From Mesorhizobium sp. M00.F.Ca.ET.216.01.1.1 (lineage in GTDB: Bacteria > Pseudomonadota > Alphaproteobacteria > Rhizobiales > Rhizobiaceae): DNA of 64,000 bases. The translations under genes were made by a program, and so were the position numbers. The notes below the pieces were generated by a model. The model was not told the origin of the DNA and ran no database searches. It worked only from the letters and a program-made list of their open reading frames with translations. Where the stretch lies: positions 206,239 through 270,238 of the forward strand of contig NZ_SADR02000001.1 of the NCBI RefSeq assembly GCF_004010325.2. Reading direction: 5' to 3'. Positions 1-64,000 of the stretch are shown one piece after another (position 1 is the stretch's first letter; each line of letters starts with the position of its first letter).

Positions 1-701
1 ACCGGCTGTTCTGGCTAACAATGGTGGTGATCGGCGCCGGGTTGCTGCTGCTCATGCTCAACGATTCCGCCGGCAGCACATTCGGCGTCGAGAACTACGA
101 TTTCAGCCGGCTAGTCTGGCTTGGTGCGTTCGCCATGCTCATCGGCGCCGGCTTGCTCCGGTCAGGTAGACCGTTGGGCGCCATGGCCCGCAATCTCGGC
201 CTCTGGGTCGCCATCGTGCTGGCACTGATCGCCGGTTACCAATACCGCTACGAGTTGCAGGATTTTGCCAGCCGGGTGACGGCGGGCCTTGTTCCCGGCA
301 GCCCGCTGGCACTGGGCGTGGAAGACGGCCATGCCACCGTCACCCTGGACAAGGCCGACAATGGCCATTTCGAAGCGCGGATCACGGTCAACGGCGCGCC
401 TGTCCGGACCGTGGTCGATACCGGCGCGACAAGCACCGTATTGACCGCGGAGGACGCGCTGGCGGCCGGGTTCAATTCAGCCGCACTCAACTTCACCATA
501 CCGGTCTCGACCGCCAACGGCATGACGCGAGCCGCTGCCGTGAAAACCAACCAGGTGGCGATCGGCGGTATCGTGCGCAAGGACATGCCCATCATGATCG
601 CGGCACCGGGCACGCTCGGCCAGAGCCTGCTCGGCATGAATTTCATCGGCTCGCTATCGGGCTTCGACGTGCGCGGCGATCGGATGGTCTTGCGGGACTA
701 G
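1..701 (+). CDS. Membrane-anchored retropepsin-like aspartic protease (TIGR02281 type), 5' end cut by window edge
   Basis: Two hydrophobic N-terminal segments are followed by a retropepsin-like domain. The catalytic motif is seen as VVDTGATSTVL, and a second conserved GxNFIG-like strand lies near the C terminus. This matches the small clan AA proteases of Alphaproteobacteria that sit in the inner membrane with the protease domain outside. The frame is open leftward through codons for R-L-F-W-L-T before the first ATG at 21. Related proteins often begin M-N-R-L-F-W, so I infer the true start is only a few bases outside the window. The substrate is unknown. It converges on dusA, 7 bases away. 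Confidence 0.8.
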   Translation, partial: RLFWLTMVVIGAGLLLLMLNDSAGSTFGVENYDFSRLVWLGAFAMLIGAGLLRSGRPLGAMARNLGLWVAIVLALIAGYQYRYELQDFASRVTAGLVPGSPLALGVEDGHATVTLDKADNGHFEARITVNGAPVRTVVDTGATSTVLTAEDALAAGFNSAALNFTIPVSTANGMTRAAAVKTNQVAIGGIVRKDMPIMIAAPGTLGQSLLGMNFIGSLSGFDVRGDRMVLRD

Positions 702-708
702 AGTTTTG

Positions 709-1746
709 TCACGCCGCTTCGGCGGCAGTCCCACCTAAATCGACTGCCGCGAAAGCCGCCTTCAGCACATCCGGTCCGGCGCCGGGCCTTGCGGCGTCGG
801 TCGACAGGATCTGCCGGTAGCGGCGAGCGCCGGGCAGGCCGTGGAACAGGCCGACCATGTGGCGGGTAACATGACCGAGCCGCCCGCCGCTCTCGATATG
901 GTGTGCCGCGTAATCCGCCATCGTATCGATCAGCGCGGCAAAATCGAACGCGCCGGGTTCGTCGCCAAAGAATGCAGCGTCGACACCAGCCAGGATGCCC
1001 GGCGTGTGGTAGGCAACGCGGCCGAGCATGGCGCCGTCGACATATTCGAGGTGCAGGAGTGCTTCTTTGAGAGATTGAATGCCGCCGTTGATGCCAATGA
1101 ATTCATTTGGTTTTCTGGCTTTAAGCCGATAGACCCTGCTATGGTCGAGCGGTGGGACGTCCCGGTTTTCCTTCGGGCTCAGCCCTTCAAGCCACGCCTT
1201 GCGGGCGTGCACCCAGAGCGCGTCGGCGCCGGCCGCGAAAACACCGTCTGCCAGCGCGTCGAGCGCAGGTTCCGGATCCTGTTCGTCGACACCAATGCGG
1301 CATTTGACGGTGACGGGAATTTTCACCGAGGCCTTCATCGCGGCAACGCAGTCGGCGACGAGAACCGGCGCCTTCATCAAGCAGGCGCCGAACGTACCCG
1401 ATTGGACGCGGTCCGACGGGCAGCCGACATTGAGGTTGATCTCGTCGTAGCCGAAGGCCTCGCCGATGCGCGCTGCCTCTGCAAGTTTTTGCGGATCGGA
1501 GCCGCCGAGCTGCAGTGCGACCGGATGCTCCGCATCATCGAAGCCGAGCAAGCGCTCGCGCGCGCCCTGGATGACCGCGTCGGCCACCACCATCTCAGTG
1601 TAGAGCAGCGCCCGGCGGGTCAGCTGGCGATGGAAGAACCGGCAATGCCGGTCCGTCCAGTCCATCATCGGTGCAATGGCAAGAACGCGCCCGTCGTAGA
1701 GGCCGCGCTTTCCGGCAAAGCCGCTATATCCGCCGTTCGGTTCCAT
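709..1746 (-). CDS. dusA: tRNA-dihydrouridine synthase A
   Basis: FMN-dependent enzyme that reduces uridines in the tRNA D-loop to dihydrouridine. The family signature is clear: IAPMMDWTDRHCR near the N terminus, LQLGGSDP, and the catalytic-cysteine segment NLNVGCPSDRVQSGTFGACLM. The length of 346 residues suits DusA. The frame stays open upstream to 1887, but residues before MEPNGGYSGF are Arg-rich and unlike the family. The ATG at 1746 is preceded by AGGAAG at short distance and is preferred. The + strand frame opposite it is a high-GC shadow. Confidence 0.9.
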   Translation of the reverse strand: MEPNGGYSGFAGKRGLYDGRVLAIAPMMDWTDRHCRFFHRQLTRRALLYTEMVVADAVIQGARERLLGFDDAEHPVALQLGGSDPQKLAEAARIGEAFGYDEINLNVGCPSDRVQSGTFGACLMKAPVLVADCVAAMKASVKIPVTVKCRIGVDEQDPEPALDALADGVFAAGADALWVHARKAWLEGLSPKENRDVPPLDHSRVYRLKARKPNEFIGINGGIQSLKEALLHLEYVDGAMLGRVAYHTPGILAGVDAAFFGDEPGAFDFAALIDTMADYAAHHIESGGRLGHVTRHMVGLFHGLPGARRYRQILSTDAARPGAGPDVLKAAFAAVDLGGTAAEAA

Positions 1747-1900
1747 CTTCCTGTTTCGTACCTTCGCAGAGCCCGAGCCCCGGCGCCTTCCGCTTCTGCC
1801 AACCATATGGTGGCGAAGAGGCGCTAACGGAACCGCCGCATATACAGCGCAAATCAGGATTAGGCGAGACGTGGAAGCGGCCTTCACAACGTCTTCGTGC

Positions 1901-2822
1901 TCATTCTGTCACCGTGAGAACAGCCTTGCCGCTGATGCTGCGCTGCCGAAGTGCATTCAGGGCTTGAGCAACGTCCCGCCACGAAACAGTCAGGGCAACA
2001 CGAGCTTCTAGCCGACCGCCAGCGAGCAACGCGAGCAGTGAACCCGATGTCAGCGCCGACATCCGGACCGGAGGTGTAGTACGCGAAGCTTTGAAGCCGA
2101 GCTCCTTCATGGCCCGGGACGAATTGACGGAACCCAACGGGCGTCAGCTCGCCGCTGCTTGTGCCGAACATGACGATGGTTCCACCGGGCGCAATGCGCT
2201 CGATCGCATGTGCGAGGCTTTCGCCGCCGACCGATTCGGTGATCAGCGAGAATGGCCCTTCGGCCAGCTCGATCGACGCGACGACCTCATCGGCTCCAAG
2301 ATCACGCAGATCGCTGACGTACCGGTCAGCCGCGACAGCAGTCACTGATGCTCCTTGCTGGCGGGCTATCTGAATTTGGAAGCGACCGACCGCGCCGCTT
2401 GCGCCCGCGATCAAGATCCGCTGGTCGGCCAGGTCGCCGCCGTGGCGAAGCGTCCGCAACGCGGTCGTACCTGCGACCGGGAGCGTGGCGGCGGCAACGA
2501 AACTGACGTCGTCCGGAAGAATGGCGAGATGATCGGTTGGAATCGCCACACGCTCTGCCCATCCGGCCTCGTCGACCAAACCTACAACCCGAGCGCCGAC
2601 GGCTGGACCGGACCCATTAGCTGCCGCCTGCTCGACCACGCCGGCGACGTCCTGCCCCGGAATCCAACCATTCGGCCGGATAGCAACCAGCCGCAGTTCG
2701 CCTCGGTTCAACGAGGTTGCGCGAACCGCTATCAGGGCCTCGTTTGGGGCCGGATGGGGCTCGCCGACCTCGATGATCTTCAACCTGGTCGTGCTGTCTG
2801 AAGAGATTGCCAGGGCAAGCAA
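1901..2822 (-). pseudogene. Zinc-binding dehydrogenase / NADPH:quinone oxidoreductase, frameshifted
   Basis: MDR-superfamily oxidoreductase with a GroES-like N-terminal domain (GWIPGQDVAGVVE) and a Rossmann domain (ILIAGASGAVGRFQIQIA). The start is a TTG at 2822 with AAGGAG eight bases upstream. From about 2043-2046 the reading frame leaves the family pattern. The family-like C terminus (SLLALLAGGRLEARV...GKAVLTVTE, stop at 1901) continues in another frame, so one extra base in the G run at this point would explain it. The uninterrupted frame instead runs to 1884 with a Cys/Arg-rich unrelated tail. It is divergent from the AraC gene, which may have regulated it. This is a real lesion or a base-call error; the sequence alone cannot decide. 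Confidence 0.7.
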
Positions 2823-2926
2823 AGGACGGTCTCCTTGCTGCGAGTGGGTGCATACAAGAAGTCTAAGCCTTTTGCTGATCGAAGAATTCAGATATTATGT
2901 CGTCTGATCACTGAAAACAGTCAATC

Positions 2927-3739
2927 ATGCGACAGCCTCTCCGCTACCCATGGTTCAATTTCGATGTGGACGACGTGCTGGCGCCGGTAGTTGCCGTCCG
3001 CATCGACGTCCCCGATACCAAAGTGGAGGCGCCCGATCATCATCACCGCAAGGGGCAGCTCGTCTTCGCGCTGGCGGGTGGCGTCATTTGTCGAGTTTCG
3101 AGCGGTCTGTGGATGGTACCGCCACATTGCGCAGTGTGGATCCCGGGCGGCATGAAGCACAGCAATATCGCGACCGCTAATGCCCAAATGTTCTTCGTCT
3201 ACATCGAGCCGGGAGCCGCCGAACTTCCGAACCGGTGCTGCACGCTCTTGATCTCACCATTGCTGCGCGAATTGATCGTCGAGCTATCCGATCGCGTAGA
3301 GGATCACGACGGAAGGGGTGACCTGTTGACGAGGTTGCTGCTGGTCGAAGTGCTGCGCATGCCCGTCCAGCAGCTTCATCTGCCGATGTCGTCCGAGCCG
3401 CGCTTGAGGCGGATCGCCGATGCATTGGCTAAAGACCCTGCCGACCGGAGCACCCTCGCGCAATGGTCCAATCGCGTCGCGCTCAGCGAAAGCAGTCTCG
3501 CACGCCTCGTGGTGAAGGAGACAGGGCTGACCTTTGGCCGCTGGCGCCAGCAACTGCACCTGATCGTCGCCATACGAGAGCTGGCCACAGGTGCAAGCGT
3601 CCAGCAGGTTTCGGCCGATCTCGGTTATGAATCCGTCACGGCCTTCATTACCATGTTCAAGAAAGCGCTTGGGAAGTCCCCCGGAAAGTATCTCAGCGAT
3701 GTTTCGCGAAATAGCGGCTTTGGATTCGTCGTTGATTGA
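2927..3739 (+). CDS. AraC family transcriptional regulator
   Basis: 270 residues. The N-terminal half looks like a cupin sensor (HHHRKGQLVFALAGG and VWIPGGMKH), of the type in AraC regulators that bind small effectors. The C-terminal AraC DNA-binding domain has two helix-turn-helix units; the second reads VQQVSADLGYESVTAFITMFKKALGKSPGKYL, the usual AraC signature. It is transcribed divergently from the frameshifted quinone oxidoreductase, with about 100 bases between the starts, so that gene is the likely target. No strong Shine-Dalgarno sequence precedes the ATG. The effector cannot be read from the sequence. Confidence 0.85.
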   Translation: MRQPLRYPWFNFDVDDVLAPVVAVRIDVPDTKVEAPDHHHRKGQLVFALAGGVICRVSSGLWMVPPHCAVWIPGGMKHSNIATANAQMFFVYIEPGAAELPNRCCTLLISPLLRELIVELSDRVEDHDGRGDLLTRLLLVEVLRMPVQQLHLPMSSEPRLRRIADALAKDPADRSTLAQWSNRVALSESSLARLVVKETGLTFGRWRQQLHLIVAIRELATGASVQQVSADLGYESVTAFITMFKKALGKSPGKYLSDVSRNSGFGFVVD

Positions 3740-4173
3740 TGCACGGCTCGCCGAGAAAGCGGCAAATCAAGTTTCCAATAATGTCACTTAACGTTCACCA
3801 ACCATCCAAATGAGAAGTTGCAGTGGACGCCCCGTTTCGCGTTCGTGTTTTGCCGCCTGTTAGCGTTGATTAGCGGGAAACCAACGCTATGCCCTCAATA
3901 GCGCTCGCGTAGTAGGGTTTCACGAGAATGTCTCCGTCGAATGCGTATCTGCAAGAAGCAGAATTGCCGAACGATCGCGAATTTCACGGCCTCGCCGCCA
4001 TCACACGGACGGACATCCCAGCTCGCCTTGACCGGTAGTTCGTACTGAACCTCAGCACAGGTGGTATTGTCAGCGGACGGATTCTCGACGCGCGAATGCG
4101 CTGGCGTGGACTTTCGCAGTGCCGACGATCGCCGGCGGGAAAGTCCGCTTCGAGGTGGAACACTACGCTGTTG
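3740..4173. other. Intergenic region without a supportable gene
   Basis: About 430 bases between the AraC gene and the ABC exporter ATPase, whose 3' ends converge. Short open frames exist (for example 3984-4250 on the minus strand), but none resembles a protein family or has a ribosome-binding site. The AT-richer part near 3760-3870 could hold terminators, but I see no convincing stem followed by a T run. Confidence 0.5.
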
Positions 4174-4845
4174 TCACTCGATCTTCCCGTCGACGATATG
4201 AATGCGGCGGTCCATGCGCGCCGCCATGTCGAGGTCATGCGTAACCGCAACGACCGTCTTGCCGCGCTCGTGCACCAGGCTCTTCAGGATTGTGAAGACC
4301 TGTTCGGAACTCTTGCTGTCGAGATTTCCCGTCGGCTCGTCGGCTAGGATAAGCGGCGGGTCGTTGGCGAGCGAACGTGCCACGGCGACGCGCTGACGCT
4401 GGCCGCCCGAGAGCTGGTCGGGCCGCTTGTCGAGATGTTCGCCGAGCCCGAGCGATGAAAGCAGCTCACCGGCACGCTCGCGCATTTCAGGCCGCGCCAG
4501 CCGGCCAAGCTTGCGCATCGGTATTTCGACATTTTCGCGCGCCGTGAACTCCGGCAGCAGAAAATGAAACTGGAACACAAAGCCCAGCGTCGAAAGCCTG
4601 GTCTGCGCCCGCTCCCTTTCATTCATCGGCGCGGCGTCGCGGCCACCTATTCTCAACGTGCCACTGGTCGGCCGGTCGAGCAGCCCGAGCAGATAGAGCA
4701 GCGAGGACTTGCCGGAGCCGGAGGGACCGGTGACGGCGACGAATTCCTTCTCGTCGATCGTCAGCGTGATGTCCTTGACCAGCGTGACTGGAACCGTTTC
4801 GGGCAACACGCGCGTCAGTTTCTCGGTCTCGATGAGCACGCTCAT
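4174..4845 (-). CDS. ABC exporter ATP-binding protein (MacB/LolD type)
   Basis: 223-residue ATPase with Walker A (GPSGSGKSSLLYLLG), signature LSGGQRQRVAVARSLA, Walker B (LILADEPTGNLDS) and switch His (VVAVTHD). The LDRPTSGTLRIGG spacing is typical of the MacB/LolD subfamily, which drives FtsX-like permeases to move lipids, lipoproteins or toxic compounds from the inner membrane. Its ATG overlaps the permease stop by four bases, indicating translational coupling. It is the last gene of the adaptor-permease-ATPase operon. The substrate is unknown. Confidence 0.9.
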   Translation of the reverse strand: MSVLIETEKLTRVLPETVPVTLVKDITLTIDEKEFVAVTGPSGSGKSSLLYLLGLLDRPTSGTLRIGGRDAAPMNERERAQTRLSTLGFVFQFHFLLPEFTARENVEIPMRKLGRLARPEMRERAGELLSSLGLGEHLDKRPDQLSGGQRQRVAVARSLANDPPLILADEPTGNLDSKSSEQVFTILKSLVHERGKTVVAVTHDLDMAARMDRRIHIVDGKIE

Positions 4846-6083
4846 GTCGCGCCTCTGATGATGTCGACGGGATTGAGGCGCGCTGCACGGCGCGCCGGCA
4901 GGTAGCCGGCCACCGCCGCCGAGCCGAGGGCAAAAGCCGAGGCGACGATGTAGTGGATCAGGCTCCAGGCGATCGGCAACCGGGTCATCTCCTGGCCGGT
5001 GGCGGCGATCTCGAATCGCACCAGCGACAGCGCATAGACCATGGAGAAGCCGAGCAGCCAGCCGAGCGCGGAGCCGGCGGCGCCGATCGCCACGCCTTCC
5101 AGCAGGAACAGCTGGCGCATGTCGGCCTCCGGGAAGCCAAGCGACTTCATGATTGCGATGTCGCGCGCCTTCTCGTGGGTGATGGTGGAGACGATGTTGT
5201 AGATGCCGAAGCCGGCGACCAGCATGATCGCGCCGACGACGGTGTACATGATGACGTTGCGCACCACGAGCGCTTCGAGGATCGATTCATTCGCCTCTTG
5301 CCACGCCACGGCCTTGTAGCCGAGCTCGGCCTCGGCGCGGTGCGCCACCGCGGGAGCGCGGTTCGGATCGTCGAGCTTGATGCGGATCTCATTGATGGCA
5401 TTCGGCCGCGCGGAGAGGATTTGCGCGTTCTTCAAAAGCACATAGGCTTCGCCTTCGTCGCGCGCGGTGGTCCCGGTGTGGAACAGGCCGGCGATCTTGA
5501 AGTTGCGCGTCAACCCTTGCGAGGAGACCGCCGTTATGGTGTCGCCGAACCCGGCACCAAGCCGGTTCGCCATTGTGTCGCCGATGAGCACGTTGTTGCC
5601 GCCGGCGGCAAGCGCCGAAAAGCTGCCCTTGACGAAGTTTCCGACAACAGGCGAAACGCCCGGCTCGTGCTGCGGATCGACCCCGATGATCGCAGCGCTC
5701 ACTTCGCGGCTGGAGTAGCGTACCACCCCTTGCGTCTTGAGGCTTGCCGCGAACCGGCCGGGAATCCAGCCCTCGAGCCAGGAGGTCGCGGCAGTCGGGT
5801 TGATGATGCCGCGGCGATCATCGCGCGGCCTGAGCCCGGAGATCGCGACGGTCTCGAAGGCATTCTCAGCCGGCTGGTGGCGGGCGGTGCGCTGCTCGTC
5901 AGTGATGTCGACATGCGGCATCGTATCGACGAGCTGCCTGACGAAATCGTCCTGCCCGCCCTGCATAAGCGCCGCCATGGCGATGGAGAAGCCGACACCG
6001 ACCGCAACGCCGATCACGGCGACGAGCGTCTGGCGGCCACGGCCAGCAATGTGGGTGACGGCGATGTCGAAGATGAGCGGCAT
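4842..6083 (-). CDS. ABC exporter permease, FtsX/MacB family
   Basis: 413-residue membrane protein with one N-terminal helix, a large periplasmic MacB-like domain (about residues 40-270) and three C-terminal helices (MYTVVGAIMLVAGFGIYNIV onward). This is the FtsX-type permease layout. The motif ARDIAIMKSLGF before the last helices matches the ATPase-coupling segment of LolC/MacB permeases. An AGGAGCG ribosome-binding site lies upstream of the ATG at 6083. It sits between the HlyD-like adaptor (7-base gap) and the ATPase (4-base overlap). Confidence 0.9.
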   Translation of the reverse strand: MPLIFDIAVTHIAGRGRQTLVAVIGVAVGVGFSIAMAALMQGGQDDFVRQLVDTMPHVDITDEQRTARHQPAENAFETVAISGLRPRDDRRGIINPTAATSWLEGWIPGRFAASLKTQGVVRYSSREVSAAIIGVDPQHEPGVSPVVGNFVKGSFSALAAGGNNVLIGDTMANRLGAGFGDTITAVSSQGLTRNFKIAGLFHTGTTARDEGEAYVLLKNAQILSARPNAINEIRIKLDDPNRAPAVAHRAEAELGYKAVAWQEANESILEALVVRNVIMYTVVGAIMLVAGFGIYNIVSTITHEKARDIAIMKSLGFPEADMRQLFLLEGVAIGAAGSALGWLLGFSMVYALSLVRFEIAATGQEMTRLPIAWSLIHYIVASAFALGSAAVAGYLPARRAARLNPVDIIRGAT

Positions 6084-6090
6084 CGTTTGC

Positions 6091-7098
6091 TTATCGCTCC
6101 TGGGCGGCGGCGACGCTCACGCGCCCCTCGTCGGCGAGGTCGGCGGGATAGGGCGAGATGATGCGAGCTTTCTCGTCGACGCCTGACAGGACCTCGACGC
6201 CGTTGGTGCCGCGAATGCCCGTCCGGATTTCACGCCGCAAGGCCTTGCCGCCCTCGACTGTGAACACCTTGTTGCCTTGGATTGCAACGGATGGGACCAG
6301 CAGTGCATTTTTCGAGACGCGGATGATGATATTCACGTCGGTCGACATGCCGATCCGCAGCGGCGTGTTGTCCGGCAGCCGGAAGCGGACACGATAGGTC
6401 TTCGTCACCGGATCGCCCTTGGGGGTGATGCTGTCGACCACCGCCTCAAGATTCTCCTGAAGGAACGCATCAGCCTTGAGCAGCGCGCGCTGGCCGACCT
6501 CGACCCGGGGTATGTCCTCCTCGTTGACCTCGGCGACGACCAGTAGCGGCTTCGGCTCGCCGACCCAAAACAACATCGTGCCGAGCTCGGCGACCTCGCC
6601 CACCTCGCCGTCCTGTCTGAGCACGACACCGGCGCTCGGCGCACGCAGAATGTAGGTTTCGAGCCGTGCCTTCTGTCCGACGACCAGCGCTTCGATCTGG
6701 CCAAGCTCGCTCTGCGCACGATCGAGCGCCTGCTGGCTCGCCGCATTCCTTTCCGCAAGCACACTCAGCCGCCGAAATTCCTCGCTGGCAAGCGACTGAC
6801 GCGCCTCGAGCTCGCCAAGCGCCGCCCGTGCCTCACTGTCGTCGAGCCTGGCGAGTACGTCGCCCTGTGCAACCCTCGCCCCTTCGCAATTGCATTGCCA
6901 GACGATCCTCTCGCGGACCACGGGGGCCACCTTGGCCCAGGTTCGCGGCTCGACCGAGCCGCTGGCGTAAACGATTTCCGCCGCGTCGCCGTGCCGTAGC
7001 GTCACGACCGAAACCTTGGCCGGCTGCCATAGATACCAGGCGATGAAGCCGGCTGCCGCGACAAGCGCGATGCCGATGATCCAGCGTGTCAGCCGCAA
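6091..7098 (-). CDS. HlyD-family periplasmic adaptor of the ABC exporter
   Basis: 335 residues: one N-terminal helix (WIIGIALVAAAGFIAWYLW), a lipoyl/barrel-sandwich segment (VYASGSVEPRTWAKV), a coiled-coil hairpin (about residues 85-145) and a second half-lipoyl motif (LRAPSAGVVLRQDGEVGEV). This is the membrane-fusion-protein layout. The start is a TTG at 7098, supported by GGGAGAG five bases upstream. It is the first gene of the exporter operon and lies opposite the TetR gene. A perfect dyad at 7153-7171 sits 55-73 bases upstream and is the likely control site. Confidence 0.88.
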   Translation of the reverse strand: MRLTRWIIGIALVAAAGFIAWYLWQPAKVSVVTLRHGDAAEIVYASGSVEPRTWAKVAPVVRERIVWQCNCEGARVAQGDVLARLDDSEARAALGELEARQSLASEEFRRLSVLAERNAASQQALDRAQSELGQIEALVVGQKARLETYILRAPSAGVVLRQDGEVGEVAELGTMLFWVGEPKPLLVVAEVNEEDIPRVEVGQRALLKADAFLQENLEAVVDSITPKGDPVTKTYRVRFRLPDNTPLRIGMSTDVNIIIRVSKNALLVPSVAIQGNKVFTVEGGKALRREIRTGIRGTNGVEVLSGVDEKARIISPYPADLADEGRVSVAAAQER

Positions 7099-7152
7099 GA
7101 AACTCTCCCAGCATGATCGAATCCGAACGTCGCGGGACTAGAGATATAGCAT

Positions 7153-7171
7153 TAGACCGACCGTCGGTCTA
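7153..7171. promoter_or_regulatory. Perfect 19-bp dyad, probable TetR operator
   Basis: TAGACCGAC-C-GTCGGTCTA is a perfect inverted repeat with nine-base arms around one central base. It lies between the divergent hlyD-like and TetR genes. On the minus strand it overlaps a plausible promoter, with TATAT-like bases just downstream. TetR proteins bind dyads of this length, so this is the expected site for autoregulation and exporter repression. That role is inferred from position and symmetry. Confidence 0.75.
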
Positions 7172-7240
7172 TAAAAGTTGCACAAAGAAACGGTTCGTGC
7201 TCCTCTTACCCGACCTAAGCCATGCTCAGTGAGGATCGAT

Positions 7241-7933
7241 TTGCCTCGAGTGATAAAGCAGCCTGAGATACGATCCGCCGAGCTTCTCGACTGTGCCCAG
7301 CGGCTGTTCTTCGAGCGTGGCTACGACAATACGACGGTGAACGACATCATTCGCGAGGCTGGTCTGTCGAAGGGCGCGTTCTATCACTACTTCGCATCGA
7401 AGGAGGCCCTGCTGGAGGCGCTCGCCGCACGCCTCGCACGTGACAGCCTTGCCGAACTGCAGCCTGTGCTCAACGACCCGTCACTTGATGGGATTGGCCG
7501 GCTCAATGCGCTCTTTGCCGGCTCGCGACGGTTGAACGTCGAGCTTGCGCCGCAATTGCGCAAGACGTTCTTCGTCCTGTTCCGGCCCGAGAACCTTGCC
7601 CTCTTCCACAGGGTCGACCAGGCGGCCAGGGAACTGGCCGTGCCGATAATCACCGATCTGCTCAGGAAAGGAAGCGAGGAAGGCATTCTCGATGTGCCCG
7701 ACCCTGAGGCTTTCGCCGAGATGTTCCTGCAGCTGCGGCTGATCTTTCGGGATGTAATGTACCGCGCCTTGCTGAAGGCCGAACAAGGCAATATCGACGA
7801 AGCAGTGCGGCTGCTCGACGACCGGTTGCGGCTCTACGGCATCGCGATCGACCGGCTCTTGAAGTTGCCCGATGGAACGATAGAAGCGGTGCAACCGGGT
7901 TTTTCCCGGGCCTTCCTCAAAGCAGGTCCGTGA
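7241..7933 (+). CDS. TetR family transcriptional regulator of the adjacent ABC exporter
   Basis: The N-terminal helix-turn-helix is canonical for TetR: RSAELLDCAQRLFFERGYD, then VNDIIREAGLSKGAFYHYFASKEAL. The C-terminal ligand-binding domain is not assignable to a ligand. The frame opens at 7178 (also a TTG), but the TTG at 7241 follows GTGAGGA at good spacing and gives a family-like N terminus; a GTG at 7229 is the other option. It is divergent from the adaptor-permease-ATPase operon across the 19-bp dyad, so it probably represses that operon and itself. Confidence 0.85.
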   Translation: MPRVIKQPEIRSAELLDCAQRLFFERGYDNTTVNDIIREAGLSKGAFYHYFASKEALLEALAARLARDSLAELQPVLNDPSLDGIGRLNALFAGSRRLNVELAPQLRKTFFVLFRPENLALFHRVDQAARELAVPIITDLLRKGSEEGILDVPDPEAFAEMFLQLRLIFRDVMYRALLKAEQGNIDEAVRLLDDRLRLYGIAIDRLLKLPDGTIEAVQPGFSRAFLKAGP

Positions 7934-8008
7934 CCCAAACAATCACCATCGTCGGCGGCGTCCCGCTATGACGCAACCGTCAAAATGCAGAAACAACCGG
8001 ATCGGCGT

Positions 8009-8311
8009 TTATCGCCTCAGCGCGTATACGTTATCCCTAGCGTCGCCGCCTATCGGCAGTGCCATGTCGTCGTCAAGCAGACGAGTGATGCGAGCAAAGC
8101 CCGTAAAGGCCTTCCTCGCTTCCTCGGCCGACATCCGGCCAGCCATGGCCGCGGAGCAGCAATTCAGGGCGCATTGATAGACAGGCCCGCGCCGTCCTGT
8201 TGGCCATTTCCGCAAGAACGCCATCGCTTCGGCAACACTGTCCACTTCTTCCACAGGCTGATCCGCCCCGTGCGAAATCCGCACCGGCGTAAAGAATTGC
8301 AAGCGGTCCAT
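8009..8311 (-). CDS. DUF982 domain protein
   Basis: A 100-residue protein with the DUF982 pattern: F-x-P-V-R-I near the start, VDSVAEAMAFLRKWP, a G-P-V-Y-x-x-A-L-x-x-C segment, then SAEEARKAFTGFA. DUF982 proteins are small, abundant in rhizobia, often multicopy and of unknown function. It is isolated, with the TetR gene converging on its 3' end and the permease gene divergent. No clear promoter was identified. Confidence 0.8.
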   Translation of the reverse strand: MDRLQFFTPVRISHGADQPVEEVDSVAEAMAFLRKWPTGRRGPVYQCALNCCSAAMAGRMSAEEARKAFTGFARITRLLDDDMALPIGGDARDNVYALRR

Positions 8312-8647
8312 CGTTTACCTCCCGGTCGATCGCCTCCGCTCGATCGAACCGCATTAAACTCCCAATTGGCCATTTTGTGCCAGAGAAAAATCGCCCACTG
8401 CTAAAAAGTGACCAAACGGAAAGCCATCCGGGCTTTAGGTCTCTCTGCGATATCGGCCGATACTCGAATCATCGACATGTCAAAACGTCAACGGCAATCC
8501 ATTTGGCCGCGCCGATAAGCGTGGTTCTCGTTGAATGTCTTTAAGGCCAAAGCCGGCGAGTGGATCGCTTGCCGGTTCCCTTGCGTCAGGCCTAACCTGC
8601 ACTGCCAACGTGTGGGGCACGTGCGGCAATCAAGGGGAGGACTTAGC
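8312..8647. other. Divergent promoter region between DUF982 gene and NCS1 permease
   Basis: 336 bases between two divergent genes. It is AT-richer than its surroundings near 8345-8410, as expected for a promoter region. The last 60 bases contain GTGGGGCAC-GTGCGGCAATC and the AGGGGAGG ribosome-binding site of the permease gene. No protein-like frame is seen: a continuous frame from 8531 reads into the permease but gives residues unlike the family. Confidence 0.4.
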
Positions 8648-10105
8648 ATGACCATACAAGGTGCATCACCTGACCTGTATAACGAGGATCTTGCTCCGGC
8701 GAAGGTTCGAAACTGGGGACCATTCTCGATCTTCAACGTCTGGACATCGGACGTCCACAGCCTCTGGGGCTACTATCTGGCGGCCAGCCTGTTTCTGTTC
8801 TGCGGCGGCTTCGTCAATTTCATCATCGCCATCGGCATCGGTTCGCTGATCATCTATGCGCTGATGAACATGGTCGGCTATGCCGGCGTGAAGACCGGAG
8901 TGCCCTACCCCGTGCTTGCCCGCGCATCCTTCGGCATCTGGGGCGCCAACATACCGGCGCTGGTGCGCGCCATCGTCGCCTGCTTCTGGTACGGTGCGCA
9001 GACAGCTGCAGCGTCGGGCGCGATCGTGGCGTTGCTGATCCGCTCGCAATGGTTTGCCGACTTCAACCAGAATACGCATTTCCTAGGCCATACGGGCCTC
9101 GAAGTGATCTGCTTCGCGGTCATCTGGGCGCTGCAACTGCTGATCATCCAGAAAGGCATGGAAACGGTGCGCCGCTTCCAGGACTGGGCCGGCCCCGCTG
9201 TGTGGGTGATGATGCTGATCCTGGCGATCTATCTCTGCGTCAAGTCCGGCACCTTCGCCTTCTCCAGCGACATCCCGATGGACGTGCTGCTCGTCAAGAC
9301 CAAGGATGCGGGCGTGCCGGGCACACCGGGCTCGTGGACTTCACTGTTTGCGGTGGCGGCGATCTGGGTGACCTATTTCTCGGCGCTCTATCTCAACTTC
9401 TGCGATTTCGCCCGTTATGCGCCGGACAAGGCATCGCTGCGCAAGGGCAACATCTGGGGCCTGCCGGTCAACCTCATCCTGTTTTCGCTGGTCGCCGGGG
9501 TCACCACCATTGCCGCCTTCGACGTTTATGGCGAAGTGCTGCTGCATCCCGACCAGATCTCGGCGAAATTCGACAGCTGGTTCCTGGCGGCGCTCGCGGC
9601 CCTGACGTTTGCCGTGGCAACGCTCGGCATCAATGTGGTGGCGAACTTCGTGTCGCCGGCGTTCGATTTCTCCAACGTCTTTCCGCGGCAGATCGACTTC
9701 AAGAAGGGCGGCTATATCGCGGCGCTGATCGCACTGGTGCTCTATCCCTTCGCGCCGTGGGAAGGCAGCGCCGCCTCCTTCGTCAACACCATCGGCGCGA
9801 CGATGGGACCGATCTTCGGCGTGATGATGGTCGACTATTACCTGATCCGGAAGGGCGAGGTCGACGTCGATGCGCTCTACCGGGAAGACGGCGAGTTCCG
9901 CTTCCAGGGCGGCTGGCATGTCAACGCCTTCATCGCCGCGGGGATTGGTGCGATCTTTTCCTCGATCCTGCCGAACTTCACCAACTGGCTGCCGTCGTGG
10001 TGGGGCGTCTACGGCTGGTTCTTCGGCGTGGCCATCGCCGGCGCGATCTACTACGTGCTGCGTACCATGGAACTGGGTGCCAGAGCCAAGACGGCGAAGG
10101 CCTGA
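8648..10105 (+). CDS. NCS1 family nucleobase/allantoin-type permease
   Basis: 485-residue membrane protein with about 12 helices. It has NCS1 (cytosine/uracil/allantoin/hydantoin symporter) features: an N-terminal LAPAKVRNWGPFSIFNVWTSDVHSLWGYY segment, GVPYPVLARASFGIWGANIPALVRAIVACFWYG in helices 2-3, and MMVDYYLIRKGEVD near helix 10. The ATG at 8648 has AGGGGAGG seven bases upstream and is preferred to the longer frame from 8531. No catabolic genes adjoin, so the substrate is not predictable beyond purine, pyrimidine or hydantoin-like compounds. Confidence 0.9.
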   Translation: MTIQGASPDLYNEDLAPAKVRNWGPFSIFNVWTSDVHSLWGYYLAASLFLFCGGFVNFIIAIGIGSLIIYALMNMVGYAGVKTGVPYPVLARASFGIWGANIPALVRAIVACFWYGAQTAAASGAIVALLIRSQWFADFNQNTHFLGHTGLEVICFAVIWALQLLIIQKGMETVRRFQDWAGPAVWVMMLILAIYLCVKSGTFAFSSDIPMDVLLVKTKDAGVPGTPGSWTSLFAVAAIWVTYFSALYLNFCDFARYAPDKASLRKGNIWGLPVNLILFSLVAGVTTIAAFDVYGEVLLHPDQISAKFDSWFLAALAALTFAVATLGINVVANFVSPAFDFSNVFPRQIDFKKGGYIAALIALVLYPFAPWEGSAASFVNTIGATMGPIFGVMMVDYYLIRKGEVDVDALYREDGEFRFQGGWHVNAFIAAGIGAIFSSILPNFTNWLPSWWGVYGWFFGVAIAGAIYYVLRTMELGARAKTAKA

Positions 10106-10139
10106 CGCTTCGGTCGGGGCGGCGCGAGCCGCCCCACCT

Positions 10140-10679
10140 CTATCCGGCGACCATCTCGGCCAATTTGCGTACCGTATTCCAGTTGCGCGAGGTGCCGATG
10201 CCGAGACGTTTGTGGCTTGTCGCCGCGAGCAGCCGGGAATTCGGGGGCTCGCGCGAAAAGAAGATCCAGATGTCGCCGCCGACGGCTAACATCTTTTCGT
10301 CCCTGCCGACATAGGCCTGCAGCGCCGCGATCGCTTCGGCGGCAACGGGCTTGCGCATCACGCGCACCGCCACCTGGTCCGCGGCAGCAAGCGACTCGGT
10401 GGGAAATGGATTGCCGGCAGCAAGCGTCAACCAGTCGCCCGCACGGCGCACGATGATGTCGACATGGCGGCCGAAGGTTTTCACGAATGCCGCCTCGAGC
10501 CGTTGTTCCAGCGCGGCGATTTCTGTTTCTTGCGTCTCGAAGACCAGATTGCCGGTCGCCACCAGCGTGCGCGGGTTGTTCAGCCCCAGGCCTTCCGCCA
10601 TGGCCTTGAGATCGGACATGACGACCCGCCGCCCCTCGCCCAGGATGATGCTGTAGAGCAGCGCGACATAGGTTTGCAT
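10140..10679 (-). CDS. DUF1697 family protein
   Basis: 179 residues. The pattern MQTYVALLYSIILGEGRRVVMSDLKAMAEGLGL...TLVATGNLVFET resembles DUF1697 proteins, whose usual start is Y-x-A-L-L-R-G-I-N-V-G-G. The C-terminal TSRNWNTVRKLAEM is strongly DUF1697-like. Function is unknown. The segment usually reading RGINVGG is here YSIILGE, a modest departure. It lies 18 bases downstream of pyrG on the same strand and may be read through from it. Confidence 0.75.
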   Translation of the reverse strand: MQTYVALLYSIILGEGRRVVMSDLKAMAEGLGLNNPRTLVATGNLVFETQETEIAALEQRLEAAFVKTFGRHVDIIVRRAGDWLTLAAGNPFPTESLAAADQVAVRVMRKPVAAEAIAALQAYVGRDEKMLAVGGDIWIFFSREPPNSRLLAATSHKRLGIGTSRNWNTVRKLAEMVAG

Positions 10680-10697
10680 GGCAATTGAGCCGTGGGA

Positions 10698-12338
<1,641 letters not shown>

Positions 12339-12421
12339 TTAACGCGGCCGAATTGATTCCGCCAGAGAAAAAACCGCCGCGAAGGTTTTTTCCCAAGAAG
12401 GCGCTGATGGTGAACGAGCCA

Positions 12422-12450
12422 AAACAAAAAGGCCGGCTGAGCCGGCCCTT
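12422..12450 (-). terminator. Rho-independent terminator of the L,D-transpeptidase gene
   Basis: GGCCGGC-TGA-GCCGGCC stem (12431-12447). On the minus strand it is followed by TTTTTGTTTT, placed just after the stop of the L,D-transpeptidase gene and before pyrG. It therefore separates the two co-oriented genes. Confidence 0.85.
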
Positions 12451-12471
12451 TCGGCAGTATCTGTTAAAACG

Positions 12472-13578
12472 TCAGATAATGACGACCTTGGTGCCTATTT
12501 TCACCCGGCGGTAAAGGTCCATGACGTGCTCGTTGATCATGCGGAAGCAGCCATTGGAAGCGCTGGTTCCGATCGACTGCGGCGCGATGGTGCCGTGGAT
12601 GCGCAGGTGAGTGTCCTTCTTGCCGTCGTAAAGGTAGATGGCGCGCGCTCCGAGCGGATTTTCGCCCCCGCCGGGCATGCCGTCCTTGTACTGGCCGTAA
12701 TGCTTCGGCTCGCGCTTCTGCATATCGAGCGTCGGAATCCAGCGCGGCCATTCCTGCTTGTCGCCGACTGCAACGGTACCCTTGAACTGCAGGCCCTCGC
12801 GGCCGACTGCAATGGCGTAGCGGCGCGCCGTCGACGAGGATTCGACGAGGTAGAGGCGCCGCGCGCTGGTATCGATGACGATGGTGCCGGGATTGTAGCC
12901 CGAGAATTCCACTTCCTGTGGCACGAACTCCGGCTTCACCCTGAATTGCCGCTTGGCTTCCTTCTGTTCGAGCGCGGCGTCAAGCGCGCGCGTCTCGGGA
13001 AGCAACGACATCGAGGAGGAGGACGTGCCGCCGAACAGGCCGGCGAAAAGCCCGACATTCTGCTTCTGCCCGATAGCCTCGCTGCGCAATTCGCCATTGT
13101 TGCCGGTCAGCGCGACGTTCATGGCCTCGGCCGGGAGCAGCTCTGCCGACAGGATCGGCGCGAGCGGTTCGATAGGTTCGATGATCTTGACGGTCTTCTT
13201 GGCGGGTTTGGCCTCGACCGCCGCAACCGACTGTCCCTTCCTGGCAAGGAATGCCTGCCGTCCCGCGTCGGCCTTGGCCTTCGCTGCCTCGCGCATCGCC
13301 AGCTTGCGGGCCTCGAGTGCGTTGGCGCGAGCGGCTTCCTTGTCGGCCGCGATCTTGGTTTCGAGCTTGCTGATCTGGGCAAGGTCGTCCGAGGTCGGGT
13401 TTTTCTTCTTCTTGAGGAGCCTCAGCTGCGCCGCATCGCTCTTGGCGGCGATGTTGACAATGTCGGTTGTTACTGCGGCCTTGGGAGCCGAATTGCCCGC
13501 CGGCATGGCCGCATAAGCGGGCGCACTCAGGCTGAGCGCGGCACAAAGGCCGGCGAAAATGAAGCTGCGAAGCTGCAT
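12472..13578 (-). CDS. L,D-transpeptidase (YkuD domain), secreted
   Basis: Signal peptide MQLRSFIFAGLCAALSLSAPAYA, a Lys/Ala-rich central region (about residues 45-130, probably helical), and a C-terminal YkuD catalytic domain. The active-site block is LRIHGTIAPQSIGTSASNGCFRM, with the nucleophilic Cys in SNGCFRM. Such enzymes make 3-3 peptidoglycan cross-links or attach proteins to peptidoglycan in the periplasm. The open frame extends to 13737, but the signal peptide fixes the start at 13578. A strong terminator follows at 12422-12450. Which reaction it performs is not visible. Confidence 0.88.
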   Translation of the reverse strand: MQLRSFIFAGLCAALSLSAPAYAAMPAGNSAPKAAVTTDIVNIAAKSDAAQLRLLKKKKNPTSDDLAQISKLETKIAADKEAARANALEARKLAMREAAKAKADAGRQAFLARKGQSVAAVEAKPAKKTVKIIEPIEPLAPILSAELLPAEAMNVALTGNNGELRSEAIGQKQNVGLFAGLFGGTSSSSMSLLPETRALDAALEQKEAKRQFRVKPEFVPQEVEFSGYNPGTIVIDTSARRLYLVESSSTARRYAIAVGREGLQFKGTVAVGDKQEWPRWIPTLDMQKREPKHYGQYKDGMPGGGENPLGARAIYLYDGKKDTHLRIHGTIAPQSIGTSASNGCFRMINEHVMDLYRRVKIGTKVVII

Positions 13579-13790
13579 GGCGAAGATCCGATCGTTCAAT
13601 GCTTGTTGCCCACGGCGTCGCTCGGCGTCCCCCAAGGACGCCGAAAGTGCCGCGCGCAATCTATAATCGATTAGGCTGAGACGCCTCAAGCGCGCCAAGG
13701 CGCTGTGCGGGGTCGAATCTTCGTAATCTTGCGGCATTTGCCGCGACTGTGTTCAAACAACAACAGGTCGCGGCAAGAGACGCCAGCCGA

Positions 13791-14240
13791 TTACTGGTTC
13801 GGAACCTGTGGCGTTACCGGCAAGGTGGCGCCGTTCGTCGACGGCGGTGTCGCCGGATTCGTTGCCGGCGGCGTCGCGGGAGCGGTCGCCGGCGGCTTCG
13901 TCGCAGCATCGTTGCCGGAGGGCGGCGTCGGTGCCGTCGTGCCGGGCAACTGGTTGAGCACGCCCTTGCCGGCGCCATCCGAGGTGGCGGGGGCGCGGTC
14001 GAGGATGTCGATGGGCTTCTCGCCATAGCGGGCAACAATGGACAGTGTCAGCGAGGTGGCGAAGAAGGCTGCCGCCAGGATCGCCGTCGCCCGCGTCAAT
14101 GCATTGGCTGCACCGCGCGCAGTCATGAAACCCGAGCCGCCGCCGATGCCGAGACCGCCACCTTCGGAGCGCTGCAGAAGCACCACGCCGACAAGGGCAA
14201 GCACGACCATGAGGTGAACGACGATCAGTACGGTTTCCAT
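13791..14240 (-). CDS. secG: Preprotein translocase subunit SecG
   Basis: Inner-membrane partner of SecYE. Two helices (TVLIVVHLMVVLALVGVVLLQ and ATAILAAAFFATSLTLSIVA) flank the conserved loop RSEGGGLGIGGGSGFMTARG. The C-terminal half (residues about 85-149) is a low-complexity Ala/Pro/Thr tail, seen in several alphaproteobacterial SecG proteins but long here. CAGGAT precedes the ATG. It lies directly downstream of tpiA on the same strand, a common rhizobial arrangement. Confidence 0.92.
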   Translation of the reverse strand: METVLIVVHLMVVLALVGVVLLQRSEGGGLGIGGGSGFMTARGAANALTRATAILAAAFFATSLTLSIVARYGEKPIDILDRAPATSDGAGKGVLNQLPGTTAPTPPSGNDAATKPPATAPATPPATNPATPPSTNGATLPVTPQVPNQ

Positions 14241-14410
14241 AATTTATCCTGGCAAGGCCTTGCGCGGCCGCGGATACGACCGGTGATTTGGAGGCGGCTC
14301 AATACAATGCTTTGATGGCATTTCCAAGCCCGTGGCCGGAATATGGGAAGCAACGCAGCCTTTGCAACGATTCCGGCCCGCGTGCGACCTGATAACAGGC
14401 GCGGGAAAAG

Positions 14411-15178
14411 TTACGAGATATTCAAATAGGCTTCGGCGATGCCGAGAAAATCGGCCGCCTTCAGGCTGGCGCCGCCGACCAGCGCGCCGTCGACATTTTT
14501 CACGCCAAGCAGCTCGATCGCATTGGACGGCTTGACCGAGCCGCCATAGAGGATGCGCATCTTTGCCGACGCGCCTCCGAGTTGCTCCGATAGTTTTTGG
14601 CGGATGTGCGCATGCGCCTCGGCGACGTCGGCGGCGGTCGGCGTCAAGCCGGTGCCGATCGCCCACACCGGCTCGTAGGCAATGATGGTGTTGGCGGCAG
14701 TCGCGTTTGGCGGCACCGAGCCGGCGACCTGGCGCGACAGCACGTCGAGTGTGGCGCCAGCTTCGCGCTCAGCTCTCGTCTCGCCGACGCAGATGATGGC
14801 CACAAGCCCGGCGCGCCATGCGGCGGCAGCCTTGGCCTGAATTGTCGCATCGTCCTCGCTCAGGTCGGCGCGGCATTCGGAATGGCCGACAATGACGTGG
14901 CTGGCACCGGCGTCCTTCAGCATCTCAGCCGAAATGCGCCCGGTATAGGCGCCGCTTTCCTTGGGGTGGCAATCCTCGCCGCCGGCCCGGACCGGCGTGC
15001 GCGAGAGGATTTCGGCTGCGTGCGCAAGCAGGGTCGCAGGAACGCAGACCACTGCCTCCGTCTCTGCGTCGAGCCCACTCATGAAACCGTTGCCGATCAT
15101 CCTGAGTTCGTTGAGCGAGGCGCTGGTGCCGTTCATTTTCCAATTGCCGGCGACGAGGGGGCGGATTCCAGGCGTCAT
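14411..15178 (-). CDS. tpiA: Triosephosphate isomerase
   Basis: Glycolytic interconversion of dihydroxyacetone phosphate and glyceraldehyde 3-phosphate. Seen: VAGNWKMNG (catalytic Lys), the catalytic His in VIVGHSECR, the catalytic Glu in [11 protein letters not shown], and phosphate-binding [11 protein letters not shown] and GALVGGASL. The ATG at 15178 is chosen because AGGAG lies about ten bases upstream; an upstream ATG at 15202 would place that site inside the gene. The usual GHSERR motif reads GHSECR here, a small oddity. Length is 255 residues. Confidence 0.95.
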
Positions 15179-15335
15179 GGGGTTTGTTTCTCCTGGCGAC
15201 ATTCGGGGCTGATGACACTAGAGCCCTCACTATCAAAAACAGGCCACAAAGCAATCGACAGTGGGCCGGAAGGGCGCTATTGCGCTTGTTTCAGACTCGG
15301 CGCATGCGAAAAAGCGTTAAAAATCGGAAGTAAGT

Positions 15336-17228
15336 ATGCTTGGTACATTGAGAAGCGCGGCGGGAACATGGGTCGCAAAGTTACTGCTGTCCTTGCTGGT
15401 GTTGAGCTTTGCCGTCTGGGGCATCTCCGGGCGCCTGATGGGTGGCCTGGGCGGCCATAGTTCGGTGATCACTGCCGGAGGTACGACGGTTTCGATCAAC
15501 GAATACCGTCTTGCCTACGATCGCCAAATCAACATGATGGCGCAGCAATTCGGCCAACGCATCAGCCGCGAGCAAGCGACGGCACTGGGCATCGACAATC
15601 AGGTGTTGGCGCAGCTTGTTTCGGGCGCCATCCTCGACGAGCAGGCCCGCAAGCTCGGCCTTGGGCTCTCCAAGGACAGGCTGGCCGAACTGACGCGTGA
15701 GGACCCGGCTTTCAAGGGCCCCGGCGGCCAGTTTGACCGTAGGGCATTCGAATACGTGTTGCGCCAGGTCGGCATGCGACCGGAGGATTATCTGAAGAAT
15801 CGCGCCCAGGTGGCGGTGCGCCAGCAGATCGTGGAGGCGATTTCGGACGGCCTCAAGGCTCCCGAGACCTTCCTCAAGGCTGTAGCGCTCTACCGCGGCG
15901 AAGACCGCACCATCGACTACCTGAGCTTGCCGAAAAAGCTGGTCGAGCCGATCGAGGCGCCGTCCGATAGCGCGCTGTCGGCTCATTTCGAGGCCAACAA
16001 GAAGAGCTACGCGGCGCCCGAATACCGCAAATTCTCCTATGTCAGGCTCGAGCCGGAAGACATCATGGACGTGAGCGCCGTGACCGACCAGCAAATCCGC
16101 GATGATTACAACAAGAACAAGGCGCGCTACACCACGCCCGAGATGCGCACCATCGAGCAGTTGGTGTTCAAGACACCGGATGCAGCAAAGGCGGCGCTCG
16201 ATTCACTCAAGACTGGCGCCACCTTCGACAAGATCGTTGCCGCCGAGGGCAAGACGCAAGCCGACGCGCTGCTCGGCACTCTGGCCAAGGACAAGATCGC
16301 TGACAAGGCGGTGGCCGACGCCGCCTTCGCGCTCAACGTCAACGAGGTCAGCCCGGTCGTTCAGGGGACTTTTGGTCCGGTGCTGCTGCGCGTCACCGAG
16401 ATCAAACCCGAAGTGGTGAAGCCGCTGGCAGAGGTATCCGACCAGATCCGCAAGGATCTGGCGCTGGGCGAGGCAAGCCGCATCCTGCTGGACGTGCATG
16501 ACAATTACGAAGACACCCGCGCTTCTGGCAGCACGCTGCCGGAAGCAGCCGCCAAGCTGAAGCTGAAGGTCATCACCATCGAGGCGATCGATCGCACCGG
16601 CCAGAGGCCGGACGGCAGCATCGTCAAGGACCTGCCGGAATCACCGGAGCTCATCAAGGCAGTGTTCAGCGCCGAGCCCGGTATCGAGAACGAGGCCCTG
16701 ACCACCGCCGACAACGGCTTTGTATTCTACGAGGTGGCGTCGATTACGCCGGCGCGCGATCGCACGCTGGACGAGGTTCGCCAGAAGGTGGTTGCCGACT
16801 GGACGGCGACCGAAACCAGCAAACGGCTTGTCGCCAAGGCGAACGAGCTCGAAAAGCGTCTCAAGGCCGGAGCCACGCTCGACGTGATCGCCGGTGAGCT
16901 CAAGCTCGAGAAGCAGACCAAGCGCGGCCTGAAGCGCGAAGCAGACGACGCCGATTTCGGCAAGGAGGGTGCAGCCGCAATGTTCGGCGTCGGCGAAGGC
17001 GGCACCGGACTGATCCCCTCGCCGACCAGCGACGGACAAATTCTGTTCAAGGTCGCCGAAGTCTTCGAACCGGCAGGCGCCGATGCCAGCTCGGTGCCGG
17101 ACGATGCGCAAAAATCCTTCACTTCAGGCATGTCGGACGATCTGCTCGACCAGTTGGTAGCGCAGTTGCAGACGCAGTACGACGTTCGCATCGACCAGAC
17201 TGCCGTTGCCCAAGCCGGAACCAGATGA
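15336..17228 (+). CDS. PpiD-like periplasmic peptidyl-prolyl isomerase/chaperone (SurA N-terminal domain)
   Basis: 630 residues. One N-terminal membrane anchor ([21 protein letters not shown]) is followed by a SurA-like chaperone region (about residues 45-190), a parvulin-type PPIase region (about 265-360; [20 protein letters not shown]...[15 protein letters not shown]) and a long C-terminal domain. This is the PpiD layout: an inner-membrane folding factor working near the Sec translocon. GGAAG precedes the ATG. Its stop overlaps the trpD start (ATGA), so trpD is translationally coupled to it. Confidence 0.9.
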
Positions 17229-18235
17229 GCGCGCTGAAGATCCATATCGCCAAGGTCGCGACCGGCGCCGCTCTCTCCTTCGAAGAAGCGCGCGAGGCCT
17301 TCGACATCATTATGTCGGGCGATGCGACACCCGGCCAGATCGGTGGCTTCCTGATGGCGCTGCGCGTGCGCGGCGAGACGGTGAGCGAGATTTCCGGCGC
17401 CGTCGCCACCATGCGTGCCAAGATGCTGCGCGTCGATGCCCCTGTTGGCGCCATCGACATCGTCGGCACCGGCGGCGACAATTCGCACAGCGTCAACATC
17501 TCGACGGCATCCGCCTTCGTCATCGCCGCCAGCGGCGTCCCGGTGGCCAAGCACGGCAATCGCGGCCTGTCCTCGCTGACTGGTTCCGCCGATGTGCTGA
17601 CCGCGCTTGGCGTCAAGATCGACATCCCTCCGGAAACGATCGGCCGCTGCATCCACGAAGCCGGGGTCGGCTTCATGTTCGCACCGGCGCATCATCCGGC
17701 GATGAAGCATGTCGGCCCAACACGTGTCGAGCTCGGCACCCGCACCATCTTCAACCTGCTTGGCCCGCTCTCAAACCCGGCCGGCGTCAGCAGACAGATG
17801 GTCGGCGTGTTCCTGCCGGAATGGATCATTCCGGTGGCCGAGACGTTGAAGGCACTGGGTGCTGACCATGCCTGGGTCGTCCATGGCGACGGCTACGACG
17901 AGATCACCACCACCGGCGAGACTGAGGTGGCGGAGCTGGCCGGCGGCGAGATCCGCAGCTTCACGCTGACCCCGGAAGCGGTCGGACTGAAGCGCCACAC
18001 GAAAGACGAGTTGCGCGGTGGCGACGCCGCCTACAACGCCAAGGCGTTGCGCGATATGCTGGGCGGTGCTGCCGGCGCCTATCGCGACACGGTGCTGATG
18101 AATGCCGGCGCCGGGCTGGTGGTGGCGGGCAAGGCGACGACGCTAGCCGACGGCATGGCGACGGCGGCGCAAGCCATCGACAGCGGCCGGGCACTCGCCG
18201 TGCTCGACAGACTGATCGAGATATCCAACGGATAA
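17225..18235 (+). CDS. trpD: Anthranilate phosphoribosyltransferase
   Basis: Second step of tryptophan synthesis, joining anthranilate and PRPP. Diagnostic motifs: [17 protein letters not shown] (PRPP pyrophosphate site), [18 protein letters not shown], and [11 protein letters not shown]. Length is 336 residues. It overlaps the ppiD-like gene by four bases, and trpC follows after four bases, forming ppiD-trpD-trpC-moaC-moeA. This split from trpE/G and from trpFBA is usual in Rhizobiales. Confidence 0.96.
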
Positions 18236-18239
18236 TGCG

Positions 18240-19091
18240 ATGTCCGATATCCTGCGCAAGATCGAGGCTTACAAGCGCGACGAGATCGCGGCGGCGAAGG
18301 CGCGCGTGTCATTTGCCGAGATCAAGGCGAAGGCAAAGGACGCCGACGCGCCGCGCGGCTTTCTCGCTACCCTCGAGGCCAAGCGCAAATCCGGCAGTTT
18401 CGCGCTGATCGCCGAGATCAAGAAGGCGAGCCCGTCCAAGGGTTTGATCCGCGCCGATTTCGACCCACCGGCATTGGCCAAGGCCTATGCCAACGGCGGC
18501 GCGACCTGCCTTTCCGTGCTGACTGACGCGCCGTCCTTCCAGGGTGCGCCCGAATTCCTCACCACCGCGCGCAGCGCCGTGGCGCTGCCAGCCCTGCGCA
18601 AGGATTTCCTGTTCGATCCGTATCAGGTCTACGAAGCTCGCGCCTGGGGAGCGGACGCCATCCTGATCATCATGGCGAGCGTCGACGACGCGATGGCCAG
18701 GCAGCTCGAATCGACAGCTTTCGATCTCGGCATGGATGCGCTGGTCGAAGTGCATGACGAGGCCGAGATGGAGCGCGCTCTGACCTTGTCATCGCGGCTG
18801 ATCGGCATCAACAACCGCAATCTGCGGACATTCGAAACGAAGCTCGAGACTTCCGAGCGGCTGGCGGCGATGGTGCCGGCCGACCGGCTGCTGGTCAGCG
18901 AAAGTGGTATTTTCTCGCATGACGACTGCCGCAGACTGGAAAAAAGCGGCATCGGCACCTTCCTCGTCGGCGAGAGCCTGATGCGGCAACAGGATGTGGC
19001 CGCGGCAACGCGCCTGCTTTTGACGGGCAAGGCGCCCGTTCATGCATCGGCCCGAAAATCGGAATCGATTTTCGGAGAGCACGATGCATAG
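18240..19091 (+). CDS. trpC: Indole-3-glycerol phosphate synthase, with repeat-encoded C-terminal tail
   Basis: Tryptophan synthesis TIM-barrel enzyme. Seen: [22 protein letters not shown], the catalytic Lys in [26 protein letters not shown], and the phosphate site [11 protein letters not shown]...[12 protein letters not shown]. Length is 283 residues, some 15-20 longer than usual. The extra tail (after [15 protein letters not shown]) is encoded by the first hairpin of a palindromic repeat at 19044-19143, so the original stop appears to have been replaced by repeat sequence. The catalytic core is intact. Confidence 0.95.
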
Positions 19092-19143
19092 ATTCAAAGT
19101 GTTAGAGCGTACTATGTGCGTCCAAATGGACGCACGTCGCTCT
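19044..19143. repeat. Two-hairpin palindromic intergenic repeat overlapping the trpC 3' end
   Basis: Hairpin 1: outer stem GCATCG (19044-19049) with CGATGC (19082-19087), inner perfect ten-base stem CCGAAAATCG / CGATTTTCGG around GAAT (19052-19075). Hairpin 2: outer AGAGCG / CGCTCT (19104-19109, 19138-19143), inner GTGCGTCCA / TGGACGCAC. I recall similar modules as dispersed repeats in Mesorhizobium genomes, but copy number cannot be counted here. It lies between trpC and moaC and may act as a transcript-stability or attenuation structure. Confidence 0.8.
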
Positions 19144-19157
19144 AAGGTAACCTGACG

Positions 19158-19655
19158 ATGACGGCTGCCCTCACCCATCTTGGCGCCAAAGGCGAAGCCA
19201 ATATGGTCGATGTCGGCGACAAGGCGGAGACGACCCGCACGGCGATCGCCGAAGGTCTTGTCTCGATGCGGCCCGAAACGCTGAAAATGATCCTCGACGG
19301 CGATGCCAAGAAAGGCGACGTGCTCGGAACGGCGCGCATCGCCGGCATCATGGCGGCCAAGAGGACGCATGAGCTGATCCCGCTCTGCCACCCGCTGCTC
19401 CTGACCAAGGTCTCCGTCGACATCGAACCGGACGCGACGCTGCCCGGCCTGAAGGTTACCACGCTGGCCCGCGTCACCGGCAAGACCGGCGTCGAGATGG
19501 AGGCGTTGACCGCCGCCTCGGTCGCTTGCCTGACCATCTACGACATGGCCAAGGCGGTCGATCGCGCCATGGTAATCTCGGGCATCAGGCTGGTGGAAAA
19601 GACTGGCGGCAAATCCGGCGACTACAAATCCCCAGGACATGGGGCAGGCCAATAA
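19158..19655 (+). CDS. moaC: Cyclic pyranopterin monophosphate synthase
   Basis: Molybdenum cofactor synthesis, converting the MoaA product to cyclic pyranopterin monophosphate. Seen: [18 protein letters not shown], the active-site segment [37 protein letters not shown] and [10 protein letters not shown]. Length is 165 residues, normal. Its TAA shares one base with the moeA ATG (TAATG), so the two cofactor genes are coupled. Confidence 0.96.
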
Positions 19656-20860
19656 TGGCGTTGGTTCCGGTCGCTGAGGCGCTCGAGCGCCTGCTGGAAG
19701 GCGCACAGCCGACAGGCAGCGAAAGTGTCGCGTTGATGGACGCCGCCGACCGCGTCCTGGCCGAACCTGTCGTCGCACTCCGCACCCAGCCGCCGTTCAA
19801 CGCTTCCGCCATGGACGGCTATGCCACGCGGGCCGCGGATGTGGCGTCAGTGCCGGCGCGGCTTTCGGTGATCGGCATGGCGCCGGCTGGGCAGGGTTTT
19901 GCCGGGACTGTCGAACAGGGGCAGGCCGTGCGCATCTTCACCGGCGCGCCGCTGCCAGAAGGCGCCGATACCATCGTCATCCAGGAGAACGTGCGCGATC
20001 TCGGTGGCGGAGGCGTCGAGGTGATCGCGCCAACGGTTGAAGGGCGCCACATCCGCCGCCTTGGGCTCGATTTTTCGACGGGCGACGTCTTGCTGGAGAA
20101 GGGCCGCCTGCTCGATCCGGCGGCGCTGTCGCTGGCGGCTTCGGCCAACCATCCACGGGTCAGCGTGGTCAAAAGGCCGCTTGTCGCCATCATCGCCACT
20201 GGCGATGAATTGCTGCCGCCGGGAAGCAATCTCGGCCCCGACCAGATCATCTCGTCCAACGCCTATGGTGTCGCCGCCGTCGCGCAGTCGGTCGGCGCGC
20301 GCGCTCTTGACCTCGGCATCGCTCCTGACCGCAAGGAGGCGATTGCCGTGCTCGTGAAAAGGGCGGTTGGGGCCGGCGCGGACGTCATCGTCACGCTCGG
20401 CGGCGCCTCGGTCGGCGACCACGACCTCGTCCATGACGTGCTGACCGGCGAAGGCATGACGCTCGATTTCTGGAAGATCGCCATGCGGCCTGGCAAGCCG
20501 CTAATGTTCGGACGGCTGGGCGACATCCGCTGTATCGGCCTGCCCGGCAACCCGGTGGCAAGCCTTGTGTGCTCGCAGCTGTTCCTGAAACCGCTTCTGG
20601 CGCGTCTCGGCGGCCGCTTCTACCGGCCAGACCTGCGCCAGGCACGGCTCGGCGCTGCGATGCCGGCGAACGATATCAGGCAGGACTACGTGCGCGCCGT
20701 GGTCAAGGAGGACGCCGGCGTGCTGGTGGCAACGCCGTTCGGCATCCAGGATTCCTCGATGCTGAAAATGCTGGCCGACGCCAACGGGTTGATCGTGCGC
20801 GAACCGTTCGCCCCTGCCGCCGCCGCAGGCGCTGCCTGCAGCGTGCAGATGTTACGCTGA
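19655..20860 (+). CDS. moeA: Molybdopterin molybdenumtransferase
   Basis: Inserts molybdate into adenylylated molybdopterin. Motifs: [15 protein letters not shown], a beta-barrel domain with [19 protein letters not shown], the MPT-binding region [12 protein letters not shown]...[11 protein letters not shown], and [14 protein letters not shown]. Length is 401 residues. The frame extends upstream to 19526, but the ATG at 19655 gives the family N terminus and overlaps the moaC stop. lexA follows about 100 bases downstream under its own promoter. Confidence 0.96.
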
Positions 20861-20895
20861 ACAAAACGTCAACGCATTCATTAAACTTTAAACGG

Positions 20896-20930
20896 TTGCG
20901 GAACACAACTGGAACAGATAGTGTTTGTTC
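20896..20930 (+). promoter_or_regulatory. lexA promoter with alphaproteobacterial SOS box
   Basis: GAAC-N7-GAAC occurs exactly at 20901-20915, the reverse-strand form of the alphaproteobacterial LexA site GTTC-N7-GTTC. A second imperfect copy, GTTC-N7-GTTT, begins at 20927. The perfect box lies between a possible -35 (TTGCGG, 20896-20901) and -10 (TAGTGT, 20919-20924) spaced 17 bases. This supports LexA autorepression; the promoter hexamers themselves are weak. Confidence 0.82.
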
Positions 20931-20964
20931 TGGGTTTGTTTTTCTGATTCTGTCGGGGGTTGCG

Positions 20965-21714
20965 ATGCTGACGCGCAAACAACACGAACTGCTGATGTTC
21001 ATCCACGAGCGGTTGAAGGAGAGCGGCATTCCGCCTTCGTTCGACGAGATGAAGGAAGCGCTCGACCTCGCCTCCAAGTCGGGAATCCACCGGCTGATCA
21101 CGGCGCTGGAGGAACGCGGCTTCATTCGCCGGCTACCCAACCGGGCGCGAGCGCTGGAGGTGCTTCGGCTGCCGGACTCGATCGCACCCGGCCTCAACGC
21201 GGCGCGCAAGTTCTCGCCGAGCGTCATTCAGGGCAGTCTTGGGCAGGGGAGTCTCGGACAAGGCAGCCTCGGGCGTCAAATCAAGCCGGCGTCGTCACGC
21301 ATGTCTGCCGGCAATGACGATGATGCGGTGCCCTCGGTATCGATCCCTGTCATGGGCCGCATTGCCGCCGGTGTCCCGATCGACGCCATCCAGCACCAGA
21401 CGCATTCGATCTCGGTGCCACCGGACATGATCACAGGCGGCGAACACTATGCGCTGGAGGTCAAGGGCGATTCAATGATCGAAGCCGGCATCTTCGATGG
21501 TGACACCGTCATCATCCGCAATGCCGACACCGCCAGCCCGGGCGAGATCATCGTGGCACTGGTCGACGAGGAAGAAGCGACGCTGAAGCGGTTCCGCCGC
21601 AAGGGCGCCTCGATCGCCCTGGAGGCCGCCAATCCAGCCTATGAAACGCGCATTTTCGGACCGGACCGGGTCAAGGTGCAAGGCAAGCTCGTCGGCCTGA
21701 TCCGGCGCTACTGA
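20965..21714 (+). CDS. lexA: LexA repressor
   Basis: SOS repressor and self-cleaving protease, 249 residues. The N-terminal winged helix reads [20 protein letters not shown]...[18 protein letters not shown]. The S24 catalytic domain has the Ala-Gly cleavage site (IAAGVPI, A135-G136), nucleophile Ser170 in [10 protein letters not shown] and Lys208 in EATLKRF. The linker carries three tandem GSLGQ-like pentapeptides (residues 90-104, 15-base repeats at 21232-21276). The ATG at 20965 is preferred to the open frame from 20569, and the SOS box lies 50 bases upstream. Its 3' end overlaps the comEC remnant by seven bases. Confidence 0.96.
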
Positions 21715-23862
21715 GCGGGCTTGCTGCTCTTCCTGTCGCGCCTGCTGTATGGCGGCATGCCCCTGGCTTCGCGCGAAAATCTCCGCTGCTCATGCCAGTG
21801 CCGGTACGGTTGCTCTACGGCGAAGCGGATTGTTGCCGGTGTCGTCGCCGATTGCGGGTCGAAGAAGACGGCTGCACTGCCGGCGCGGGCCAGTTGCCGC
21901 TTGGTGACGACCAGCACCAACGGGTTGCGGCAAGGGTTGTAGGCGGTCGCATCGTCGATGACGATCAGGTCCGCGAAGGCGCGGGCTGGCCGCGCTGCCT
22001 TGCGGTCTTGGGCGAGCGCAACGATCGCACCGGACGGATGCGGGCAAGGCACAGACCGGCGGTGCAATAGAACGGCGCGTCGGTGGGCAGGTCCGCGGGG
22101 TCTGCGATATCGAACCGCACGTCGCCTTTGTCGATTGTCTCGGGTTCGACAATGGTCTCGGACTTTAGCGCGCGTTTCCAATTGTCGGTGGCGAATTCGT
22201 TCGAACGCACCCGGTTGAGGGCGAGTTCGCCGCCGCCGATCGGCAAAGCAACCAGATGTGCGTCCTCCGAGATCAGCACGTCGGGCGCGCGCGTCTCGGT
22301 AATCGTCGGCAGGCCGGCGAGCACGAAGGGCAGCGCCGCGAGCCGCAGCCATGTCGTCGCCATGGTGGCGATGACCAGCGCGATCGTCACCAGCAGGACC
22401 GACTGCAGCGAAATCAACCCGACCGCGTCGATCGGTGATCGCTCCGATATCCATCCCGACAGAGCGATCATCGCGGTCAGCCCCTTGCCCACCACATAGA
22501 GGAAAGGTCCGTCGGCGCCGAACGGCATCGCCAGCGCGCTGAGGACGGCGGCCGGAATGACAACCAGCGAAACGATCGGCATGACGGCCAGGTTGGCAAA
22601 CAGGCTGAGCGGCGACACACGCTGGAAATGCCAGATGGCGAACAGCGCCGTGGCGCTGCCGGCAATGATCGAAGTCATGGCAAGACCACCCGTTGCCAGC
22701 AGGAACTTTCGCGTGATGAAGGCAAGCGGCGATCGCCGTGGCGGCGGCGCGGTGGCCTTGCCGGCGCGGTAGTCGGACCAGCCGGCATAGGCGCCGCGCA
22801 GCAATCCCATGATGGTGCCTGCGACCAGCGCCATATGCAGGCCGGAGATGGAGATGATGTGATAGATGCCGGTGCGCCTCATCGCCTCGTTGATCTCTTC
22901 GGGGATACCGGCGCGCACGCCGACGATCAGCGCGGCGATTTCGCCTTCGGCGCCGCCGATGCTGCCGCTGATATGGTCGGCGATCGCTTCGCGTGCCTTT
23001 TCGATCGCGGAGGAAAGCGGTGCTGCTGGCGGCGCGCCTCCGGAAGCGACAATTTTCGGATTGCCGAGAAAAAAGCCGCTGGCGCCGATGCCGGCGAAAT
23101 AGCTGTCGAAGGAGAAGTCGTAGCTGTCCGGCCGCACCGGGCCGGTCGGCGGCAAAAGCCTGACATAGCCGGTCGCTATCGAACCGGCGGTCATGGAATC
23201 TTGCGCGCCGAAACCCTGATACGCTCAGGCGCATAGCGCAGCGTTGGGTGCGCGGTCGAATTCACGTCGATGGTCAGCCTGATGCGATTGTTCGCCATCA
23301 GGTCGAGACTGGCGACACGGCCGGTCAAGCGCGTCTGGATTTCCGAACCGAGCATCTGCGTCCCCGCGCGCCAGGTCTCGACCTTGGCGGCAAGCACGCC
23401 AAGCGCGCACAGCAGCGCTGCCGTGAAGCACAGATGCGGATTGCGCCATGACCGCGAGACGACCGCGCAAAGTGCCATCAGGAGCACGACCGCGATGGGT
23501 TTCGCAAAATCCGGCTCGCTCGCCAGCGAAAAGTAGAAGATCACCCCAAGCGCCAGGAAGACCGGCACCAGCAGAAAGGCGATGCCGCGGTCGAGTTCCA
23601 AGCCGGCAGCCGTGGCGATGCTCCGGCGGATGCCGGGCAGCGAAGGGCGGCGAATCCGACTGCGGGAGCGGATGACAGGTTTGGTTGCTGGGATGGGTAT
23701 CGGCGCGACACCATCAGGTGGCAAAGGCTGGAGGCCGGGGCGAGCCGCAGGCAGCGAAACTGGCATTGGTTCGGCGTATGGAATTTCGGCAAACAGCAAC
23801 CGCTCGCTGACGCTTCCTGTCGCGCCCTCGCCCTCATCCGCGCCCCGGCCTCGTCTAGCCAT
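21708..23862 (-). pseudogene. comEC: ComEC/Rec2 competence protein, decayed (two frame breaks and an internal deletion)
   Basis: ComEC forms the inner-membrane DNA uptake channel. Three frames are needed to read it. 23862-23191 holds the N-terminal membrane and DUF4131 region and ends KIP-stop. 23194-about 22040 holds the Competence domain (RTGIYHIISISGLHMALVAGTIMG). About 22040-21708 holds the C-terminal segment (SGAIVALAQDRKAARP...VVTKRQLARAGSAAVFFD). The first break is a CATGA overlap at 23190-23194; the second lies near 22035-22045. Within the Competence domain, MGLLR runs directly into GAYAGWSDY near 22795. As I recall the family, about 100 residues of membrane helices belong there, including the SG-x-x-VAT-x-RS segment. 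The result is probably non-functional. Confidence 0.75.
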
Positions 23863-23964
23863 TGGGTCTGCCCCTTGCGCCCTCGACCTCCTATGCTACA
23901 TGAACGCGCAACGCGCGAAAGTCCGCGACACCACACCCGCTTCACACGTCTGCCTGAGAGCTCC

Positions 23965-25389
23965 ATGTCCGACAAGGTCGTCACCCGTTTTGCCCCCTCG
24001 CCCACCGGCTTCCTGCACATTGGCGGCGCGCGCACCGCGCTGTTCAATTGGCTGTATGCGAAACACACCGGCGGTACGATGCTGCTTCGCATCGAGGACA
24101 CCGATCGCGAGCGCTCCACCGACGCCGCAACCGCGGCCATTCTCGACGGGCTTTCCTGGCTCGGCCTGACCTGGGACGGCGAGCCGGTTTCACAGTTCGA
24201 GCGCGCACCGCGCCATCGCGAGGTGGCCGAGGAGCTGGTGCGCATGGGCAAGGCCTATTACTGCTACGCTACGCCGGCAGAGCTCGAGGCGATGCGCGAG
24301 AGCGCGCGCGCCAAAGGGCAGCCGCCCCGCTATGACGGCCGCTGGCGCGACCGCGACCCATCGGAGGCGCCGGCAGGCGCCAAGGGCGCGATCCGCATCA
24401 AGGCGCCGACCGAGGGCGAGACTGTCGTGCACGACCGCGTGCAGGGCGAGGTGCGCTTCCCCAACAAGGATCTCGACGACTTCATCATCCTGCGCTCGGA
24501 CGGCAACCCGACCTACATGCATGCTGTCGTCATCGACGACCACGACATGGGCGTCACCCACATCATCCGCGGTGACGATCATCTGACCAATGCTGCACGC
24601 CAGACGGTGATCTACCGCGCCATGGGTTGGGAGGTGCCGTCGATGTCGCATATCCCGCTGATCCATGGCGCCGACGGCGCCAAGCTGTCGAAACGGCACG
24701 GTGCGCTCGGCGTCGAGGCCTATCGCGCCATGGGCTATCTGCCCGAGGCCCTGCTCAACTATCTGGCGCGGCTCGGCTGGAGCCATGGCGATGACGAAGT
24801 GATGTCGATCAAGGACATGATTGCCTGGTTCGATATCGACGATGTCAACAAGGGTGCCGCCCGCTTCGACTTCGCCAAGCTCGAGGCGCTGAACGGCGTG
24901 CATATGCGCCGAATGAACGATGCTCAATTGCTCGATATATTCATCGCTACGTTGCCCTATCTCGAAGGCGGTCCGGCGATTGCCGCGCGGCTCGACGACA
25001 AACGCAAGGCAAAGTTGCTTGCCGCCCTGCCCGGCCTGAAGGAGCGTGCAAAGACGCTGGTGGAACTTGTCGATGGCGCCGCCTACCTGTTCGTCGAGGG
25101 GCCATTACCGATCGACGAAAAGGCGGCGGCACTGCTTGGTGGCGACGCACGGGCGATCCTACGCGGCGCTCACGAAGCGTTGAAGGCGGTTTCAGGCGAC
25201 TGGACGGCCGCTGCGGCGGAGGCCGCGATCCGCGACTACGCACTGGCCGGCGGCCACAAGCTTGGCGCCGTGGCCCAACCGCTGCGGGCTGCGCTCACCG
25301 GCAGGAGCACATCGCCCGGCGTGTTCGACGTGCTTGCCGTGCTTGGCCGCGAGGAAAGCCTGGCGCGCATCGCGGATCAAATCGATTAG
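23965..25389 (+). CDS. gltX: Glutamyl-tRNA synthetase
   Basis: Class I aminoacyl-tRNA synthetase charging tRNA-Glu. The HIGH-type motif is [23 protein letters not shown] (HIGG at residues 18-21) and the KMSKS-type motif is [13 protein letters not shown]. Length is 474 residues. The ATG at 23965 gives the family start; the frame open from 23875 adds unrelated residues. It is divergent from the comEC remnant, so the promoter region lies within the start of that locus. gltA follows 178 bases downstream. Confidence 0.96.
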
Positions 25390-25567
25390 GGCTCTGGCCT
25401 AAGAAGATTGGCATTGAAAGGTGTGTTTCGCAGTGCAACATTAGGGTTCTGGCCCAATCTGACACAGAAATCCAATTTGTGGGCGCATCCGCGCATTCCG
25501 GTGCCCTCGACGTGTTGCGTTGCAGATATTTGCCTTGCCGGCATGAGGAAACAAAAAGGAGTTTGCA

Positions 25568-26896
25568 ATGACCGAATCTGCGACGAAACTGGAATTTGGC
25601 GGCAAAACCCACGCGTCGACTGCAAAGCTGGAACTCGACGGCAAGAACTATGAGTTCAAGGTCCGAAGCGGCTCGGTGGGGCCGGATGTCATAGACATCG
25701 GCTCGCTCTACAACACCACTGGGGCCTTCACCTACGATCCCGGGTTCACCTCGACGGCAAGCTGCGAGTCGGCAATCACCTTCATCGACGGCGACGCCGG
25801 TATCCTCTTGCACCGCGGCTACCCGATCGACCAGCTAGCCGAACACGGCGACTTCCTCGAAGTCTGCTATCTGCTGCTTTATGGCGAACTGCCGACCAAG
25901 GCGCAGAAGGACGATTTCGACTATCGGGTGACGCGCCACACGATGGTGCATGAGCAGATGTCACGCTTTTTCACTGGCTTCCGCCGCGACGCGCACCCGA
26001 TGGCGGTGATGTGCGGCGTGGTCGGTGCGCTGTCGGCCTTCTATCACGACTCCACCGATATTTCGGATCCGTACCAACGCATGGTCGCGTCGATGCGGCT
26101 GATCGCCAAGATGCCGACGATCGCGGCGATGGCCTACAAGTACCATATCGGCCAGCCCTTCATTTATCCGAAGAACGAGCTGAATTTCGCGGCCAACTTC
26201 CTGCATATGTGCTTTGCGGTGCCTTGCGAGGAATACAAGATCAATCCGGTGTTGGCGCGCGCGATGGAGCGCATCTTCATTCTGCACGCCGATCATGAGC
26301 AGAATGCCTCGACCTCGACCGTCCGCCTTGCTGGCTCGTCGGGCGCCAACCCGTTCGCCTGCATCGCCGCCGGCATCGCTTGCCTGTGGGGCCCGGCCCA
26401 TGGCGGCGCCAACGAAGCGGCCCTGAACATGCTGGGCGAGATCGGCCATGTCGACAACATCCCGGAATACATCGCCCGCGCCAAGGACAAGAACGATCCG
26501 TTCCGGCTGATGGGCTTTGGCCACCGCGTCTACAAGAACTACGATCCGCGTGCCAAGATCATGCAGAAGACCGCGCATGAGGTGCTGGGCGAACTCGGCA
26601 TCAAGGACGATCCGCTGCTCGATATCGCGATGGAGCTGGAAAAGATCGCGCTGACCGACTCCTATTTCATCGAGAAGAAGCTTTATCCAAACGTCGACTT
26701 CTACTCCGGCATCACGTTGAAGGCGCTGGGCTTCCCCACCACCATGTTCACCGTGCTGTTCGCGGTCGCCCGCACCGTCGGCTGGATCGCACAGTGGAAG
26801 GAGATGATCGAGGATCCGCACCAGAAGATCGGCCGCCCGCGCCAGCTCTACACCGGCGCACCGGAGCGGGATTATGTACCGATTGCTAAAAGGTGA
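25568..26896 (+). CDS. gltA: Citrate synthase
   Basis: Condenses acetyl-CoA and oxaloacetate, the first step of the TCA cycle. It is a type II (Gram-negative) citrate synthase of 442 residues. Seen: the N-terminal beta region ([25 protein letters not shown]), GLTD-like [26 protein letters not shown], catalytic His in [16 protein letters not shown] and [33 protein letters not shown], and C-terminal [18 protein letters not shown] lies six bases before the ATG. The 178-base leader shows no known riboswitch. Confidence 0.97.
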
Positions 26897-26902
26897 AAAT
26901 GA

Positions 26903-26980
26903 GCGAGTAGCGAATAGTGGGCAGTGAAAAGCTGCAGTTGCCTTCTATTCCCTATTCCCTATTCCCTACTCACTACTCGC
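26903..26980. repeat. Imperfect palindrome with tandem TATTCCC units between gltA and lpxB
   Basis: GCGAGTAG (26903-26910) pairs with CTACTCGC (26973-26980), and the flanking GCGAATAGTGGG / CCCTACTCAC bases pair partly. The right arm contains three tandem TATTCCC units (about 26946-26967). It lies between convergent gltA and lpxB and could terminate both. The lpxB stop codon and its last residues (ASSE) fall inside the right arm. Confidence 0.7.
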
Positions 26981-28144
26981 TTTCTTGATATATCCCATCA
27001 CAACCTCCGCAGCGATGTCGCCCGACGACTTGTCGGTGGCCATGCGTTTCACGACCTCGGCAAAACCGTCCTTTTGCCAGGCGCGGTAGGCGGTGTCGGA
27101 AAACAGTGCCTCGAGCTGCCGCGCCAGATAGCGCGGCCGCACATACTGGTTGTAGTGTTCCGGCACGACCGCCTGGTCCGCGATCAGGTTGGGCAAGGCC
27201 GCACTCCACACCGTGATCAGGCTCTGGGCCATCCGCATGACCGGATCAAGCCGGTAACAGGAGATCATCGGCACGCCCGACAGCGCCAGTTCCAGCGACA
27301 CTGTCCCCGACGCGATCAGCGCCGCATCGGCCTTGCCGAAGGCCTGCCATTTGCGTTCGGGATCGAGGATGATCTCCGGCTTCTCGTCCCAGCTTGCAAC
27401 CGAAGCCCTGACCAAGTCGGCGACATGCGGCACCGTCGGCAGCAGCAGGCGCAAGCGGTGTCCGCGGGCGCTCAGGATCGACACCGTCTCGCCGAATGGG
27501 CCGCTCTGCCGCCGCACCTCGCCGCGCCGCGAGCCGGGCAGCACAAGCAGCGTCTTCACGCGATCGGTGGAGAGGTCGCGCGGCTGGCTCTGTGCCTTGG
27601 CGGCACCGAGCACACCCGGATCATGCGTCAGGCGATGCCCGACATAGGTGCCGGGCGGGCCGTCCAGGCGGGCGAGTTCCTTCACCTCGAAGGGCAAGAT
27701 GCAAAGGATGTGGTCGACATAGGGCTTCATCGCCGCCGCCCTGCCCGGCCGCCACGCCCAGACGCTCGGGCAGACATAGTGAACGATCGGGATTGCCGGA
27801 TCAGCGGCGCGGACCTTCTTTGCCACGCGCAGCGAAAAATCCGGACTGTCGATTGTGATGAGGCAGTCGGGTTTTTCACTGGCGACCGCGCTTGCCGTCT
27901 GGCTGATCCGCCGCATCAGGCGCGGCAGGTCGCGCAGGACGGCGCTGAGCCCCATCAGCGCGATCTCCCCTCCATCGAATAGCGGAACCAGTCCGAGCGC
28001 CTGCAGATGCCTACCGCCAATGCCGACAAGCCGGACTTCGCGGCCGGTCATGCGCTTGAGCGCCTGCACGATGTCGGCGCCAAGCAGGTCGCCGGACTCT
28101 TCGCCGGCGACTATGGCGATCTTCAGCGGCTTTTCAGTGGCCAT
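26966..28144 (-). CDS. lpxB: Lipid-A-disaccharide synthase
   Basis: Glycosyltransferase of the Raetz pathway, joining UDP-2,3-diacylglucosamine and lipid X at the inner membrane. Motifs: IAIVAGEESGDLLGADIVQAL, LVGIGGRHLQALG, HYVCPSVWAWRPGRA, and LLVLPGSRRGEVRR. Length is 392 residues. It overlaps lpxI by 11 bases and is the last gene of the envelope operon. Its C-terminal ASSE-stop is encoded by the right arm of the intergenic palindrome at 26903-26980. Confidence 0.95.
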   Translation of the reverse strand: MATEKPLKIAIVAGEESGDLLGADIVQALKRMTGREVRLVGIGGRHLQALGLVPLFDGGEIALMGLSAVLRDLPRLMRRISQTASAVASEKPDCLITIDSPDFSLRVAKKVRAADPAIPIVHYVCPSVWAWRPGRAAAMKPYVDHILCILPFEVKELARLDGPPGTYVGHRLTHDPGVLGAAKAQSQPRDLSTDRVKTLLVLPGSRRGEVRRQSGPFGETVSILSARGHRLRLLLPTVPHVADLVRASVASWDEKPEIILDPERKWQAFGKADAALIASGTVSLELALSGVPMISCYRLDPVMRMAQSLITVWSAALPNLIADQAVVPEHYNQYVRPRYLARQLEALFSDTAYRAWQKDGFAEVVKRMATDKSSGDIAAEVVMGYIKKASSE

Positions 28145-29036
28145 GCTGCGGCCCCGTGCCCGGCAGGCCGATCACAAACAGACCGAGCGCATTGGCGCGT
28201 GCTATGGTGGCAGGGCCTTCGAGGACCAGCGAGCGCCCGGCTTCGACAGCGATGCCGGCAAGTCCGGCGGCATGCGCCGCCTCGACGGTAAACGGGCCGA
28301 TGGAGGGCAGATCCGCGCGTAATTCCTGACCGGGCTTGGCGCATTTGACCAGGACACCGCGTGTCCTACCGGCCAGCCTGCCGTGGCCACGCAACTGCCG
28401 TGTTCGCTCCAGCAATCCGTGCGTGCCCTCGATGCCTTCCAGCGCGATGGCCCGGCCACCGATCGCAACCGCTGCCTGGCCGATGTCCAGCGCGCCGATG
28501 GCCTTTGCTGCTGCATGGGCGGCCCTGATGTCACGCCAGTCCGATTTCCGTGGTGCGGCCTTGGTCAGCGAGCCCTCGGCCGCGACCAGTTCCGGCACGA
28601 TCTCATGGGCGCCGACGACTCTCACTCCGCGCGCCTCCAGCCCGCGCGTCAAGACCTTCAGCAGGCCGTCATCGCCGCTGGCAAGCGCCATTATCATAGA
28701 AGGGACCACAGCCAGCAGGCCAAGGCTCAGACGCAGGTCGATCAATCTCGGCCTGCGTCTGACCTCGCCGGCAAGGACCAGATGGCTGATCTTTCGGCGC
28801 CTCAACAATGAAACCAGCGAACCGATGTCTTCCAGAGCGAGGTTCGCATGCTCGTAGCCGGCGAGGTCGGACTTACGGTCGACTTCGCCTTCGATCATGA
28901 TGACAACGGGAGAATGCCCTCGTCCTGCCAAGCCGGCCGCGACTTCCACCGGGAGGCTGCCGCCGCCGGCGATTATGCCAACCCTGGCGCCTGGCGCGAG
29001 ATCAAGCTTGGTTCCGGCGATCTCAGTCTTCGTCAT
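28134..29036 (-). CDS. lpxI: UDP-2,3-diacylglucosamine diphosphatase LpxI (DUF1009)
   Basis: Hydrolyses UDP-2,3-diacylglucosamine to lipid X, the alphaproteobacterial replacement for LpxH. Motifs: VGIIAGGGSLPVEVA at the N terminus, HLVLAGEVRRRP, SGDDGLLKVLTRGLEARGVRVVGAHEIVPEL and the C-terminal ADLPSIGPFTVEAAHAAGLAGIAVEAG. It lies between lpxA and lpxB as usual in rhizobia and overlaps both. The start is uncertain: ATG at 29036 or 29042, or GTG at 29057; all overlap the lpxA end. Confidence 0.92.
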   Translation of the reverse strand: MTKTEIAGTKLDLAPGARVGIIAGGGSLPVEVAAGLAGRGHSPVVIMIEGEVDRKSDLAGYEHANLALEDIGSLVSLLRRRKISHLVLAGEVRRRPRLIDLRLSLGLLAVVPSMIMALASGDDGLLKVLTRGLEARGVRVVGAHEIVPELVAAEGSLTKAAPRKSDWRDIRAAHAAAKAIGALDIGQAAVAIGGRAIALEGIEGTHGLLERTRQLRGHGRLAGRTRGVLVKCAKPGQELRADLPSIGPFTVEAAHAAGLAGIAVEAGRSLVLEGPATIARANALGLFVIGLPGTGPQHGH

Positions 29037-29856
29037 CGGCATCGTCGCCGTCGCCACCCCTAAGCGACGGGACGGCGTAGTGCCGCTTGCCGCGACTGGC
29101 GATGAAATCGATGATTTTCATGGCGGTCGGCGACGAGGCGAATTCCGCCTTGGCGAATTCGATGTTCTCGCCGACGGTGCGAGAGCGATCGAAGATCGTC
29201 CTGTAGGCCTTGCGCAGCTGATGGATCTCGGACCGCGGCAGGCCGGCGCGCTTCAGGCCGATGATGTTCAAGCCGCGGAGGCTGGCGCGATTGCCGACAG
29301 CGATGGCGTATGGAATGACATCGCCGACGATTGCCGAGCAGCCGCCAAGAAAGGCATTGTCGCCGACGCGGACAAATTGATGAACAGCGGTGAGGCCGCC
29401 GATATAGACGTTGTTGCCTATTTCGCAATGGCCTCCCAGCGTCGCCCCATTGGCGAAAGTGGCGTTCTTGCCGACGACGCAGTCATGAGCGATGTGGGCG
29501 TAAGCGAGGAAATTGCCGTTGTCGCCTATCGTGGTTTCACCGCGGCTGGAATCGGTGCCGACATGCATGGTAACGCCTTCGCGGATCGTGCAGTTCTCAC
29601 CGATGACAAGCGTGGTGCGGCCACCCTTGTGCTTGGTGTTCTGCGGCGGCCCGCCCAGTATCGCCATCGGATAGACCTTGGTCGAAGCGCCGATGGTGGT
29701 GGCGCCCATCACCGAAACGTGGCTGACCAGCTCGACTCGGTCGTCGACCACGGCGTCGGCGCTGATATGGCAGAAAGGCCCGATGTGGACGCCTTGGCCG
29801 ATTTGAGCGCCTTCCTCGACGACCGAGGAAGGATGGATTGATGTCTGGATTTTCAT
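29023..29856 (-). CDS. lpxA: UDP-N-acetylglucosamine acyltransferase
   Basis: First step of lipid A synthesis, 3-O-acylation of UDP-GlcNAc from hydroxyacyl-ACP. The left-handed beta-helix hexapeptide repeats are obvious (IHPSSVVEEGAQIGQGVHIGPFCHIS...). The catalytic His is expected in the AYAHIAHDCVVG block. The C-terminal helical domain ends in an acidic tail (DGDDADDED), which is unusual and overlaps the lpxI start. The start chosen is ATG 29856 (MKIQTSIHPS); 29862 is possible. Confidence 0.95.
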   Translation of the reverse strand: MKIQTSIHPSSVVEEGAQIGQGVHIGPFCHISADAVVDDRVELVSHVSVMGATTIGASTKVYPMAILGGPPQNTKHKGGRTTLVIGENCTIREGVTMHVGTDSSRGETTIGDNGNFLAYAHIAHDCVVGKNATFANGATLGGHCEIGNNVYIGGLTAVHQFVRVGDNAFLGGCSAIVGDVIPYAIAVGNRASLRGLNIIGLKRAGLPRSEIHQLRKAYRTIFDRSRTVGENIEFAKAEFASSPTAMKIIDFIASRGKRHYAVPSLRGGDGDDADDED

Positions 29857-29869
29857 AAGCATTCGATCG

Positions 29870-30334
29870 TCAGTCGCTGGTGACCATCATCGCCGAAATC
29901 TCGGCTTCAGCGACCTTGGAGCCGTCGACCAGAGCTTCACAAGCGAATTTGAGCAGGTTGCCGCGTTTCTTGATTTTCTTGACATGGATCTTCAACTGGT
30001 CGCCGGGAACGACCGGCTTGCGGAACTTGGCGTTGTCGATGGTCAAGAAATAGACCAGCGAAGGCTTTTCGGCGGCAAGGCTGCGAATGCAGATGGCGCC
30101 GGCAGTCTGCGCCATTGCCTCGACGATCAATACTCCCGGCATGACCGGCTGCTCCGGGAAATGGCCCTGGAAATGCGGCTCGTTTATGGTCACGTTCTTG
30201 ATGCCGACAGCAGACTCGTCGCCGTCGATCTCGACGATACGGTCGATCATCAGGAACGGATAGCGGTGCGGCAGGAGCTTCATCAGCCCCAATATGTCGA
30301 CCGCTTCGAGCGTCGTCGTCGCCAAATCAGCCAT
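29870..30334 (-). CDS. fabZ: 3-hydroxyacyl-ACP dehydratase FabZ
   Basis: Hotdog-fold dehydratase of fatty acid elongation. Seen: [14 protein letters not shown], the catalytic His in [22 protein letters not shown] with Glu in the same helix, and [11 protein letters not shown]. Length is 154 residues. The frame is open to 30382, but the ATG at 30334 ([13 protein letters not shown]) gives the family N terminus and overlaps the lpxD end by eight bases. Its position between lpxD and lpxA is the standard Gram-negative order. Confidence 0.95.
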
Positions 30335-31382
30335 TTCCGTCGCCCTGCTTGCGCGTCCTGGCCAGCTTGCGCAGCATGGCAATCTCGCGCATGGCTTCCG
30401 CCATCGGCTGTGCCGGATAGCCTCCCCAGATCTCGCCCGCAGGGACGTTGCTCATGAATCCACTTCTCGCAGCAAGCTTGGCACCCGGTCCTATGGTCAA
30501 GTGATCGGCAAGGCCGACACCGCCGCCCATGGTTACGTTGTCGCCGACAACGACCGAACCGGAAATACCGGAAAGCCCGGCCACGATGCAATTGCGGCCG
30601 ATGCGGACGTTATGGGCGATCTGCACCAGATTGTCGATCTTGGTGCCTTGGCCGATGATCGTGTCGGACATGGCGCCACGGTCGACCGTCGTATTCGAGC
30701 CGATCTCGACGTCGTCCTGGATAATGACACGGCCGATCTGCGGGACACGCTCGGGACCCTTGGCGCCGGCCACAAAGCCAAAGCCATCCTGTCCGATCCG
30801 GGCGCCGCCATGGATGATGACGCGGTTGCCGATCAGCGCATACTGGATGCTAGAGCTCGGGCCGATGTAGCCGTCGCGGCCGATCTGGCAGGAGGGACCG
30901 ATGACGGCATGGGGGGCAATGACGGTTCCGCTGCCGATAGAAGCGCGAGGACCGATGACGGCACCGGCCTCGACGATCGCACCGGCCTCGACATGCGCCG
31001 TCGGATCGATATGGGCATGCGGCGAGACACCGGTTTCGCTGGTCATCGGCCCCGGCGTCGCGGCCGCAGGGAAAAGCAGCCTTCCGACCATTGCGAAAGC
31101 CTGCTGCGGGCGCGGATGCACCAGAACAGCGACGCCTTCCGGCGCCTTGCCGGCGAATTCGGCGGGACAGAGAACCGCGGCGGCGTTCAGCGACTGCATC
31201 AGCGCGAAGTTGCGCTTGCCGTCGACGAAGACGAGCGCATTGTCGCCACCTTCGTTGGCGGGCGCCAGCGCCTCGATCGATATGTGGGCATGGCCGGAAT
31301 CGACCAGCACCGCGCCGGTCAGATTCGCGACTTCGCCGGCCGTATACCGGCGTGATGGCGCGAAGAACACCGGATCGGTCAT
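30327..31382 (-). CDS. lpxD: UDP-3-O-acylglucosamine N-acyltransferase
   Basis: Third lipid A acylation step. An N-terminal uridine-binding domain (about residues 1-100; [16 protein letters not shown]) is followed by a long hexapeptide-repeat beta-helix with the catalytic His expected in FGFVAGAKG...[13 protein letters not shown] and a C-terminal helical extension. Length is 351 residues. It follows bamA after a 75-base gap with a strong hairpin and overlaps fabZ. Confidence 0.95.
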
Positions 31383-31417
31383 TCCAGAAGCAATATCCAG
31401 CTAGGTCGGATCACTCT

Positions 31418-31441
31418 CTTCCGGGCCCCATGGCCCGGAAG
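31418..31441. terminator. Hairpin between bamA and lpxD (attenuator or processing site)
   Basis: CTTCCGGGCC / GGCCCGGAAG, a perfect ten-base stem with a four-base loop. It sits 16 bases after the bamA stop codon and 36 bases before the lpxD start on the minus strand. It has no T run, so it is more likely a transcript-stability or partial-termination structure lowering lpxD-lpxB expression relative to bamA. Confidence 0.6.
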
Positions 31442-31457
31442 CATCATTACCCGCGGA

Positions 31458-33815
31458 TCAGAAGCGGGTCGAGATGCCGAAGTTGAATTCCTGCACGTCG
31501 TCAGTCTTTTCCTTTTTGACCGGAACCGCATAGTCGATGCGGATTGGACCAAAGGGGGATGCCCACATCAGGCCGACACCGACCGAAGCGCGCCACTCCA
31601 TGTCGGCGCTCGATTGCTCCACCAGAGATTGATCGGCAATCTTGCTGCCATAGAGCGTCGCAGCATCGGCGAAGACCGCCCCGCGCAAACCGAAGCTCTC
31701 CGGAATGACCGGCAGCGGGAACTGGGCTTCCGCCGAGGCGTTGAAGTACGTAGTGCCGCCGAGATGGTCACTGTTGTTGTCGGAGGCAACCGGGCCAATG
31801 CCGCCATAGGCAAAGCCGCGGATCATGCGGTCGCTGCTCCGGAAATGGTCAAAAATACGCAGACCGTCAGAGCCGTAGCTCTCGACGTGGCCGGCGCCGC
31901 CGGAGATCAGGCCGACCAGATCCAGTTGCTCCGACAGCGTTTGGTAGACGCTGCCGCGGCCCGTAACCTTGACGAATTTGGCGTCACCGCCAAGGCCGGC
32001 CACTTCTGTGCTGACGTTGGCGTAGATGCCTTCATGCGGGTTCTTCATGTCGTCGATGGTGTTGTAGACCAGACCGAGGCTGACCGACGACTTGAGCCAC
32101 GGGCTCTCGTCAATACCCTGAAGGATCGCTGTGGAGATGTCGCAGCCCGCGGCGGGATCGCAATCGTCATCGAGTTTATATTTCTCCTGAGCGATATTGT
32201 ATGCCAGCTGCGTGGAGATGTTATCGGTGATCGGCAAGCCGAAGCGAACTGTCGCTCCTACCGTCTCGCTATCGTAGTCGTCGTAGTTCCTAGTCTGCTG
32301 GTAGACATCGAAGCCGGCAGCGATGCGGCGCCCGAGGAAATACGGCTCGGTGAAGGAGAAGCTGTAGTCGCGCGAATCCTTGCCGCCGCCCGCCGCGATC
32401 TTGATGAACTGGCCACGGCCGAGGAAGTTGCGCTCGGTGATCGATCCTTCGACGGACGGCCCGGGTGTGTCGCCGCCGGTTGAATAGCCGGCGCCGACCG
32501 AGAACTCGCCGGTCGATTTTTCGACCACGTCAACCACCAGCACGACCTGGTCGGGCTGGGAGCCGGGTACCGTGGAGATGTCGACTTTTTCAAAATAGTC
32601 GAGCGCTTCCAGCCGCTTCTTCGCGCGCTGGATGAGAACTTGGTTGAAAGCGTCGCCTTCGCTGACATCGAATTCGCGGCGAATGACATAGTCGCGCGTC
32701 CGGTCGTTGCCGCGAATCTCGATGCGCTCGACATAGGCCTTGGTGCCCTGGTCGATCGTATAGACAACCGAAATGGTGTGGTTCTCGAAATTGCGGTCGC
32801 CCCGCGGCGTCACCTGGGCAAAGGCATAGCCGGAACCGGCGACCTTCTCGGTCAGCGCGATGATGGTGTCCTCGACATCCTTGGCGTTGTAGACGTCGCC
32901 CTTGTGGGTCTCGACCGCCGACTCCAGCGATTTGCTGTCGACCTCTGGGATGGTGCTCTCGACGCTGACGTCGCCGAAGGTGTAGCGCTCGCCTTCCTGC
33001 ACGGTGATGGTGACGGTGTATTTGTTCGTGGCATCGTCGAGCTCGCCGACCGCGGAGACGACCTGGAAGTCGGCATAACCGTGATTGTAATAGAAGCGGC
33101 GCAGCAGTTCCTGGTCGGCGCGCAGCTTGTCCTCGTCATAGACGTCGTCACGCAGCACGAACGACAGGATGGACGAGCGCTTGGTGGAGATGACATCGGC
33201 CAGGCGACGGCTCGAATAGGCGCTGTTGCCGACGAAATTGATCGCCGCGATCTGGGTGCGGCCGCCTTCGTTGATGTTGAAGACCACGTTCACGCGGTTG
33301 TCGCCGAGGTCCATGATCTGGGTGGTCACGGCGGCGTCGTCGCGGCCGATACGCCTGTAGGCGGCCTTGACCGCCTCGACGTCGGCATCGAGCGCCTGCT
33401 GCGAGAAGGTGCCGCGCGGCTTCAATTGGACCGCCGCCGCCAGCGCATTGTCCTTGAGCTTCTTGTTGCCCTGGAACAGGACCTGGTTCACGACCTGATA
33501 TTCGGAAACCTTGACGACCAGCGTCGAGCCGACCTGGTTGATCTGAACGTCCGAAAACAGCCCGGTGCCGAACAGCGCCTTGACCGCATCGTCGATATCG
33601 GAACTGGAAAAGGCCTTGCCGGGCTTGATCGTGATATAGTTGCGGATGGTGTCGGCATCGACACGCTGATTGCCGCTCACCTCGACCCTTGAAACGACAG
33701 CGGCCTCGGCTGCTGATGTGGCAACGAACTGCACTGCGAGCGCGCCTGGTACAACCAGAGCGGCAGACATAGCCACCGCAGACGCGGCGCTCAGAAACTT
33801 GGATGTTGCCTTCAT
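31458..33815 (-). CDS. bamA: Outer membrane protein assembly factor BamA
   Basis: Core of the BAM complex that folds beta-barrels into the outer membrane. A signal peptide (MKATSKFLSAASAVAMSAAL... to about AAEA) precedes five POTRA domains (about residues 40-430; first VVSRVEVSGNQRVDADTIRNYI) and a C-terminal Omp85 barrel with the IRGF motif (MIRGFAYGG) and terminal Phe (ISTRF). The mature start is set at ATG 33815; the frame continues to 33911 without family residues. Length is 785 residues, normal for Rhizobiales. It follows rseP on the same strand. Confidence 0.95.
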   Translation of the reverse strand: MKATSKFLSAASAVAMSAALVVPGALAVQFVATSAAEAAVVSRVEVSGNQRVDADTIRNYITIKPGKAFSSSDIDDAVKALFGTGLFSDVQINQVGSTLVVKVSEYQVVNQVLFQGNKKLKDNALAAAVQLKPRGTFSQQALDADVEAVKAAYRRIGRDDAAVTTQIMDLGDNRVNVVFNINEGGRTQIAAINFVGNSAYSSRRLADVISTKRSSILSFVLRDDVYDEDKLRADQELLRRFYYNHGYADFQVVSAVGELDDATNKYTVTITVQEGERYTFGDVSVESTIPEVDSKSLESAVETHKGDVYNAKDVEDTIIALTEKVAGSGYAFAQVTPRGDRNFENHTISVVYTIDQGTKAYVERIEIRGNDRTRDYVIRREFDVSEGDAFNQVLIQRAKKRLEALDYFEKVDISTVPGSQPDQVVLVVDVVEKSTGEFSVGAGYSTGGDTPGPSVEGSITERNFLGRGQFIKIAAGGGKDSRDYSFSFTEPYFLGRRIAAGFDVYQQTRNYDDYDSETVGATVRFGLPITDNISTQLAYNIAQEKYKLDDDCDPAAGCDISTAILQGIDESPWLKSSVSLGLVYNTIDDMKNPHEGIYANVSTEVAGLGGDAKFVKVTGRGSVYQTLSEQLDLVGLISGGAGHVESYGSDGLRIFDHFRSSDRMIRGFAYGGIGPVASDNNSDHLGGTTYFNASAEAQFPLPVIPESFGLRGAVFADAATLYGSKIADQSLVEQSSADMEWRASVGVGLMWASPFGPIRIDYAVPVKKEKTDDVQEFNFGISTRF

Positions 33816-34032
33816 CGGGCTTTTGTACCTTTTCTCGAAGTCCCCACGGCGAGAAAACCGGACGTGCGGTAATTTCTCGTACCGTATTAACCGGATTTTC
33901 CCTACACGCAAGGCTTCTGGTTAATTTGTATTTACTTAACCCTGGTGCGTGGCTTTCGCGTCACGCATATCCCCACGCATGGTAAACGGCGTCTCAACAT
34001 TGGTCGTGCCGAAGCCAAATTCCTTCATGATT

Positions 34033-35175
34033 TCAGCACCCAAACAGATCGTTCCAGAAAACGAAGCCCATAAATCCCAGCACCAGAATCAAGCCGGCCC
34101 GGTAGCCCATCTCCATCATCCGTTCAGACACCGGACGCCGGATGACCGCCTCGATGCCGTAGAACAACAGGTGACCGCCGTCGAGTGGGGGAATCGGCAG
34201 AAGGTTGAGAATCCCTATACCGACCGACAGCAAGGCAACAAGTTGCACCAGCCACTCGAAGCCCAGTTTCGCCGCCTTGCCGGCCATGTCGGCGATCTTC
34301 ACGGGACCACCAAGCTGGCACTTGTCTTCGCGGCCGACGACGAACCGCTTCAGGAACTGGCCGGTGCGCTGAATGATGTGGCCGGTTTCCTCGACGGCGG
34401 CCCCTACCGCCCCGACCGGACTGTAGGTGATCTGCCTGGGTTGGCCGAGTTCCTTGTTGTTGACGACGCCGATCACGGCCACCTTGACCTTGTTGCCCAG
34501 CGCGTCCTGCTGTTCCATCAGCCGCGGCGTTGCGGTTACGGTGATCTCCTTGCCGCCACGCAGCATGGTGAAGGTGATGGTGTCACCGGCCCGACCTGAA
34601 ACCAGGCGCTGCACATCGCCGAACGTCTCGACCTTGCTGCCGTCCACGGCGACGAACCGGTCGCCTGGCAGGATGCCGGCCGCCGCCGCCGGGCTGTCGG
34701 CAGTGACTGCGGCCACCGTCGGCTCCAGGACAGGGCGGCCATAGACGGAAAACAAAACGGCAAAGACCGCGATCGTCAGCAGGAAATTGAACAGCGGCCC
34801 GGCAGCCACGGTCGCCGCGCGTTTCCAGATCGGTTGCGTGTGGAACGCAACCTTGCGTTCGGCATCTGTCAGCGTTTCGATGTCTTCGGCACTGGGCTGG
34901 CTCGACGTGGCATTCATGTCGCCGACGAACTTGACATAGCCGCCGAGCGGAATGGCGCAGAGCTTCCAGCGCGTGCCGTGGCTGTCATTGAAGCCGAACA
35001 GCTCGGGGCCGAAGCCGATCGAAAAGGCCTTCACGCCAATGCCGCACCAGCGGCCAACGAGGTAGTGGCCCATTTCGTGGACGAAGACGACCACGGTCAG
35101 CACGAACAGGAAAGGCACCAGCGTACCGAGGACAAAGCCCTCAGTGCCGAAAGCCGCGTGAAGAATGTCGTTCAA
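34033..35175 (-). CDS. rseP: RIP site-2 metalloprotease RseP
   Basis: Intramembrane zinc protease cleaving anti-sigma factors and remnant signal peptides. Seen: HExxH in VVFVHEMGHYLVGRWCGI in the first helix, one PDZ region (about residues 130-220; ADSPAAAAGILPGDRFVAVDG), and the C-terminal catalytic LNLLPIPPLDGGHLLFYG. Length is 380 residues. The start is a TTG at 35175 with GAGGG seven bases upstream. It lies between cdsA and bamA in the standard order, preceded by a repeat-filled 162-base gap. Confidence 0.94.
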   Translation of the reverse strand: MNDILHAAFGTEGFVLGTLVPFLFVLTVVVFVHEMGHYLVGRWCGIGVKAFSIGFGPELFGFNDSHGTRWKLCAIPLGGYVKFVGDMNATSSQPSAEDIETLTDAERKVAFHTQPIWKRAATVAAGPLFNFLLTIAVFAVLFSVYGRPVLEPTVAAVTADSPAAAAGILPGDRFVAVDGSKVETFGDVQRLVSGRAGDTITFTMLRGGKEITVTATPRLMEQQDALGNKVKVAVIGVVNNKELGQPRQITYSPVGAVGAAVEETGHIIQRTGQFLKRFVVGREDKCQLGGPVKIADMAGKAAKLGFEWLVQLVALLSVGIGILNLLPIPPLDGGHLLFYGIEAVIRRPVSERMMEMGYRAGLILVLGFMGFVFWNDLFGC

Positions 35176-35189
35176 TTCAAGCCCTCAAA

Positions 35190-35326
35190 TTCATCCACGG
35201 CCCACGTCTTCATCCACGGCCCAGGCCTTCATATATGGCCCAGTCACGCCGCGACTGTGACATCAATCCAGGCGAATCCGTGGCACACCCGGTTCTTCGC
35301 CTTCCAACCCGGTTCTTCGCCTTCCA
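35190..35326. repeat. Two short tandem repeats in the cdsA-rseP gap
   Basis: Three 19-base-period copies begin at 35190, 35209 and 35228 (TTCATCCACGGCCCA, twice exact, the third with two changes reading ATATATGG). Separately, ACCCGGTTCTTCGCCTTCCA is present twice in perfect tandem at 35287-35306 and 35307-35326. The repeats fill most of the 162-base space between two co-transcribed genes and are not coding. They suggest slippage-generated length variation. Confidence 0.9.
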
Positions 35327-35337
35327 ACAATGTTCAT

Positions 35338-36153
35338 TCAAGCCGGAAACAGCCCCTGCGCCGGATGGTCGGCGGTCGCCGAGATCCAGCCAATGACGTA
35401 TAGGGCGAAAGCCGCCGCGACAAGCCCATCCACCCTGTCCATGACGCCGCCGTGGCCTGGGATCAGCGCGCTGGAATCCTTGCAGCCGTGGCGGCGCTTG
35501 ACCCATGATTCGAAAAGGTCGCCGGCCTGCGCGACGATCGACAGCACAAGCGCGATCAGGCCAAGGACGGCAAGATTGCCGGCGCTGGCCGCGGCCGCCA
35601 AAAGCAGCCCGGCGATCACGCCGCCAACGGCGCCGCCGAGCGCTCCGCTCCGCGTCTTGCCGGGTGATATCGCCGGCGCCAGCCGCGGGCCGCCGACAGC
35701 GCGACCGACGAAATAGGCAAAGATGTCGGTTGCCCATACCACCGCGAACAGGAACAGGATCGCAAGCAAGCCGGAGTGGTCGCCATCGCGCAGCAGCGCC
35801 AGCGAGAGGCCGGAAACAACCGCATAGGCAAGGCCGGATGCATCCCACTGCGATGCCCCGCGCAGTCGAGAAGCGACAGCGGTGGTCACAACCACGGTTA
35901 TGGCAAGCAACAGCAGCCAGGACGCCGGCAGGCCGGCAATCAAGGCGCCGAAGAAGACCAGAAACAATGCTTCTGGCAGGAATCCGAGGCTCCCGCCGGC
36001 GGCCGGGCGGGACATACGCATCCATTCATAGAAGATCGCTGCCGACATGCCGGCGCAAAGCAAGCGGAACCACAACCCGCCAAGCCAGGTCAGCACGAGG
36101 GCGACGGCGGCCAGCACGACAGCCGAGACAACGCGAAGCTGGAGATTGCTCAT
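35338..36153 (-). CDS. cdsA: Phosphatidate cytidylyltransferase
   Basis: Makes CDP-diacylglycerol for phospholipid synthesis. Polytopic protein of 271 residues with the CDP-DAG synthase signature near the C terminus (SWVKRRHGCKDSSALIPGHGGVMDRVDGLVAA). The frame continues to 36273 with Arg-rich sequence, so the ATG at 36153 (MSNLQLRVVSAVVLAAVAL) is the start. It lies 11 bases after uppS. Confidence 0.94.
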   Translation of the reverse strand: MSNLQLRVVSAVVLAAVALVLTWLGGLWFRLLCAGMSAAIFYEWMRMSRPAAGGSLGFLPEALFLVFFGALIAGLPASWLLLLAITVVVTTAVASRLRGASQWDASGLAYAVVSGLSLALLRDGDHSGLLAILFLFAVVWATDIFAYFVGRAVGGPRLAPAISPGKTRSGALGGAVGGVIAGLLLAAAASAGNLAVLGLIALVLSIVAQAGDLFESWVKRRHGCKDSSALIPGHGGVMDRVDGLVAAAFALYVIGWISATADHPAQGLFPA

Positions 36154-36164
36154 CCCGGCGCCGA

Positions 36165-36884
36165 TCACGAAGCGACGTCTTGGGCGGCAAGTCCGCCAAA
36201 ACGACGTTCGCGGCCGGCGAAATCGCGCAGCGCGTCGGCGAGGTGCTCGCGGCTGAAATCGGGCCAGTAGCAAGGCAGGAAGACGAGTTCGCTATAGGCT
36301 GCCTGCCACAAAAGGAAGTTCGACAGCCGAAGCTCGCCGCTGGTGCGGATGACCAGTTCCGGGTCGGGAATGCCTTCGGAGTCGAGAGAGCCGGCAAAAG
36401 ATTCGGCCGTGATCGCCTCGCTGTCGATCTCGCCGCGCGCCACCGCTGCAGCGAGCTTGCGCGCTGTGCGCACAATCTCGTCGCGTCCGCCATAGTTGAA
36501 GGCGATGATCAGGGTCAGCGCCGTGTTGAGGGCGGTCAGCGATTCGGCCTCTTCCAGCAGGCCCCTGATATCGGGCTGCAGCCCTGCCCTGTCGCCGATG
36601 GTCCTGACCCGCACCCCATTCTGGTGCAGCTCGGCAAGATCGCGGCGGATGAACAGTTTTAGCAGGCCCATAAGGTCGCTGACCTCGGATTTCGGTCGCG
36701 ACCAGTTTTCCGAGGAGAAGGCGTAGACGGTCAGGAACGAGATGCCGAGGGCGGGAGCGGCGCGCACCGTCTTGCGCAGCGCCTCGACGCCGGCGCGATG
36801 GCCAGCAAGCCGCGGCAGACCGCGCGCCTTGGCCCAGCGTCCATTTCCATCCATGATAATCGCGACATGCGCGGGCGTTGCCAT
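36165..36884 (-). CDS. uppS: Isoprenyl transferase (undecaprenyl diphosphate synthase)
   Basis: Cis-prenyltransferase making the undecaprenyl diphosphate carrier for peptidoglycan and O-antigen. Seen: [26 protein letters not shown] (catalytic Asp in MDGNGRW), [15 protein letters not shown], and [29 protein letters not shown]. Length is 239 residues. It lies between frr and cdsA in the usual order. No strong ribosome-binding site is visible before ATG 36884. Confidence 0.95.
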
Positions 36885-36919
36885 ATTTTCGCTTTCGGGC
36901 CGGCCGGTGAGGACCGACC

Positions 36920-37474
36920 CTAAACCTGCATGATTTCAGCTTCCTTATCGGAAAGCAGGTGGTCGATGGTACTGATCATCTCGTCGGTAAGCTTCTGGAC
37001 TTGATCGGCGCGCTTGCGATGATCGTCCTCGCTGATGTCACCGTCCTTTTCCGCCTTCTTGAGAAAGTCCATGCCGTCACGGCGGACGTGGCGCACGGCG
37101 ACGCGGGCATTCTCGGCATAGCCGTGCGAGATCTTGACCAGCTCCTTGCGGCGCTGTTCGTTGAGCTCGGGCAGCGGAATCCTCAGGTTGGTGCCATCTA
37201 CAATCGGATTGAAGCCGAGGTTGGACTCGCGGATGGCGCGATCGACTGCGCCGACCATCGACTTGTCCCAAACCGAAACCGAAATCATGCGCGGCTCCGG
37301 GACCGACACGTTCGCCACTTGGTTGATCGGCATGGTCGTGCCATAGGCCTGGACCTGTATCGCATCGAGCAGGTTGCTGGAGGCGCGGCCGGTGCGCAGC
37401 GACGCCAGGTCGTGCCGGAATGCAGCGATCGCCCCATCCATGCGCCGCTTGAGATCGTCATGCTCACCACTCAT
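36920..37474 (-). CDS. frr: Ribosome recycling factor
   Basis: Releases ribosomes from mRNA after termination, with EF-G. Full-length family match: [71 protein letters not shown] and the C-terminal coiled coil. Two ATGs lie close (37480, 37474). GAGGAG touches the first but is six bases from the second, so 37474 is chosen. It follows pyrH as in most bacteria. Confidence 0.96.
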
Positions 37475-37562
37475 CGTCATCTCCTCGACCCGTTTGCCGG
37501 GTTCACTGTTGTCTTCGAGACTTGCTCCGAAACCGGCTCACCCTTCGGGGGCGAGTTCCGGA

Positions 37563-38285
37563 TCAATCGTCCGCGACGACCGTACAACGGCCGCCGCCCC
37601 GCAGGATATCGCCGAAACCACCCTTCTCGTGGATCGAATAGACGATTATCGGAATGTTATTTTCGCGCGCAAGTGCAATCGCGGCCGTATCCATGATCGA
37701 AAGGCCGCGTTTTATGACTTCGGCATGGGTGATGCGCTCGAAACGGGTCGCAGTCGGGTCCTTCTTGGGATCGGCCGAATAGACACCGTCGACTTGGGTG
37801 CCCTTGAACAGAGCGTCGGCGCCGATTTCCGCGGCGCGGAGCGCTGCCGCCGAATCGGTGGTGAAGAACGGGTTGCCGGTGCCGCCGGCGAAGATGACGA
37901 CCTTGCCCTGGTTCATATAGGCGGTCGCCTGGCGCTGGGAAAAGCTCTCGCAAAGCTCGGGCATGGCGATGGCCGACAGGACCACCGCGTCGACGCCGAT
38001 CTTGTTCAGCGAAGTGCGCAGCGCCAGTGAATTGATGACCGTGGCAAGCATGCCCATGTGGTCGCCGGTGACGCGGTCGCCGCCCTTGGATGCAACAGCC
38101 ACACCGCGAAAGATGTTACCGCCGCCGATGACGACGCCGACCTCGATGCCCAACGCACGGGCCTCGGCGATGTCGGCGGCGATGCGGTCGACGACAGACA
38201 CATCGATGCCGAAATGCTGTTCGCCCATCAGCGCTTCGCCCGACGCTTTCAGCAAGACACGTCGGTAGAGGGGCTTCACCGTCAT
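37563..38285 (-). CDS. pyrH: UMP kinase
   Basis: Phosphorylates UMP to UDP; amino-acid-kinase fold. Seen: YRRVLLKASGEALMG, VGVVIGGGNIFRG, DHMGMLATVINSLAL, and GTGNPFFTTDSAAALRAAEIGADALFKGTQVDGVY. Length is 240 residues. The frame continues to 38399 without family residues. In most bacteria tsf lies just upstream; here tsf is more than 8 kb away at 46792-47715, with inserted genes between. Confidence 0.96.
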   Translation of the reverse strand: MTVKPLYRRVLLKASGEALMGEQHFGIDVSVVDRIAADIAEARALGIEVGVVIGGGNIFRGVAVASKGGDRVTGDHMGMLATVINSLALRTSLNKIGVDAVVLSAIAMPELCESFSQRQATAYMNQGKVVIFAGGTGNPFFTTDSAAALRAAEIGADALFKGTQVDGVYSADPKKDPTATRFERITHAEVIKRGLSIMDTAAIALARENNIPIIVYSIHEKGGFGDILRGGGRCTVVADD

Positions 38286-38381
38286 CTGGTCCTCGTCATT
38301 GTGCGTGTAACGCGCTCGGGGTGGCAGCCTCGCGCCGGCGCCGAAGGAAACACTGGCGCGATGCCGCGTTCCGATACACGA

Positions 38382-38409
38382 AGGCCGCCGCGATGTCACG
38401 CGGCGGCCT
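38382..38409 (-). terminator. Strong hairpin after the aldo/keto reductase gene
   Basis: AGGCCGCCGCG / CGCGGCGGCCT, a perfect 11-base stem with a six-base loop, 34 bases beyond the reductase stop on the minus strand and upstream of pyrH. The sequence after it on the minus strand begins TCGTG, so the T run is poor. Termination is likely but not certain. Confidence 0.65.
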
Positions 38410-38442
38410 GCTGCAATTTCCGGCTATCGCCCTTGCGGCCGA

Positions 38443-39552
38443 TCAGCTGCCGTTGATGCTGACGGCTTCGCCCTCGACAAGCACGGGCGGCGCATACCCG
38501 GAAGGCTTGTCGCCGGTCACGGCCCCGCCGGTGACCCGGACCTGTATCTCGGAGCCGAAATACGAATGGGGAAATGGGACTGAAGGCTTGCTGACCGCAT
38601 CCAGCCTGGCGCGAAGATCGACGGGGATCGAGAAGTCCAGCGCCCCGAGATTGTCCTGCATCTGCCCCCGCTTGGTGGCTCCGAGGATCACGCTAGCGAT
38701 CCCTGGCTGCGTCGCCACCCAGTTCAAGGCGACCTGGGCCATGCTGCGGCCAAGTTCGGCGGCGACGCTTTCGAGTTCGGCCACGATTTCCCAGTTGCGT
38801 TGCGTGAATCTCTGGAAGCCCGGATGGGTGGTATTGCGGAAACCATCGAGGCGCCCGGCATTTCCGGCCTGCGTGGGACGATATTTGCCGCTGAGCAGCC
38901 CGCTGGCCAGCGGACTCCAAACCATGATGCCCGCCCCGTGACGTGTGCCGAAGGGTACAAATTCGTGCTCGATCGTGCGCTCGGCGAGCGAATATTCGAG
39001 CTGCAGGGCCGAAACCGGCTCGTAGCCGCGCAATTCGGCGATCGCCTGCACGCGGCCCGCATACCATCCCGGCACGTCGGACAGGCCGACATGACGCACC
39101 TTGCCTGCGCGGACGAGATCATCCAGCGTGCGCAGGACCTCTTCGGCCGGTGTCAGCCTGTCCCAGACATGCAAGAGATAGAGGTCGATATAGTCGGTGC
39201 CCAACCGGTTAAGCGAAGCCTCGACCGCGCGCATGATGTTCTTGCGCCCGTTGCCGCCCGCATTCGGATTGCCCGGCTCCGTATTCATGGTGAACTTGGT
39301 GGCGATCACCGCCTTGTCACGCAACCCGCGCTCGGCGACGAATTCCCCCAGCCAGGTCTCGCTGGTGCCGCCGGTATAAAGGTCTGCGGTATCGAAGAAA
39401 TTACCGCCTGCCTCGACATATGCGTCGAACATTGCGCGGGCAGTTTCCTTGTCCGCTCCCCAGCCCAATTCGGTACCGAAGGTCATCGTACCCAGCGCCA
39501 GCCGGCTTACCCTGAGGCCGCTGTTGCCGAGATTGTAATAATTCATTGTCAT
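38443..39552 (-). CDS. Aldo/keto reductase
   Basis: NADPH-dependent oxidoreductase of the AKR superfamily, in the group containing YajO/Tas-like proteins. The catalytic residues are in place: Asp and Tyr in NFFDTADLYTGGTSE, Lys in VIATKFTM and His in LYLLHVWDRLTP. NADP-binding VILGATKRGQMQDNLGAL lies near the end. Length is 369 residues, with a C-terminal extension (after FPHSYF) of about 35 residues. It is downstream of the NTF2-like gene on the same strand; the pair is divergent from the LysR regulator. The substrate is unknown. Confidence 0.9.
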   Translation of the reverse strand: MTMNYYNLGNSGLRVSRLALGTMTFGTELGWGADKETARAMFDAYVEAGGNFFDTADLYTGGTSETWLGEFVAERGLRDKAVIATKFTMNTEPGNPNAGGNGRKNIMRAVEASLNRLGTDYIDLYLLHVWDRLTPAEEVLRTLDDLVRAGKVRHVGLSDVPGWYAGRVQAIAELRGYEPVSALQLEYSLAERTIEHEFVPFGTRHGAGIMVWSPLASGLLSGKYRPTQAGNAGRLDGFRNTTHPGFQRFTQRNWEIVAELESVAAELGRSMAQVALNWVATQPGIASVILGATKRGQMQDNLGALDFSIPVDLRARLDAVSKPSVPFPHSYFGSEIQVRVTGGAVTGDKPSGYAPPVLVEGEAVSINGS

Positions 39553-39590
39553 GACATCGTCCTTTCCTGATCTTTGACGCTAGCTGGCGC

Positions 39591-40124
39591 TCAATGGCCT
39601 GGAGTGGCCTTGACCCATGGGTTGCCGCGCTCATGCGTCATGCGGAATGTGAAGCCGTCGACTTTCCAGCCCGCGCTGGAACGGATCAGATGGTGCTCGT
39701 AGGTGCCCCAGACTTCCCAGAGCGGGTCGCCATTGCCTTCCATCCGGTTCCAGGCGTAGCCGTTCGACAGAAGAGTAGCGCTGTCGCCGTCGATGGCGAC
39801 CTGGTGGTTGGTGCGCAGGTGCAGGCTTGTCTTGTTGCCCTTCAGGTTCGCCGCCCAGGTCCCGATCAGATCGTCCGAGGCAATGGTGGCTGAAGGCTGT
39901 CCGCTCAAGCTGCTGAAGTCGACCGTGACGCGGTCGGCGAAATAGCTACGGGCGAGTGGCCAATCCTGCGCGTCGACGGCGCGGTCGATGGCGTCGGCGA
40001 TGCGGATGACGGCGCGCTCATCGGCGAAAGCTTCCAGCCGGGAGAGAGCCGGCTCCGCCCCGCCGGCATCGAATGGCGCGAGGGCAACGCCCGCCGCGAG
40101 GGCAATGTGTTTCAATGCATTCAT
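39591..40124 (-). CDS. Secreted NTF2/SnoaL-like domain protein
   Basis: 177 residues with an apparent signal peptide (MNALKHIALAAGVALAPFDAGGA) and one NTF2-like cone-barrel domain: IADAIDRAVDAQDWPLARSYFADRVTVDFSS, then LHLRTNHQVAIDGDSATLLSNGYAWN and YEHHLIRSSAGWKVDGFTF. Such domains are found in ketosteroid-isomerase-like enzymes and in non-catalytic binding proteins, so no reaction is assigned. It is the first gene of a pair with the aldo/keto reductase and divergent from LysR. Confidence 0.82.
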   Translation of the reverse strand: MNALKHIALAAGVALAPFDAGGAEPALSRLEAFADERAVIRIADAIDRAVDAQDWPLARSYFADRVTVDFSSLSGQPSATIASDDLIGTWAANLKGNKTSLHLRTNHQVAIDGDSATLLSNGYAWNRMEGNGDPLWEVWGTYEHHLIRSSAGWKVDGFTFRMTHERGNPWVKATPGH

Positions 40125-40237
40125 GTCTCTTCTCCATTGCGCGCCTGCGCAACGGCAGGCTGGGAATACAAATGGACCCGTTTGCCCTCATCGATAAGAT
40201 TGCATTGTTTGCATGGACTATGCGATATTACTCATGA

Positions 40238-41164
40238 ATGGATCGCGACCTGCTCAGCCACCTACCGGTCGTCGTCGCCGTTGCCCGGCGCGGCGGTTTT
40301 GCGCTGGCCGCGGCCGAACTCGGCATGAGCCCATCGGCGGTCAGCCATGCGGTGCGACTGGTCGAGGAGCGGATCGGTCAACCCCTGTTCGCGCGCACGA
40401 CGCGCAGCGTCTCGCTGACGGAAGCCGGCAAGGCACTGGTGGAGACGGCGGCCCCTGCCCTGCAGGACATTGCCGAGCGGATGGACCGCATCCGCGGGAT
40501 CCGTGGCCGCCCGGCTGGCCTGCTCAGGATCAACGTCTCCCACATCGCGATCCCTATGGCGGTGACGCCTGTAGTGGCGGCAATGGCTGAACGCTATCCC
40601 GACGTGACTGTCGAGCTGTTCGCCGATCAGGGGCTCGTCGATATAGTCGGGGAAGGTTTCGACGCCGGCATCAGGCTGGGCGAAATGATCGCGCGGGACA
40701 TGGTCGCGGTCCGGCTTACGCCAGCGTTCAGCGTCATGATCGTCGCTTCACCCGCCTATATCGGGCGCAATGGCCGCCCTGCCAGCGTGGCCGATCTCGC
40801 AAACCACAACTGTATCGGCTACCGGCTCGTGCGCAGCGGAGCACTCTATCGCTGGGACCTACGGGAGGACGGCAAGGACGTCGTCGTCGAGACGGGCGGG
40901 ACGGCCATCGTCACGGATTCGCTCGCAGCAATCGATCTCGCGCTCGCCGGAGTGGGACTTGCCTATGTGTTCGAGCCGCTGGCGCGCGCCCATGTCGCCG
41001 CCGGCCGCCTCGTGCAGGTTCTGCCGCAATCGGCGATCGAGGAGCCCGGACTGTTCCTCTATTTCCCCAGACGGTCCGCGATGGCGCCGAAGCTTCGGGC
41101 CTTCATCGACACCGCACAAGAAATCGGCCGGGCATCCTCGCGGACACCCGGCCGAGCTGCCTGA
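40238..41164 (+). CDS. LysR family transcriptional regulator
   Basis: 308 residues. The N-terminal winged helix-turn-helix reads LPVVVAVARRGGFALAAAELGMSPSAVSHAVRLVEERIGQPLFARTTRSVSLTEAG, of the group regulating oxidoreductases. The C-terminal effector domain is full length. It is divergent from the NTF2-like/reductase pair across 113 bases, so those genes are the probable targets. Its last 84 bases are repeated, diverged and frameshifted, at 46633-46715. Confidence 0.92.
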   Translation: MDRDLLSHLPVVVAVARRGGFALAAAELGMSPSAVSHAVRLVEERIGQPLFARTTRSVSLTEAGKALVETAAPALQDIAERMDRIRGIRGRPAGLLRINVSHIAIPMAVTPVVAAMAERYPDVTVELFADQGLVDIVGEGFDAGIRLGEMIARDMVAVRLTPAFSVMIVASPAYIGRNGRPASVADLANHNCIGYRLVRSGALYRWDLREDGKDVVVETGGTAIVTDSLAAIDLALAGVGLAYVFEPLARAHVAAGRLVQVLPQSAIEEPGLFLYFPRRSAMAPKLRAFIDTAQEIGRASSRTPGRAA

Positions 41165-41353
41165 GCAGAGAAGCCCCGTTGCGGGCTATTTCTTGACCGC
41201 CGCGGCGACTTCCGCCGCGAAGTCGGTCTCTTCCTTCTCGATGCCCACGACCATCTTCTCGATGATCGCTTCCGGCTTGCCGGACTGGCGCGCCTGGTCG
41301 GCGAAGATCGCCTTCTCGTGCTCGACCGCAGCAGGGTCGAGTTGTTCGGTGGT
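41081..41353. repeat. Left copy of the lysR-3' / tsf-3' junction duplication
   Basis: This stretch spans the last 84 bases of the LysR gene, the spacer, and a 3' fragment of tsf on the minus strand. It is a diverged direct repeat of 46633-47115. It differs from that copy by lacking a palindromic element and by a 156-base in-frame deletion inside the tsf part. The two copies bracket the acyl-transfer cassette. Confidence 0.9.
41186..41353 (-). pseudogene. Truncated 3' fragment of tsf
   Basis: On the minus strand this reads the end of EF-Ts: [18 protein letters not shown], then [15 protein letters not shown] joined directly to [20 protein letters not shown]-stop. Relative to the complete tsf at 46792-47715 it has lost everything upstream and an internal block of 52 codons ([10 protein letters not shown] through YLRFALGE), with one substituted Val at the join. 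It has no start or promoter and cannot encode EF-Ts. Confidence 0.88.
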
Positions 41354-41458
41354 CCGCCGCTCCGGCGCGTCGGCTTGACGTTGGACATGCTACATCGCCT
41401 GCGCTGCGGTGACGGCGATGGCCGCCGGTGCCGCCTATCCTCTCGCTCTCGTAGCCTT
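41347..41458 (+). repeat. Partial duplicate of the 5' end of the SGNH-like gene
   Basis: From CGGTGGTC at 41347 to about 41458 the sequence repeats 41823-41935, the membrane-helix segment of the next gene, with a few substitutions and one missing base. The join with the tsf fragment falls in CGGTGGT, which is present in both parent sequences (tsf GTTCGGTGGT and the gene TGCGGTGGTC), so a seven-base microhomology marks the junction. Confidence 0.85.
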
Positions 41459-41753
41459 CTATTAGAGCCTGCTGCGACAGTCGCGGCCTGCTCCCGGCAA
41501 CCAGGGATTTGCACGCGGAGGACCGCCCCGTGACCGTGCACGACATCGAATTTCAAGTTAGCCGGTGACAAAAAAGAATGCAGCAGGCTAGCCGCCTCAA
41601 CGCCGTATGCGCGTCGTCCGCTGACGCCGGAACACGCGCGTGTTTGATAAGGAACTAGAGATCCGTATTGGGGAAAAACCTGTCGTCACGATCAATTCGT
41701 CAACGGGTACCTTCCATGGGTGATGACCACGTACCGATCTATTCCGGCAGGTA
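41459..41753. other. Unassigned junction sequence before the acyl-transfer cassette
   Basis: About 295 bases with no protein-like frame. AGCCTGCTGC (41466-41475) and GCAGCAGGCT (41580-41589) form a ten-base inverted repeat enclosing 104 bases. That could be the ends of a small non-autonomous element, but no target-site duplication is evident. The promoter of the cassette must lie here or further left; candidate hexamers are not convincing. Confidence 0.5.
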
Positions 41754-42803
41754 GTGACGAAACATTGTCGCGCCCTTCGGTTTGAGTCGCCTGGCATGCT
41801 GATGAGACAGCTTTCGATTCTGCGGTGGTCGGCCGCTCAGGCGCGTCGGCTTGACAGTTGGACATGCTACATCGCCTGCGCTGCGGTGACGGCGATGGCC
41901 GCCGGTGCCGCCTATCTTCTCGCTCTCGTGGCCTTAGAGAGGGGCGGTTGGCTACCACCACCAGCGTTCACCAACAACCTCTGTGCCGATGCGAAGCTCG
42001 CTTTTCTGCGCGATCACCCACCGAAAGCGCCGACGGAGCTCATCCTCGGATCGTCGGCCGCCTGGCGTGGTATCGCGAGCGAGGAAATCGTCCGACGGCA
42101 TCCGACCGCCAGGCCGCTCAACGGTAGCTTCTGCGGGCTGCAGGTCAATCAGACCGCGTTCGTCGCCGACTATCTGCTGCGCCGGTACCCGAGTGTGCAG
42201 AGCGTTCTACTCCTGCTCAGCCCGATCGACATGGACACGTGCAGCGGCACCGATGCGCGCTTGTTCGACAGGCGCGACGTCGATGCCTATTTGGCAAGCA
42301 AAGGTCCGGTCTGGAGCTATTACTTCCGCTATTTCGATCCTGTCTCGCTGGTCCGCAACGCGAGCCTCGTCAAGGCCGCGCGCGAAGACAGGCTCCCCTT
42401 CTATTCGCTGATCTTCACGCCCTACGGCGACGGTCCGCAGACCACCGATGCCAGCCGCAAGCTCGACATCGGACTCTTCGACACCATCGATCCGGCCTGC
42501 GTGCCGTCGCTGCGGAGACTGGCGCGGACGATCGCCGATGGTGGGCGGCGGCTGACCGTGGCGTCCCTCCCGCTGCTATCGGCCGGGGTCGAGCGCTCCG
42601 ACCCGACGGGTGCGATCCACGACCACATGGTGCGAGAGGTCAAGAGCGCCGTCGTCGGAACGAACGCCGTTTTCTGGGACGGCGAGCGCTTCGCGCAGGT
42701 GGACCCCGGCGACTTCGTCGATCCCATCCATCTGCGCTGGACGGGTGCTCGACGCTTCACGAGACAGCTCGTCGCAGCCACCGGCTTCGGTGCTGTGAAG
42801 TGA
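41754..42803 (+). CDS. Membrane-anchored SGNH-hydrolase-like protein, probable partner of the MBOAT acyltransferase
   Basis: About 349 residues: one helix near the N terminus ([26 protein letters not shown]), then a periplasmic domain with SGNH-like blocks ELILGSSAAWRGI (G99-S100-S101, block I) and DPIHLRWTGARRF (D323 and H326, Ser-Asp-His type block V). AlgJ/AlgX, PatB and DltD are proteins of this kind that complete O-acyl transfer with an MBOAT partner. MBOAT follows after 16 bases. The start is uncertain: GTG at 41754 or ATG at 41796/41802. The family is not recognised exactly; the role is inferred from motif and context. Confidence 0.7.
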   Translation: MTKHCRALRFESPGMLMRQLSILRWSAAQARRLDSWTCYIACAAVTAMAAGAAYLLALVALERGGWLPPPAFTNNLCADAKLAFLRDHPPKAPTELILGSSAAWRGIASEEIVRRHPTARPLNGSFCGLQVNQTAFVADYLLRRYPSVQSVLLLLSPIDMDTCSGTDARLFDRRDVDAYLASKGPVWSYYFRYFDPVSLVRNASLVKAAREDRLPFYSLIFTPYGDGPQTTDASRKLDIGLFDTIDPACVPSLRRLARTIADGGRRLTVASLPLLSAGVERSDPTGAIHDHMVREVKSAVVGTNAVFWDGERFAQVDPGDFVDPIHLRWTGARRFTRQLVAATGFGAVK

Positions 42804-42819
42804 TGGCGGAATAACCGAC

Positions 42820-44382
42820 ATGCTGTTCAACTCCGCCATCTTCCTTCTTGGCCTGTTGCCGATTGCTCTAGCCGGGTTTTTTGCCCTTGGGCTCGCGGGT
42901 CGGCGCAAGCTCGCGATCGTCTGGCTTACGCTTATCTCGCTAGTCTTCTATGGTTGGTGGAACGTGGCTTACGTGCCGCTGCTGCTGGCCTCCATTGTCG
43001 TCAACTATGCGGTCGGCGCCATACTCACGCGGCGGAAGGTGAAGAGCCTCCTGATCGCCGGCATCACTCTCAACCTGCTTCTCCTCGGCTACTACAAATA
43101 TGCCGGTTTTCTTGTGGTCACGGTCAGCGACGTGCTCGATCTGGGCCTCCCCGTTCCGACGATCCTCCTTCCCTTGGCGATCTCGTTTTTCACGTTTCAA
43201 CAGATTGCGTATCTTGCCGATGCGTACGAGGACGTTGCGGCGGAGCGTAGCTTTGCCAATTACTGCCTGTTCATCACTTTCTTTCCGCACCTGATTGCCG
43301 GGCCCATCACGCATCACAAGGAGATGATGCCGCAGTTCGACGACGCGCGGATTTTCAAGCCGCAACCGCAGATGTTGGCACTCGGCGGCACGGTCTTTGT
43401 CGTCGGCCTCTTCAAGAAGGTGATCATCGCCGACACCATCGCCTTGTGGGCAAACCCGGTATTCGCCGCCGCCGGCAAGGGCGACGCATTGCAGATGTTC
43501 GAGGCCTGGGGCGGCGCGCTCTCGTATATGCTGCAGATCTATTTCGACTTTTCCGGATACTCGGACATGGCGATCGGCCTCGGTATGCTGTTCGGCATCC
43601 GTTTGCCGTTCAACTTCAATTCGCCGCTCAAGGCGCGCAACATCATCGACTTCTGGTCGCGTTGGCACATGACCTTGACTCGATTCGTGACCGCCTACAT
43701 CTACAATCCCTTGAGTTTGAGCCTGACACGCCGCTGGCTCGCGAGCGGCACTCCGGGCCTGCGGCGCGGCAAGACCAGCCCTGCTGCCTTCGCCGTTCTT
43801 CTCGCCCTGCCGACGATCCTGGCGATGGTGATCATTGGCTTGTGGCATGGCGCCGGCTGGCAGTTCGCCGCCTTCGGCCTAGTGCACGGGCTCTTTCTCA
43901 CCATCAACCATGGCTGGCGGATGCTCAAGATGCGCTGGCAGTGGCGCGTCGACAGCGACCGGCCGATCCACTTCGTCCCGTCGGTTCTGATGACGATGGG
44001 TTGCGTCATGGTCGGGCTCGTGTTCTTCCGTTCTCCGGACCTCGCGACGGCGTTTCACCTCTTGCGCTGCATGGCCGGCTTCAACGGGCTCGGCTTCCAC
44101 TCCTCGGAACTCCTGGATTGGGACACGGTGCAGCTACAGCTCCTGCTGTTGACGATCGTCTGGTTCCTGCCGAACGTCCAGGAATGGTTGCGCCGCTACG
44201 AGACCGGTCTCGGACAGGTAGACCCGGCGACGTGGCTCGATCGCAAGTTGCGCCTGGACAGTCGGATGTTTGCCTTGCAGCCGACGCCGGCGTTTGCCGT
44301 CGTCACCGGCCTGATCGGTTTTCTGGCGGTCACGCGGACGCTGTCGGCCGCACCCACCATGTTCCTCTATTTTCAATTCTAA
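42820..44382 (+). CDS. MBOAT family O-acyltransferase (AlgI/DltB-like)
   Basis: 520-residue polytopic protein with about ten or more helices. It shows MBOAT features: LPLAISFFTFQQIAYLADAY, FFPHLIAGPITHHKEMMPQF, LQIYFDFSGYSDMAIGLGMLFGIRLPFNFNSP, DFWSRWHMTLTRF, and the catalytic-His segment IIGLWHGAGWQF (H343) with a second His at 356 (LVHGLF). AlgI and DltB relatives move acyl groups across the inner membrane onto alginate, peptidoglycan or teichoic acid. The neighbouring ACP suggests that the donor is an acyl-ACP, as DltB uses a carrier-protein thioester. The acceptor is unknown. Confidence 0.9.
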   Translation: MLFNSAIFLLGLLPIALAGFFALGLAGRRKLAIVWLTLISLVFYGWWNVAYVPLLLASIVVNYAVGAILTRRKVKSLLIAGITLNLLLLGYYKYAGFLVVTVSDVLDLGLPVPTILLPLAISFFTFQQIAYLADAYEDVAAERSFANYCLFITFFPHLIAGPITHHKEMMPQFDDARIFKPQPQMLALGGTVFVVGLFKKVIIADTIALWANPVFAAAGKGDALQMFEAWGGALSYMLQIYFDFSGYSDMAIGLGMLFGIRLPFNFNSPLKARNIIDFWSRWHMTLTRFVTAYIYNPLSLSLTRRWLASGTPGLRRGKTSPAAFAVLLALPTILAMVIIGLWHGAGWQFAAFGLVHGLFLTINHGWRMLKMRWQWRVDSDRPIHFVPSVLMTMGCVMVGLVFFRSPDLATAFHLLRCMAGFNGLGFHSSELLDWDTVQLQLLLLTIVWFLPNVQEWLRRYETGLGQVDPATWLDRKLRLDSRMFALQPTPAFAVVTGLIGFLAVTRTLSAAPTMFLYFQF

Positions 44383-44397
44383 GGGGCTATCGACACG

Positions 44398-44652
44398 GTG
44401 GACGAGATCTATGAGCGGTTGGAGCCGATCTTCCGGGAACTCTTCGACGACGACGACCTGATCGTCACCCCGCAGCACACGGCGAAGGATGTCGAAGGAT
44501 GGGACAGTATGATGAACGTGCAGCTCATGCTGAGCATCGAGCGGGCGTTCAAGGTGCACTTCTCGGCCAGCCAGATCGCCTCCTTGGGCAGTGTTGGTGA
44601 GCTCGCTGCGCTGATCCAACGCATGCTTGATCAAGCTGCACCCGGGAGCTGA
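44398..44652 (+). CDS. Acyl carrier protein of the cassette
   Basis: 84 residues with an acidic four-helix ACP pattern. The phosphopantetheine Ser37 is in the motif VEGWDSMMNVQLMLSIE, close to the consensus D-S-L/M. FkbH-associated ACPs commonly have this GWDS form. It starts with GTG at 44398, after AAGGGG. It lies 15 bases after the MBOAT gene and two bases before the FkbH-like gene, so it is surely in one operon with them. It is distinct from the housekeeping fatty-acid ACP, which is not in this window. Confidence 0.9.
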   Translation: MDEIYERLEPIFRELFDDDDLIVTPQHTAKDVEGWDSMMNVQLMLSIERAFKVHFSASQIASLGSVGELAALIQRMLDQAAPGS

Positions 44653-44654
44653 AC

Positions 44655-46559
44655 GTGAGTTGCGACCTTTTTCTAGACCTCGCTTGGCTGCCGAGGCCAC
44701 CAGCCGAGTTCAAGGACATGTGCCGTCGCCTCACGGGTAGCGCGTCCGGTGCTGCGATCCAGCTCCTCGCGTCGTTCGCCCTCGATGCGACCCAGTCGAC
44801 GCGCCTGGCCCGCATCATCCGTGCGCTGCAGGAGCCGGGCCGGCCGCTGCCACCGTTGACGCCGATGAAGCTCGGCGTCCTCGCCAACGGCACGATCGAT
44901 CTCGTGATACCTGCCCTCGTCGCCGGTGCCGCCCGGCACGGGATCCTGCTGGAGTGTGTCACCGCCGATTACGGGCTGTTCGCCCAGGAAGCGCTCGACC
45001 CCCGTTCCAGGGTCAGGACGGCACGGTGCGATGCCGTGCTGCTCGCCCTCGACTATCGCGCCTTTCCCTTCGCGCCCTCGCCTGGGGATGCAACGGCCGC
45101 GGCCACCAATGTCGAGGAGGCGATCGCCTTCCTAAACCGGATCCGCGAGGGAATCGCCGCCTGCGGGGCGGTCTGCATCCTGCAGACCTTGGCACCGCCG
45201 GCCGAGGCGCTGTTCGGCAGCATGGATCGCTCCCTGCCCGGCGCGCTGCGCCATCTCATCGAAGGGTTCAACCGCCGTCTTACAGCAGGGCTCGAAGGCA
45301 CGGCCGACGTGCTGCTCGACGTCGCCGCCATCGCCGAAACCGTCGGTCTCGCCCACTGGCATTCGCCGAGCCAATGGAATCTCGCGAAGTTGCCCTTCGC
45401 CGACAGTTGCGTTCCGCTCTATGCCGACCATGTCGGACGGCTCTTGGGGGCGATGCGGGGCAAGGCCCGCCGCTGCCTCGTCCTCGACCTCGACAATACG
45501 CTCTGGGGCGGCGTCATCGGCGACGACGGCCTGCACGGGATCATGCTCGCCGAGGGCGACGCCGTAGGCGAGGCGTATCGAAGCGTGCAGCGCCTGGCAC
45601 TCGCCTTGCGCGAGCGCGGCATCGTACTCGCCATATCGTCCAAGAATACCGAGGAGGTGGCGAGGCGCGTCTTTCGCGAGCACCCGGAAATGCTGATCCG
45701 TGAGGAGCAGATCACCGTCTTCCAGGCGAATTGGGACGACAAGGCGACGAACATCAAGGCGATTGCCGGCGCCCTCTCGCTCGGGCTCGACTCGATGGTG
45801 TTCCTGGATGACAATCCGGTCGAGCGGGGGCTAGTGCGGCAGATCCTGCCCCAAGTGGCGGTGCCCGAACTGCCTCATGATCCGGCCTTGTACGCACGCA
45901 CGCTGGCGGCCGCGGGATATTTCGAAGCAACGGCCTTCTCGGACGAAGACCGCAGGCGCGTCGCGTACTATGAGCGCAATGCGCGTCGTGTGGCGCTGCA
46001 GGAGCGGGCGGGCGATATCGATTCCTATCTCACCTCGCTCGATATGGAGATCACCTTCAGACCGTTCGATCTCACCGGCCGGTCGCGGATAGCCCAGTTG
46101 ATCAACAAGTCCAATCAGTTCAATCTGACCACCCGGCGCTATACGGAGGCCGACGTGGCGGCGGTCGCGCGCGATCCGACATGCGCGACGCTCCAGGTCC
46201 GTCTCGCCGACAGGTTCGGCGACAACGGCATGATCAGCGTGATCATTTGCCGTACGCTGCCGGGCTCGACCTGGGAGATCGATACCTGGTTGATGAGCTG
46301 CCGGGTGCTGGGACGACGGGTCGAGCAAATGGTGCTGCGCGAGATCCTGCAGCAAGCGCGCGAGGCCGGGATCAGTAAGGTCGTCGGTGTCTACCGGCCG
46401 ACGGACCGCAACGCCATGGTGCGCGACCACTATGCGAAGCTGGGCTTCACGCAGATCGAGGACGACGGCACTAGCCGGTGGATGCTCGATACGGCGACGG
46501 AGATCGAGCCTGCGCCGATGCGGGTTCATCGGACGTCGCCGGCAGACCTCCATGCTTGA
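44655..46559 (+). CDS. FkbH-like HAD-IIIC phosphatase/acyltransferase
   Basis: 634 residues: an N-terminal SGNH-like region (about 70-260), an FkbH-type HAD domain with motif I VLDLDNTLWGGVIGDDG (D278 and D280) and DSMVFLDDNPVERGLVRQ, and a C-terminal GNAT-like region (about 480-620; RLADRFGDNGMISVIIC). FkbH enzymes load glycerate from 1,3-bisphosphoglycerate onto an ACP and dephosphorylate it to glyceryl-ACP. The GTG start at 44655 has GGGAG six bases upstream. With the ACP just before it, the likely product is glyceryl-ACP or a related hydroxyacyl-ACP. No polyketide synthase or dehydrogenase adjoins. Confidence 0.9.
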   Translation: MSCDLFLDLAWLPRPPAEFKDMCRRLTGSASGAAIQLLASFALDATQSTRLARIIRALQEPGRPLPPLTPMKLGVLANGTIDLVIPALVAGAARHGILLECVTADYGLFAQEALDPRSRVRTARCDAVLLALDYRAFPFAPSPGDATAAATNVEEAIAFLNRIREGIAACGAVCILQTLAPPAEALFGSMDRSLPGALRHLIEGFNRRLTAGLEGTADVLLDVAAIAETVGLAHWHSPSQWNLAKLPFADSCVPLYADHVGRLLGAMRGKARRCLVLDLDNTLWGGVIGDDGLHGIMLAEGDAVGEAYRSVQRLALALRERGIVLAISSKNTEEVARRVFREHPEMLIREEQITVFQANWDDKATNIKAIAGALSLGLDSMVFLDDNPVERGLVRQILPQVAVPELPHDPALYARTLAAAGYFEATAFSDEDRRRVAYYERNARRVALQERAGDIDSYLTSLDMEITFRPFDLTGRSRIAQLINKSNQFNLTTRRYTEADVAAVARDPTCATLQVRLADRFGDNGMISVIICRTLPGSTWEIDTWLMSCRVLGRRVEQMVLREILQQAREAGISKVVGVYRPTDRNAMVRDHYAKLGFTQIEDDGTSRWMLDTATEIEPAPMRVHRTSPADLHA

Positions 46560-46632
46560 AGGGCATTGCACTCACCATGGTGCCCAAAGGCTGCGATGAG
46601 GACGATTTCAAATTCTCGATGGAGTGGCGGCC

Positions 46633-46715
46633 ATGGCGCCGAAGCTCAGGGCCTTCATCGACACCGCACAAGAAATCGGCCGGGCATCTTGCGGACACCC
46701 GGCCGAGCTGCCTGA
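46633..46715 (+). pseudogene. Remnant of the lysR 3' end
   Basis: Reads MAPKLRAFIDTAQEIGRAS, identical to the C terminus of the LysR protein ending at 41164. A one-base deletion (GCATCTTGCGG against GCATCCTCGCGG) then shifts the frame. No upstream part of lysR is present: homology begins abruptly at ATGGCGCCGAAGCT. It marks the right border of the inserted cassette. Confidence 0.85.
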
Positions 46716-46739
46716 GCAGAGAAGCCCGTTTTGTTTTTT

Positions 46740-46782
46740 GCAATTCCCAGGGAAAACCGCGGCGCACTTTTCCTGGAATTGC
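46740..46782. repeat. Palindromic repeat element beside the tsf stop codon
   Basis: GCAATTCCCAGGGAAAA pairs, with two bulged bases, with TTTTCCTGGAATTGC around an 11-base loop (CCGCGGCGCAC). I recall stems ending in GGAATTGC with inner TTTTCC as frequent intergenic repeats in rhizobial genomes; this cannot be counted here. The corresponding site in the left copy (41171-41186) lacks it. Confidence 0.7.
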
Positions 46783-46791
46783 CCCAGGGGG

Positions 46792-47715
46792 CTATTTCTT
46801 GACTGCGGCGGCGACTTCCGCCGCGAAGTCGCTCTCTTCCTTCTCGATACCCTCGCCGAGCGCGAAGCGCAGGTAGGCCGATATCTTGGCCGGCGCGCCG
46901 ATCTCCTTCTCGGCATCCTTCAGTGCCTTCTCGACGGTGATGTCAGGATTGAGCACGAACGCCTGCTTGAGCAGCACGACCTCTTCGTAGAATTTGCGCA
47001 GACGGCCCTCGACCATCTTCTCGATGATCGCTTCCGGCTTGCCGGACTGACGCGCCTGGTCGGCGAAGATCGCCTTCTCGCGCTCGACCGCAGCTGGGTC
47101 GAGCTGTTCGGTGGTTAGCGCCATTGGGTTGGTGGCGGCGACATGCATGGCGACCTGACGGGCGAAGGCGTTAGCGACTTGCGCATTGCCGGTGGTTTCG
47201 ATCGCAACCAGCACGCCGAGCTTGCCGAGACCGTCGGCAACGGCATTGTGGACGTAGGTGGCGACAGCGCCGTGCTCGACGGTGAGCTTGGCCGAGCGGC
47301 GGAAGCCCAGATTCTCGCCGATGGTGCCGACGGCGTCCTTGATGGTCTCGGCGACCGACTTGTCAGAACCCGGATACGGGGCCGCAGCGACGATCTCGGT
47401 CTTGCCGCCATAGGCGAGTGCGACCTTGGCGACGTTGGCGACGATCTCCTGAAAGGCAGCGTTGCGGGCGACAAAGTCGGTCTCGGAATTGACCTCGACG
47501 ATCGCTGCCTCGCGGACGCCGGAATCGACGCCGATCAGGCCCTCGGCCGCAGTGCGGCCGGCCTTCTTGTCGGCCTTGGAGATGCCCTTCTTGCGCAGCC
47601 AGTCGACGGCCTCTTCCATGTTGCCGTTGGTCTCGTTCAACGCCGCCTTGCAATCCATCATGCCCGCGCCGGTCAAGTCGCGGAGTTCTTTGACCTGTGC
47701 AGCCGAAATGCTCAT
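46792..47715 (-). CDS. tsf: Elongation factor Ts
   Basis: Nucleotide exchange factor for EF-Tu. Seen: the N-terminal UBA-like segment [37 protein letters not shown], the core [15 protein letters not shown], and the C-terminal coiled-coil/dimer region. Length is 307 residues, complete. The ATG at 47715 has AGAGG upstream. It follows rpsB in the standard order, but pyrH is displaced by the inserted segment. Its 3' end is the right-hand repeat of the duplication. Confidence 0.96.
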
Positions 47716-47810
47716 TGTCGCCTCTTTGTTTAAATGCACCGACGCACCATCGATTCTCGATGATGCGCCCGGCGTCGGTAGCGCTTAGCGCGCCAAGATA
47801 TTGGAAAGAT

Positions 47811-47831
47811 GAAGGCCGACTGTCGGCCTTC
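47811..47831. terminator. Intercistronic hairpin between rpsB and tsf
   Basis: GAAGGCCGAC-T-GTCGGCCTTC, a perfect ten-base stem located five bases after the rpsB stop codon on the minus strand. It lacks a T run. In many bacteria a hairpin here partly terminates or stabilises the rpsB transcript, setting the S2 to EF-Ts ratio; that role is inferred. Confidence 0.65.
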
Positions 47832-47835
47832 GTTA

Positions 47836-48618
47836 TTATGCTTCCGGGGTCTCGGCCGCCGGGGTCGGATCGAGCACCGGCTCGACTGGAGCCTCGACCG
47901 CAGCGCCGATGTCGACGCCGAGCGCGCCCTGCTGGCGAGCGATGCCGTCGATCGCAGCCTTGGCGATCAGATCGCAATAGAGCTGGATGGCGCGGGCCGC
48001 GTCGTCATTGCCCGGGATCGGGAAGTCGATCTTGTCCGGGTCGCAGTTGGAATCGATGATGGCGACGACCGGGATGCCAAGACGCTTGGCCTCGAGGATG
48101 GCGATCGCTTCCTTGTTGGTGTCGATGACGAACATCAGGTCGGGCGTCGAGCCCATGTCCTTGATGCCACCCAGTGCCTTGTCGAGCTTCTCACGCTCGC
48201 GATCGAGGTTGAGGCGCTCCTTCTTGGTGAGGCCCTGGGCCTCGCCGGCCAGCATCTCGTCGAGTTTGCGCAGGCGCTGGATGGAATTCGAGATCGTCTT
48301 CCAGTTGGTCAGCATGCCGCCGAGCCAGCGGGAGTTGACATAGTACTGAGCCGAACGCTGTGCGGCATCGGCGACGATGTCGGACGCCTGGCGCTTGGTG
48401 CCGACGAACAGCACGCGGCCGCCCTTGGCGACGGTGTCGGAAACCTGCTTCAGCGCCTGGTGCAGCAGCGGCACCGTTTGGCTGAGGTCGATGATGTGGA
48501 TGTTGTTGCGGGCGCCATAGATGTAAGGCGCCATCTTCGGGTTCCAGCGGTGGGTCTGGTGGCCGAAGTGAATGCCAGCTTCCAAAAGCTGGCGCATGCT
48601 GAAATCAGGCAGAGCCAT
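47836..48618 (-). CDS. rpsB: 30S ribosomal protein S2
   Basis: Small-subunit protein. Family match through the full length: [63 protein letters not shown] and [25 protein letters not shown]. Length is 260 residues, with an acidic Pro/Ala tail as in other rhizobia. The ATG at 48618 is set by the family start. Promoter-like hexamers lie about 130 bases upstream. Confidence 0.97.
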
Positions 48619-48747
48619 TCTTAGTTCCTTTCCGGTTAGCCTCCACGGACACAGGCATTTTTGGACTCTTGTCCTCAAACGCCACCGGAGGTTTCAGCCG
48701 GATTTCTCCCGGGCAGACACCAAAGTCCGTGTGTGGAATGAGCGCGC

Positions 48748-48775
48748 ATATAGAGGGGATGCGCGACAAACGCAA
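48748..48775 (-). promoter_or_regulatory. Probable promoter of rpsB-tsf
   Basis: On the minus strand TTGCGT (48775-48770) and CTATAT (48753-48748) are separated by 16 bases, close to the sigma-70 type promoter of Alphaproteobacteria. It would give a leader of about 120 bases before rpsB, long enough for S2 autoregulation. Confidence 0.5.
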
Positions 48776-48795
48776 GCGCTGTGGCGGCTCGTCGC

Positions 48796-49407
48796 TCAGC
48801 GTGCGGCGATCAGCGCACCGGTGCCGATCATCGCGCCGCCGGCAAACCTGTTCATCAGGCGCCTGCGCTTCGGCGTCCTGAACCAGCCCGAGGCCCGTCC
48901 GGAAAGTGCTGCATAGACGCCCATGGTGACGATATTGACGCTGATCACCACCGCAACCACGAGCAGCCCGTCGGCGAAGGTCATCGTGTCGAGGTCGAGG
49001 ATCAGCGGCATGATGGAGGCGTGGAACAGGATTGCCTTGGGGTTGCCCAGCGCGATCGAGGCGCCCAGCAAAAATGACCGGGATAGCCTCGGCTGCACCG
49101 CCTGCAGCCCATTGGATTGCGCGGCAGCCGACCGCCACATCCTGATGCCGAGATAGACCAGATATGCGGCACCTGCATATTTCAGGGCGAGAAAAACCCA
49201 TTCGAAGGTCTGTGCCAACGCGACGAGACCGAGCAGCGCCAAGGTGACCAGCACCGCGTCGCCGGCGGCGACGCCGACACCGGCGATGAAGGCGCGAACG
49301 AAGCCGCGCGAGACGCCGTTGGTGATGACCGCAAACATCGCCGGGCCGGGCGTGGCGGCGGCAAGCGTGATCGCGGCGCAGTAGGCCAGAAATGCCGTCA
49401 ATGTCAT
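48796..49407 (-). CDS. LysE family amino-acid exporter
   Basis: 203 residues with six predicted helices. LysE/RhtB features: N-terminal FLAYCAAITLAAATPGPAMFAVITNGVSRG (the TPGP motif), GVAAGDAVLVTLALLGL, and LKYAGAAYLVYLGIRMWRS. The ATG at 49407 overlaps the stop of the DUF4031 gene by four bases, so the two are coupled. The exported substrate is not predictable. Its 3' end faces the rpsB promoter region. Confidence 0.9.
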   Translation of the reverse strand: MTLTAFLAYCAAITLAAATPGPAMFAVITNGVSRGFVRAFIAGVGVAAGDAVLVTLALLGLVALAQTFEWVFLALKYAGAAYLVYLGIRMWRSAAAQSNGLQAVQPRLSRSFLLGASIALGNPKAILFHASIMPLILDLDTMTFADGLLVVAVVISVNIVTMGVYAALSGRASGWFRTPKRRRLMNRFAGGAMIGTGALIAAR

Positions 49408-49682
49408 GGCCGTATCTTCCCTTTCGGTACCCGGACGCGCCGGAAAATCGCGACGATCTCCTCGCGGCTGCATTCGATCGCGCCGAGCCGCACGGCGCGG
49501 TCGCGTTCGAAGCCGGTTATGTCATAGTGCGGCGCCGATGTCTTGGGCGGTCCCTGATAGGACGAGCGCTTGATGCCGAGTTGTGCTGCAAAACGATGCA
49601 ACTCGTCGGCGTCGTCGGCCATCAGATGACACCAGCGGTGGCCGACCCATTTCCAGATCGCCGCGTCGACATAGACCGCCAT
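49404..49682 (-). CDS. DUF4031 domain protein
   Basis: 92 residues: MAVYVDAAIWKWVGHRWCHLMADDADELHRFAAQLGI...SAPHYDITGFERDRAVRLGAIE. The MAVYVD start, CHL-x-AD and HYD motifs are those of DUF4031, a short family of unknown function often found in Actinobacteria and Proteobacteria. The start ATG at 49682 is part of the conserved motif. It overlaps the LysE-type gene downstream. Confidence 0.85.
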   Translation of the reverse strand: MAVYVDAAIWKWVGHRWCHLMADDADELHRFAAQLGIKRSSYQGPPKTSAPHYDITGFERDRAVRLGAIECSREEIVAIFRRVRVPKGKIRP

Positions 49683-49766
49683 GAAGCTTGCAGCACTCCT
49701 TCACCCATCTTGCGCCGATGAACGAGGCGCAGCCGGCTACGTGGCCGGGAGCCGAGGTCCCCGGGG

Positions 49767-51065
49767 TCAGCGATGATAGAAGGGATTCGGATAGAAAATG
49801 AAGCCGCCCCCGGCCTCGAGCTCGGCAACGGTTCTGGTCACAGCCTCCTGCATGCGAAATTGCAATGCAGCAAGCGCGTCGTCGATCGAGCCTTCATAGG
49901 CATGCAACCCCAGCGGTTCCGGCACGCGGATATGAGCGCGGCGCGGCCCGGTCGACTGCGGCACGAAGCGGTTGATGGTGTCGCGCAGCGTGCCCTTGCA
50001 GTAATCGTTGCGGATACGCTTCAAATGCTCGGCGATCTCCTCCTGCGTGATGCGCGCATTGGCCCAGGCCCACGGCCCGAGGCGCAGAAGACGCTGGATC
50101 GTGTTCGCCAGCGTCCGGACCTGCTTCTGGCTTTCGGCGTCGCCGACGTTTTCCCGCAGCCAGCGGCGCGACCGGCGCAGAAGCTCGGTGATGTCGATGG
50201 CGTCGCAATCGACCGAAACACGCTCCCCCAGGCGCCGCTTCAATTCGAGCAACAGGTCCTTCTGGCGCGCCGCATACAAAGCACACTCGCTAGGTACCAA
50301 TCCGTAGGCAGCCTCGTCGCGTGACAGCAGCGTTGCATAGATGTGATGGACACGTTCTGGCAGTGAAGCGGCGATGTTGCGTTCGATCTTCAGGTTTTTC
50401 TCGACATAGGTGCATTCCTTTGCCAGCGCCGGCTCGACGTTCCCGGTGAACGCGAGCTTCCAGACAACCGGTGCGACCCAGGCCTTGAAATCCCGATCCG
50501 TCGCGCGGCCGCGCTTCAGCGCCTCAAGCCCCATCTCGACGGCACCCGGGAGCAGCGGACCGACAACATTGGCATGCCAGCCGACGCCACCTTCGGGATG
50601 CAGGAGCACACCGTGCCCTTTGAGCGCCCAGATGACCGAATGTTCCTTTGCCCCCGCGCTGTTGCCGGGAATTTGGGCGATCAGGTTGTTGGCCAGCCAG
50701 AATTTCTGCATCATCCGGCCAAGGCCGTTGACGACGCCATGCGTGGCCCAGGAGGCGGCCAGCGGGCTCACCTGCGAGACGATCTCCTTGTCGATCATCC
50801 AGTCGGTAAAGAACTCCGGATGGTTGGGCGTGATGAAAGTTGCCTGCCCCTCACCACAACAGGCCTTCAGCCGTTGCCGGTCGTCGTCGGGAAAGTCGAT
50901 ATGGCGGACATTGGCGACGCCGCGCAATCCGGCCAGGCGGTTGAACGGCAACAGGTCGCGAAACCCGGGAATGCCGCGCAGCATGACGATCCGGTTGACG
51001 AATGTCATGGCCTTGATCAGCGCCGGCTTGGGCCGCGGCGCCACGAACACATCGATCCTGCTCAA
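49767..51065 (-). CDS. PlsC-like acyltransferase family protein
   Basis: 432 residues. The acyltransferase motifs are TPNHPEFFTDW (the H-x4-5-D catalytic motif, here NHPEFFTD) and LLHPEGGVGW (the P-E-G glycerophosphate-site motif) about 80 residues later, as in PlsC-type 1-acyl-glycerol-3-phosphate acyltransferases. The C-terminal half (about 240-430) is unlike PlsC and is unassigned. The start is a TTG at 51065 with GGGGGGAG four bases before it. It stands alone between the DUF4031 gene and eipB. The substrate is not predictable. Confidence 0.75.
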   Translation of the reverse strand: MSRIDVFVAPRPKPALIKAMTFVNRIVMLRGIPGFRDLLPFNRLAGLRGVANVRHIDFPDDDRQRLKACCGEGQATFITPNHPEFFTDWMIDKEIVSQVSPLAASWATHGVVNGLGRMMQKFWLANNLIAQIPGNSAGAKEHSVIWALKGHGVLLHPEGGVGWHANVVGPLLPGAVEMGLEALKRGRATDRDFKAWVAPVVWKLAFTGNVEPALAKECTYVEKNLKIERNIAASLPERVHHIYATLLSRDEAAYGLVPSECALYAARQKDLLLELKRRLGERVSVDCDAIDITELLRRSRRWLRENVGDAESQKQVRTLANTIQRLLRLGPWAWANARITQEEIAEHLKRIRNDYCKGTLRDTINRFVPQSTGPRRAHIRVPEPLGLHAYEGSIDDALAALQFRMQEAVTRTVAELEAGGGFIFYPNPFYHR

Positions 51066-51185
51066 CCTGCTCCCCCCAAGCCGAATGGCGCCGAGGCAAG
51101 TTGAGAGGCAATTGCGGCGTGTTCAAGTCCGCGTATGACCCCGATGGGAATCGATCGCGGTTAACTCAAACCGAACTCGGGATCA

Positions 51186-52013
51186 CTATTTCGACGGGCA
51201 AGGCTTCGACTGGTCGAACAACGACAGATTGACCAGCTTGCCGGTCATCGAGAAGTCGCCATAGTCCATCATTAGGTCGCGGGTGATGCCGTTCTCATGC
51301 AGTTTGAAGCTGATCCGGTATTCCGGCACCTCCTCGCCGTTTTTGTCGGTATCGTCGAAATAGGCGATGTCGACCGGCCAGTACTTGTCGGTCGCCAGTT
51401 TTGCCAGCGCCGGTGCCTCCGGGTCGGACGTGTCGGCATCGCTCTTCTTGCCGACGACGACGGTGGTGGTCATCACCTTGTTGGCGTCTTCCGAGCCGTC
51501 GAAGAGATTGGTTTCGTAAAAGCTCTCGCCCTTTTCGGCCTTGCCGATCAGCTCGGCCAGATGCTGGGTCGGGAACTGGGTAGCGGCCAGTTCGAGGCTG
51601 TTCTTCTCGGGCTTGTCGATGTCGACCTTGAGCTTGTTGGCCTCCTTCGTCGCGGTGCCCTTGACCTCCTTGTCGAGGTTCTGGTCGACGAAGGATTTCG
51701 TCACGAACGAGAAGGTCTTGCCTTCGGCGTCCTCGAAAGTGGTCGTCTGCTGATCGGTCAGCCTGGTGTTGTCATTGGTAACGATCTGGGTGACGAAGCG
51801 GAATTTCACCGTGTAGCCTTCGCAGGGCGAGCCGTTGAACTCGTAGACCATGCGGCCGGAGATGCCTGTTATACCGGAGCGATCCGACGCCTTGTCCAGG
51901 GTAAGGTCATAGACGGCGCGATGCGCCTGCAGCGCCGGCACGGCAAAAGCCGGCGCGATCGAGAAGACCGCTGGCAGCAGGGCGGCGTAGAATGCAGGGC
52001 GCGTAGCGCGCAT
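51186..52013 (-). CDS. eipB: EipB family envelope integrity protein (DUF1849)
   Basis: 275 residues with a signal peptide (to about AFA, residue 24). DUF1849 pattern: LQAHRAVYDLTLDKASDRSGITGISGRMVYEFNGSPCEGYTVKFRFVTQI, later QFPTQHLAELIGKAEKG, and a C-terminal SKPCPSK. Brucella EipB is a periplasmic beta-spiral protein needed for envelope integrity, with a conserved disulfide. The two Cys here, C64 and C272, fit that bond. It is divergent from ridA with about 140 bases between. Confidence 0.88.
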   Translation of the reverse strand: MRATRPAFYAALLPAVFSIAPAFAVPALQAHRAVYDLTLDKASDRSGITGISGRMVYEFNGSPCEGYTVKFRFVTQIVTNDNTRLTDQQTTTFEDAEGKTFSFVTKSFVDQNLDKEVKGTATKEANKLKVDIDKPEKNSLELAATQFPTQHLAELIGKAEKGESFYETNLFDGSEDANKVMTTTVVVGKKSDADTSDPEAPALAKLATDKYWPVDIAYFDDTDKNGEEVPEYRISFKLHENGITRDLMMDYGDFSMTGKLVNLSLFDQSKPCPSK

Positions 52014-52151
52014 GTGGTGCTCCGATCATCGCGGCTGATGGCAGGCCGCAGGGAAAGATGGTCCAGCTTAAAAAAAGTCATGGCGGAAGCGAGGCAAAAA
52101 TAGCAATTTCGGCCCGGCCGGCGCGGCGTTATCAAGCAATAGGGAAATACG

Positions 52152-52616
52152 ATGAGTGAAACAATCGAAAAGCGGCTAAGCGACCTCGGCGTGACGCTTC
52201 CGGTCGCCGCCGCGCCCGCCGCCAACTACGTGCCCTATTGCAGGTCAGGCAATCTTCTGTTCACCGCGGGCCAGCTGCCGCTTAGGGAAGGCAAGCTCCA
52301 AGCGAGCGGCCTGCTCGGCCGCGGCGTCGACACGGCAGCCGGTAAGGAAGCGGCAAAATACTGCGCGATCAACATATTGGCGCAGGTCAAGGCAGCCCTC
52401 GGCGATCTCGAGAAAATCCGCCGGCTCGTGAAGATCACCGTCTTCGTCGCCTCGGCGCCGGATTTCGTCGAGCAGCATCTGGTCGCCAACGGCGCCTCCG
52501 ATTTTCTGGTCGCCGTGCTCGGCGAGCGCGGCAAACATGCGCGCTCCGCTGTCGGCACCGCCTCGCTGCCGCTTAATGCCGCAGTGGAAATCGAAGCAAT
52601 CCTCGAAGTCGAATGA
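52152..52616 (+). CDS. RidA family enamine/imine deaminase
   Basis: 154 residues. It is of the longer RidA/YjgF subgroup (YjgH/TdcF-like): AAPAANYVPYCRSGNLLFTAGQLPLREGKL, CAINILAQVKAALGDLEKIRRLVKITVFVASAPDF, and the C-terminal ARSAVGTASLPLNAAVEIEAILEV, where the conserved Arg binds substrate carboxylates. It removes reactive enamine intermediates. AGGGAAA precedes the ATG. The glycerophosphodiesterase gene follows after eight bases. Confidence 0.9.
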   Translation: MSETIEKRLSDLGVTLPVAAAPAANYVPYCRSGNLLFTAGQLPLREGKLQASGLLGRGVDTAAGKEAAKYCAINILAQVKAALGDLEKIRRLVKITVFVASAPDFVEQHLVANGASDFLVAVLGERGKHARSAVGTASLPLNAAVEIEAILEVE

Positions 52617-52623
52617 GCCTGAC

Positions 52624-53352
52624 ATGACCGATCTTTCCTGGCTGACCGCGCGGCCTGTTGCCCATCGCGGTTTTCACGACATGAACAAGACGCGCTGGGA
52701 GAATACGCTTCCCGCTTTTGCCGCGGCAGCCGAACGCGGCTATGCGATCGAATGCGACGTGCACCTGTCGTCGGACCGCATCCCCATCATCATCCACGAT
52801 GGCGATCTGAAGCGGCTGACCGGTCAGGACGGTTTCGTCTGGCAGCGCACGGCAGCCGAGCTGACGGCGCTGAAGGTCGGAGGCACTGCCGATCATCTGC
52901 CGACGCTGCAGCGGGCGCTCGACCTGGTCGACGGGCGCGTGCCGATGGTGGTCGAGCTGAAAGGCGTTCCCGGCCACGATCAAGGCCTGGTGGAAAGCGT
53001 CGGCAAGATGCTCAAGCGCTACAAGGGCAAGGCGGCGATCATGTCGTTCGACCATTGGCTGATCCGCGATTTCCCGAAACATGCGCCCGGCATTCCGGGC
53101 GGACTGACCGGCTATGGCAAGGACAATCAGCTGATCGAGGCGCATTTCGCCATGCTGGCGCATGACATCGCCTTCGCCTCCTACGCCGCCGGTGACCTGC
53201 CGAACCGGTTCGTCAGCTTCGTGCGCGAAAAGCTCAAGATGCCGGTAATCACCTGGACTGTGCTCGACCAGCCAGCGGTCGACCTGACCTTTAAATATGC
53301 CGACCAGATGACGTTCGAAGGGTTCGAGCCCGATCTTGTGCAGGTCGCTTGA
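52624..53352 (+). CDS. Glycerophosphodiester phosphodiesterase
   Basis: 242 residues, GDPD TIM barrel. Seen: PVAHRGFHD with ENTLPAFAAAAERGYAIECDVHLSSDRIPIIIHD (the HR...E-D-H catalytic and metal residues), LPTLQRALDLVDGRVPMVVELKG. It hydrolyses glycerophosphodiesters to glycerol 3-phosphate and an alcohol. There is no signal peptide, so it is cytoplasmic. The ATG at 52624 follows ridA closely; the frame open from 52537 belongs to overlap with ridA. Confidence 0.9.
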   Translation: MTDLSWLTARPVAHRGFHDMNKTRWENTLPAFAAAAERGYAIECDVHLSSDRIPIIIHDGDLKRLTGQDGFVWQRTAAELTALKVGGTADHLPTLQRALDLVDGRVPMVVELKGVPGHDQGLVESVGKMLKRYKGKAAIMSFDHWLIRDFPKHAPGIPGGLTGYGKDNQLIEAHFAMLAHDIAFASYAAGDLPNRFVSFVREKLKMPVITWTVLDQPAVDLTFKYADQMTFEGFEPDLVQVA

Positions 53353-53377
53353 AAACCATGCTTGCATGGACCGGCAC

Positions 53378-53395
53378 AGGGCTTAAATAAGCCCT
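53378..53395 (+). promoter_or_regulatory. Palindrome abutting the GNAT gene start codon
   Basis: AGGGCTTA-AA-TAAGCCCT, a perfect eight-base-arm inverted repeat, ends at the base before ATG 53396. A second dyad, CCATGC-TT-GCATGG, lies at 53356-53369. The AGGG that could serve as ribosome-binding site is inside the first stem. It could be a terminator for the upstream gene, a translation-controlling hairpin or an operator. Confidence 0.55.
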
Positions 53396-54610
53396 ATGGA
53401 TCAAGGCGATGAAGGCGACAGGCAAACGGCGAGTGGAGAGTATTCGATCCGGGTCGCCGCCGGCATCGGCGCCTTCACTTGCGATGAATGGAACGGCTTC
53501 GGCGGTACCACTCGCGGCGATAAAGAAAACGGCTACAACCCTATTGTTTCATTCGCTTTTCTAAGCGCGCTCGAGGATTCCGGCTGCGCCGTGCGGCGCA
53601 CCGGCTGGCAGGGCCATCACCTCAGGCTGGAGACGGCGCAAGGAAAACTACTCGGCGCTATTCCCTGCTACCTGAAATCGCACAGCCAGGGTGAGTATGT
53701 GTTCGACCATGGCTGGTCGGATGCCTTCGAGCGCGCCGGCGGACGCTACTATCCAAAGCTGCAATGCGCAGTTCCGTTTACGCCTGTCACCGGCCCTCGC
53801 CTGCTGGTCAGCAAGGGCGAAGACGGAAGCACCGTGAGGGCGGGCCTTGCGGAAGGCCTGAAGGTGGTGACGGAAAAGCTCGGCGTGTCTTCCGCGCATG
53901 TCACCTTCGCACCGGAGCAAGATGTCGAAATGCTGGAAGCAGCGGGTTTCCTGCATCGCACCGACCAGCAATTTCATTTCTTCAACGAGGGGTTTTCGAG
54001 CTACGACGATTTTCTCGCCACGCTGGCTTCGCGCAAGCGCAAGGCGATGAAAAAGGAGCGGCGCGAGGCGCTTGCCGACGGTATTTCGATCGACTGGCTG
54101 ACCGGCAACGATCTGACCGAGAGGGCCTGGGACGACTTCTTTTCATTCTACATGGACACGGGCAGCCGCAAATGGGGCCGGCCCTACCTCAACCGCGAAT
54201 TCTTCTCGATGATCGGTGAGCGCATGGCCGACGACATCCTGTTGGTGATGGCCAAGCGCAACGGGCGCTATATCGCCGGCGCCATCAACTTCATCGGCTC
54301 CGACGCGCTCTATGGGCGCAACTGGGGCTGCATCGAGGACCACCCCTTCCTGCATTTCGAGGTCTGCTACCATCAGGCGATCGACTTCGCCATCGACCGC
54401 AAGCTGAAGGTGGTCGAGGCGGGCGCACAGGGCGAGCACAAGCTGGCGCGCGGCTACCGGCCGGTGACCATGCATTCGGCGCACTACATCGCGCATCCAG
54501 GCTTGCGCAACGCGGTGGCCGATTATCTCAGGCGAGAGCGCCGCGAGGTCGAGCGGATGGCCGAATATCTGGAAGAACATACTCCGTTCCGCAAGGATCT
54601 GTCGGAGTAG
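53396..54610 (+). CDS. GNAT family protein (DUF482/peptidogalycan-type)
   Basis: 404 residues matching the PF04339 (DUF482) group of GNAT-like proteins: NGYNPIVSFAFLSALEDSGCAVRRTGWQGHHL, AIPCYLKSHSQGEYVFDHGWSDAFERAGGRYYPKLQCAVPFTPVTG, KRKAMKKERREA, and EAGAQGEHKLARGYRPVTMHSAHYI. The family is widespread in Proteobacteria. Its substrate is not established, though FemX-like aminoacyl transfer has been suggested. The gene starts directly after a palindrome and has no separate ribosome-binding site. Confidence 0.88.
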   Translation: MDQGDEGDRQTASGEYSIRVAAGIGAFTCDEWNGFGGTTRGDKENGYNPIVSFAFLSALEDSGCAVRRTGWQGHHLRLETAQGKLLGAIPCYLKSHSQGEYVFDHGWSDAFERAGGRYYPKLQCAVPFTPVTGPRLLVSKGEDGSTVRAGLAEGLKVVTEKLGVSSAHVTFAPEQDVEMLEAAGFLHRTDQQFHFFNEGFSSYDDFLATLASRKRKAMKKERREALADGISIDWLTGNDLTERAWDDFFSFYMDTGSRKWGRPYLNREFFSMIGERMADDILLVMAKRNGRYIAGAINFIGSDALYGRNWGCIEDHPFLHFEVCYHQAIDFAIDRKLKVVEAGAQGEHKLARGYRPVTMHSAHYIAHPGLRNAVADYLRRERREVERMAEYLEEHTPFRKDLSE

Positions 54611-54843
54611 CGACCCTTCCCTATCTCTCCGGTTGGCCGCTCTTGCGGAATCCGCTAAATGACCCTGGAGAGTGCGTCCGTGCTTAAAGACGCTTCCATC
54701 GCACGCTGGTCGAGGCTTGGTCGACCTTGCCTGACCGGCGACGAACGACAGCCAACCGGCTGCGATCCATTTCATGGCGGCTGCATCTTGACGCCTGCCC
54801 GTCATGCGACAAACATCCCCGATCTACCGAACAGCGAGGGATC

Positions 54844-55269
54844 ATGACCGTCTACGACCCCAACAACATTTTCGCCAAGATCCTGCGCGGCGAAATCCCG
54901 TCGCACCGCATCTATGAAGATGATGCGGTTGTCGCCTTCATGGACGTGATGCCGCAAGGGCCAGGCCACACGCTGGTGGTGCCGAAGGTGCCGTCCCGCA
55001 ACCTGCTCGACGCCGATCCCGCAACATTCGGCCCGCTCTTTGTAGTCGTCCAGAAGGTGGCGCGGGCGGTTAAACAAGTCTTCGACGCCGATGGCGTCAC
55101 CGTGCTGCAATTCAACGAGCCAGCTTCCGGACAGACTGTCTTTCATCTCCATGTGCACGTCATTCCGCGCTTCGAGGGCATCCCGTTGAAGCCGCATACG
55201 GGGCAAATGGAAAAGCCCGAGGTGCTGGCCGAAAACGCCGACAAGATACGGACGGCGCTCGGAAATTGA
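54844..55269 (+). CDS. HIT family nucleotide hydrolase
   Basis: 141 residues with the histidine triad QTVFHLHVHVIPRF (H-x-H-x-H) and N-terminal IFAKILRGEIPSHRIYEDDAVVAFMDVMPQGPGHTLVVPK. Such proteins hydrolyse AMP-lysine or other nucleoside phosphoramidates (Hint-like). GAGGG precedes the ATG at 54844; the open frame from 54727 is unlike the family. The 233 bases upstream hold no recognised feature. Confidence 0.93.
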   Translation: MTVYDPNNIFAKILRGEIPSHRIYEDDAVVAFMDVMPQGPGHTLVVPKVPSRNLLDADPATFGPLFVVVQKVARAVKQVFDADGVTVLQFNEPASGQTVFHLHVHVIPRFEGIPLKPHTGQMEKPEVLAENADKIRTALGN

Positions 55270-55497
55270 GCTCGGGAGTCCGCCGGCGTGCAGGGCCGAT
55301 CGATAACATCGAACCGACGAGCCCGTTCGGTTCGCTTGGAGAATCTCCGCGCAGCGCAACGTTCCAGAATACGATTTTTGGGCCCGGCCGGGGCATCGGG
55401 TCGCGTGCACCGCCAGATGCGACCGTTTGCACTCGAATCGTCTGGTTAGGGAATATCGAACGATCTCATGGTAAAACGCTGAGGCGGTGGCGAGCCA

Positions 55498-56610
55498 TTG
55501 GGGTTTCAAACCTTGGAAAATTCGATTGCGGCGTCGAGACGCCTGGCGAAGGCAGCTGTCGGGCGTGCTTTTCTGGGCACTCTGGCGGGTGCCTTTCGGC
55601 GGCACCGGCTGCTGCACGCCATGGCCGTCACGGCCCTGCTTCTGGCAACAGCGGTCGGCATGCATACCGGAAACACGCCGGATTTCGGCATACTGAAGGA
55701 ATACACTCAGTACCTTTTCATCGCTTTCTGGATCTGCGGCTCCGTCTTTGCACTTGGGATATTTTTCCACCTTGCGCTGGTCAAGCGGGATACCGAACCG
55801 CTCGGCACCTTCCTCAAATCGCTGGGCAGATTCTTCGGCGACGCCGAACGCACTGCCAACAGCCTGAATGGCCTGGTCGCGAGCATCGCCATCATATCCG
55901 CCGTCGGGGTGCTGAAGGGAGCCATCGCAATCCTCTCCCCATTTGCATGGGACAAGCCACTAGCTCACGCCGATCGGATCCTTCACTTTGGTCGAGCCCC
56001 AGATGAATGGCTATGGTTCATCGTCCAGTCGCCACTTGCATTGAGAATGCTCAACATCGCGTACAATTTCTGGTTCGTCGTGCTCATCACCACGGTTTTC
56101 ACCGCCTGCATCACACGCGAAGATACGAAGCTGCGTCACCAGTTCCTGATGAGTTTCATGCTGGTGTGGACGCTTGGCGGCTTCTTCCTGGCGATGGGTG
56201 TGTCGTCGGCAGGGCCGTGCTTTTACGAGCGGCTGGGGCTCGGCAGCGACTTTCATCCCCTCATGCAGGCACTCGCCGCCGCCGATCGCATCTATCCAAT
56301 CTGGGCGCTCAGCACGCAAGACATGCTGTGGAACGGCTATACCGGCGCGACCAACGGCAGTATCGGGATATCCGCCTTCCCATCCATGCACGTTGCGATG
56401 GCGGTGCTTTTCTCTCTCTACGCAACGCGCCGTTCCCGGCTGGCCGGTCTCCTGATGTGGGCATTCGCCTGCACGATCATGGTCAGCTCGGTCGTGCTTG
56501 GCTGGCACTATGCCCTGGACGGCTACGCGGGTGCGCTCTTATCGATCACGATCTGGAAGGCGTGCGGATATTTCCTGATCCGTTTCGCGCCGGACGGCGT
56601 TGCTGCTTGA
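55498..56610 (+). CDS. PAP2 superfamily membrane phosphatase or phosphotransferase
   Basis: 370 residues with about six or seven helices. The PAP2 motifs are near the C terminus: ISAFPSMHVAMAVLFSLYA (S-x3-H) and VVLGWHYALDGYAGALLS (H-x5-D form). The longer N terminus and spacing resemble the PAP2_3/Aur1-like subgroup rather than UppP. The frame begins at TTG 55498, and no better start is visible because the next ATGs fall inside helices. It may act on lipid phosphates. A bidirectional terminator follows. Confidence 0.82.
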   Translation: MGFQTLENSIAASRRLAKAAVGRAFLGTLAGAFRRHRLLHAMAVTALLLATAVGMHTGNTPDFGILKEYTQYLFIAFWICGSVFALGIFFHLALVKRDTEPLGTFLKSLGRFFGDAERTANSLNGLVASIAIISAVGVLKGAIAILSPFAWDKPLAHADRILHFGRAPDEWLWFIVQSPLALRMLNIAYNFWFVVLITTVFTACITREDTKLRHQFLMSFMLVWTLGGFFLAMGVSSAGPCFYERLGLGSDFHPLMQALAAADRIYPIWALSTQDMLWNGYTGATNGSIGISAFPSMHVAMAVLFSLYATRRSRLAGLLMWAFACTIMVSSVVLGWHYALDGYAGALLSITIWKACGYFLIRFAPDGVAA

Positions 56611-56654
56611 TCTGACAACGCGGTCGCCCTTTCCTGCGAAACCAATAGACAATG

Positions 56655-56680
56655 AAAAGGCCCCGAAACCGGGGCCTTTT
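56655..56680. terminator. Bidirectional terminator between the PAP2 gene and clpA
   Basis: AAAAGGCCCCG-AAAC-CGGGGCCTTTT, 11-base stem with a TTTTTT run on the plus strand and AAAA/TTTT ends on both. It serves the convergent PAP2 (plus) and clpA (minus) transcripts. Confidence 0.92.
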
Positions 56681-56696
56681 TTGACTTGCGAACCGA

Positions 56697-59162
56697 TCAA
56701 TTCTTGCGCGGCAGTTGCGGCACCAGGCTGCGCTTGCCGCCATCCTTGCCCTTGGGCTCCGGCTTTTGCGCCACAGCTTTTTTCGCGGCAGGCTTCTTCG
56801 CCGCCGCCTTCTTGGCCTTCGGCATGTCGTCCGGCTCTTCCTTCTTCGGCTTGACCGGCGCCTCGTCGGCGAGCGAGTCGAGCTTCAGGCCGGTTTCGCC
56901 GGTTTCCTTCTTCTCGACGGTGACGCGCACCGTGCCACCCTTCCTCAGCTTGCCGAACAGCACCTCGTCGGCCAGCGGCTTCTTGATGTGCTCCTGGATA
57001 ACGCGGCCGAGCGGACGCGCACCCATGCGCTCGTCATAGCCCTTGTCTGCCAGCCAGGCGATCGCCTCCGGCGACAGGTCGAAGGTAACGCCACGCTCGG
57101 AAAGCTGGGCCTCGAGCTGCATGACGAACTTCTGCACCACCTGGTGGATGACCGGAATCGGCAGCGAGCTGAACGGTATGATCGCATCGAGACGGTTGCG
57201 GAACTCCGGCGTGAACAGCCGGTTGATCGCCTCGATATCGTCGCCTTCACGCTTGGTCGAGCCAAAACCGATCGCCGCGCGCTGCGCATCGGATGCGCCC
57301 GCATTGGTGGTCATGATCAGGATGACATTGCGGAAGTCGATCTGCTTGCCGTTATGGTCGGTCAGCTTGCCGTGGTCCATGACCTGCAACAGGATGTTGA
57401 ACAGGTCCGGATGCGCCTTCTCGACTTCGTCCAGCAACAGCACGCAATGCGGATGCTGGTCGACGCCGTCGGTCAACAGGCCGCCCTGGTCGAAGCCGAC
57501 ATAGCCGGGAGGCGCGCCGATCAGCCGCGAGACGGTGTGGCGTTCCATATATTCCGACATGTCGAAGCGGATCAGCTCGACGCCGAGCGAAGCGGCGAGC
57601 TGCTTTGCCACTTCGGTCTTGCCGACGCCGGTCGGACCAGAGAACAGGTACGACCCGATCGGCTTTTCCGGCTCGCGCAGGCCGGCACGCGCCAGCTTGA
57701 TCGCTGAGGTCAGCGCGCTGATCGCGGTATCCTGGCCATAGACGACGCGCTTCAGCTCGACATCGAGGCCGGCCAGCACCTTCTCGTCGTCGGCCGAAAC
57801 CGTCTTCGGCGGGATGCGGGCCATGGTGGCGATCGTCGCTTCGATCTCCTTGATGCCGATGGTCTTCTTGCGCTTGGCTTCCGGCACCAACATCTGCGAG
57901 GCGCCGGTCTCGTCGATCACATCGATCGCCTTGTCCGGCAGCTTGCGGTCGTTGATGTAGCGGGCCGACAATTCGACAGAAGCCTTGATCGCTTCGGTCG
58001 TGTAGCGGACCTTGTGGAACTCCTCGAAATAGGGCTTCAGGCCCTTCATGATCTCGATGGCGTCCGCAATGGTCGGCTCGTTGACGTCGATCTTCTGGAA
58101 GCGCCGCACCAGGGCGCGGTCCTTTTCGAAGAACTGGCGGAACTCCTTATAGGTGGTCGAGCCGATGCAGCGGATGGCGCCGGACGATAGCGCAGGCTTG
58201 AGAAGGTTCGACGCATCCATGGCGCCGCCAGACGTCGCCCCTGCCCCGATCACGGTGTGGATCTCGTCAATGAACAGCACCGCGCCCGGATAGTCCTCGA
58301 GCTCCTTGACGACCTGCTTCAGCCGCTCTTCGAAATCGCCGCGGTAGCGGGTGCCGGCCAGCAGCGTGCCCATGTCGAGCGCGAAGATGGTGGCATCATG
58401 CAGCACTTTCGGCACGTCGCCCTCGACAATGCGCTTGGCGAGGCCTTCGGCGATCGCGGTCTTGCCGACGCCGGGATCACCGACATAGAGCGGATTGTTC
58501 TTCGAGCGGCGGCACAGCACCTGGATGGTGCGGTTGATCTCGCTCTCACGGCCGATCAGCGGATCGATCTTGCCGGCCTTGGCCTTGTTGTTCAGGTTGA
58601 TGCAATAGGCCGTCAGCGCATCCTGCTGCTTCTTCTTGCCGCCGTCCTCTTGCGGCTCCGTACCATTCTGGCCGCCTTGCTCCTCCTCGGCGCCACGCGC
58701 TGTGCGCGTTTCCGACGCACCGGGGCGCTTGGCGATGCCGTGCGAAATGTAGTTGACCGCGTCGTAGCGGGTCATCTGCTGTTCCTGCAGGAAATAAGCG
58801 GCATGGCTCTCGCGTTCGGCGAAGATGGCGACGAGCACATTGGCGCCGGACACTTCCTCGCGGCCGGACGACTGCACGTGGATCACGGCGCGCTGAATGA
58901 CGCGCTGGAAACCGGCCGTCGGCTTGGAGTCCTCGTCGTAGCCGGTGACGAGGTTGTCGAGCTCGGTGTCGATATAGGTGAGAACCGTATGCTTCAGCTC
59001 ATCGAGATCGACGTTACAGGCGCGCATGACGGCGGCCGCCTCGGTGTCGTCGATCAGGGCGAGCAGCAAGTGTTCAAGGGTTGCATATTCATGGTGCCGC
59101 TCGTTGGCGAGCGTCAGCGCCTGGTGAAGCGCCTTTTCCAGGCCTTGGGAGAAAGCCGGCAT
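56697..59162 (-). CDS. clpA: ATP-dependent Clp protease ATP-binding subunit ClpA
   Basis: AAA+ unfoldase that feeds substrates to ClpP. The Clp_N double repeat (residues about 1-145), AAA domain 1 with [15 protein letters not shown], and AAA domain 2 with [15 protein letters not shown] and [12 protein letters not shown] are intact. The IGF-type ClpP loop is present ([14 protein letters not shown]). The C terminus has a Lys/Ala-rich extension (about residues 770-821) typical of rhizobia. Length is 821 residues. clpS lies six bases upstream on the same strand. Confidence 0.97.
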
Positions 59163-59168
59163 GTTACC

Positions 59169-59534
59169 TCACTTCTTCTCCATCACGCATTGCAGCGGAT
59201 GCTGGTTCTGTCGGGCAAAATCCATGACCTGGGACACTTTGGTCTCGGCCACCTCGAATGTATAGACCCCGCACTCGCCCACTCCATGATTGTGAACATG
59301 AAGCATGATGCGTGTGGCGGCTTCACGGTCCTTCTGGAAAAAACGCTCCAGCACGTGAACCACGAACTCCATGGGTGTGTAGTCGTCGTTGAGAATGAGG
59401 ACCCGATAGAGGCTGGGCTTCTTGGTCTTGGTTTTCGTGCGCGTGATGACAGCCGTGCCGCGCCCGGCCTCATTGCCGTCGCCACCGTTCTGCATGCGCA
59501 CCGCGCGCTTCGTGGCAGTCAAACCGATCGTCAC
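59169..59534 (-). CDS. clpS: ATP-dependent Clp protease adaptor ClpS
   Basis: N-degron adaptor for ClpAP. Seen: [24 protein letters not shown] (Asn-Asp-Asp substrate contacts), [28 protein letters not shown]. Length is 121 residues with a flexible N-terminal part. The ATG at 59534 or one 13 codons downstream could be used. It is directly upstream of clpA. Confidence 0.95.
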
Positions 59535-59693
59535 GTCCTGCCTCTTTTCGAATCCTCATGCGAGTTCAACATGTAGGTCTTCGATGGACGATTTTAAGCC
59601 CTTCTGTTTAGCTGACAATATGGCTAGGTGGTCAAACTGGGCTGATTTTCAAAATCGTGAAGGCGGCAAGGCCCTGGAATTCAACCCGGCATG

Positions 59694-59724
59694 AAAAAAC
59701 CCGGCCGCGCATCCGCGACCGGGT
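59694..59724 (-). terminator. Terminator of the phasin gene
   Basis: ACCCGG(TCGCGG)-ATG-(CGCGGC)CGGGT hairpin at 59699-59724. On the minus strand it is followed by TTTTTT, about 45 bases after the phasin stop codon. Confidence 0.85.
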
Positions 59725-59769
59725 CTGTTTCGCAGCCCGAAAGGCCGCCCTTAGCAGGACAAGGCTAAA

Positions 59770-60099
59770 TTACTTCGCCTTGGCGACGATCGATTCGAAC
59801 GGCTTGTAGGCTTCCTTGGCGAGCTCAGCATAAAGATCGCCGATCTTGGTAGCCTCGGCGACGAAGCTCTCGTAGGACTGCTTGGCAAAGTCGGACTGGA
59901 TCTCGATCGCCTTCTCAAACGACTTGGCGGAAAAGATTTTCTCGACCGCGGCGCTGCCGGCTTCGAAGCTCTTCTTGGTGTATTCACCTGCTTCGGCGGC
60001 GATCGCCTGCGCGCCCTTCGAAAGGGAAGCGAAGCTCTTCAATCCGGTGTCGGCTAAGTCCTTGCCGTATTTGCTGAAGTCCTCATAAGTCTGGGTCAT
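59770..60099 (-). CDS. Phasin family protein
   Basis: 109 residues, almost wholly helical: MTQTYEDFSKYGKDLADTGLKSFASLSKGAQAIAAEAGEYTKKSFEAGSAAVEKIFSAKS...FAKQSYESFVAEATKIGDLYAELAKEAYKPFE. This is the small alphaproteobacterial phasin pattern; such proteins coat polyhydroxybutyrate granules. AAAGGGAAA precedes the ATG at 60099; the longer frame to 60375 is not phasin-like. Two GTGC-N3-GCAC dyads lie 49-83 bases upstream of the start codon. No PHB synthase is in the window. Confidence 0.9.
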   Translation of the reverse strand: MTQTYEDFSKYGKDLADTGLKSFASLSKGAQAIAAEAGEYTKKSFEAGSAAVEKIFSAKSFEKAIEIQSDFAKQSYESFVAEATKIGDLYAELAKEAYKPFESIVAKAK

Positions 60100-60147
60100 T
60101 TCACGTTTCCCTTTGGTTGAAACGCCCCTTTTTGCCCGGGCGCCCTT

Positions 60148-60182
60148 GTGCAATGCACGTAAATATATTGTGCGCTGCACAA
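60148..60182. promoter_or_regulatory. Two GTGC-N3-GCAC dyads upstream of the phasin gene
   Basis: GTGC-AAT-GCAC (60148-60158) and TTGTGC-GCT-GCACAA (60168-60182), both perfect, centred 22 bases apart, about two helix turns. PhaR regulators of phasin genes bind TGC-rich dyads, so a PhaR operator is likely. The assignment is inferred from position and symmetry. Confidence 0.65.
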
Positions 60183-60386
60183 AAGTCAAGATTTCGCCGA
60201 CATGCGATGCCTCGGCCAGGCCAGCAATGGCTAGGATTCGAATAAAGAGAGGCTCAAACCCGAAGAAAATGGTGAACACGGCGGTTACCATAAACGGATT
60301 GGTAACGCTGGCCGCGATACTTTGGCCGGAAGTGAGGCAGGACCCTTTGCCGCCTCCGGGGCTGCTAAAATTCAAGGGAAGTATCA

Positions 60387-61784
60387 GTGCGTCAGGCGTC
60401 GTCGGGCTTCGTTTCCAAATCTGCGTCCACCCTCAAAACGATCATGATTATCGCCTTGGCGATGACCTTCGTCGTCGCGGATGCTGCTTCGTCGCTGGCG
60501 GCCAAGTCGGCGGCCATCGTCATCGATGCCAAGACGGGCAAGGTGCTTTATTCGTCGGATGCCAACGGCCGGCGCTACCCTGCCTCGCTGACCAAGATGA
60601 TGACGCTCTACCTGACCTTCGAAGCAATGGCGAAGGGCAGGGTCAGCAAGAACACGCCAGTGGTTTTTTCGGCCAGTGCGGCCGCTGAGCCGCCGACCAA
60701 GCTCGGTGTCAGACCCGGCGGCGCAGTCTCTGTGGAGACGGCCATCCTGTCGATGGTGACGAAGTCGGCCAACGATTCGGCGACGGCGCTCGGCGAACTC
60801 CTCGGCGGCAATGAAACCAATTTCGCGCGGATGATGACGGCCAAGGCGCGGGCGCTCGGCATGAACGGCACCGTCTTCCGCAACGCCAACGGCCTGCCCA
60901 ACCCCGGCCAGTTCACCACCGCGCACGACATGGCTGTCCTCGGCATAGCACTCAGGGAACACTTTCCCCAATACTACGGCTATTTCTCGCAACGTTCCTT
61001 CCTTTATGGACGCAAGCGCATCAACGGCCACAACCGTCTGCTCGGCCGCATCAAGGGCGTCGACGGCATCAAAACCGGTTACACCCGCGCGTCAGGCTAC
61101 AATCTCGTCTCGTCGGTTGCCGACGGCGACCGCCGTATTGTCGCGGTCGTCATGGGGGGAAGCTCGGGCCGCAGCCGTGACAGCCAGATGGCTGCGCTGA
61201 TCAACACCTACATGCCGAGGGCATCGACTCGCGGTGGCGGCGCCTTGGTCGCCAAGGCTGGCGGCGGCGATCCGGTCACAGCACTGGCCAGAGTTTTCCT
61301 GCCGAAGCATGACGCGCCGACGCCGGACGAGAAGCCGGCGCTCGATGACGATGCCACCGTCGCCGCAGATGAAACCGCGCCTATCGCTGAGGAAACCACG
61401 CCCATCGTCCAGATCAGGAAGGTCAAAACGGTGGCCGTGGCTGCCGCGACCGAGGTTTCGACGCCACAAGTCGTTGCCGCTTACGCCGAACCGGCGCCGG
61501 CTGAGGCGGTCGATCCGGTCAACACGGCCTCGGTGCCGTCCGGCTGGGCAGTGCAGGTCGCGTCTTCGCCAAAGCAATCCGAAGCGCAGGCTTTGCTCGA
61601 CAAGACGAGTAAGCAGGCGCCGTCGATCGTGGCCGATGCATCGGGCTTCACCGTCCCTTTCGAGAAGGACGGGGTGACCTACTACCGCGCCCGGTTCGGC
61701 GGCTTCGGTTCGAAGACCGCCGCCTGGAGCGCCTGCAATGCTTTGAAGAAGAAAAAAATCGCGTGCTACGCCGTCCAGCAGTAG
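60387..61784 (+). CDS. D-alanyl-D-alanine carboxypeptidase with SPOR-like C terminus
   Basis: 465 residues. A signal sequence (hydrophobic core TIMIIALAMTFVVADAASSLA) leads into a DacA/DacF-type penicillin-binding domain: SxxK in RRYPASLTKMM (S67, K70), SxN in VTKSANDSA, and KTG in GIKTGYTRASGY. The C-terminal 75 residues (GWAVQVASSPKQSEAQALL...FTVPFEKDGVTYYRARFGGF) form a SPOR-like peptidoglycan-binding domain. The central region is Ala/Pro/Thr-rich and probably flexible. The start is a GTG at 60387 with AGGGAAG upstream. It trims pentapeptides in the periplasm. Confidence 0.92.
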   Translation: MRQASSGFVSKSASTLKTIMIIALAMTFVVADAASSLAAKSAAIVIDAKTGKVLYSSDANGRRYPASLTKMMTLYLTFEAMAKGRVSKNTPVVFSASAAAEPPTKLGVRPGGAVSVETAILSMVTKSANDSATALGELLGGNETNFARMMTAKARALGMNGTVFRNANGLPNPGQFTTAHDMAVLGIALREHFPQYYGYFSQRSFLYGRKRINGHNRLLGRIKGVDGIKTGYTRASGYNLVSSVADGDRRIVAVVMGGSSGRSRDSQMAALINTYMPRASTRGGGALVAKAGGGDPVTALARVFLPKHDAPTPDEKPALDDDATVAADETAPIAEETTPIVQIRKVKTVAVAAATEVSTPQVVAAYAEPAPAEAVDPVNTASVPSGWAVQVASSPKQSEAQALLDKTSKQAPSIVADASGFTVPFEKDGVTYYRARFGGFGSKTAAWSACNALKKKKIACYAVQQ

Positions 61785-61820
61785 GGCGACGTAGAAAATA
61801 TCTCCCGGAAAAGTTCTGCG

Positions 61821-62528
61821 TTAAGGAGACGAGTTGTGGTTGGAGAGCAAGACGTCCTTGGCTTCATTGATCCGCGCCGCCAGGAAAGACGTGCCGCCGA
61901 TATCGGGGTGCAGGCGCTGCATCAGGCGGCGGTGCGCCTTGCGGACATCCGCCGCGGCGGCCCCCGCTTCAAGACCAAGGATCTTGTAGGCCTCCTCCTT
62001 AGTCATGGCGCCCGAACCTGGCGCAACACCCAGCCCTTCGTCACCGTTCGTCTCCGCGTCTTTGCGCCAAACGGGAAACCGGCCGTCAAGATACGTCTCT
62101 AGAAGTTGGCGGCTCTCCGGATCGCCGGGGAGCTCGCGGTAAAGCTGCAGCAGTTCGGCCAAGCCCATCGCACCCAGCATCTTGCCCTCCTGGCGGCCGG
62201 CCAGAACCAGCCCCTCCAACCTGCCGGTGTCGTGGTCAAGCTCCATTTCGAGTGCCGCGGTGCGCACCGTGGAACGCTTGCCCGCCGCCGGTTTTGCTGT
62301 TGGGCGTTTCATCCGCACGGAACCATACCAGGCGAGCGCCGCGGCCAGGATCATGCCGCCGATGCCTTCGCGCCCGACTGCAAGCACGGCAATGCCGACC
62401 AGCCCCAGAACGACAGGCCCGAGCGTCCTCATGCCGCTGGCCAATTTTGCCGGGTCGGCGCGGAGAAAGATCGCGGCCGCGCCGAGAAGCACCAGAAGCA
62501 ACGCAACAAGTGCGATAATTGCGCCCAT
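61821..62528 (-). CDS. Membrane-anchored J-domain protein
   Basis: 235 residues: two N-terminal helices (MGAIIALVALLLVLLGAAAIFL and VVLGLVGIAVLAVG), a middle soluble region (MELDHDTGRLEGLVLAGRQEGKML, seen in rhizobial DnaJ-like proteins) and a C-terminal J domain with EEAYKILGLEAGAAAADVRKAHRRLMQRLHPDIGG carrying the HPD motif. It should recruit a DnaK-type Hsp70 to the membrane. The ATG at 62528 is chosen; the frame continues to 62591. It follows the VWA gene by 31 bases. Confidence 0.85.
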   Translation of the reverse strand: MGAIIALVALLLVLLGAAAIFLRADPAKLASGMRTLGPVVLGLVGIAVLAVGREGIGGMILAAALAWYGSVRMKRPTAKPAAGKRSTVRTAALEMELDHDTGRLEGLVLAGRQEGKMLGAMGLAELLQLYRELPGDPESRQLLETYLDGRFPVWRKDAETNGDEGLGVAPGSGAMTKEEAYKILGLEAGAAAADVRKAHRRLMQRLHPDIGGTSFLAARINEAKDVLLSNHNSSP

Positions 62529-62559
62529 CAGTTTCCGCCGCCCCGCATATGCTCGATCA

Positions 62560-63243
62560 TCAGCCGGTCTTCCGGCCTGCCCTGGCCTCAAGCGCCTTCA
62601 GCCCGCCGGTCGCAAACACGGCAACCGCCGAAAGCAGTCCGGCCAAGGTCGCGGCAGCACTCCGATCAAAACGGAACCAAGCCCCTTTGGACAGCCGCGC
62701 TATTTCCTTGAACGCTTTTTCTGCGCCGGAATCATGACCTTCCTGAAAGACGAAGACAGGAACGCCATGCAGGCCGAGGCTGCCGGCCTTTTCGGCGAGA
62801 TCGTCGATGTTTTCTTCCATTGCGTCGCCGATATAGACGAGCGCATTGACCTTGGCCGCCGCCGTCTCTTTCAGCGCACGGACGAGTACCTTGCCGATCT
62901 GGGTGTGGCCGGCGCGGCAGTCGATCCGCGTCATCAGCTTCTTCAAGGCATTGGTGTCGGTAACGAAGCCCGACGAACGACACTCACCGAGGCCGCGAAA
63001 ATAAACCAGCTGGACACTGAGACTTCCGACCTTGCCGACGGCGTCGAACATCTCGCCCTGCAGCGTGCTGGCCAGGTCCCAGGTGGGCTGGCGGCTCATC
63101 GTCGCGTCGAGGGACAGGATCAGCCTGCCGGCGCCGGTCGCGGCCTTCGCCTGACGAATGAAGGCTTCGATCTCGCCGGTGCTTGACTGCTTGACCGGCG
63201 CAGGATCGGCCCTTGCGGGCACCGGCTGCTTGTTGTCGCTCAT
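62560..63243 (-). CDS. VWA domain protein
   Basis: 227 residues with a von Willebrand A-like domain. The MIDAS residues are readable: RLILSLDATMSRQ (D-x-T-x-S), the Thr in RAGHTQIGKVL and the Asp in VNALVYIGDAMEEN. It ends with a hydrophobic segment (TLAGLLSAVAVFATGGLKAL), perhaps a tail anchor. The ATG at 63243 (MSDNKQPVP) is preferred. It is upstream of and co-oriented with the membrane J-domain gene. The function is not known; VWA domains bind partner proteins through metal. Confidence 0.8.
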   Translation of the reverse strand: MSDNKQPVPARADPAPVKQSSTGEIEAFIRQAKAATGAGRLILSLDATMSRQPTWDLASTLQGEMFDAVGKVGSLSVQLVYFRGLGECRSSGFVTDTNALKKLMTRIDCRAGHTQIGKVLVRALKETAAAKVNALVYIGDAMEENIDDLAEKAGSLGLHGVPVFVFQEGHDSGAEKAFKEIARLSKGAWFRFDRSAAATLAGLLSAVAVFATGGLKALEARAGRKTG

Positions 63244-63344
63244 GCAAATCAAGATGTGGCGTTGCCGGGCTGCTTGCAAGCCCCACGCCAAGTGACATGA
63301 AGGGCCACCGGCCGGTTGCGCAAAGCAGTTAGATGCTGCGCAAC

Positions 63345-63782
63345 TCAGAGCAAGCCCAGATCGGCAAGCTCGCGCCTGAGTTTCGGCGGCATCTCGACCA
63401 GCCCCGCCTTGCCCTTGCCGAGATCGGCCGGCGCATCGGAAGGTTTCAGGTAGCGCCAGCCCTGGAAGGCTCGCCGTGGCTGCCAGTCCGTTCGCACGAC
63501 CAGAGGGTCGAGGATCAAATGGCAGCGGCCGATGCCGTCATTGTCGGTGAAGGGCCGGATTTCGGTGATCGACTGGCGACATTGCACGTTGCCCTTGATC
63601 ACCCAGTAGAGCGAGCCGCCGTCGGTGATTTCGGCGCCGCGCGTCGGCACCATGCGGGTGGTGTGGTAGTGCTCGGCCGGCTCACCGGCGCGCCGCCGTT
63701 CGTCGAGGCGAAAGGCGATCCACTCCTCCAGATCCTCGACGCTGTCGCAGCCGACGCAAAGCTTTATGAGATTGAGAGCCAT
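63345..63782 (-). CDS. DUF1489 family protein
   Basis: 145 residues: MALNLIKLCVGCDSVEDLEEWIAFRLDERRRAGEPAEHYHTTRMVPTRGAEITDGGSLYWVIKGNVQCRQSITEIRPF and QGWRYLKPSDAPADL, the DUF1489 pattern common to Alphaproteobacteria. Function is unknown. It is not obviously in an operon with the VWA gene, which lies about 100 bases downstream. Confidence 0.88.
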   Translation of the reverse strand: MALNLIKLCVGCDSVEDLEEWIAFRLDERRRAGEPAEHYHTTRMVPTRGAEITDGGSLYWVIKGNVQCRQSITEIRPFTDNDGIGRCHLILDPLVVRTDWQPRRAFQGWRYLKPSDAPADLGKGKAGLVEMPPKLRRELADLGLL

Positions 63783-63866
63783 GGAATAAGGTTTAGTTCG
63801 GCACGCGAAGGCGTCAACGGCCTGATCGACTTCTCCACAGTGCCAGCGCGCTGTGCCAGGTTTGGC

Positions 63867-64000
63867 TCAGCACTCCACGACATTGACGGCCAGCCCGCCG
63901 AGGCTGGTCTCCTTGTATTTCTCGTTCATGTCGAGGCCGGTCTGGCGCATGGTCTCGATTGCTGCGTCGAGCGGCACGAAATGGACGCCGTCGCCCTTGA
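63867..64000 (-). CDS. L-serine ammonia-lyase (serine dehydratase), C-terminal fragment
   Basis: The last 44 codons on the minus strand read [20 protein letters not shown] then [22 protein letters not shown]-stop. This is the conserved C terminus of iron-sulfur L-serine dehydratases of the SdaA type, which convert serine to pyruvate and ammonia. The rest of the gene lies beyond the window edge. Confidence 0.88.

Follow-up and report, generated by a model that had tools for sequence, protein, structure and literature searches.

A four-gene operon (41754–46559, + strand) in the window, which is the whole 64,000-nt stretch of DNA that was analysed, probably encodes an MBOAT–SGNH pathway of the Dlt/Pat type that has FkbH and a stand-alone carrier protein (ACP) in the positions of DltA–DltC and that delivers a glyceryl group, or a group derived from it, to a surface glycan. 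The parts of this cassette are known individually, and their joint use is a prediction.

The operon and its four proteins

The operon consists of genes for an SGNH-type protein (41754–42803; 349 aa, GTG start), a DltB-like MBOAT acyltransferase (42820–44382; 520 aa, ATG start), the ACP (44398–44652; 84 aa, GTG start), and an FkbH-type protein (44655–46559; 634 aa, GTG start), all on the + strand. All four ORFs were intact and in frame, and the intergenic gaps of 16, 15, and 2 nt agreed to the base with the tight operon of the preliminary description. Between 41100 and 46800, promoter-like sites numbered 0 against 0.7 expected, and terminator-like sites 6 against 3.7 expected. The earlier statement that PKS and tailoring genes are absent beside FkbH held for the operon and the gene adjoining it on either side, where none of the polyketide extender or tetronate partners (PKS, dehydrogenases, O-methyltransferase, FabH-like enzyme) was present; the cassette itself contains no PKS or NRPS. 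Neither a DltA ligase nor a separate DltX was found among the four ORFs of the operon or the neighbouring lysR and tsf genes (ORFs of at least 60 aa listed).

The FkbH-type protein, composed of an N-terminal part, a HAD-IIIC domain, and a C-terminal part, scored 312.2 bits against TIGR01686 (cut-off, 146.65) and gave a weak match to Pfam FkbH_N (E 0.026). The HAD motif DLDNT (DxDxT; D278, D280, and T282) and C549 in SCRVLGR were invariant in an alignment of 22 hand-chosen sequences, the other 21 of which were 30–58% identical to the FkbH of the window. The conserved C-terminal Cys of FkbH has a role in glyceryl transfer. The ACP matched PF00550 (E 1e-6), its phosphopantetheine site S37 (WDS) was invariant in 10 hand-chosen sequences, and one match for an AcpS-type protein was found in the genome. 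By analogy with its family, FkbH would draw on 1,3-bisphosphoglycerate of glycolysis for the glyceryl group, with the HAD domain stripping the remaining phosphate, and would pass the group to the holo-ACP, probably via Cys549.

The MBOAT protein matched PF03062 (E 4e-19) and, with 171.7 bits (E 2.8e-50), TIGR04091 (DltB), a score under the DltB equivalog cut-off of 375. Its profile matched two sequences in the PDB at E ≤0.01, both of them DltB (E 2e-41), and DltB was also the first Foldseek match of its structural model (E 8e-12, TMt 0.73). The C-terminal FLYFQF fits FXYXXF, the acyl-Tyr shuttle motif of the published MBOAT mechanism (PMC12148441, available portion). F515, Y517, and F520 of this motif, together with H343 and H356, were invariant in 15 of 15 hand-chosen rows. 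FXYXXF formed the terminus of 36 of the 46 FkbH-linked MBOATs; among the other ten, four were missing the first F alone, L101 ends at a contig edge, and five complete proteins had another C-terminus (L096 and the 402–404-aa L073, L104, L111, and L124). The motif and the His residues are consistent with a mechanism in which the MBOAT would be loaded by glyceryl-ACP from the cytoplasmic side, just as DltB is by D-Ala-DltC, and would move the acyl group onto Tyr517 of its own FLYFQF on the periplasmic side.

In regard to the SGNH-type protein, no Pfam match was obtained, and a profile search against PDB sequences placed DltD at the top, with E values of only 0.2–0.8, so that a fold comparison was required. 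The predicted structure (mean pLDDT 85) had an SGNH-type fold. Its top Foldseek matches were DltD chains (E 3e-5), and the comparison with PatB gave a VIA Z of 15.3, a value at which many SGNH esterases also lie. The protein contains a single hydrophobic segment (residues 43–61), consistent with a membrane anchor. G99, S100, S101, D323, and H326 were invariant in an alignment of 10 sequences (that of the window and nine others, hand-chosen, with an incomplete copy at L125 excluded). The earlier SGNH-like assignment is thus borne out by a predicted fold of the DltD/PatB type, and its G-S-S and D-x-x-H blocks proved invariant; S100/S101, D323, and H326 are the candidate catalytic residues. Given this fold and the conserved Ser, Asp, and His, the protein would pick up the acyl group at its Ser and then transfer it, as an ester, to a hydroxyl on a sugar of the surface glycan. 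Profiles, conserved residues, the SGNH fold, and the acyl-shuttle motif all agree with the four-protein anatomy first proposed for the cassette.

Recurrence of the gene set and the transferred group

We examined the surroundings of FkbH in 80 named loci chosen by FkbH similarity. Within 6 kb of FkbH, an ACP was present in 75/80 loci and an MBOAT in 46/80. In a class sample of 20 FkbH regions (the best-scoring 20 of 41 non-own FkbH matches, passing over one second match of genome G336, and including one 4.2-kb contig), the corresponding counts were 19/20 and 16/20. The co-occurrence that the preliminary description named as a check is therefore not rare for FkbH with ACP and MBOAT, whereas the full four-gene set, with an SGNH protein of the window's family within 6 kb of FkbH, is narrower (10/80). 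No MBOAT lay within 6 kb in 34/80 loci, or in 23 of the 60 with flanks of 3.5 kb or more in both directions, which indicates that FkbH-ACP has other uses too.

FkbH and ACP adjoin the MBOAT clade of the window in Ensifer, Bradyrhizobium, Roseomonas, Pseudomonas/Stutzerimonas, and Rhodospirillaceae, with varying gene order. In the MBOAT tree, the protein of the window fell in a 23-row branch (SH-aLRT 99) in which every row was FkbH-linked; the tree sample came mostly from loci selected via FkbH, with near-copies merged, and L152, L153, L155, and L161, whose FkbH lies at or beyond the stretch edge, were labelled as FkbH-linked by hand. Both the recurrent adjacency in several gene orders and this uniform branch, even from a sample partly picked by FkbH, argue against a plain acetyl-CoA-fed MBOAT–SGNH O-acetylation, with the genes for FkbH and ACP as passengers or as components of some other pathway. 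One genome (G293) has an SGNH protein of the window's family and an MBOAT without FkbH, which indicates that the pair is able to use another donor; this fits simple O-acetylation, which we nevertheless consider quite unlikely for the cassette.

A different cargo on the same machine has a somewhat better claim to attention, and we regard it as a minor possibility: FkbH-ACP would carry another small hydroxyacyl group (methylated, oxidised, or dehydrated/reduced by enzymes encoded elsewhere), and the MBOAT–SGNH pair would transfer it. Related FkbH-ACP loci contain a methyltransferase (L082, L084, and L094) or a MaoC dehydratase and/or SDR (L067, L064, and L103), a GMC oxidoreductase gene lies about 0.8 kb from the FkbH gene of Ensifer, and glyceryl-ACP is oxidised and methylated in FK520-type pathways (PMC7489565, in the portion available). 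Against such a cargo, methyltransferase, MaoC, and SDR are absent from the operon of the window, the neighbours of which are lysR and tsf, and the methyltransferase of the sugar locus described below is of the NDP-sugar C-methyltransferase kind.

Probable insertion site and the linked CDP-deoxysugar locus

The cassette is enclosed by a partly duplicated lysR–tsf junction, a feature absent from the preliminary description. On the left flank lies the full-length host gene for a LysR-type regulator (40238–41164, + strand) and on the right flank the intact host gene tsf, encoding EF-Ts (46792–47739, − strand). The left copy of the junction (41078–41353) comprises the lysR 3′ end and a tsf 3′-end remnant with about 150 nt missing, and its pieces are 93–95% identical to pieces of 46630–47115; the right copy has a lysR 3′-end remnant (46630–46727) adjoining the intact tsf. 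An extra partial copy of the SGNH gene start (41337–41458, + strand; 93% identical to 41814–41935) is fused to the left tsf remnant. FkbH was found in 0/36 other genomes of the genus (E ≤1e-3). Because of this restricted distribution and the junction duplication, the cassette looks to have been gained horizontally, with its point of entry lying between lysR and tsf. No tRNA gene was found at 36000–52000, which excludes a tRNA-type insertion site, and no plasmid-borne near-identical copy spanned 80% of the cassette.

The nearest relative of the cassette is in Ensifer sp. MPMI2T (87.5% nucleotide identity over 4748 nt), where it adjoins genes for a 538-aa membrane protein, rfbF, rfbG, an rfbH-like protein, a C-methyltransferase, an epimerase, a GT2, and GtrA. 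The Ensifer sugar locus is collinear with a CDP-deoxysugar/GtrA locus on contig C669 of the window's genome (G000), separate from the cassette contig, with 59–86% identity between counterparts. The C669 locus contains rfbF, rfbG, an rfbH-like gene, a C-methyltransferase, an epimerase, a GT2, GtrA, and a 534-aa membrane protein that is probably a GT-C. Its rfbG was found in 0/40 other genomes of the genus (E ≤1e-100). A stretch of C669 57 kb from the sugar locus had matches in 40/40 other genomes of the genus, which shows the contig to be native and rules out contamination as its origin. The gains of the cassette and of the sugar locus, on separate contigs here, may reflect one shared transfer. 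A glucose-1-phosphate cytidylyltransferase scoring over its cut-off is encoded about 1.3 kb from the cassette in Roseomonas (L122). A sugar-locus context was found for only two four-gene members; one neighbouring gene each at L117 and at L119, and one on the opposite flank at L122, were not polysaccharide genes.

This linkage points to the acceptor of the cassette. The surface polymer named as acceptor in the preliminary description gains support from the linked CDP-sugar locus, and the likeliest acceptor would be the glycan made by that locus, an assignment that is itself still inferred. A lipid or a secreted small molecule as the acceptor appears very improbable. FkbH and MBOAT do occur together in the literature: among the matches listed in open-licence papers, two studies of cyanobacterial peptides (PMC10143770 and PMC13122637) name both. 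In the available part of the latter, the MBOAT of the proposed suomilide pathway is suggested to acylate the hexose of the peptide. The cassette, by contrast, is free of PKS and NRPS genes, and both the membrane anchor of its SGNH protein and the linkage to the GtrA/CDP-sugar locus suggest a glycan assembled in the periplasm.

Comparison with known systems

We tentatively propose, while holding it somewhat less likely than not to be correct in full, that the cassette represents a widespread carrier-protein-dependent MBOAT–SGNH pathway ("glyceryl-Dlt") that draws off 1,3-bisphosphoglycerate, a high-energy phosphate of glycolysis, for the glyceryl esterification of surface glycans; in the window's species and in Ensifer the target would be a CDP-derived, probably C-methyl-branched deoxysugar exported via GtrA/GT2/GT-C. 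If so, the origin of glycerate-type groups on bacterial glycans becomes directly testable, with the CDP-deoxysugar glycan common to the window's species and Ensifer sp. MPMI2T as a concrete acceptor to examine, and related FkbH-ACP modules become a candidate source of glycerate-type substituents (gellan, welan, and dimethylglyceryl-pseudaminic acid). A group derived from 1,3-bisphosphoglycerate is expected to have the D configuration. We set aside a direct link to gellan, kept as a lead only, since the glycerate of gellan is of the L form; welan bears glyceric acid (both from the available portion of PMC9104527). Searches of open-licence papers, and hence weak ones, found no literature on gellan with a glyceryl transferase or MBOAT and none joining HAD-IIIC with MBOAT.

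The FkbH-ACP polyketide modules (methoxymalonyl-ACP and tetronates) differ from the cassette, which lacks their PKS, acyl-ACP dehydrogenases, O-methyltransferase, and FabH-like enzyme and has its output coupled to an MBOAT. In Campylobacter jejuni, the dimethylglyceryl-pseudaminic acid sugar is made in the cytoplasm. The flagellar glycan locus of this species (cj1295, cj1302) resembles the cassette in that an fkbH-domain gene, cj1302, lies in a surface-glycan locus; it differs in that the accessible part of PMC7099621 names no MBOAT–SGNH pair there. According to the same part of that source, cj1302 is a pseudogene in strain 12664, which lacks the dimethylglyceryl glycan, and the glycan is also absent from strain 12661, said to miss cj1301; the link between cj1302 and the glycan is therefore a correlation.

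The PatA/PatB-type O-acetylation of Gram-negatives shares with the cassette an MBOAT that itself ends in FXYXXF, together with a separate periplasmic SGNH protein. PatA uses acetyl-CoA, and a carrier protein is said to be absent in the description available, whereas the operon includes ACP and FkbH. MBOAT–SGNH pathways besides Dlt are generally said to be without a carrier protein and evidently acyl-CoA-fed, in the portion of PMC12148441 at hand. If our reading is true, the cassette would be a counter-example, in which the MBOAT carries the shuttle motif itself and receives its group from an ACP that FkbH charges directly out of glycolysis.

The Dlt pathway of teichoic acid D-alanylation (DltA-DltC-DltB-DltX-DltD) likewise has an MBOAT fed by a carrier protein, a Tyr shuttle motif (FLYFGF in DltX, as given in the available part of PMC11035591, and FLYFQF in the cassette), and an SGNH transferase, and its DltB and DltD were the top structural matches of the two cassette proteins. 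The cassette differs from Dlt in that its MBOAT scores below the DltB cut-off and its host is alphaproteobacterial, that FkbH stands where Dlt has the ligase DltA, and that the shuttle motif, carried by a separate DltX in Dlt, is fused to the MBOAT.

Composition of the cassette and its predicted proteins

The cassette consists of four in-frame ORFs on the forward strand, with a lysR-type gene on one side and tsf on the other. The genes for the SGNH protein (gene 1, 41754-42803), MBOAT (gene 2, 42820-44382), ACP (gene 3, 44398-44652) and FkbH (gene 4, 44655-46559) are separated by 16, 15 and 2 nt, which confirms the tight operon of the preliminary description. In the family scan, gene 2 matched PF03062 (MBOAT; E 4e-19) and was closest to DltB at a score far under the DltB equivalog cut-off, gene 3 matched PF00550, and gene 4 scored 312 bits against TIGR01686 (FkbH; cut-off 147). 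The Pfam FkbH_N model gave a weak match to gene 4 (E 0.026), and no Pfam model matched gene 1.

In the predicted structure of the gene 1 product (pLDDT 85), a helix at the N-terminus precedes an SGNH-type domain, and G99, S100, S101, D323 and H326 were invariant among 10 aligned sequences including that of the window. DltD chains were the top Foldseek matches of the model (E 3e-5); the sequence profile alone reached DltD only at E 0.2. A second structure aligner returned TesA (Z 16.3), PatB (Z 15.3) and, at comparable Z, many SGNH esterases. The predicted fold and the invariant Ser, D323 and H326 indicate that gene 1 encodes an SGNH protein, as had been proposed. The fold by itself does not distinguish a transferase from an esterase.

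The gene 2 profile matched no PDB sequences other than two of DltB (E 2e-41), and DltB was also the first structural match of the gene 2 model (pLDDT 80, with lower values at 462-487 and 511-520). H343, H356 and the C-terminal F515, Y517 and F520 were invariant across 15 aligned MBOAT rows. The C-terminus reads FLYFQF, in agreement with the acyl-shuttle motif FXYXXF. PatA auto-acetylates the Tyr in its own C-terminal FXYXXF and the same motif is present on DltX (PMC12148441), where it reads FLYFGF (PMC11035591). Among the 46 MBOATs near FkbH in the best 80 named loci, 36 terminated in the motif by our count; four missed the first F only, one (L101) ended at a contig end, and five (L096, L073, L104, L111 and L124) terminated otherwise. 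Thus, the motif is not seen in a small share of the FkbH-linked MBOATs, some distant members included. The FkbH-linked MBOATs of L073, L104, L111 and L124 are not cut off at just 402-404 aa and have no terminal FXYXXF; at these loci the motif might reside on a small protein of its own, as in DltX. The PF03062 match, the structural match to DltB, the shuttle motif and the invariant His residues bear out the MBOAT assignment and indicate that gene 2 encodes a DltB-like MBOAT carrying the shuttle motif.

The ACP retains W-D-S with S37, and the window's genome gave one AcpS-type match. In FkbH, the HAD motif (D278, D280 and T282) and C549 (S-C-R) were invariant in 22 of 22 sequences; the glyceryl group is presumably carried on the FkbH Cys. 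The nearest PDB sequence to FkbH was BF1531 (3slr), which spans the N-terminal and HAD parts only.

Conservation and variation of the FkbH linkage

The FkbH scan of named genomes gave at least 589 relatives among 593 stretches. Among the best 80 of these, an ACP was found within 6 kb of FkbH in 75, an MBOAT in 46 and the window's SGNH family in 10; for the 60 loci with at least 3.5 kb on each side, the ACP and MBOAT counts were 57 and 37. Among 20 FkbH regions drawn from the class-wide genome sample, 19 contained an ACP and 16 an MBOAT. Since an MBOAT of the window's kind (E 1e-60) occurred in 116 of the 385 genomes of that sample, simple arithmetic would put chance FkbH-MBOAT proximity within some 14 kb at the order of 1% or less. 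These results indicate that the FkbH linkage is conserved, in support of the co-occurrence that the preliminary description had proposed as a check.

An MBOAT tree was built from 81 rows (the FkbH-near MBOATs and the 30 best class-sample MBOATs), a sample biased toward FkbH-linked rows, and on it FkbH linkage required 4 changes versus 18.1 in shuffles (0 of 500 equally low). The window's MBOAT fell within a 23-row branch (SH-aLRT 99) in which all rows were FkbH-linked, and the Roseomonas row (L122) adjoined those of the window and Ensifer; several long branches make the deep placements unsure. By manual reading, 10 of the 30 best MBOAT-selected loci were FkbH-linked, including the top five; the window itself is counted among the 30.

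All four genes were present, in several orders, at ten loci, from Ensifer (L053), Bradyrhizobium (L077), Pseudoroseomonas (L117), Roseomonas (L122), Pseudomonas (L123), Rhodospirillaceae (L119, L121 and L125, the last with a cut-off SGNH gene) and Stutzerimonas (L126 and L127). An independent annotation of plasmid pSC52_6 lists an ACP, a HAD-IIIC family phosphatase, an MBOAT and a 358-aa hypothetical protein consecutively.

On pSC52_6 (L172, 1709-12846), the ACP-FkbH-MBOAT-hypothetical-VOC-acyltransferase cluster adjoins a sulfotransferase and a sulfate-activation gene, possibly forming a locus for a sulfated, acylated glycan. On pSymB of Sinorhizobium meliloti 1021 (L171, 6585-11781), an MBOAT, a 409-aa ORF, an ACP and FkbH are consecutive; this FkbH is split across two frames, and single-piece matches were found in several other S. 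meliloti strains.

The tailoring genes differ across FkbH-ACP loci, so the cargo may vary. Methyltransferases were found at L082 (9963-10910), L084 (6811-7728) and L094 (9881-10825), MaoC and SDR enzymes at L067, L064 and L103, and glycosyltransferases at L106 and L078. The methyltransferases would fit O-methylglyceryl groups like the dimethylglyceryl of Campylobacter. In one class-sample genome (G293; L173, contig C5), the window's SGNH family lies beside an MBOAT; neither FkbH nor an ACP was found in the surrounding 14.6 kb, and a search of that genome for FkbH gave no match. The SGNH-MBOAT pair is apparently able to use another donor.

Probable insertion site and linked CDP-deoxysugar locus

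None of 36 congeneric genomes searched had a match to FkbH, and the MBOAT gave one distant match (36%) in 40. Among the matches listed, those of lysR and tsf lay approximately 150 nt apart in at least 27 of 40 other genomes (our count), which represents the empty site. In the window, this junction is doubled around the cassette in copies that are 93-95% identical. The left copy (41078-41458) joins intact lysR to a tsf remnant, which is itself fused to 122 nt partially copied from the start of the SGNH gene, and the right copy (46630-47115) joins a lysR remnant to intact tsf. The doubled junction with its partial SGNH copy is probably a nested duplication remaining from the insertion. The cassette DNA was 87.5% identical to that of Ensifer sp. 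MPMI2T across 4748 nt.

The Ensifer cassette adjoins, in sequence, genes for a 538-aa membrane protein, rfbF, rfbG and an rfbH-like aminotransferase-family protein, followed by a C-methyltransferase, an epimerase, a GT2 and GtrA. All eight are present on another contig of the window's genome (C669), 59-86% identical and with order and orientation kept, in a CDP-deoxysugar locus (6359-16898 of L183, G000:C669:84001-104000) that includes a UDP-glucose dehydrogenase type gene and has a GC content of 59.6% versus 62.5% in the window. In both genomes rfbF and rfbG exceeded their curated cut-offs and rfbH was under its own. The 534-aa counterpart of the Ensifer membrane protein has 11 hydrophobic segments and no Pfam family, and is probably a GT-C. 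At E 1e-100, rfbG was without a match in each of 40 congeneric genomes. A stretch of C669 at 57 kb from the sugar locus matched all 40, which indicates that the contig is native to this genome. Because FkbH and rfbG are without matches in the sampled congeners, the cassette and the sugar locus both mark the species apart from them. The two are neighbours in Ensifer and lie on separate contigs in the window's genome. The glycan made by the sugar locus is a candidate acceptor. At the Roseomonas locus (L122), a glucose-1-phosphate cytidylyltransferase gene stands beside the cassette and an unrelated oxidoreductase gene on the opposite side; the single flanking genes scanned at L117 and L119 were not polysaccharide genes.

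Proposed pathway and relation to known systems

From the gene content, conserved residues, predicted folds of two parts, recurrence and sugar-locus linkage found in this analysis, we infer the donor, direction, acceptor and product of the pathway. FkbH would load the ACP with glyceryl, the MBOAT would move it to its Tyr517, and the SGNH protein would esterify a periplasmic glycan with it.

Every single part of the cassette is already known, and among the open-licence literature matches listed we found no paper in which FkbH and an MBOAT are joined for a surface glycan. A term search of PMC3068675 found no mention of FkbH. Campylobacter jejuni strain 12664, in which cj1302 is a pseudogene, is without dimethylglyceryl-pseudaminic acid, as is strain 12661, for which a different missing gene is noted (PMC7099621); cj1302 is the nearest precedent for an FkbH with a surface glycan. 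Dlt proper has DltA and DltX, whereas the cassette is without both and its MBOAT is under the DltB cut-off. The cassette is therefore not a member of Dlt proper, although it would operate like Dlt and Pat.
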